From: Spizellomyces punctatus DAOM BR117
Taxonomy: Eukaryota > Chytridiomycota > Chytridiomycetes > Spizellomycetales > Spizellomycetaceae
Assembly (NCBI RefSeq): GCF_000182565.1
Contig: NW_015971564.1
Span: forward strand, 9,779-41,437
Direction of reading: 5' to 3'
DNA: 31,659 nt
The notes under the pieces were generated by a model, which worked only from the letters and a program-made list of their open reading frames with translations, ran no database searches and had not been told where the DNA came from. Positions 1-31,659 of this stretch are shown piece after piece (position 1 is the first letter of the stretch; each line of letters begins with the position of its first letter). Position numbers and translations under genes: made by a program.

Positions 1-1675
1 AGGCCATGGTGCTTGAAGATGTGCTTCAAGAAGAGCAGGGCCAGGTCCTTGGCTGAGGCTCTGGTGGTGGTAGGGATGAAGTGGCCTCTCTTTGACAATC
101 TGTCAACAATGACAAAGATGGCATTGTGACCAGAGGAAGTCATGGGTAGGTCAGGGATCAGGTCAATGGAGATCTGGCTCCATCTGGTCTTGGGTACTGG
201 GAGGGGCTGCAGCAAGCCTTCTGGTGGTTGCTGACTAGGTTTGCTTCTCTGGCAGGAATCACAAGACTTGACATACTTCTTAGTGTCCTTGTACATCCTT
301 GGCCAGTAGTAATGCCTTGCTAGGGCATCATGGGTCTTGGTGATGCCAAAGTGTCCAGCATATTGAGTGTCATGGGTTTCTTGGAGTAGGCTCAACCTTA
401 GGTCTGGGTCACTAGGAACAAAGATCCTGTCCTGGAAATAGAGTAACCCATCCTGATGGCTGAGGTACTTGAGCCTTTGTTGCTGGTCTTCTGGTCTCCT
501 GGGGTCATCCAAAGCTTGGATGAGCTCTTGAAGTTCTGGGTCTTCTGTGGTACTGGTCTTCAATCTCTCTTGAAGGGTGCTGGTGGTGTGGGTCACAGCA
601 TTCAACTCTGCTGTCACCAAGGCCTTGCACTTGATGCATCTTGGGGCCAGGTCTGGTCTTCTAGACAGGATGTCTGCCACTGTGTGGAGTCTTCCTGGGC
701 CATAGCCAATCTCAAAGTCAAAAGATTGGAAATTCATGACCCATCTGGCTTGTCTTCTGGTCAAGAAGGGCTGGTTCTGTAGCCACTTGAGGGACTGGTG
801 GTCTGAGATAACTTTGAAGGGGGTTCCTTCCAGGTAGGGCCTCCAAACTCTGAGGGCATCATGGATGGCTAACAGCTCTTGTTCTCTGGTGTCATATCTG
901 GTCTCTGCTGGAGCCATCTTCCTGGAGTGGTAGGCAACTGGTCTGATGCCTTTCCCATCATCCTGTCCAAGCCATGCTCCAACTGCATAGCCTGAGGCAT
1001 CAGGGAAGACAGTGGTAGGCAAGGCTGGGTCAAAGGGTCTGAGTACAGGGGCTTTGGTGACCATATCCTTCAGCTGCTGAAAAGCTTTCTCCTGAGGTTC
1101 AGACCAGGTCCAGGGCTTGTCATTTCTCAACAGGTCTGTCAATGGTGCAGCTTGCTCTGCCAGGTCCTTCAGAAAGCTATGGAAGTAGTTCACCAGGCCC
1201 ATGAACTGTCTGACTTCAGTGACACTCTGAGGGGTGGGCCATTCTTGAACAGTCTGCACTTTCTTGGGATCAAGCTTGACTCCTTCATGTGAGACTACAT
1301 GGCCAAGAAACTCTACTTCTTGCTTGAAGAACTGGCACTTGCTGGGGTTGGCATACAGCTTGTTCTGCCTGAGGGCTTGCAGAACCTGCTTGAGGTGGTC
1401 CAGGTGATCTTCTGGGGTCTTGGAGTAGATGAGGATGTCATCTAGGTAGACAATAACAAAGATGTCCAAGAAGGGTCTAAGGACATCATTCATCAAAGTC
1501 ATGAAAGTGGCTCGGGCATTGGTCATTCCAAAGGACATGACCAGGAACTCAAGGTGACCATATCTGGTTCTGAAGGCTGTCTTGGGGATGTCTTCTGGGT
1601 GGACTCTGATCTGGTAATAGCCTGACTTCAGATCTAGCTTGGTAAACACCTGGGCTCCATTCAGCCTATCCATCA
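1..1675 (-). CDS. pol: Gypsy-1 pol fragment: RT, RNase H, integrase N-terminal part (partial, runs off left edge)
   Basis: The minus strand reads as one open frame from the mid-RT at 1675 to the window edge. It is collinear with 15709-17383 on the plus strand (paired coordinates sum to 17384), which contains the YLDD polymerase motif, an RNase H domain, an HHCC zinc finger and an integrase core. The RT lacks its N-terminal fingers because gypsy-2 is inserted directly upstream, its LTR ending at 1676. The missing gag, protease and RT start should lie beyond the far end of gypsy-2, off the right edge. Only one CpG is present, in an Arg codon near 1513. Domain identity is clear. Whether this copy is complete to the left cannot be seen. 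Confidence 0.88.
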
Positions 1676-1901
1676 TGTAACGGATTTTTTGTTGGTAGAC
1701 TATGGTAAAGACGACTTGGGTCTCCTAGCAGGTTATGTGGGTGTCCGTACTAGGAATCGTAGTCTCCAAATCCTTTCTTTGGGCATCGGTAGCGACTTGA
1801 GGGCGAGAGGCAAGGAGAGTCAGTTAGTTGTGAACCGAGCAGGATTTAGAGGCTTCGGTACGGGTGATCAGGCCATTGAAGCGCTCTGTTAGGTTCCTGT
1901 T
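1676..1901 (-). repeat. Gypsy-2 3' LTR, distal part (separated from its proximal part by the copia insertion)
   Basis: On the minus strand this block ends in CCGTTACA, which pairs with the TGTAGCGA that opens the LTR at 24812 as imperfect terminal inverted repeats. The block stops exactly where gypsy-1 RT coding begins. Its other end carries CTGTT (1897-1901), the target duplication shared with 24462-24466. Joined conceptually, the two pieces make an LTR of about 572 bp. The block has no coding support of its own, and the short plus-strand ORF at 1689-1892 is spurious. The same fragment recurs inverted at 15483-15708. Confidence 0.75.
1897..1901. other. Left target-site duplication of the expanded copia insertion (CTGTT)
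   Basis: CTGTT lies directly before the copia LTR start TGTTGAG at 1902. The same five bases follow the LTR end at 24462-24466. Five bases is a usual copia target duplication length. The pairing implies that the LTRs at 1902 and 24461 belong to one insertion event although they are 22.5 kb apart. Confidence 0.75.
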
Positions 1902-2404
1902 TGTTGAGATTCAGGCTTAAACCACGCTGTATGATCTATAAATCATGTGAGATCATGCTGGGATGTCATTAGACAGTTCACATCTGATTTGGCTAAGTTA
2001 CAACGTGGGGAAATGGACTTAGAGTAATCAGAATGATCACAGATGCGTGTGGGAATGATTTAAAGGGGTAAAATCATCATGTAAGCACTCTTAGAAGGTC
2101 TGGAAGGTTTGTGATGATCTAGATCTTCAGGTAATGTTTGCCAAGGCATGGCTGAAGCTGCTGAGCACTGCTGAGCACTGCTGAGCATGGCTGAAGCATG
2201 TAAACAGTAAACAAAGGCGGAGGGAGGCTGGAGAATGTACTGGGTTATATAAAGGGGACTTTTGCACGTCTCTGAATTAATACAACCGTGTTATCCCACA
2301 AGTTACTGCACCCAGAAGTCTTACTAGCGGCCACAGGCATTACTAGGTCTTCCAGAAGTGATTTCCACACGGGAAATCAGTGTTCCAAGCGCTAAGTTTC
2401 AATA
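1902..2404 (+). repeat. Copia copy 1, 5' LTR (503 bp)
   Basis: The LTR runs from TGTTGAGATT to AAGTTTCAATA. These boundaries are fixed by the solo copies of the same LTR in gypsy-1, which are flanked by perfect 5-bp duplications. U3 contains short CTGCTGAGCA-type repeats near 2155-2200, a TATA box at 2246-2253 and a probable transcription start shortly after. It differs by only a few bases from the LTRs of copies 2 and 4, but clearly from the 3' LTR of its own copy (6570-7347). This is one sign that copy 1 is a mosaic. Confidence 0.9.
2246..2253 (+). promoter_or_regulatory. TATA box of the copia LTR
   Basis: TATATAAA followed by GGGGAC lies in U3 about 150 bp before the LTR end. The motif is conserved in every full copia LTR of the window, including the solo LTR in gypsy-1. 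It is the expected core promoter for the genomic retrotransposon RNA. Confidence 0.6.
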
Positions 2405-2583
2405 GGTTATGAGCCCTGATAGCTATCACTGATATTTTCCTGCTTCAAATCTCTTTTCTGACGGCCACACCATCTTCCTGACGGACCTATCTTCTTCCCA
2501 ACCTCATATTTGGACCACCTACCACACCAGGACGATTTCACCTCTTCTCCAACAGCACATCCACTCACCAAATCAGCTCAGAC
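2405..2583 (+). other. Copia leader with half-tRNA-iMet-type primer-binding site
   Basis: Directly after the LTR, 2405-2418 reads GGTTATGAGCCCTG. Its complement matches the anticodon arm of initiator tRNA-Met (GGGCTCATAACC) rather than the tRNA 3' CCA end. This is the arrangement known for Drosophila copia, which primes with the 5' half of tRNA-iMet. The remaining leader up to the gag ATG at 2584 is C/T-rich and noncoding. Copy 2 has the equivalent leader at 14801-14979. Confidence 0.65.
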
Positions 2584-5500
2584 ATGTCAAACATGGACTT
2601 GGACACCAAACTCACGATGGAAAAGTTCAATGGCGTGAACTACCACCTCTGGAAGTTCAAAATGACGATGTTGCTGAAGGAAAAGGGGCTGTGGGGTGTG
2701 ATTGAGGGGGATCAGAGCATGGAGGGAACCTCTGAGAAGGATTGGAGGAGAAGGGATGAGCGGGCAATGGCTGTAATTGCTCTGTCACTGAGTGATGCCC
2801 AACTCATGCATGTACAGACCGCTGTAACTGCAAAAGAGGCCTGGTTAAAGCTCAGTGACGTCCACCAAAGGAAGGGAATTGCCAGTAGGCTCTATCTAAG
2901 GAGGAAATTTCTCACTCTGAAGATGGAAGACGGCACTGGGGGCATGTTGGGACACATAAACACGGTCAGGACAATGGCTCAGCAGTTGGAGGCCATTGGG
3001 GCGCCAGTCAGTGAAGAAGACCAAGTCATCACCCTACTCTACAGCCTACCAGAGAGTTATGAACAGCTGGTGGTGTCTTTGGAGGCCAGGAGTGATTCTC
3101 TGACGCTGGAATTCCTCACATCACGGCTTTTGCATGAAGAAACACGCAGGAAGGAAGCTGGGAGTGAAGGAGATAGCAAAGGGAAGGCCTTTTTCAGCAG
3201 GGAAGGCGGGCAGAAGGTTGGCAAGCATGGTGGGACCAAGAAGATAGCAGGGAAGTGCTTCTATTGCAACAAGAAAGGCCACTTCAAGAAGGACTGCAGG
3301 AAGTTTCTGGTGGACACCAAACAACAAGCCAATCAAGCCAGCACCAGTCAGGCAACTCAGAATGAGTTCCTATTCTGTGCTCAGTCGGGAGATGACACCA
3401 AAACCTCTCAGGGAGCAGTCTGGTGGATTGTGGACTCGGGTGCTTCACAGCACATGTCACACAGGAAGGATTGGATGACCAATTACATGGAGATGTCACC
3501 AATTCAAGTCCATCTGGCGGACAACAGAACAGTTCAGGCAATAAGGAAGGGCCAGATCACACTTGAGACAGGCAGAAACCGATTCTGTACCCTCAGAGAC
3601 GTGTGGTTTGTTCCCAAGCTTGAAAAGAACTTGTTTTCAGTAAGAAGAGCCACTGAAAACGGTGCCAAAGTTGAGTTTGGCAGCAAGGGATGCTGTATCA
3701 AGACTTCAGATGGTCAGGAAGCAATCCAGGGAACTCTAGGCGGCGGTCTATACAAGTTTCATGCAAGAGAACATGCAAACATAGCCTCTGGAATGAGTTT
3801 GGACCTCTGGCATCGCAGGTTGGGACACCTGAACGTCAACAGCATCAAAATCTTGGCTAGGAACCAGCTGGGAAGCGGTCTGGAGGTCAAGAGTCACACA
3901 GAAACATCACCATGTGAAGCCTGTGCCATTGGAAAGATCACCAGGCGTCCCTTTCCAAAGGGAGAAGCAGCTAGAGCGGCTCTACTGCTGGGGGTGGTTC
4001 ACAGTGATGTGTGTGGGCCCATGAAGACACCAAGTCATGGTGGGGCAAAGTACTTTGTCACATTCATTGATGACAAGTCAAGGATGACGGCAGTTTATCT
4101 TCTGAAGGAGAAGAGTGAGGTTCTCAGCAAATTCAAGGAGTTTGAGGCCTGGGCAACCAACTTCACGGGGCAGAAGATCAAAACTCTCAGATCAGACAAT
4201 GGGGGAGAGTATGTGGGCGAAGAATTCAAGAAATTCTGCAAGCAGAAGGGAATTCAGCAGCAATTCAGCACCCCCTACACACCAGAGCAGAATGGTGTTG
4301 CTGAGAGGATGAACAGAACGCTGGTGGAAATGGGAAGGTGCATGCTGCACCACAGTGGACTCAGCTACAAGTTCTGGGGCGAGGCAATCATGACAGCGGT
4401 CTATCTCAGGAACAGGAGCCCCACTGCAGCACTCAGCAACCAATCAACACCATTTCAAGAGTTTACAGGCGGTAAACCAGATCTCCAGCACCTCAGAGTG
4501 TTTGGCTGCGTGGCCTACACTCATATTCCAAAGGAAAAGCGGTCAAAACTTGATGAGAAGGCCAAGAAAGCAGTCATGGTCGGCTACAGCACTCAGAGTA
4601 AGGCCTACAGACTGTGGGTACCTGAAATGAACCAAGTTGTCATGTCAAGGGACGTCATCTTTGATGAAAACTTGATGTGGAGCACTCAGCAGCGACTGCA
4701 GAGTGTACCACAGCAAGACCAAGAGCTACAGATGCCTCTGGGAGGGGAGCCTTCATTCTTGGACGACCAAGAAGGGCTAGGGACGGTTCAAGAGACTCAG
4801 AGACCATCTAGCATCACTCCAGACAACTCTTCAGCATCAGAAGATGATGGGGACGACTTCCAGGATGCTGAGGAAGTGCCAGAACTCAGCAGGAAGAGCG
4901 CCAGATTTCACAAACCACCGGGAGAGTGGTGGATTGCAAAGCCAACTCAGTCAAACCTGGCTTTTGCCTTCACCATTGGGGAAGTTCCACAGGAAGAACC
5001 CAGCACTCTGGCTGAAGCTAGGACCAGACATGATGCCAAACAGTGGGAGGCGGCTGTCAAAGCAGAATATGACTCTCTGATGGAGAATCAGACATGGGAC
5101 TTAGTCAAACTACCACCAGGAAGATCCACAGTTGGCTGCAAGTGGGTTTTCAAGCTGAAACTCAAGTCAGATGGCTCTGTAGAGCGCTACAAGGCCAGAC
5201 TGGTAGCCAAAGGATACTCCCAAGTTGAAGGACTGGACTACAAGGAGACATTTGCCCCAGTAGTCAAGTTTGCAACCATCAGGACGGTCCTGACACTAGC
5301 AGCCATGAAGGACATGGAGATTCACCAAATGGATGTCAAGACAGCATTCTTGAATGGGACCATTGAGGAGGACATCTACATGGACCAACCAGAAGGCTTC
5401 ACCACAGCAAATGCACTTGTCTGCAAGCTAAAGAAGAGTTTGTATGGGTTAAAGCAAGCTCCAAGAGCCTGGAACAAAGTCATTGATGGGCAACTCAAAG

Positions 5501-6588
5501 AACTTGGCTTTGAAAGGTGTGAATCAGACCACGGGCTGTACATCAACAAGAAGATGGGCATCCACCTTATCCTGTATGTGGATGACCTTATTCTGGCATC
5601 AAAGGACGACCAGGAGTTGTTAAAACTCAAAGAAGAACTCAAGAAGCGGTTCAAGATGGCTGATATGGGCCAGTTAGAGCATTTTCTCGGCATTCAAGTG
5701 GTCAGGGACAGAGCCAACAGGTCAATCTGGCTCTCCCAACAGCGGTACCTCGGTCAAACATTGAAGAAATTCAATATGAGTAACAGCAAACCAGTTGCCA
5801 CACCACTAGAGAATGGCCAGAAGCTCACCAAGGCCATGTCACCACAAACTGAGGCAGAACAGCAAGAAATGAACGGGGTTCCTTTCAGAAGTGCTGTTGG
5901 AAGTCTCATTTATGCAATGCTGGGCACCAGACCAGACATAGCAGCAGCAGTTGGATCAGTTAGCCAGTACCTTTCCAACCCCGGACATCAGCACTGGATA
6001 GCAGTCAAATGGATCATGCGGTACCTGAATGGCACCACAGACCTAGGACTACAACTGGGCGGCATTCAGAGCAAGTGGGAGCTATCTGCATACTCTGATG
6101 CAGATTGGGGCGGTGATCTGGACTTCAGGAAGTCTACCACTGGCTTCTTAGTCAAGATTGGCAGCAGCACAGTCAGCTGGCAAAGCAAGAGGCAACCCAC
6201 AGTCGCTCTATCATCAACAGAGTCAGAGTACATGGCTCTTTGTCAAGCTACCAAGGAAGTTATCTGGTTCAGAACACTTCTAGGTGAGCTAGGATATCAG
6301 CAAAGTGTTCCTACAACATTGTATGGTGACAATCAGGGCACCATAGCACTTGCCAACAACCCAACACATCATGCAAGGACCAAACACATTGATGTGCAGC
6401 ACCACTTCATCAGACAAGCAGTAGAAGACAAGAAAATCAGCCTCAAGTACTGTCAGACAGAAGAAATGATGGCTGACATTCTCACCAAGGCTCTACCCAA
6501 GTCAAAGCACCTTAAACTTTGTGGTAAAATGGGTCTCTGTCGGAAATCAGATGATTCACTGAGTGGGAGTGTTGAGATTCAGGCTTAA
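2584..6588 (+). CDS. gag-pol: Copia gag-pol polyprotein, intact single ORF (1334 aa)
   Basis: One frame encodes the whole retrotransposition polyprotein. In order it has a UBN2/gag-like N-terminus (about 1-200), a CCHC zinc knuckle (C225, C228, H233, C238), an aspartic protease with D284-S-G-A, a pre-integrase HHCC finger (H410, H415, C444, C447), an integrase core with D475, D538 and E574 (35 residues between the last two), a copia-type RT with D917 and YVDD at 998-1001, and RNase H with D1172, E1213 and D1249. All catalytic residues are present. There is no separate gag stop or frameshift. The TAA stop lies 17 nt inside the 3' LTR. The ORF looks functional, but its 3' LTR is broken. The 5' half resembles copy 2, and the half after about 5156 matches the inverted fragment at 20228-21659, so this may be a recombinant. 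Confidence 0.95.
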   Translation: MSNMDLDTKLTMEKFNGVNYHLWKFKMTMLLKEKGLWGVIEGDQSMEGTSEKDWRRRDERAMAVIALSLSDAQLMHVQTAVTAKEAWLKLSDVHQRKGIASRLYLRRKFLTLKMEDGTGGMLGHINTVRTMAQQLEAIGAPVSEEDQVITLLYSLPESYEQLVVSLEARSDSLTLEFLTSRLLHEETRRKEAGSEGDSKGKAFFSREGGQKVGKHGGTKKIAGKCFYCNKKGHFKKDCRKFLVDTKQQANQASTSQATQNEFLFCAQSGDDTKTSQGAVWWIVDSGASQHMSHRKDWMTNYMEMSPIQVHLADNRTVQAIRKGQITLETGRNRFCTLRDVWFVPKLEKNLFSVRRATENGAKVEFGSKGCCIKTSDGQEAIQGTLGGGLYKFHAREHANIASGMSLDLWHRRLGHLNVNSIKILARNQLGSGLEVKSHTETSPCEACAIGKITRRPFPKGEAARAALLLGVVHSDVCGPMKTPSHGGAKYFVTFIDDKSRMTAVYLLKEKSEVLSKFKEFEAWATNFTGQKIKTLRSDNGGEYVGEEFKKFCKQKGIQQQFSTPYTPEQNGVAERMNRTLVEMGRCMLHHSGLSYKFWGEAIMTAVYLRNRSPTAALSNQSTPFQEFTGGKPDLQHLRVFGCVAYTHIPKEKRSKLDEKAKKAVMVGYSTQSKAYRLWVPEMNQVVMSRDVIFDENLMWSTQQRLQSVPQQDQELQMPLGGEPSFLDDQEGLGTVQETQRPSSITPDNSSASEDDGDDFQDAEEVPELSRKSARFHKPPGEWWIAKPTQSNLAFAFTIGEVPQEEPSTLAEARTRHDAKQWEAAVKAEYDSLMENQTWDLVKLPPGRSTVGCKWVFKLKLKSDGSVERYKARLVAKGYSQVEGLDYKETFAPVVKFATIRTVLTLAAMKDMEIHQMDVKTAFLNGTIEEDIYMDQPEGFTTANALVCKLKKSLYGLKQAPRAWNKVIDGQLKELGFERCESDHGLYINKKMGIHLILYVDDLILASKDDQELLKLKEELKKRFKMADMGQLEHFLGIQVVRDRANRSIWLSQQRYLGQTLKKFNMSNSKPVATPLENGQKLTKAMSPQTEAEQQEMNGVPFRSAVGSLIYAMLGTRPDIAAAVGSVSQYLSNPGHQHWIAVKWIMRYLNGTTDLGLQLGGIQSKWELSAYSDADWGGDLDFRKSTTGFLVKIGSSTVSWQSKRQPTVALSSTESEYMALCQATKEVIWFRTLLGELGYQQSVPTTLYGDNQGTIALANNPTHHARTKHIDVQHHFIRQAVEDKKISLKYCQTEEMMADILTKALPKSKHLKLCGKMGLCRKSDDSLSGSVEIQA

Positions 6589-6927
6589 ACCATGCTGTAT
6601 GATCTATAAATCATGTGAGATCATGCTGGGATGTCATTAGACAGTTCACATCTGATCTGGCTAGGTTACAACATGGGGAATTGGACTTAGAGTAATCAGA
6701 ATGATCACAGACATGTGTGGGTATGACAGACATTTGTGGGAATAATTTAAAGGGGTGAATCATCATGTAAGCACTCTTAGAAGGTCTGCAAGGTTTGTGA
6801 TGATCTAGATCTTCAGGTAATGTTTGCCAAGGCATGGCTGAAGCTGCTGAGCATTGCTGAGCATGGCTGAGCATGTAAACAAGTGGGCTGAAGCATGTAA
6901 ACAGTAAATAAAGGCAGAGGGAGGCTG
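6570..6927 (+). repeat. Copia copy 1, 3' LTR, proximal part (interrupted)
   Basis: The LTR starts TGTTGAGATT directly after a purine tract (GAGTGGGAG, 6561-6569) that should act as the polypurine tract. It diverges from the 5' LTR by many substitutions and a small extra block near 6716-6735. It is broken at 6927 by a solo LTR. The last bases, GGCTG (6923-6927), are repeated at 7311-7315. The minus-strand ORF at 6611-6874 is a chance frame. Confidence 0.85.
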
Positions 6928-7310
6928 TGCTGGGGAAAGTTGAGAAACAGGTGTTATCCTACAACTAGACTGGGTACACCTGAGAGGTGGATAGCCATGT
7001 TAGAAGCTATGCCATTGCTAAAGAACATCTCTGGGGACTGTGTGTCAAAAGAGTAGTGAAAGAGTTGTTATTACAGAAAGAAAAATCGGGGTCCTAAATA
7101 TAGTACAGATCACATGATGATGACCTGATTTTGACCTCTAATTTTGGGCGCATAAAGCAACTAACTAAGAAAGTGTTTTGACACGCTTGTAGTGCGGATT
7201 CAGGGCTTTCTAGAACCGTCTTGGTCTTCTTGATAAGGTAATAACTCGCTAAGTTATTCAAGTTACCGTCCCATGGTAACTTCGATGAAATCAATCAATG
7301 AATTCCAACA
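6928..7310 (-). repeat. Solo LTR of a third LTR family (383 bp) in the copia 3' LTR
   Basis: On the minus strand this 383-bp block begins TGTTGGAATT and ends CCCCAGCA, a TG...CA pair with near-inverted termini. It is flanked by perfect GGCTG duplications (6923-6927 and 7311-7315). It has a TATATTTAGGACC core-promoter-like motif and no credible coding. The structure is that of a solo LTR left by LTR-LTR recombination. The family is not recognised, and its termini resemble copia/Ty1-type LTRs. It contains several CpGs, unlike adjacent gypsy-1. Confidence 0.8.
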
Positions 7311-7347
7311 GGCTGGAGAATGTACTGGGTTATATAAAGGGGACCTT
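7311..7347 (+). repeat. Copia 3' LTR remnant between the solo LTR and gypsy-1
   Basis: GGCTGGAGAATG through the TATATAAA core resumes the copia LTR after the solo LTR. The match stops at 7347, where the gypsy-1 LTR terminus TGTGTTAG starts. The rest of the copia LTR (R-U5) is missing here, displaced by the gypsy-1 insertion. Confidence 0.8.
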
Positions 7348-8013
7348 TGTGTTAGCTAGTGAGGATATATTCCTATAGGGAATGTATTGGTGATAGAGAA
7401 TTGGAACAGAGTGAACTATACTCATGTATAGATGTAAGTCTATTCTGTGTAAGAAGTCACTTGTAACAGGCTAGCAGGGACAAGAAGACAACAGAGAACT
7501 AGGGAAGACTTGGTTACTACTTGTTATTTTCCCTTTGAGGGGCCTCAGAGAGGTCCTCTTTTTATAGACAAAAGGGGCTGACAAATGCTATATCCTAACT
7601 ACCCAATCAGATCTCACCCACATCATCCTAAACTATTTGTCAGCCTATTGCACCATTTGCAACCAATCAGAACTCATACATGTCATCCTAAACTATTTGT
7701 CAGCCTATTGCACCATTTGCAACCAATCAGAACTCATACATGTCATCCTAAACTATTTGTCAGCCTATTGCACCATTTATAGCCAATCACAAGTGAGACA
7801 AGTCATCCTAAATACACTGTGCCACTTGATTAAAAGGGGCAGATGCTAGTGTGTCAGGATACTCATCTAATTTAGCCAGAAATGGCTAAATCTGCTTATT
7901 TATCTAATTCTGGTCAAATGAATGCTGACACCATCAGCAAAGTCATGTGACCACTAGTTTGGAACCACATCTAACCAGTATAACCATAGCACTGACAGAA
8001 GAATTCTGTCACA
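7348..8013 (-). repeat. Gypsy-1 3' LTR (666 bp), left copy
   Basis: Read on the minus strand it runs from TGTGACAG to CTAACACA, matching terminal inverted repeats. It lies directly downstream of the purine tract AAAGTGGGGGAG and the pol stop. It is an inverted copy of 18803-19468. It contains no CpG. It was inserted into a copia LTR; the partner 5' LTR is not in the window. Confidence 0.88.
7600..7809 (-). repeat. 60-bp tandem repeats in the gypsy-1 U3 (about 3.5 units), left copy
   Basis: Units of exactly 60 bp follow each other, two being almost identical and the outer ones diverged. Each holds a CCAAT box on this strand (ATTGG on the minus strand). The ORFs at 7585-7849 are translations of this repeat, not genes. 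See the right copy at 19007-19216. Confidence 0.85.
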
Positions 8014-8029
8014 CTCCCCCACTTTAAGA

Positions 8030-8866
8030 TTAAGCTCCCTTCTGGGCTAGGAACTCCTTCAAGATTTCTCTGCCATGGGGTAGGAGGTATTCTTCTGGTT
8101 CCCAGGTGTTCTGAGAGGAGGGATAGCCTTTCCACTTGATGAGGTAGAGATTCTTCTTCCTTCTGGTCTTGTGGTCCAGAATCTTCTCAACTTCCCAAAA
8201 CTCTTCTCCTTGCTGGATAATTGGCTCAGGCTCAGGGGGTACTGGTCTGGTAGGGAAGTCCTCTGTGGGGTCCAGGTAAGGCTTGAGGAGTCTCACATGG
8301 AACACTGGATGAATCTTCATGGTGCTGGGGAGCTCCAGGGTGTAATTCTGAAATTCATCCTTGGCCTTGATTCTGTAAGGTCCAAGCCAGGGGTGAAGAA
8401 GTTTCTGGGCTGGCCTCTGGGCTTCTTCTTCTGGGGTGATACCTTCTCTAGATAGCCAAACTTTGGAGCCTAGGGGGTAGCTTGGGGCCTTGAGAGACTT
8501 GTTGGCTTGCTGAACTTGTCTTTCTTGGGCCAGTATCATGTTATCCTTGGCTACTTGAAGCAGTTGCTGAATATACTGGTGGAAGTCTGTTGCTTCAAGA
8601 TCATTGCTTTCTCCTGGTGGTGTTGCTGGGGTCCTGGGATGCTGGCCATTCTCCAAGTAGAATGGGGTAAAGCCTGTGGTTTCTGAGATACTGTTGTTGT
8701 AGGCAAACTCAGCAAAGGGGAGAAGATCTTCCCAATTCTTCATGTTGTACTGCAGGAAAGCTCTGAGGTAAATCTTCAAAGTCTTGATGGTTCTCTCTGC
8801 CTGTCCATTGGTCTGCTGGTGCCTTGCAGTGGCTAGGAGGGTGTTGCAGCCTAAGAGTTGCATCAA
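8030..8866 (-). CDS. pol: Gypsy-1 pol C-terminal part: integrase end and chromodomain (left copy)
   Basis: This encodes 278 residues: the integrase catalytic Glu in the NGQAERT motif, the integrase C-terminal GPY/F module (WLGPYRI) and a chromodomain in the last 58 residues with the aromatic and acidic signature (VEKILDH...LIKWKGY...TWEPEEYL). Chromodomains of this type direct integration to marked chromatin. The frame continues upstream to 8882, where the copia solo LTR interrupts it. It is an exact counterpart of 17950-18786. Confidence 0.92.
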   Translation of the reverse strand: MMQLLGCNTLLATARHQQTNGQAERTIKTLKIYLRAFLQYNMKNWEDLLPFAEFAYNNSISETTGFTPFYLENGQHPRTPATPPGESNDLEATDFHQYIQQLLQVAKDNMILAQERQVQQANKSLKAPSYPLGSKVWLSREGITPEEEAQRPAQKLLHPWLGPYRIKAKDEFQNYTLELPSTMKIHPVFHVRLLKPYLDPTEDFPTRPVPPEPEPIIQQGEEFWEVEKILDHKTRRKKNLYLIKWKGYPSSQNTWEPEEYLLPHGREILKEFLAQKGA

Positions 8867-8887
8867 GTTGGACCAGAATGAACTGGT

Positions 8888-9390
8888 TATTGAAACTTAG
8901 CGCTTGGAACACTGATTTCCCGTGTAGAAATCACTTCTCAAAGACCTAGTAATGCCTGTGGCCGCTAGTAAGACTTCTGGGTGCAGTAACTTGTGGGATA
9001 ACACGCTTGTATTAATCCAGAGATGTTCAAAAGTCCCCTTTATATAACCCAGTACATTCTCCAGCCTCCCTCCGCCTTTGTTTGCTGTTTACATGCTTCA
9101 GCCCACTTGTTTACATGCTCAGCCGTGCTCAGCAGCTTCAGCCATGCCTTGGCAAACATTACCTGAAGATCTAGATCATCACAAACCTTCCAGACCTTCT
9201 AAGACTGCTTACATGATGATTTACCCCTTTAAATCATTCACACACGCGTCTGTGATCATTCTGATTACTCTAAGTCCAATTCCCCACGTTGTAACTTAGC
9301 CAGATCAGATGTGAACTGTCTAATGACATCCCAGCATGATCTCACATGATTTATAGATCATACAGCGTGGTTTAAGCCTGAATCTCAACA
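8888..9390 (-). repeat. Copia solo LTR (503 bp) inside the gypsy-1 integrase, left copy
   Basis: A full copia LTR without internal sequence, flanked by CTGGT at 8883-8887 and 9391-9395 (ACCAG on the minus strand). It separates the second integrase Asp from the catalytic Glu. Its presence with the same flanks in the right gypsy-1 copy shows that the gypsy-1 copies were duplicated after this insertion. Confidence 0.93.
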
Positions 9391-10533
9391 CTGGTGAACT
9401 TGGTGTCTCTGTCTGATACAATCACTTCTGGGAGGCCATGGTGCATGAAGATGTGCTTCAAGAAGAGCAGGGCCAGGTCCTTGGCTGAGGCTCTGGTGGT
9501 GGTAGGGATGAAGTGGCCTCTCTTTGACAATCTGTCAACAATGACAAAGATGGCATTGTGACCAGAGGAAGTCATGGGTAGGTCAGGGATCAGGTCAATG
9601 GAGATCTGGCTCCATCTGGTCTTGGGTACTGGGAGGGGCTGCAGCAAGCCTTCTGGTGGTTGCTGACTAGGTTTGCTTCTCTGGCAGGAATCACAAGACT
9701 TGACATACTTCTTAGTGTCCTTGTACATCCTTGGCCAGTAGTAATGCCTTGCTAGGGCATCATGGGTCTTGGTGATGCCAAAGTGTCCAGCATATTGAGT
9801 GTCATGGGTTTCTTGGAGTAGGCTCAACCTTAGGTCTGGGTCACTAGGAACAAAGATCCTGTCCTGGAAATAGAGTAACCCATCCTGATGGCTGAGGTAC
9901 TTGAGCCTTTGTTGCTGGTCTTCTGGTCTCCTGGGGTCATCCAAAGCTTGGATGAGCTCTTGAAGTTCTGGGTCTTCTGTGGTACTGGTCTTCAATCTCT
10001 CTTGAAGGGTGCTGGTGGTGTGGGTCACAGCATTCAACTCTGCTGTCACCAAGGCCTTGCACTTGATGCATCTTGGGGCCAGGTCTGGTCTTCTAGACAG
10101 GATGTCTGCCACTGTGTGGAGTCTTCCTGGGCCATAGCCAATCTCAAAGTCAAAAGATTGGAAATTCATGACCCATCTGGCTTGTCTTCTGGTCAAGAAG
10201 GGCTGGTTCTGTAGCCACTTGAGGGACTGGTGGTCTGAGATAACTTTGAAGGGGGTTCCTTCCAGGTAGGGCCTCCAAACTCTGAGGGCATCATGGATGG
10301 CTAACAGCTCTTGTTCTCTGGTGTCATATCTGGTCTCTGCTGGAGCCATCTTCCTGGAGTGGTAGGCAACTGGTCTGATGCCTTTCCCATCATCCTGTCC
10401 AAGCCATGCTCCAACTGCATAGCCTGAGGCATCAGGGAAGACAGTGGTAGGCAAGGCTGGGTCAAAGGGTCTGAGTACAGGGGCTTTGGTGACCATATCC
10501 TTCAGCTGCTGAAAAGCTTCTCCTGAGGTTCAG
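9372..10533 (-). pseudogene. pol: Gypsy-1 pol fragment: RNase H, zinc finger, integrase core (left copy, truncated)
   Basis: The minus strand is open from 10496 down to a stop inside the solo LTR at 9372, so the last five residues are LTR-encoded. The RNase H, HHCC finger and first two integrase Asp residues are present. Homology to gypsy-1 stops at 10533, where it joins the truncated LTR of copia copy 2. One T is missing near 10517 relative to the other copies, which shifts the frame next to that junction. The RT is absent. Confidence 0.85.
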
Positions 10534-10812
10534 CAGTGCTCAGCAGTGCTCAGCAGCTTCAGCCATGCCTTGGCAAACATTACCTGAAGATCTAGATCGT
10601 CACAAACCTTCCAGACCTTCTAAGAGTGCTTACATGATGATTTTACCCCTTTAAATCATTCCCACACGCATCTGTGATCATTCTGATTACTCTAAGTCCA
10701 TTTCCCCACGTTGTAACTTAGCCAAATCAGATGTGAACTGTCTAATGACATCCCAGCATGATCTCACATGATTTATAGATCATACAGCGTGGTTTAAGCC
10801 TGAATCTCAACA
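10530..10812 (-). repeat. Copia copy 2, 3' LTR, truncated (283 of 503 bp)
   Basis: On the minus strand it begins TGTTGAG at 10812 and is lost after the CTGAGCA repeats. TCAG (10530-10533) is shared by the gypsy-1 sequence and the LTR at the breakpoint, a 4-bp microhomology. TATA, R and U5 are missing, so this copy has no complete 3' LTR. Confidence 0.88.
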
Positions 10813-12680
10813 CTCCCACTCAGTGAATCATCTGATTTCCGACAGAGACCCATTTTACCACAAAGTTTAAGGTGTTTTGTCTTGGGTAAGGCCTTGGTGA
10901 GAATGTCAGCCGTCATTTCTTCTGTCTGACAGTACTTGAGGCTGATTTTCTTGTCTTCTACTGCTTGTCTGATGAAGTGGTGCCGCACATCAATATGTTT
11001 GGTCCTTGCATGATGTGTTGGGTTGTTGGCAAGTGCTATGGCGCCCTGATTGTCACCATACAATGTTGTAGGACCACTTTGCTGATGTCCTAGCTCGCCT
11101 AGGAGTGTTCTGAACCAGATAACTTCCTTGGTAGCTTGACAAAGAGCCATGTACTCTGACTCTGTTGATGATAGAGCGACTGTAGGTTGCCTCTTGCTTT
11201 GCCAGCTGACTGTGCTGTTGCCAATCTTGACTAAGAAGCCAGTGGTAGACTTCCTGAAGTCCAAATCACCGCCCCAATCTGCATCAGAGTATGCAGATAG
11301 CTCCCACTTGCTCTGAATGCTGCCCAGTTGAAGTCCTAGGTCTGTGGTGCCCTTCAGGTACCGCATGATCCGTTTGACTGCTATCCAGTGCTGATGTCCG
11401 GGGTTGGAAAGGTACTGGCTAACTGATCCAACTGCCGCTGCTATGTCTGGTCTGGTGCCCAGCATTGCATAAATGAGACTTCCAACAGCACTTCTGAAAG
11501 GAACCCCGTTCATTTCTTGCTGTTCTGCCTCAGTTTGTGGTGACATGGCCTTGGTGAGCTTCTGGCCATTCTCTAGTGGTGTGGCAACTGGTTTGCTGTT
11601 ACTCATATTGAATTTCTTCAATGTTTGACCGAGGTACCGCTGTTGGGAGAGCCAGATTGACCTGTTGGCTCTGTCCCTGACCACTTGAATGCCGAGAAAA
11701 TGCTCTAACTGGCCCATATCAGCCATCTTGAACCGCTTCTTGAGTTCTTCTTTGAGTTTTAACAACTCCTGGTCGTCCTTTGATGCCAGAATAAGGTCAT
11801 CCACATACAGGATAAGGTGGATGCCCATCTTCTTGTTGATGTACAGCCCGTGGTCTGATTCACACCTTTCAAAGCCAAGTTCTTTGAGTTGCCCATCAAT
11901 GACTTTGTTCCAGGCTCTTGGAGCTTGCTTTAACCCATACAAACTCTTCTTTAGCTTGCAGACAAGCCCATTTGCTGTGGTGAAGCCTTCTGGTTGGTCC
12001 ATGTAGATGTCCTCCTCAATGGTCCCATTCAAGAATGCTGTTTTGACATCCATTTGGTGAATCTCCATGTCCTTCATGGCTGCTAGTGTCAGAACCGTCC
12101 TGATGGTTGCAAACTTGACTACTGGGGCAAATGTCTCCTTGTAGTCCAGTCCTTCAACTTGGGAGTATCCTTTGGCTACCAGTCTGGCCTTGTAGCGCTC
12201 TACAGAGCCATCTGACTTGAGTTTCAGCTTGAAAACCCACTTGCAGCCAACTGTGGATCTTCCTGGTGGTAGTTTGACTAAGTCCCATGTCTGATTCTCC
12301 ATCAGAGAGTCATATTCTGCTTTGACAGCCGCCTCCCACTGTTTGGCATCATGTCTGGTCCTAGCTTCAGCCAGAGTGCTGGGTTCTTCCTGTGGAACTT
12401 CCCCAATGGTGAAGGCAAAAGCCAGGTTTGACTGAGTTGGCTTTGCAATCCACCACTCTCCCGGTGGTTTGTGAAATCTGGCGCTCTTCCTGCTGAGTTC
12501 TGGCACTTCCTCAGCATCCTGGAAGTCGTCCCCATCATCTTCTGATGCTGAAGAGTTGTCTGGAGTGATGCTAGATGGTCTCTGAGTCTCTTGAACCGTC
12601 CCTAGCCCTTCTTGGTCGTCCAAGAATGAAGGCTCCCCTCCCAGAGGCATCTGTAGCTCTCTGGTCTTGCTGTGGTACAC
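10794..12680 (-). pseudogene. pol: Copia copy 2, RT and RNase H part of gag-pol
   Basis: This encodes 628 residues homologous to the second half of the copia polyprotein, with the YVDD motif, the first RT Asp and the RNase H D-E-D set. It is out of frame with the gag-integrase part because of two single-base insertions near 12665 and 12755. It shares diagnostic substitutions with copy 4 (21660-23977) rather than with copy 1, for example Gly for Ala in the TTAN(G/A)L segment and Thr for Met in the T/M-ADIL segment. It has no start of its own. Confidence 0.9.
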
Positions 12681-12718
12681 TCTGCAGTCGCTGCTGAGTG
12701 CTCCACATCAAGTTTTCA

Positions 12719-14800
12719 TCAAAGATGACGTCCCTTGACATGAGAGCTTGAATTCATTTCAGGTACCCACAGTCTGTAGGCCTTACTCTGAGTGCTGTAG
12801 CCGACCATGACTGCTTTCTTGGCCTTCTCATCAAGTTTTGACCGCTTTTCCTTTGGAATATGAGTGTAGGCCACGCAGCCAAACACTCTGAGGTGCTGGA
12901 GATCTGGTTTACCGCCTGTAAACTCTTGAAATGGTGTTGATTGGTTGCTGAGTGCTGCAGTGGGGCTCCTGTTCCTGAGATAGACCGCTGTCATGATTGC
13001 CTCGCCCCAGAACTTGTAGCTGAGTCCACTGTGGTGCAGCATGCACCTTCCCATTTCCACCAGCGTTCTGTTCATCCTCTCAGCAACACCATTCTGCTCT
13101 GGTGTGTAGGGGGTGCTGAATTGCTGCTGAATTCCCTTCTGCTTGCAGAATTTCTTGAATTCTTCGCCCACATACTCTCCCCCATTGTCTGATCTGAGAG
13201 TTTTGATCTTCTGCCCCATGAAGTTGGTTGCCCAGGCCTCAAACTCCTTGAATTTGCTGAGAACCTCACTCTTCTCCTTCAGAAGATAAACTGCCGTCAT
13301 CCTTGACTTGTCATCAATGAATGTGACAAAGTACTTTGCCCCACCATGACTTGGTGTCTTCATGGGCCCACACACATCACTGTGAACCACCCCCAGCAGT
13401 AGAGCCGCTCTAGCTGCTTCTCCCTTTGGAAAGGGACGCCTGGTGATCTTTCCAATGGCACAGGCTTCACATGGTGATGTTTCTGTGTGACTCTTGACCT
13501 CCAGACCGCTTCCCAGCTGGTTCCTAGCCAAGATTTTGATGCTGTTGACGTTCAGGTGTCCCAACCTGCGATGCCAGAGGTCCAAACTCATTCCAGAGGC
13601 TATGTTTGCATGTTCTCTTGCATGAAACTTGTATAGACCGCCGCCTAGAGTTCCCTGGATTGCTTCCTGACCATCTGAAGTCTTGATACAGCATCCCTTG
13701 CTGCCAAACTCAACTTTGGCACCGTTTTCAGTGGCTCTTCTTACTGAAAACAAGTTCTTTTCAAGCTTGGGAACAAACCACACGTCTCTGAGGGTACAGA
13801 ATCGGTTTCTGCCTGTCTCAAGTGTGATCTGGCCCTTCCTTATTGCCTGAACTGTTCTGTTGTCCGCCAGATGGACTTGAATTGGTGACATCTCCATGTA
13901 ATTGGTCATCCAATCCTTCCTGTGTGACATGTGCTGTGAAGCACCCGAGTCCACAATCCACCAGACTGCTCCCTGAGAGGTTTTGGTGTCATCTCCCGAC
14001 TGAGCACAGAATAGGAACTCATTCTGAGTTGCCTGACTGGTGCTGGCTTGATTGGCTTGTTGTTTGGTGTCCACCAGAAACTTCCTGCAGTCCTTCTTGA
14101 AGTGGCCTTTCTTGTTGCAATAGAAGCACTTCCCTGCTATCTTCTTGGTCCCACCATGCTTGCCAACCTTCTGCCCGCCTTCCCTGCTGAAAAAGGCCTT
14201 CCCTTTGCTATCTCCTTCACTCCCAGCTTCCTTCCTGCGTGTTTCTTCATGCAAAAGCCGTGATGTGAGGAATTCCAGCGTCAGAGAATCACTCCTGGCC
14301 TCCAAAGACACCACCAGCTGTTCATAACTCTCTGGTAGGCTGTAGAGTAGGGTGATGACTTGGTCTTCTTCACTGACTGGCGCCCCAATGGCCTCCAACT
14401 GCTGAGCCATTGTCCTGACCGTGTTTATGTGTCCCAACATGCCCCCAGTGCCGTCTTCCATCTTCAGAGTGAGAAATTTCCTCCTTAGATAGAGCCTACT
14501 GGCAATTCCCTTCCTTTGGTGGACGTCACTGAGCTTTAACCAGGCCTCTTTTGCAGTTACAGCGGTCTGTACATGCATGAGTTGGGCATCACTCAGTGAC
14601 AGAGCAATTACAGCCATTGCCCGCTCATCCCTTCTCCTCCAATCCTTCTCAGAGGTTCCCTCCATGCTCTGATCCCCCTCAATCACACCCCACAGCCCCT
14701 TTTCCTTCAGCAACATCGTCATTTTGAACTTCCAGAGGTGGTAGTTCATGCCATTGAACTTTTCCATCGTGAGTTTGGTGTCCAAGTCCGTGTTTGACAT
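12719..14800 (-). pseudogene. gag-pol: Copia copy 2, gag, protease and integrase part of gag-pol
   Basis: The 693-residue frame starts at the same gag ATG as copy 1 and contains the zinc knuckle, protease DSGA, HHCC finger and integrase D-D-E. It ends prematurely at 12719 after a short region of substitutions plus one inserted base (about 12745-12760). Differences from copy 1 include M4T, V19M and T528M. With the frame broken before the RT, this copy should not make a full polyprotein. Confidence 0.92.
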
Positions 14801-14979
14801 GTCTGAGCTGATTTGGTGAGTGGATGTGCTGTTGGAGAAGAGGTGAAATCGTCCTGGTGTGGTAGGTGGTCCAAATATGAGGTTGGGAAGAAGATAGGTC
14901 CGTCAGGAAGATGGTGTGGCCGTCAGAAAAGAGATTTGAAGCAGGAAAATATCAGTGATAGCTATCAGGGCTCATAACC
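14801..14979 (-). other. Copia copy 2 leader and primer-binding site
   Basis: This is the 179-bp stretch between the 5' LTR and gag, an inverted counterpart of 2405-2583. It retains the GGTTATGAGCCCTG primer-binding site directly after the LTR (14966-14979). No coding is seen. Confidence 0.7.
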
Positions 14980-15482
14980 TATTGAAACTTAGCGCTTGGA
15001 ACACTGATTTCCCGTGTGGAAATCACTTCTGGAAGACCTAGTAATGCCTGTGGCCGCTAGTAAGACTTCTGGGTGCAGTAACTTGTGGGATAACACGGTT
15101 GTATTAATTCAGAGACGTGCAAAAGTCCCCTTTATATAACCCAGTACATTCTCCAGCCTCCCTCCGCCTTTGTTTACTGTTTACATGCTTCAGCCATGCT
15201 CAGCAGTGCTCAGCAGTGCTCAGCAGCTTCAGCCATGCCTTGGCAAACATTACCTGAAGATCTAGATCGTCACAAACCTTCCAGACCTTCTAAGAGTGCT
15301 TACATGATGATTTTACCCCTTTAAATCATTCCCACACGCATCTGTGATCATTCTGATTACTCTAAGTCCATTTCCCCACGTTGTAACTTAGCCAAATCAG
15401 ATGTGAACTGTCTAATGACATCCCAGCATGATCTCACATGATTTATAGATCATACAGCGTGGTTTAAGCCTGAATCTCAACA
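14980..15482 (-). repeat. Copia copy 2, 5' LTR (503 bp)
   Basis: A complete LTR, nearly identical to 1902-2404. One visible difference is GTGACGATC here against GTGATGATC there. The outer flank is AACAG (15483-15487), the complement of the CTGTT before copy 1, followed by the same gypsy-2 LTR piece. Copies 1 and 2 therefore descend from one insertion by segmental duplication. Confidence 0.9.
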
Positions 15483-15708
15483 AACAGGAACCTAACAGAG
15501 CGCTTCAATGGCCTGATCACCCGTACCGAAGCCTCTAAATCCTGCTCGGTTCACAACTAACTGACTCTCCTTGCCTCTCGCCCTCAAGTCGCTACCGATG
15601 CCCAAAGAAAGGATTTGGAGACTACGATTCCTAGTACGGACACCCACATAACCTGCTAGGAGACCCAAGTCGTCTTTACCATAGTCTACCAACAAAAAAT
15701 CCGTTACA
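15483..15708 (+). repeat. Gypsy-2 LTR distal fragment (inverted copy of 1676-1901)
   Basis: A plus-strand block ending CCGTTACA directly before gypsy-1 RT coding. It carries the LTR terminus but not the rest of gypsy-2, which shows that it was copied together with copia copy 2 and gypsy-1 as one segment. Confidence 0.78.
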
Positions 15709-17444
15709 TGATGGATAGGCTGAATGGAGCCCAGGTGTTTACCAAGCTAGATCTGAAGTCAGGCTATTACCAGATCAGAGTCCACCCAGAAGACATCCCC
15801 AAGACAGCCTTCAGAACCAGATATGGTCACCTTGAGTTCCTGGTCATGTCCTTTGGAATGACCAATGCCCGAGCCACTTTCATGACTTTGATGAATGATG
15901 TCCTTAGACCCTTCTTGGACATCTTTGTTATTGTCTACCTAGATGACATCCTCATCTACTCCAAGACCCCAGAAGATCACCTGGACCACCTCAAGCAGGT
16001 TCTGCAAGCCCTCAGGCAGAACAAGCTGTATGCCAACCCCAGCAAGTGCCAGTTCTTCAAGCAAGAAGTAGAGTTTCTTGGCCATGTAGTCTCACATGAA
16101 GGAGTCAAGCTTGATCCCAAGAAAGTGCAGACTGTTCAAGAATGGCCCACCCCTCAGAGTGTCACTGAAGTCAGACAGTTCATGGGCCTGGTGAACTACT
16201 TCCATAGCTTTCTGAAGGACCTGGCAGAGCAAGCTGCACCATTGACAGACCTGTTGAGAAATGACAAGCCCTGGACCTGGTCTGAACCTCAGGAGAAAGC
16301 TTTTCAGCAGCTGAAGGATATGGTCACCAAAGCCCCTGTACTCAGACCCTTTGACCCAGCCTTGCCTACCACTGTCTTCCCTGATGCCTCAGGCTATGCA
16401 GTTGGAGCATGGCTTGGACAGGATGATGGGAAAGGCATCAGACCAGTTGCCTACCACTCCAGGAAGATGGCTCCAGCAGAGACCAGATATGACACCAGAG
16501 AACAAGAGCTGTTAGCCATCCATGATGCCCTCAGAGTTTGGAGGCCCTACCTGGAAGGAACCCCCTTCAAAGTTATCTCAGACCACCAGTCCCTCAAGTG
16601 GCTACAGAACCAGCCCTTCTTGACCAGAAGACAAGCCAGATGGGTCATGAATTTCCAATCTTTTGACTTTGAGATTGGCTATGGCCCAGGAAGACTCCAC
16701 ACAGTGGCAGACATCCTGTCTAGAAGACCAGACCTGGCCCCAAGATGCATCAAGTGCAAGGCCTTGGTGACAGCAGAGTTGAATGCTGTGACCCACACCA
16801 CCAGCACCCTTCAAGAGAGATTGAAGACCAGTACCACAGAAGACCCAGAACTTCAAGAGCTCATCCAAGCTTTGGATGACCCCAGGAGACCAGAAGACCA
16901 GCAACAAAGGCTCAAGTACCTCAGCCATCAGGATGGGTTACTCTATTTCCAGGACAGGATCTTTGTTCCTAGTGACCCAGACCTAAGGTTGAGCCTACTC
17001 CAAGAAACCCATGACACTCAATATGCTGGACACTTTGGCATCACCAAGACCCATGATGCCCTAGCAAGGCATTACTACTGGCCAAGGATGTACAAGGACA
17101 CTAAGAAGTATGTCAAGTCTTGTGATTCCTGCCAGAGAAGCAAACCTAGTCAGCAACCACCAGAAGGCTTGCTGCAGCCCCTCCCAGTACCCAAGACCAG
17201 ATGGAGCCAGATCTCCATTGACCTGATCCCTGACCTACCCATGACTTCCTCTGGTCACAATGCCATCTTTGTCATTGTTGACAGATTGTCAAAGAGAGGC
17301 CACTTCATCCCTACCACCACCAGAGCCTCAGCCAAGGACCTGGCCCTGCTCTTCTTGAAGCACATCTTCATGCACCATGGCCTCCCAGAAGTGATTGTAT
17401 CAGACAGAGACACCAAGTTCACCAGTGTTGAGATTCAGGCTTAA
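15708..17444 (+). CDS. pol: Gypsy-1 pol: RT (5'-truncated), RNase H, HHCC finger, integrase core
   Basis: Real gypsy-1 coding spans 15709-17425. The last five residues and the stop come from the inserted copia LTR, and the apparent ATG uses the final A of the gypsy-2 LTR. The open frame holds RT palm motifs (LDLKSGYYQI, YLDD at residues 77-80), RNase H (D226, E267, D292), an HHCC zinc finger ending CDSCQRS, and integrase Asp505 and Asp566. The catalytic Glu is in the next piece (17950-18786), in the same frame once the LTR and one duplication are discounted. RT fingers, protease and gag are missing because gypsy-2 had inserted. Only one CpG occurs (15870-15871); every other Arg codon is AGA or AGG. 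Confidence 0.94.
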   Translation: MMDRLNGAQVFTKLDLKSGYYQIRVHPEDIPKTAFRTRYGHLEFLVMSFGMTNARATFMTLMNDVLRPFLDIFVIVYLDDILIYSKTPEDHLDHLKQVLQALRQNKLYANPSKCQFFKQEVEFLGHVVSHEGVKLDPKKVQTVQEWPTPQSVTEVRQFMGLVNYFHSFLKDLAEQAAPLTDLLRNDKPWTWSEPQEKAFQQLKDMVTKAPVLRPFDPALPTTVFPDASGYAVGAWLGQDDGKGIRPVAYHSRKMAPAETRYDTREQELLAIHDALRVWRPYLEGTPFKVISDHQSLKWLQNQPFLTRRQARWVMNFQSFDFEIGYGPGRLHTVADILSRRPDLAPRCIKCKALVTAELNAVTHTTSTLQERLKTSTTEDPELQELIQALDDPRRPEDQQQRLKYLSHQDGLLYFQDRIFVPSDPDLRLSLLQETHDTQYAGHFGITKTHDALARHYYWPRMYKDTKKYVKSCDSCQRSKPSQQPPEGLLQPLPVPKTRWSQISIDLIPDLPMTSSGHNAIFVIVDRLSKRGHFIPTTTRASAKDLALLFLKHIFMHHGLPEVIVSDRDTKFTSVEIQA

Positions 17445-17928
17445 ACCACGCTGTATGATCTATAAATCATGTGAGATCATGCTGGGATGTCATTAGACAG
17501 TTCACATCTGATCTGGCTAAGTTACAACGTGGGGAATTGGACTTAGAGTAATCAGAATGATCACAGACGCGTGTGTGAATGATTTAAAGGGGTAAATCAT
17601 CATGTAAGCAGTCTTAGAAGGTCTGGAAGGTTTGTGATGATCTAGATCTTCAGGTAATGTTTGCCAAGGCATGGCTGAAGCTGCTGAGCACGGCTGAGCA
17701 TGTAAACAAGTGGGCTGAAGCATGTAAACAGCAAACAAAGGCGGAGGGAGGCTGGAGAATGTACTGGGTTATATAAAGGGGACTTTTGAACATCTCTGGA
17801 TTAATACAAGCGTGTTATCCCACAAGTTACTGCACCCAGAAGTCTTACTAGCGGCCACAGGCATTACTAGGTCTTTGAGAAGTGATTTCTACACGGGAAA
17901 TCAGTGTTCCAAGCGCTAAGTTTCAATA
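17426..17928 (+). repeat. Copia solo LTR (503 bp) inside the gypsy-1 integrase, right copy
   Basis: A complete LTR from TGTTGAG to TCAATA flanked by ACCAG at 17421-17425 and 17929-17933. These perfect duplications define the exact LTR ends for the family. It carries several CpGs, in contrast to the surrounding gypsy-1. Confidence 0.95.
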
Positions 17929-17949
17929 ACCAGTTCATTCTGGTCCAAC

Positions 17950-18786
17950 TTGATGCAACTCTTAGGCTGCAACACCCTCCTAGCCACTGCAAGGCACCAG
18001 CAGACCAATGGACAGGCAGAGAGAACCATCAAGACTTTGAAGATTTACCTCAGAGCTTTCCTGCAGTACAACATGAAGAATTGGGAAGATCTTCTCCCCT
18101 TTGCTGAGTTTGCCTACAACAACAGTATCTCAGAAACCACAGGCTTTACCCCATTCTACTTGGAGAATGGCCAGCATCCCAGGACCCCAGCAACACCACC
18201 AGGAGAAAGCAATGATCTTGAAGCAACAGACTTCCACCAGTATATTCAGCAACTGCTTCAAGTAGCCAAGGATAACATGATACTGGCCCAAGAAAGACAA
18301 GTTCAGCAAGCCAACAAGTCTCTCAAGGCCCCAAGCTACCCCCTAGGCTCCAAAGTTTGGCTATCTAGAGAAGGTATCACCCCAGAAGAAGAAGCCCAGA
18401 GGCCAGCCCAGAAACTTCTTCACCCCTGGCTTGGACCTTACAGAATCAAGGCCAAGGATGAATTTCAGAATTACACCCTGGAGCTCCCCAGCACCATGAA
18501 GATTCATCCAGTGTTCCATGTGAGACTCCTCAAGCCTTACCTGGACCCCACAGAGGACTTCCCTACCAGACCAGTACCCCCTGAGCCTGAGCCAATTATC
18601 CAGCAAGGAGAAGAGTTTTGGGAAGTTGAGAAGATTCTGGACCACAAGACCAGAAGGAAGAAGAATCTCTACCTCATCAAGTGGAAAGGCTATCCCTCCT
18701 CTCAGAACACCTGGGAACCAGAAGAATACCTCCTACCCCATGGCAGAGAAATCTTGAAGGAGTTCCTAGCCCAGAAGGGAGCTTAA
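17950..18786 (+). CDS. pol: Gypsy-1 pol C-terminal part: integrase end, GPY/F module, chromodomain
   Basis: Coding resumes at 17934, right after the solo LTR and its duplication. Residues 15-30 of the listed frame carry the H-Q-Q-T-N-G-Q-A-E motif with the catalytic Glu at about 18019-18021. A GPY/F module (WLGPYRI) follows, then a proline-rich linker and a chromodomain over about residues 221-278 (VEKILDH, LIKWKGY, TWEPEEYL). The TAA at 18784 is 17 bp before the LTR. No CpG occurs in the whole 837 bp. The chromodomain marks the element as a chromovirus and predicts targeting to modified histone H3. Confidence 0.94.
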   Translation: MMQLLGCNTLLATARHQQTNGQAERTIKTLKIYLRAFLQYNMKNWEDLLPFAEFAYNNSISETTGFTPFYLENGQHPRTPATPPGESNDLEATDFHQYIQQLLQVAKDNMILAQERQVQQANKSLKAPSYPLGSKVWLSREGITPEEEAQRPAQKLLHPWLGPYRIKAKDEFQNYTLELPSTMKIHPVFHVRLLKPYLDPTEDFPTRPVPPEPEPIIQQGEEFWEVEKILDHKTRRKKNLYLIKWKGYPSSQNTWEPEEYLLPHGREILKEFLAQKGA

Positions 18787-18790
18787 TCTT

Positions 18791-18802
18791 AAAGTGGGGG
18801 AG
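18791..18802 (+). other. Gypsy-1 polypurine tract
   Basis: AAAGTGGGGGAG lies directly before the LTR terminus TGTGACAG, the expected plus-strand primer position. Confidence 0.8.
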
Positions 18803-19006
18803 TGTGACAGAATTCTTCTGTCAGTGCTATGGTTATACTGGTTAGATGTGGTTCCAAACTAGTGGTCACATGACTTTGCTGATGGTGTCAGCATTCATTT
18901 GACCAGAATTAGATAAATAAGCAGATTTAGCCATTTCTGGCTAAATTAGATGAGTATCCTGACACACTAGCATCTGCCCCTTTTAATCAAGTGGCACAGT
19001 GTATTT

Positions 19007-19216
19007 AGGATGACTTGTCTCACTTGTGATTGGCTATAAATGGTGCAATAGGCTGACAAATAGTTTAGGATGACATGTATGAGTTCTGATTGGTTGCAAA
19101 TGGTGCAATAGGCTGACAAATAGTTTAGGATGACATGTATGAGTTCTGATTGGTTGCAAATGGTGCAATAGGCTGACAAATAGTTTAGGATGATGTGGGT
19201 GAGATCTGATTGGGTA
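19007..19216 (+). repeat. 60-bp tandem repeats in the gypsy-1 U3 (about 3.5 units)
   Basis: The units start at 19007, 19067, 19127 and 19187 (partial). Each includes TGATTGG, an inverted CCAAT box, and all but the partial last unit have the shared core TGGTGCAATAGGCTGACA. The array ends about 35 bp before the TATA box. Arrays of this kind in U3 commonly act as enhancers; that role here is inferred from position and motif. Confidence 0.85.
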
Positions 19217-19249
19217 GTTAGGATATAGCATTTGTCAGCCCCTTTTGTC

Positions 19250-19257
19250 TATAAAAA
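19250..19257 (+). promoter_or_regulatory. TATA box of the gypsy-1 LTR
   Basis: TATAAAAA followed by GAGGACC lies downstream of the tandem repeats. The gypsy-2 LTR has a closely similar TATAAAAAGAGG, which suggests the same type of core promoter in both families. Confidence 0.6.
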
Positions 19258-19468
19258 GAGGACCTCTCTGAGGCCCCTCAAAGGGAAAATAACAAGTAGT
19301 AACCAAGTCTTCCCTAGTTCTCTGTTGTCTTCTTGTCCCTGCTAGCCTGTTACAAGTGACTTCTTACACAGAATAGACTTACATCTATACATGAGTATAG
19401 TTCACTCTGTTCCAATTCTCTATCACCAATACATTCCCTATAGGAATATATCCTCACTAGCTAACACA

Positions 19469-19505
19469 AAGGTCCCCTTTATATAACCCAGTACATTCTC
19501 CAGCC
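19469..19505 (-). repeat. Copia LTR remnant (right arm counterpart of 7311-7347)
   Basis: This is the inverted counterpart of the short copia LTR piece, containing the complement of TATATAAA. It ends in CAGCC (19501-19505), one copy of the duplication flanking the 383-bp solo LTR. Confidence 0.78.
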
Positions 19506-19888
19506 TGTTGGAATTCATTGATTGATTTCATCGAAGTTACCATGGGACGGTAACTTGAATAACTTAGCGAGTTATTACCTTATCAAGAAGACCAAGACGG
19601 TTCTAGAAAGCCCTGAATCCGCACTACAAGCGTGTCAAAACACTTTCTTAGTTAGTTGCTTTATGCGCCCAAAATTAGAGGTCAAAATCAGGTCATCATC
19701 ATGTGATCTGTACTATATTTAGGACCCCGATTTTTCTTTCTGTAATAACAACTCTTTCACTACTCTTTTGACACACAGTCCCCAGAGATGTTCTTTAGCA
19801 ATGGCATAGCTTCTAACATGGCTATCCACCTCTCAGGTGTACCCAGTCTAGTTGTAGGATAACACCTGTTTCTCAACTTTCCCCAGCA
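19506..19888 (+). repeat. Solo LTR of a third LTR family (383 bp), right copy
   Basis: TGTTGGAATT to CCCCAGCA with CAGCC duplications at 19501-19505 and 19889-19893. In this orientation TATATTTAGGACC forms a plausible core promoter. The plus-strand ORF at 19522-19722 is not supported as a gene. Confidence 0.8.
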
Positions 19889-20246
19889 CAGCCTCCCTCT
19901 GCCTTTATTTACTGTTTACATGCTTCAGCCCACTTGTTTACATGCTCAGCCATGCTCAGCAATGCTCAGCAGCTTCAGCCATGCCTTGGCAAACATTACC
20001 TGAAGATCTAGATCATCACAAACCTTGCAGACCTTCTAAGAGTGCTTACATGATGATTCACCCCTTTAAATTATTCCCACAAATGTCTGTCATACCCACA
20101 CATGTCTGTGATCATTCTGATTACTCTAAGTCCAATTCCCCATGTTGTAACCTAGCCAGATCAGATGTGAACTGTCTAATGACATCCCAGCATGATCTCA
20201 CATGATTTATAGATCATACAGCATGGTTTAAGCCTGAATCTCAACA
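19889..20246 (-). repeat. Copia 3' LTR, proximal part (right arm)
   Basis: This is the inverted counterpart of 6570-6927 with the same diagnostic substitutions. It starts on the minus strand at 20246 with TGTTGAG and overlaps the copia stop codon. Confidence 0.85.
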
Positions 20247-21659
20247 CTCCCACTCAGTGAATCATCTGATTTCCGACAGAGACCCATTTTACCACAAAGT
20301 TTAAGGTGCTTTGACTTGGGTAGAGCCTTGGTGAGAATGTCAGCCATCATTTCTTCTGTCTGACAGTACTTGAGGCTGATTTTCTTGTCTTCTACTGCTT
20401 GTCTGATGAAGTGGTGCTGCACATCAATGTGTTTGGTCCTTGCATGATGTGTTGGGTTGTTGGCAAGTGCTATGGTGCCCTGATTGTCACCATACAATGT
20501 TGTAGGAACACTTTGCTGATGTCCTAGCTCGCCTAGAAGTGTTCTGAACCCAGATAACTTCCTTGGTAGCTGACAAAGAGCATGTACTCTGACTCTGTTG
20601 ATGATAGAGCGACTGTGGGTTGCCTCTTGCTTTGCCAGCTGACTGTGCTGCTGCCAATCTTGACTAAGAAGCCAGTGGTAGACTTCCTGAAGTCCAGATC
20701 ACCGCCCCAATCTGCATCAGAGTATGCAGATAGCTCCCACTTGCTCTGAATGCCGCCCAGTTGTAGTCCTAGGTCTGTGGTGCCATTCAGGTACCGCATG
20801 ATCCATTTGACTGCTATCCAGTGCTGATGTCCGGGGTTGGAAAGGTACTGGCTAACTGATCCAACTGCTGCTGCTATGTCTGGTCTGGTGCCCAGCATTG
20901 CATAAATGAGACTTCCAACAGCACTTCTGAAAGGAACCCCGTTCATTTCTTGCTGTTCTGCCTCAGTTTGTGGTGACATGGCCTTGGTGAGCTTCTGGCC
21001 ATTCTCTAGTGGTGTGGCAACTGGTTTGCTGTTACTCATATTGAATTTCTTCAATGTTTGACCGAGGTACCGCTGTTGGGAGAGCCAGATTGACCTGTTG
21101 GCTCTGTCCCTGACCACTTGAATGCCGAGAAAATGCTCTAACTGGCCCATATCAGCCATCTTGAACCGCTTCTTGAGTTCTTCTTTGAGTTTTAACAACT
21201 CCTGGTCGTCCTTTGATGCCAGAATAAGGTCATCCACATACAGGATAAGGTGGATGCCCATCTTCTTGTTGATGTACAGCCCGTGGTCTGATTCACACCT
21301 TTCAAAGCCAAGTTCTTTGAGTTGCCCATCAATGACTTTGTTCCAGGCTCTTGGAGCTTGCTTTAACCCATACAAACTCTTCTTTAGCTTGCAGACAAGT
21401 GCATTTGCTGTGGTGAAGCCTTCTGGTTGGTCCATGTAGATGTCCTCCTCAATGGTCCCATTCAAGAATGCTGTCTTGACATCCATTTGGTGAATCTCCA
21501 TGTCCTTCATGGCTGCTAGTGTCAGGACCGTCCTGATGGTTGCAAACTTGACTACTGGGGCAAATGTCTCCTTGTAGTCCAGTCCTTCAACTTGGGAGTA
21601 TCCTTTGGCTACCAGTCTGGCCTTGTAGCGCTCTACAGAGCCATCTGACTTGAGTTTCA
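20228..21659 (-). pseudogene. pol: Copia copy 3 fragment: RT and RNase H, 5'-truncated and frameshifted
   Basis: Matches the copia polyprotein from about residue 858 to the end, identical to copy 1 at the diagnostic sites (the TTANAL and NGTTDL segments). The frame is broken near 20545-20585 by three single-base indels within about 40 bp, just after the RNase H Glu. The 5' end is cut at 21659, where the next copia piece starts in the opposite orientation. No start codon belongs to it. Confidence 0.9.
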
Positions 21660-23977
21660 CCCCCTACACACCAGAGCAGAATGGTGTTGCTGAGAGGATG
21701 AACAGAACGCTGGTGGAAATGGGAAGGTGCATGCTGCACCACAGTGGACTCAGCTACAAGTTCTGGGGCGAGGCAATCATGACAGCGGTCTATCTCAGGA
21801 ACAGGAGCCCCACTGCAGCACTCAGCAACCAATCAACACCATTTCAAGAGTTTACAGGCGGTAAACCAGATCTCCAGCACCTCAGAGTGTTTGGCTGCGT
21901 GGCCTACACTCATATTCCAAAGGAAAAGCGGTCAAAACTTGATGAGAAGGCCAAGAAAGCAGTCATGGTCGGCTACAGCACTCAGAGTAAGGCCTACAGA
22001 CTGTGGGTACCTGAAATGAACCAAGTTGTCATGTCAAGGGACGTCATCTTTGATGAAAACTTGATGTGGAGCACTCAGCAGCGACTGCAGAGTGTACCAC
22101 AGCAAGACCAAGAGCTACAGATGCCTCTGGGAGGGGAGCCTTCATTCTTGGACGACCAAGAAGGGCTAGGGACGGTTCAAGAGACTCAGAGACCATCTAG
22201 CATCACTCCAGACAACTCTTCAGCATCAGAAGATGATGGGGACGACTTCCAGGATGCTGAGGAAGTGCCAGAACTCAGCAGGAAGAGCGCCAGATTTCAC
22301 AAACCACCGGGAGAGTGGTGGATTGCAAAGCCAACTCAGTCAAACCTGGCTTTTGCCTTCACCATTGGGGAAGTTCCACAGGAAGAACCCAGCACTCTGG
22401 CTGAAGCTAGGACCAGACATGATGCCAAACAGTGGGAGGCGGCTGTCAAAGCAGAATATGACTCTCTGATGGAGAATCAGACATGGGACTTAGTCAAACT
22501 ACCACCAGGAAGATCCACAGTTGGCTGCAAGTGGGTTTTCAAGCTGAAACTCAAGTCAGATGGCTCTGTAGAGCGCTACAAGGCCAGACTGGTAGCCAAA
22601 GGATACTCCCAAGTTGAAGGACTGGACTACAAGGAGACATTTGCCCCAGTAGTCAAGTTTGCAACCATCAGGACGGTTCTGACACTAGCAGCCATGAAGG
22701 ACATGGAGATTCACCAAATGGATGTCAAAACAGCATTCTTGAATGGGACCATTGAGGAGGACATCTACATGGACCAACCAGAAGGCTTTGCCACGGCAAA
22801 TGGGCTTGTCTGCAAGCTAAAGAAGAGTTTGTATGGGTTAAAGCAAGCTCCAAGAGCCTGGAACAAAGTCATTGATGGGCAACTCAAAGAACTTGGCTTT
22901 GAAAGGTGTGAATCAGACCACGGGCTGTACATCAACAAGAAGATGGGCATCCACCTTATCCTGTATGTGGATGACCTTATTCTGGCATCAAAGGACGACC
23001 AGGAGTTGTTAAAACTCAAAGAAGAACTCAAGAAGCGGTTCAAGATGGCTGATATGGGCCAGTTAGAGCATTTTCTCGGCATCCAAGTGGTCAGGGACAG
23101 AGTCAACAGGTCAATCTGGCTCTCCCAACAGCGGTACCTCAGTCAAACATTGAAGAAATTCAATATGAGTAACAGCAAACCAGTTGCCACACCACTAGAG
23201 AATGGCCACAAGCTCACCAAGGCCATGTCACCACAAACTGAGGCAGAACAGCAAGAAATGAACGGGGTTCCTTTCAGAAGTGCTGTTGGAAGTCTCATTT
23301 ATGCAATGCTGGGCACCAGACCAGACATAGCAGCGGCAGTTGGATCAGTTAGCCAGTACCTTTCCAACCCCGGACATCAGCACTGGATAGCAGTCAAACG
23401 GATCATGCGGTACCTGAAGGGCACCACAGACCTAGGACTTCAACTGGGCAGCATTCAGAGCAAGTGGGAGCTATCTGCATACTCTGATGCAGATTGGGGC
23501 GGTGATTTGGACTTCAGGAAGTCTACCACTGGCTTCTTAGTCAAGATTGGCAACAGCACAGTCAGCTGGCAAAGCAAGAGGCAACCTACAGTCGCTCTAT
23601 CATCAACAGAGTCAGAGTACATGGCTCTTTGTCAAGCTACCAAGGAAGTTATCTGGTTCAGAACACTCCTAGGCGAGCTAGGACATCAGCAAAGTGGTCC
23701 TACAACATTGTATGGTGACAATCAGGGCGCCATAGCACTTGCCAACAACCCAACACATCATGCAAGGACCAAACATATTGATGTGCGGCACCACTTCATC
23801 AGACAAGCAGTAGAAGACAAGAAAATCAGCCTCAAGTACTGTCAGACAGAAGAAATGACGGCTGACATTCTCACCAAGGCCTTACCCAAGACAAAACACC
23901 TTAAACTTTGTGGTAAAATGGGTCTCTGTCGGAAATCAGATGATTCACTGAGTGGGAGTGTTGAGATTCAGGCTTAA
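21660..23977 (+). CDS. pol: Copia copy 4, 3' half: integrase end, RT, RNase H (partial)
   Basis: Collinear with 4271-6588 of copy 1 at an offset of 17389 and open throughout. It begins just before the integrase catalytic Glu (QNGVAERMN) and keeps YVDD and the RNase H D-E-D residues. The upstream codons of the open frame (from 21650) come from the inverted copy 3 and are not native. Substitutions specific to this copy include Val in the R(A/V)NRS segment and Ser in the YL(G/S)QT segment. The stop is inside the 3' LTR. It is probably the original 3' half of the element whose 5' end is at 1902. Confidence 0.93.
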
Positions 23978-24461
23978 ACCACGCTGTATGATCTATAAAT
24001 CATGTGAGATCATGCTGGGATGTCATTAGACAGTTCACATCTGATTTGGCTAAGTTACAACGTGGGGAAATGGACTTAGAGTAATCAGAATGATCACAGA
24101 TGCGTGTGGGAATGATTTAAAGGGGTAAAATCATCATGTAAGCACTCTTAGAAGGTCTGGAAGGTTTGTGACGATCTAGATCTTCAGGTAATGTTTGCCA
24201 AGGCATGGCTGAAGCTGCTGAGCACTGCTGAGCACTGCTGAGCATGGCTGAAGCATGTAAACAGTAAACAAAGGCGGAGGGAGGCTGGAGAATGTACTGG
24301 GTTATATAAAGGGGACTTTTGCACGTCTCTGAATTAATACAACTGTGTTATCCCACAAGTTACTGCACCCAGAAGTCTTACTAGCGGCCACAGGCATTAC
24401 TAGGTCTTCCAGAAGTGATTTCTACACGGGAAATCAGTGTTCCAAGCGCTAAGTTTCAATA
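23959..24461 (+). repeat. Copia copy 4, 3' LTR (503 bp), right end of the expanded element
   Basis: A complete LTR from TGTTGAG to TCAATA, with TATATAAA and the CTGCTGAGCA repeats. It is followed by CTGTT (24462-24466), which duplicates the sequence before 1902, and then by gypsy-2 LTR sequence. Confidence 0.92.
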
Positions 24462-24466
24462 CTGTT
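24462..24466. other. Right target-site duplication of the expanded copia insertion (CTGTT)
   Basis: Repeats 1897-1901. Together with the flanks it would reconstitute a site with TTAGGTT before and AACCTAA after the insertion point. Confidence 0.75.
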
Positions 24467-24548
24467 AACCTAAGATTGGAGTTGAGAAGCGAGTTATGGG
24501 GATTTTGTGTCGCTACGGCTTCTGCCCGCCAACTTATTTTATTGAATT

Positions 24549-24560
24549 CCTCTTTTTATA
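24549..24560 (-). promoter_or_regulatory. TATA box of the gypsy-2 LTR
   Basis: TATAAAAAGAGG on the minus strand, about 250 bp into the LTR, followed within 25 bp by AATAAA. This order suggests U3/R with the poly(A) signal in R. Confidence 0.55.
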
Positions 24561-24812
24561 CAAGAATATGCTACGGTAACGTCTACACTAGTTTCCGTAG
24601 CCTTCATTAGGGTGGCGGCGTCCGATCTTCCCATCTCAGACCATCGCCATGATCGATCATGGCTGCGTAACATATCCTTCATGCTGCGCTGGTGTAGCCC
24701 AGAACCGAGCTTGATCTTAGGGGTTTCGAAGCTTAGGTTACAATTGTGGAAACCTCAATCGTGGTCACCTGATTCCTTTGAGCGAACCGGTTTATCAGAG
24801 TCATTCGCTACA

Positions 24813-24822
24813 TCCCCCCTTT
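24813..24822 (-). other. Gypsy-2 polypurine tract
   Basis: AAAGGGGGGA on the minus strand immediately precedes the LTR terminus TGTAGCG. It anchors the 3' LTR start, about 50 bp after the stop of the accessory ORF. Confidence 0.75.
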
Positions 24823-24869
24823 GAAAAAGAAGGTTCGGCGACTCGTCTGTGAGTGCCCGAACCTCGCTT

Positions 24870-25655
24870 CTACCATGACACAACTGGATAGTCGTCGTCA
24901 GCTTCAAGGCTGTCTTCGTTGATCATCCAGATTATGGTAGCGCGCCCCATGACGTTCGCGCAGAACCAAATTTGGTCAGTGGCTTCCGGAGCCGGGGTTC
25001 CAGGTGTCCTGGAACCATTGGCTCGGGTTACATAGAGGGCTGTGAATGTCTCTGCGGCCCTTTTCAAGTTAACTGCTTGAAAGTGGTAATAGGCGTGCTC
25101 CCGATGTTTGGGACGGAGCTGCTCTTCTGTGGTTTCAGCTGCATTGGCTAGCTTTAACAACACTGCTCTCGCGGCTTCGATGGCTATGTCCGCGAAATCG
25201 TGGGCCTTGTGATCGGGCCAGAGGGTGAAGTGGGCCGTTTTGGGGTTTCCGGCCGCATGTTGAGGGACCCCAGCGTCAAGCCAGGCAGCGCAGGGTACGT
25301 CCCGTAATCTCTTCCTGATCTTTTTTGCATCGGTGACGATACCGACAGCTGCTTGACCGCCGTCGGAAGCCCTACTGTAGGGCTCCGCGATATGCATCGT
25401 GAGGGGCTGGCTCGTGGCGTACGGCTTCGAAGCCCCGTCAACCACCCAATCTTCACCACGATAGTGTTCAAGGGGTTTGTTTGGGTCTTCGAACAGCTCA
25501 CGAATCCAAACTTCGACCCAGGTGGCCATAGCTGCTCCGAGCCGCTCGATAGAGTTCTCGGCAGCGAAGGCGTCGCTTACTTCTGACCAGGGATAGCCTT
25601 CCTCAAGGGTAGAGAGGATGCTGACTCCTTGTTGTCCTTGGATATCAGTGGTCAT
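24870..25655 (-). CDS. Accessory ORF of gypsy-2, unknown function (261 aa)
   Basis: An ATG in good context (A at -3) opens 261 codons ending in TAG at 24870, 48 bp before the purine tract. I do not recognise a family. It looks soluble, with no signal peptide, membrane segment or cysteine-rich motif. It is rich in Ala, Glu, Asp and Trp, has helical stretches (about residues 30-55 and 155-180) and an acidic C-terminus ending in DDDYPVVSW. It is not env-like. The frame also stays open upstream to the chromodomain (continuous to about 26171), so it could instead be a C-terminal extension of pol. A separate start is favoured by promoter-like sequence just upstream. It lacks the stops that scar the pol region, which may mean constraint or chance. 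Confidence 0.6.
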   Translation of the reverse strand: MTTDIQGQQGVSILSTLEEGYPWSEVSDAFAAENSIERLGAAMATWVEVWIRELFEDPNKPLEHYRGEDWVVDGASKPYATSQPLTMHIAEPYSRASDGGQAAVGIVTDAKKIRKRLRDVPCAAWLDAGVPQHAAGNPKTAHFTLWPDHKAHDFADIAIEAARAVLLKLANAAETTEEQLRPKHREHAYYHFQAVNLKRAAETFTALYVTRANGSRTPGTPAPEATDQIWFCANVMGRATIIWMINEDSLEADDDYPVVSW

Positions 25656-25930
25656 GGTGTTGGAAACGAAAGCTTTTGTCTCGGTGTTGATAGACAAGGT
25701 TTGCGAAGCAGAGTAGGTCTGTAAGGGAGATAGGTTGTAGGTAGTTGAAGAAGAAAAAAGAGGGGGAGCATGCAGGGGCATCCTTTTAAGGTCGTCGCTG
25801 GCTGATTTTGACAGCTCGGACGCGCATAAGCATGATCGGGAGGCTTGGTGTGGCGTTCTCGACTGGTGAGGTAAGCCACGCGAAACTGGTTTTCTTTCTG
25901 GTGAGAGGGCGTGATTATCACGTGAGCTAT
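25656..25930 (-). promoter_or_regulatory. Candidate internal promoter and 5' UTR for the gypsy-2 accessory ORF
   Basis: Upstream of the ATG on the minus strand lie a CACGTG palindrome (25919-25924), a TTAAAAGG TATA-like motif (25782-25789) and a pyrimidine tract (about 25745-25772), then a C/A-rich leader to the ATG. This resembles fungal RNA polymerase II promoters. It also lies in an open frame, so the reading is not unique. Confidence 0.35.
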
Positions 25931-26009
25931 CATCCGGATAAACCGCGAAGCATTGGTGGTCGGAAGCATAAGCCGTATCTTCCGGGGCGTCGCCTGCAAG
26001 GCTGACTAC

Positions 26010-26171
26010 CAAAGAGTCCTCTACTAGCGCGCTAGTGGGAGCTCTGGATCTCCAGTACTCTTCTAAGGCTTCGGAAGCCTCTGTTAGGGCTTCCTCTGGT
26101 TCCCAGGTATCCTCATGGGGTGGGTATCCGGACCAATGTATTTGAAATTGACGTTTTCCGCGCCTGGTTCG
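26010..26171 (-). pseudogene. pol: Gypsy-2 chromodomain, C-terminal half (frame-separated from pol)
   Basis: The minus strand encodes QFQIHWSGYPPHEDTWEPEE and a following acidic helix, a clear chromodomain second half. It is out of frame with the preceding part because ATGG is duplicated in tandem at 26172-26179 (plus strand). Removing four bases would restore continuity, so the lesion looks recent. The frame runs on without a stop into the accessory ORF. Confidence 0.75.
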
Positions 26172-26883
26172 ATGGATGGTCTACTATCACTTCCACTTCA
26201 AACTTGCCATCTGAAGCGTTGGAATCCTCCGCTTGTGCTTCTGTGACCTTTTCCTCAGTTTCAGCATCGACAGGCTTCTGGTACGGACGTAATTTCAATA
26301 TGTGAAACCATGGATGAAGTCGTCTCATCTTGTCTGGCAGTTTTAACTCGTAGTTGTCGTGGAGAGGGTTACAGTCGGTCACCATGACTGGTCCCAGCCA
26401 TTTCGGAGTGATCTTGGACTCATACCCTGCTAGGTTTTTCATGCTCAGAAGCACCTTATCTCCTCTCCGGAACTCCAAATGTCGTCGCGATAAATCATAA
26501 TATCTTTTCTGCGAATCCTGGGCTTCAATCATCAGATCTCGGATAAGGATGTTTAGGTTGCCAAGGTGTTTACAGAGCTCTTCCACATCTGCATTTCTGG
26601 TTTCTGACGGCCTTTCGACGATGTCCGCCAGTGGATTGTGGGGCTCATAGCCTAGGTCCATTCTGAATCGCATCATTTTTGTCGCCTCGTGTACCGTATC
26701 ATTGATAATGAATTCCGCAACCGGAAGAAAGGTGTCCCAGTCATCTAATCGGGTGTTGACCATTGTGGTAAGGACCTGCAAGACCGTTGCATTGTCTCTT
26801 TCTGATTGTCCATCACCTTGAGGGTGGTAGGCTGTGGTGAGCTCTTGATTAATCTTTAGGTTTTTGCAGACCTCCTGCCAAAA
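26113..26883 (-). pseudogene. pol: Gypsy-2 integrase C-terminal part
   Basis: This follows in frame after the TGA at 26884. It holds the catalytic Glu motif (YHPQGDGQSERDN, near 26800-26840), an alpha-helical linker, the GPY/F-type module (WLGPVMV) and the first strand of a chromodomain (FEVEVIVDH) before the frameshift, ending at a stop at 26113. Confidence 0.85.
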
Positions 26884-28410
26884 TCAACTCGTAAATTTGG
26901 AGTTGCGGTCTGAGATAATGGTCTCCGGGATGCCGTGCAATGGGACGTAGCACTCTATAAAGAGTTCCGTGACCTGAATAGCTGTCGCAGTGCTCTTGAG
27001 GGGCCATACGTGGATCCTCTTTGAGCATTTACATGCTATTAACCAAAAGGTGTCATACCCTCTGGAAGTAAGTGGGAGCTTGGTTACGAAGTCAGTCGTG
27101 ATGACTGTCCAGCATCCCGGAGCTGGTGGTATGGGTTTCAGCAACCCCGGAATCAGTTGCGGTACCCTTTTTGAGCGTTGGCAGGTTTCACATCCTGCAC
27201 AATGTTTTCTGAAATCTTGTGCCATTTTCGGCCACCAGACTTGTGCTGCAGCTCTAGCGTAGGTTCTTTCGAATCCGAAGTGTCCTCCCCCCTCGTGAAA
27301 AAGCTTGCGCACCTCGGGGGTGCAAGCAGGGGGCACGTAGAGGCGCCAAAGGTCTTCGGAGACTGAAAAACGGTGCCACAGCAGGTTATCTGCACGTTGC
27401 CAGTCCTGAAGAAAGCACGCGTCGGCTGTAGTGTAGGTGTCGGGGCTGGTCTCCCATAGGAGCATGCGGGCCTGTTGGGCTATGGGGTGGAGCTGGCCGG
27501 TGAGGCCAGCGTGGATGGCGGCAATGAGTGCAGGCTGTAAGGCCAGACGAAAGACGGCATCTGCCAGTGTCGAGGAAGGTGCGAGAGCAGCTGGTGTGGT
27601 GCGCAGCCGTCGTCTTCCGCATTTCGACACCCATATTTGGGTCGCGGTGGAGCAGAGTAGGGTTTCCGCTCCTAGTAGCCGTGAAAGTGTATCAGCGACA
27701 ATGTGAAAACATCCTGGTTTGTGAACAATTGTCATCCATTCGGACCAGTAACTAAGATCGAGGGCCCAGCAGAGAAGCTTACGGTTCTCGCCTTTGTATT
27801 TAGCAAGCCACAAAAGAGCTCGGTGATCAGTAATGACCGTGAAAGGCAGGCCTTCGAGGTATGGGCGGAGTTTTCCGAGGCCCCAAATGAGGCATCCGGC
27901 CTCAAGTTTGACGGGGGGGGCCTTCTTTTCTGAGGTGGTGGTGCCTCGGGAATGGTAGCACAGCAGGCGTTTAGAAGCATCCGGCTGTAACTGTTCGAGT
28001 GTGACATTAAATGCTGTGTAGGAAGCGTCACTGTGAAGGGTGTAGGGGAACCCTTTTCTGGGTGCCGCGAGCACTGGAGCTGTTGTCAGAGCCTGCTTGG
28101 CGGCTGCGAAGGCAGAGTTTTGGGAATCGGTCCATGAAACTTCACGCTTCGCGATAAATCTGTGCAGACCTTGGTCAGGGCGCTTGCGAGCAAGGCGTCT
28201 GACACAAAAGGGGTCAATGGGTAAGTCCGCCAGCGATGATTGGTGTAGATTGACCGCCGGTAGGTCTGAGGAGCTAGATTTCGGATGTTGCAAAACCTCA
28301 AATCGGGCTCCGGTGGCTGTGATTGTAGGGGCCACCGCCGTGTCGAGCATGGATGGTGAATTGAGCTTTTCAGCGCCTTTCTTCGGGTCAGCGCGACCCT
28401 TTTTAAGGTC
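26884..28410 (-). pseudogene. pol: Gypsy-2 RNase H and integrase core
   Basis: A frame open over 508 codons between TGA at 28411 and TGA at 26884. It contains the RT thumb, RNase H (TLHSDAS, VITDHRALLWL), an HHCC finger ending CETCQRSK, and integrase with Asp in TTDF and Asp in ISDRNSKF. The terminal TGA falls where chromoviruses normally have Arg before Phe-Trp, consistent with CGA to TGA. It is in frame with both neighbouring pol pieces. Confidence 0.88.
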
Positions 28411-28413
28411 TCA

Positions 28414-29136
28414 GTATTTGCAAACGCCCTCTTGGATAGCGTCTTGCAGGGGTCGGACGAGTTCCACATAGCGAGAAATGAATTGGGTGTAGAACCCTAG
28501 GAGACCCATGAATGACCATAGGTCACCTATGAATTTGGGTCATGGCCAATTGACTATGGTTGTGACCTTGTCTGGATCAGTAGCGAGACCCTGAGAGGAG
28601 GCAACGAAACCGAGGGCCGTGAGCTGGTGAAAGAGCCATTGACACTTGTCGAGTCTTAGGGTGAGTTTGGCTCTGGAAAAGTGGTTGAGCCAGTCTGCAA
28701 TGGCGTCTAGGGCTTCCACGGCTGTCTCCGCTCATGTGTGGATATTGTCGACGAAGTTGTTGATATTTCGCCATTTGGAGGGACCCAAGGTGTCGTCCAT
28801 CACCCGACAGAAGTGCGAGGGGGCAGTCTTGGGTCCGAAGGGCATAAAGAGTGGTTCGTAGATGCCGTCATGGAGTCTGAGCGTGAGCCATTTGCGTACC
28901 GATGCATCGGTGATGGCGATTTGGTAGAATCCTTTGTTTGCATCACCTCCCGATATGTATCGGAATGGGACTGCGACGATCCAGTTCAGGATGTCGAGCA
29001 TGATGGGAAAGGGATATGGATCCCAGGCCATGCAGTCGTTGGCTCGGCGATAGTCGAAGGCTATGCGCGGGGGTTTGTCTGCATAGCGAATGATAACAGG
29101 ATCGCTGGCGAAGGTTACTTCGGTGGTTCGTTCCAC
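28414..29136 (-). pseudogene. pol: Gypsy-2 reverse transcriptase palm, with stops and a mutated active site
   Basis: RT motifs are recognisable (FDYRRAND, GGDANKGFYQI, MPFGPKTAPSHFCRVMDD). The usual (F/Y)VDD box reads FVDN, with Asn at 28744-28746, so the second catalytic Asp is lost. In-frame TGA codons occur at 28732-28734 and 28540-28542, and another closes the region at 28411-28413. The D-to-N change and the stops fit CpG transitions. The enzyme would be inactive. Confidence 0.88.
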
Positions 29137-29885
29137 CTCTGAAGCCCCATCATGGTGTCTCGCTCCGTCTCGAGGGCTGTCCGCTCCAACGGAGAGTATG
29201 ACCGTGGCCTCGAAAGGGGTGGCAGAGCCGAGATAAATCGAGGCGCATAAGGAATCTTGGTGTAGTTCCCTATGAGATGACCCTCATAGCTGAAGGCTTG
29301 ATGGAAGTGTCGTAGAATGTTGATTAGGGCCCAGACCATGGGTTTGGGTCGCTTGAGATCGACGTGGAAACGTTCCGCGTCTTTTAATTGGGCTTCGAAG
29401 GCCCCTGGAGCCCTCTCCATAGAGTCGAGGTTCCATTTGTTCAAAAGTGTCTGCCATTCTTCTTTGGAAATGTTCTCTTCGGGGTCCGCAACCGAATTAT
29501 GGGTCACGGTGGACAGTTTGAGGCCTAACGGGACCGTTGAGCTAGCAGCGGTGGCCTCAAGAGGGTTTTCGATGAGAAAAGTTTGGGCTGCCACGCGCGT
29601 CTGTCCCGTGATTAACATGGTTAATCTAGACTTCTGAGCTTTGGCTTTGGTCAGCCGTGGCATTGACACATCCTTCATGAATTCACCCTGCTTGGTCTTG
29701 TATGGCGTGCCGCGCATGTGATCAGTGTCCAGCTCATCTGTTATGGAGCAAGAGATAAGGATGTCCGGATTCTTGAGTGTCACCGCGAAACTGGGTAACG
29801 GGGGTTCCTGAACCAAGGTTTGGAGTTTCAAATGTCCCAGAACGTCATTGGCTAGGATGATGAGAGGTTTCCCGTATGCAATGAC
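29115..29885 (-). pseudogene. pol: Gypsy-2 linker between protease and RT, with RT N-terminal region
   Basis: In the same frame as gag-protease after the TGA at 29886-29888. The first part is a poorly conserved linker. The end (LRHFHQAFSYEGH... LERTALETERDTM) resembles the RT fingers entry of Ty3 elements. A frameshift near 29130 separates it from the RT palm. Confidence 0.7.
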
Positions 29886-31659
29886 TCAGAAATAGGCACG
29901 GAAAGTCAGGTATTCTCCTCCGTGGCCTCTGAGGGAAGTTTCGAGGCATACTGTCTTGGTAGATGAGATACGTCCACCAATGCCTTTGAAAGCCATCGTT
30001 TCCGCATCCTGCAAATCAGTTTCGGAGAACAGAAGGCCCTGGTACATGTCGGAAACCAGAGACTTGCAGGCTCCTGTGTCTAGTACCACAGGTGCCCAGA
30101 GCTGAGCGATGACGGCTAGCGTCCAGCAAGGCTGCGTTTGGGTCTTGGTCTGGCTTTTGAGTACATCGCCTAAATCTACTGAGTAGAAGGCGTTGATGGA
30201 AGGCACCGTGACCTCGAAATGGGGCGCGATGTCATTACTTGTTGCTTCCGTAGCCTTGATCGCACTCTCAAAGTGCTCTCTAGATTTGTCGTTTTGTGGT
30301 TTTGTTGTTTTATTCTGGCGAGCAACTTGTTCAATAGCCAGCATGACTATACGCGTCCGTTCGCTCTCTTCATGTCTTTGGAGACGTGGATGGTCTTTAA
30401 CGTGCAGAAATTTGGGGTTTCCACGACGATAATAATAGTCTGAGCAAACGATATTGCCTGTCAGGAGAAATGCCACCAGTTGCAGGTTGGCATAAGAATC
30501 AAAGATAACAGGATCTTCGGAGCTCCACATCAAGAATTTCTCATGCTCATCGAGCCTTATCCAGGCAAGGAGGATCAAACGAGGGGTACCGTCTTCTCGG
30601 ACTTTTCGCAGGATTCGATCCTTGTCAGCTTCGGCTGTGGCAGTGATGTAGAGGTGGTGGGAACTCCACGCAACTGCGTAGGGGTCGTTCCCGAGGTGCC
30701 CGGCGCCTCGCTTCGGTTCTTTGGCGAAGAAGCTGAGCGCGCGGGGGTTGTTGCCCATCATCAGAGCCACTTGCGGGGTGCCCCAGATGATGGCTATGTT
30801 GTCCCAGACTTGGTCCCAGCCCTGCGTGGGCGTGCGGGGGTCCTCTTCCTTGGTCACCGTGACCTTGGAAAGAGGTGCGGTCATCAAAATTGTTGATTCC
30901 GAGCGCTCAGGTGAATGAAAGAATCCGATGGTGTGGAATCCTTGATTAGTGGCGGCTGTCCTTTCCAGTTCCGAAGCCGAAAAAAGAGTCTCGGTGGTAG
31001 CGGACGTCGAGTCCAGCTCCACTATGTACGACTTCTTGGACTCCTGTTTGGAACCTGCGGGCATGGGTGCTCCATATGGTCCCTTCTTTCCATCTTCAGG
31101 ATCTTTTCGGTTCGGGTTCTGCCAGCAGAAAACATTCCAATGCTTTTTCTGACAGAATTTGCAGGGTGCCGGTGGTTCCATGTTGGGGTCCGGAACCATC
31201 TTCTGAGGGCCGTCGCGACTCTTTTTGGGGTTTCCGGTTTTATGTTGAGCCGTCTGCTTAGGGCCTTTGTCGGTTCCAGTCTTTTGTGACTTCTTCTGAG
31301 CTTCAGCAGCACCGCTGTAGCAAGGGTCTCGTTTTCTGGTGTCATCAGAGCCGAAATAAAGGCGCAGGAAGTCTTTTAATTTGGTCAGGTTCGTGACATT
31401 ACAGGATTTGACCATGATTTGGATGTCACTGGGCAATTGTTCGACTATTAGGTCGAAATGCTGGTCAGCGGGACATTCTATGTTTGCCCGGTCGCCGTAT
31501 GCGAGGCGCTGGAGATGAGTTTTGTGGTCAATGAACGCGAGAAAGCTGCAAAATTCTTTGGGGTTCACGTGGCAGTGCACATATTCGGTTTTGCGCTTGG
31601 ACTCGGTTAGGGGATCTCGGAACTCTTGAAGCAGTTCTTCTTTCCACCTTTTCCAGGTC
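29886..31659 (-). CDS. gag: Gypsy-2 gag with zinc knuckle and aspartic protease (5' partial)
   Basis: The minus-strand frame is open from the right edge to TGA at 29886. The start (WKRWKEELLQEFRDP, 31610-31660 side) resembles a Ty3 gag capsid region. A short CCHC-like knuckle CKFCQKKHWNVFC follows a basic, Lys-rich stretch. The protease motif VVLDTGAC has its Asp near 30078-30080, with a flap-like GIGG 40 residues later. Between knuckle and protease lies a long low-similarity region of about 300 residues. The terminal TGA may replace CGA, since the frame continues into the linker. The true start is outside the window. Confidence 0.8.
   Translation of the reverse strand, partial: TWKRWKEELLQEFRDPLTESKRKTEYVHCHVNPKEFCSFLAFIDHKTHLQRLAYGDRANIECPADQHFDLIVEQLPSDIQIMVKSCNVTNLTKLKDFLRLYFGSDDTRKRDPCYSGAAEAQKKSQKTGTDKGPKQTAQHKTGNPKKSRDGPQKMVPDPNMEPPAPCKFCQKKHWNVFCWQNPNRKDPEDGKKGPYGAPMPAGSKQESKKSYIVELDSTSATTETLFSASELERTAATNQGFHTIGFFHSPERSESTILMTAPLSKVTVTKEEDPRTPTQGWDQVWDNIAIIWGTPQVALMMGNNPRALSFFAKEPKRGAGHLGNDPYAVAWSSHHLYITATAEADKDRILRKVREDGTPRLILLAWIRLDEHEKFLMWSSEDPVIFDSYANLQLVAFLLTGNIVCSDYYYRRGNPKFLHVKDHPRLQRHEESERTRIVMLAIEQVARQNKTTKPQNDKSREHFESAIKATEATSNDIAPHFEVTVPSINAFYSVDLGDVLKSQTKTQTQPCWTLAVIAQLWAPVVLDTGACKSLVSDMYQGLLFSETDLQDAETMAFKGIGGRISSTKTVCLETSLRGHGGEYLTFRAYF

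What the first reader, a model, noticed from the sequence alone, without database searches (positions are those of the whole stretch)
15709..19468. A chromovirus almost free of CpG but with open pol frames
Reading 15709-17425 and 17934-19468 base by base (3252 bp, solo LTR excluded) I find a single CpG, at 15870-15871. At this base composition well over a hundred would be expected. All Arg codons except one are AGA/AGG, no NCG codon is used, and the LTR has none. The copia ORF keeps roughly 60 CpGs in 4 kb, the copia solo LTR inside gypsy-1 keeps several, and gypsy-2 is CpG-rich. If CpGs had been lost after insertion, CGA to TGA stops would be expected, yet the frames are open. The depletion therefore probably predates insertion, and the family may have been shaped by CpG methylation or have adapted to avoid it (inference).
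Basis: partly seen in the sequence, partly recalled or inferred. Interest (0 to 1): 0.82.

Follow-up and report, generated by a model that had tools for sequence, protein, structure and literature searches.

The report
CpG-free chytrid retrotransposon with open frames
A jumping gene in a chytrid fungus has lost practically every CG letter pair in all its examined copies, in a genome whose other jumping genes are being mutated at CG pairs; it seems to have been worn down to a form that this mutation can no longer damage.

Summary
In detail: 1 CpG where 185 are expected. The whole family is like this: 19 non-duplicate copies of the main pol stretch hold 16 CpGs against 1,810 expected, each private to one locus, so the loss predates the copies. 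The genome is not CpG-poor: six host gene loci have o/e 0.75-1.02, copia copies 0.11-0.26, gypsy-2 copies 0.81-1.05. The host is a chytrid encoding DNMT5 and an SRA protein. Its other retrotransposons suffer CpG-specific C-to-T mutation: among three related gypsy-2 copies CpG sites change 55-175 times faster than other sites, though only about 4 times in a less mutated pair; a third gypsy family has 41 in-frame stops, all TGA. gypsy-1's CpG count implies, at mutational equilibrium, a CpG excess rate of about 150-165, near the upper measured values. Best reading: CpG hypermutation, probably 5mC-directed, drove a replicating, protein-constrained lineage to a CpG-null state that offers no further target. 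Whether lack of CpG is also selected, as escape from silencing, is open. No methylation was measured here.

The parts
15708..17425 (+). gypsy-1 pol, first stretch: reverse transcriptase (5'-truncated), RNase H, integrase zinc finger and start of the integrase core; 1 CpG
   Evidence: Pfam; CpG; truncation
17426..17933 (+). solo copia LTR inserted in the integrase region; 10 CpGs; not part of gypsy-1
   Evidence: repeat families D2-D5; CpG
17934..18786 (+). gypsy-1 pol, second stretch: end of the integrase with SH3-like and C-terminal chromodomain; 0 CpG
   Evidence: Pfam PF00385, PF24626
18787..19468 (+). gypsy-1 3' end with LTR, including a 60-base tandem repeat; 0 CpG against 26.7 expected
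   Evidence: the exact LTR borders were not determined
7348..10534 (-). second gypsy-1 piece, inverted duplicate of part of the first, with the same solo LTR (about 8883-9390)
   Evidence: inverted repeat I2; L010
1..1676 (-). third gypsy-1 piece, inverted duplicate of 15708-17383
   Evidence: inverted repeat I1; L011
2584..6588 (+). comparison: copia gag-pol ORF with 59 CpGs (o/e 0.24)
24501..31580 (-). comparison: gypsy-2, CpG o/e 0.85, a copy that has lost about 30% of the CpGs of its family
   Evidence: row L069

Best explanation
gypsy-1 is a Ty3/gypsy chromovirus lineage that has lived under strong CpG-specific C-to-T mutation of retrotransposons long enough to reach mutational equilibrium near zero CpG, while selection for function kept its protein. 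SHOWN: CpG is practically absent in all copies examined and was absent in their common ancestor over the stretches compared; Arg is read from AGA/AGG; other retrotransposons of this genome lose CpGs by C-to-T in a CpG-specific, copy-dependent way, and one family carries only TGA stops; the host gene loci examined are spared. INFERRED: the mutation is deamination of 5-methylcytosine kept on transposons by DNMT5 with an SRA (UHRF1-like) protein; lineages with CGN Arg codons were lost and those with AGR codons survived; the CpG-null element offers this process no target, which helps its frames to stay open.
For: 16 CpGs against 1,810 (19 polA copies) and 7 against 800 (17 polB copies); 16 of 16 polA and 5 of 6 polB CpG positions private to one locus. 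CpG-specific C-to-T in other families: gypsy-2 56.2 against 2.3 events per 1000 site-copies, copia 23.9 against 2.0; related gypsy-2 copies differ at 67 CpG against 2 other sites, 95 against 5, 105 against 10. Stops: 41 of 41 TGA in gypsy-3, 11 TGA and 3 TAA in gypsy-2. Host gene loci o/e 0.75-1.02, and Arg from CGN in 68 of 78 codons of the DNMT5 exon. DNMT5 and SRA present. The equilibrium count (TpG+CpA)/(2k) gives k 165 and 149 against measured 55-175 in three mutated gypsy-2 copies.
Against: No methylation was measured. The measured CpG excess is uneven: 4 (2-8) in one gypsy-2 pair, 43 for the window's own copy, per-copy values 3-280; with the low values equilibrium would leave far more CpGs than seen. 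The pairs are not independent and only 8 of 25 gypsy-2 places were fetched, those most like the window's copy. The equilibrium sum assumes equal background rates both ways and that new CpGs in gypsy-1 are hit. gypsy-1 itself has 6 TGA stops (with 5 TAG and 1 TAA) in 6 of 28 rows, which I did not study. [quoted passage not shown]
Confidence: 0.68

Rival explanations
1. Adaptive CpG avoidance: copies that carry CpG are methylated and silenced, so only CpG-free copies are transcribed and multiply; selection among copies, not mutation alone, keeps CpG at zero.
For: At synonymous third positions CpG-making transitions are seen at 7 of 138 sites against 54 of 211 others (p 2e-7); the deficit looks stronger in variants shared by 2-9 copies (2 of 138 against 30 of 211, odds ratio 0.09) than in singletons (5 of 138 against 24 of 211, 0.29). 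The LTR-bearing 3' end is CpG-free too.
Against: The singleton deficit already appears without any round of transposition, and the two odds ratios were not shown to differ. copia, which keeps CpGs, shows a weaker deficit of the same kind (15 of 218 against 37 of 281, p 0.03; singletons 6 against 13, p 0.35). Fast loss of new CpGs predicts the same pattern.
Confidence: 0.22
2. RIP-like hypermutation: repeats are recognised and their CpGs mutated in bursts (for example around sex), independently of standing methylation.
For: CpG loss is copy-dependent and not clock-like: 98 CpG against 12 other changes in one comparison, 10 against 12 in another; only repeats seem affected.
Against: No RID- or DIM-2-like gene among the two DNA-methylase places found (searched exon by exon), no CpA target, and mutated copies keep 70-85% of their CpGs. 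A methylated against an unmethylated state of single copies explains the unevenness as well.
Confidence: 0.2
3. The element arrived by horizontal transfer from an organism in which it had already lost its CpGs.
For: None of the 120 relatives listed exceeds 53% identity, so the source is unknown.
Against: A process that removes CpG from retrotransposons is at work in this genome; no donor is in sight.
Confidence: 0.08
4. Assembly or sampling artefact of the duplicated window.
For: The window is a nest of identical inverted repeats on a 41-kb contig.
Against: The same depletion is in copies on 15 other contigs.
Confidence: 0.01

Closest known systems
CpG-type C-to-T mutation of transposons in fungi (Microbotryum, weaker in Puccinia and Melampsora; Tuber) as described in PMC4352252 (passages read)
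   Same: C-to-T in transposon copies with a CpG signature, no RID gene needed, explained there by deamination after methylation
   Different: There the signature marks decayed copies and is tied to a Masc2-like gene; here DNMT5 is the candidate, the host is a chytrid, no TCG preference is seen (ACG slightly highest), and one family is CpG-free with frames largely open
RIP with CG preference (Uncinocarpus reesii, as quoted in PMC4165359, passages read)
   Same: repeats lose CpG
   Different: no RID-like gene found here; mutated copies lose CpGs partially
DNMT5/UHRF1 maintenance methylation of Cryptococcus neoformans (PMC13297926, passages read)
   Same: DNMT5 homologue with methylase and SNF2 parts and one SRA domain in this genome
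   Different: chytrid host; methylation not measured here
Fungal Ty3/gypsy chromoviruses (PMC3248453, passages read)
   Same: RT, RNase H, integrase, C-terminal chromodomain
   Different: practically no CpG in any examined copy; at most 53% identity to the listed relatives

Membership tests
Ty3/gypsy chromovirus | integrase downstream of reverse transcriptase and RNase H | tested here: met
   RVT_1 3-127, RNase H 191-319, H2C2 423-481, rve 502-577 of the first stretch; rve scores below its cut-off because the solo LTR cuts it
Ty3/gypsy chromovirus | C-terminal chromodomain | tested here: met
   PF00385, E 2.9e-18
Ty3/gypsy chromovirus | two flanking LTRs | not tested
   window copy is 5'-truncated; only 3' ends were compared
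RIP | C-to-T mutation of repeats, genes spared | tested here: met
   few host loci examined
RIP | RID/Masc1-type methyltransferase gene | tested here: not met
   only a DNMT5 and a short Dnmt2-like place (name recalled) match PF00145; exon-wise search, so not final
RIP | action in the sexual cycle | not testable with these tools
   -
DNMT5 CpG methylation of transposons | DNMT5 gene with methylase and SNF2 parts | tested here: met
   PF00145 and PF00176 in neighbouring frames of L035; 929 bits to 7r76, listed as Rad8 and recalled as Cryptococcus DNMT5
DNMT5 CpG methylation of transposons | 5mC on transposon CpGs | not testable with these tools
   published for Spizellomyces (PMC12695648, passages); that the host is that genus is not shown

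The most novel reading that the evidence does not exclude
gypsy-1 is a methylation-stealth retrotransposon: without CpG in its coding sequence or LTR it cannot be marked by a CpG-only DNMT5 system, so it escapes both silencing and hypermutation and outlives CpG-bearing rivals, in a chytrid that mutates transposons at CpG although it seems to lack RID, DIM-2 and DNMT1.
Probability: 0.25. Interest if true: 0.8.

Novelty: new variant of a known kind. Interest (0 to 1): 0.62.

Why it matters
One genome shows what look like the stages of CpG decay: a family with full CpG and open frames (gypsy-2), one half-way (copia), one riddled with TGA stops (gypsy-3), and one that has come out at the far end with no CpG and frames largely open (gypsy-1). 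It points to strong CpG-directed mutation of transposons in a chytrid with DNMT5 as the only candidate found, outside the groups of the papers I saw, and gives a testable case of a transposon made immune to a genome defence by using up its target.

Tried and rejected
Host by rRNA: the Rfam search of the genome failed twice. The host was placed through DNMT5: nearest named relatives are the chytrids Phlyctochytrium arcticum (63%) and Rhizophlyctis rosea (55%), which NCBI puts in Chytridiales and Rhizophlyctidales, so the order is not settled. Retrotransposon proteins did not place the host: listed relatives are unnamed metagenome, algal, fungal and oomycete proteins. TCG preference: not found. 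Clock-like decay: not borne out. Separating selection from hypermutation by singletons against shared variants: not decisive. Counts without regard to codon position were replaced by synonymous third positions.

Dropped rows: L010 and L011 as duplicates of L009; L030 from polA variant counts (too short); copia 28 of 30 copies and 29 of 30; hits under 250 bases. Not fetched: 11 of 41 copia places, 17 of 25 gypsy-2 places. The host o/e of L037 was inflated by masked N and is corrected (0.97).

Papers: none of the listings of the ten searches showed, in title or abstract start, a CpG-null fungal retrotransposon family; most listings were capped at 20. Passages only were seen of PMC12695648, PMC4352252, PMC13297926, PMC5872316, PMC3248453, PMC4165359; PMC3318451, closely relevant, is not held.
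Full report
OBSERVATION. In 15709-17425 there is one CpG (15870) against 107.7 expected, in 17934-19468 none against 77.5. Of 50 Arg codons 49 are AGA/AGG; NCG codons are 0 of 199; C at the third position before G is 0 of 228, although C3 before another base is 298 of 620. The depletion is specific: GpC is 0.83 and TpG/CpA 1.36 of expectation.

WHAT IT IS. A Ty3/gypsy chromovirus: reverse transcriptase, RNase H, integrase and a C-terminal chromodomain, 5'-truncated at 15709 and interrupted by a solo copia LTR at 17426-17933. The window is a nest of inverted repeats; its gypsy-1 pieces at about 1-1676 and 7348-10534 are duplicates of the same DNA.

FAMILY. A DNA search of the 24.0-Mb genome finds 24 places. 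In the 22 loci L009-L030, which lie on the window's contig and 15 others, the polA alignments hold 0-5 CpGs; alignments of the full 1717 bases expect 106-109. The 3' end has no CpG in 10 of the 11 loci where at least 250 bases of it align, and one in L027. Leaving out the window duplicates, polA has 16 CpGs against 1,810 (19 copies) and polB 7 against 800 (17 copies). All 16 polA positions are private to one locus, counting the window duplicate with its source, and 5 of 6 polB positions are. Most copies are 96-99% identical to the window's, the lowest 91.5% over polA. The common ancestor therefore lacked CpG over these stretches.

BACKGROUND. Six host gene loci have CpG o/e 0.75-1.02, a small sample; the DNMT5 exon reads Arg from CGN in 68 of 78 codons, the opposite of gypsy-1. 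Copia copies: 0.11-0.26 (30 of 41 places fetched); gypsy-2: 0.81-1.05 (8 of 25). Three of the gypsy-2 copies (L071, L073, L074), from places where one search lists open frames of 2528 residues, keep 95-97% of their family's CpGs; four others keep 70-75%, one 85%.

A PROCESS THAT HITS CpG IN TRANSPOSONS. Transition events at CpG cytosines are 56.2 per 1000 site-copies against 2.3 at other cytosines in gypsy-2, and 23.9 against 2.0 in copia. Three related gypsy-2 copies differ by 67 CpG against 2 other changes, 95 against 5, and 105 against 10, that is 175, 99 and 55 times per site; for the window's own copy the figure is 43, and for a pair of little-mutated copies 4 (2-8). So the strength is copy-dependent. 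Products are TpG and CpA in similar numbers; ACG is hit somewhat more (0.113 against 0.064-0.073). In-frame stops, sorted by me into families by place and identity: gypsy-3 (32-48% identical to gypsy-1) 41 TGA and nothing else, in 10 of 11 rows; gypsy-2 11 TGA, 3 TAA, 0 TAG in 64 rows; gypsy-1 6 TGA, 5 TAG, 1 TAA in 6 of 28 rows. Some rows are duplicates of each other. The six gypsy-1 TGAs, in two rows, were not studied.

HOST AND MACHINERY. The genome encodes a DNMT5 homologue: methylase and SNF2 parts, 929 bits to the chain of 7r76, listed as Rad8 and recalled as Cryptococcus DNMT5. Its nearest named relatives are chytrid proteins (63% and 55%; taxonomy); full-length DNMT5s above 1937 residues could not be listed there. 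The only other DNA-methylase place is short and Dnmt2-like (name recalled). One SRA domain is present. For Spizellomyces a paper states that 5mC is confined to transposons (PMC12695648, passages).

HOW IT WORKS. If each TpG/CpA turns into CpG at a background rate and each CpG is lost through either of its two cytosines at k times that rate, the equilibrium count is (TpG+CpA)/(2k). gypsy-1's counts give k of 165 (polA) and 149 (polB), at the upper end of the measured 4-175. If the strong values hold for methylated, multiplying lineages, no selection against CpG as such is needed, only long residence and selection for the protein, which removes CGN Arg lineages and keeps AGR ones. The outcome is an element that this process can hardly hurt. 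If the low values hold, something more is needed, and selection is the natural candidate.

IS CpG ALSO AVOIDED BY SELECTION? At synonymous third positions CpG-making transitions are seen at 7 of 138 sites, others at 54 of 211 (p 2e-7); copia 15 of 218 against 37 of 281 (p 0.03). For singletons the gypsy-1 odds ratio is 0.29 (p 0.01; copia 0.58, p 0.35), for variants shared by 2-9 copies 0.09 (p 2e-5; copia 0.37, p 0.04). Fast loss of new CpGs and failure of CpG-bearing copies to multiply both predict this; the data do not separate them.

AGAINST KNOWN THINGS. CpG-type C-to-T mutation of fungal transposons is described for basidiomycetes and truffle (PMC4352252, passages), and CG-type RIP is quoted for Uncinocarpus (PMC4165359, passages). 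Two statements run against the methylation reading: that 5mC does not substantially shape base composition across eukaryotes at large (PMC12695648, passages), and that chytrids belong to the fungi in which 6mA has largely replaced 5mC (PMC13297926, passages). What is unusual is the end state, a whole family with practically no CpG and frames largely open, and the setting, a chytrid with DNMT5 as the only candidate enzyme found. I rate it a new variant of a known kind.

Noticed in passing
window 1-4631 with 12753-17383; 6266-10519 with 16297-20550: Large inverted repeats, printed as 100% complementary, that include nested insertions: recent inverted duplication, gene conversion or an assembly effect at a 41-kb contig.
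   Followed up: partly
window 19004-19213 and 7603-7812: The gypsy-1 LTR region holds a 60-base tandem repeat, with ATTGG/CCAAT motifs (motif meaning recalled), in both duplicates.
   Followed up: no
window 2584-6588: The best named relatives of the copia polyprotein are mostly from oomycetes (Globisporangium, Pythium, Peronospora, Phytophthora; about 41-50%), besides an unnamed metagenome protein at 61% and an Aspergillus oryzae entry lower down; possibly old horizontal transfer.
   Followed up: no
L077 (C14:25500-26700) and places on C14, C22, C23: A further gypsy family (gypsy-3, 32-48% identical) with 41 in-frame stops, all TGA; CpG o/e of one piece about 0.58 (34 against 59).
   Followed up: partly
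window 15483-15707: 225 bases between the copia LTR and the truncated gypsy-1, with normal CpG (11 against 12.5), of unknown origin; 114 bases of it match one end of L005.
   Followed up: no
L005/L024 (C25): The gypsy-1 copy with most CpGs in polA (5); whether it is older or unmethylated is unknown.
   Followed up: no
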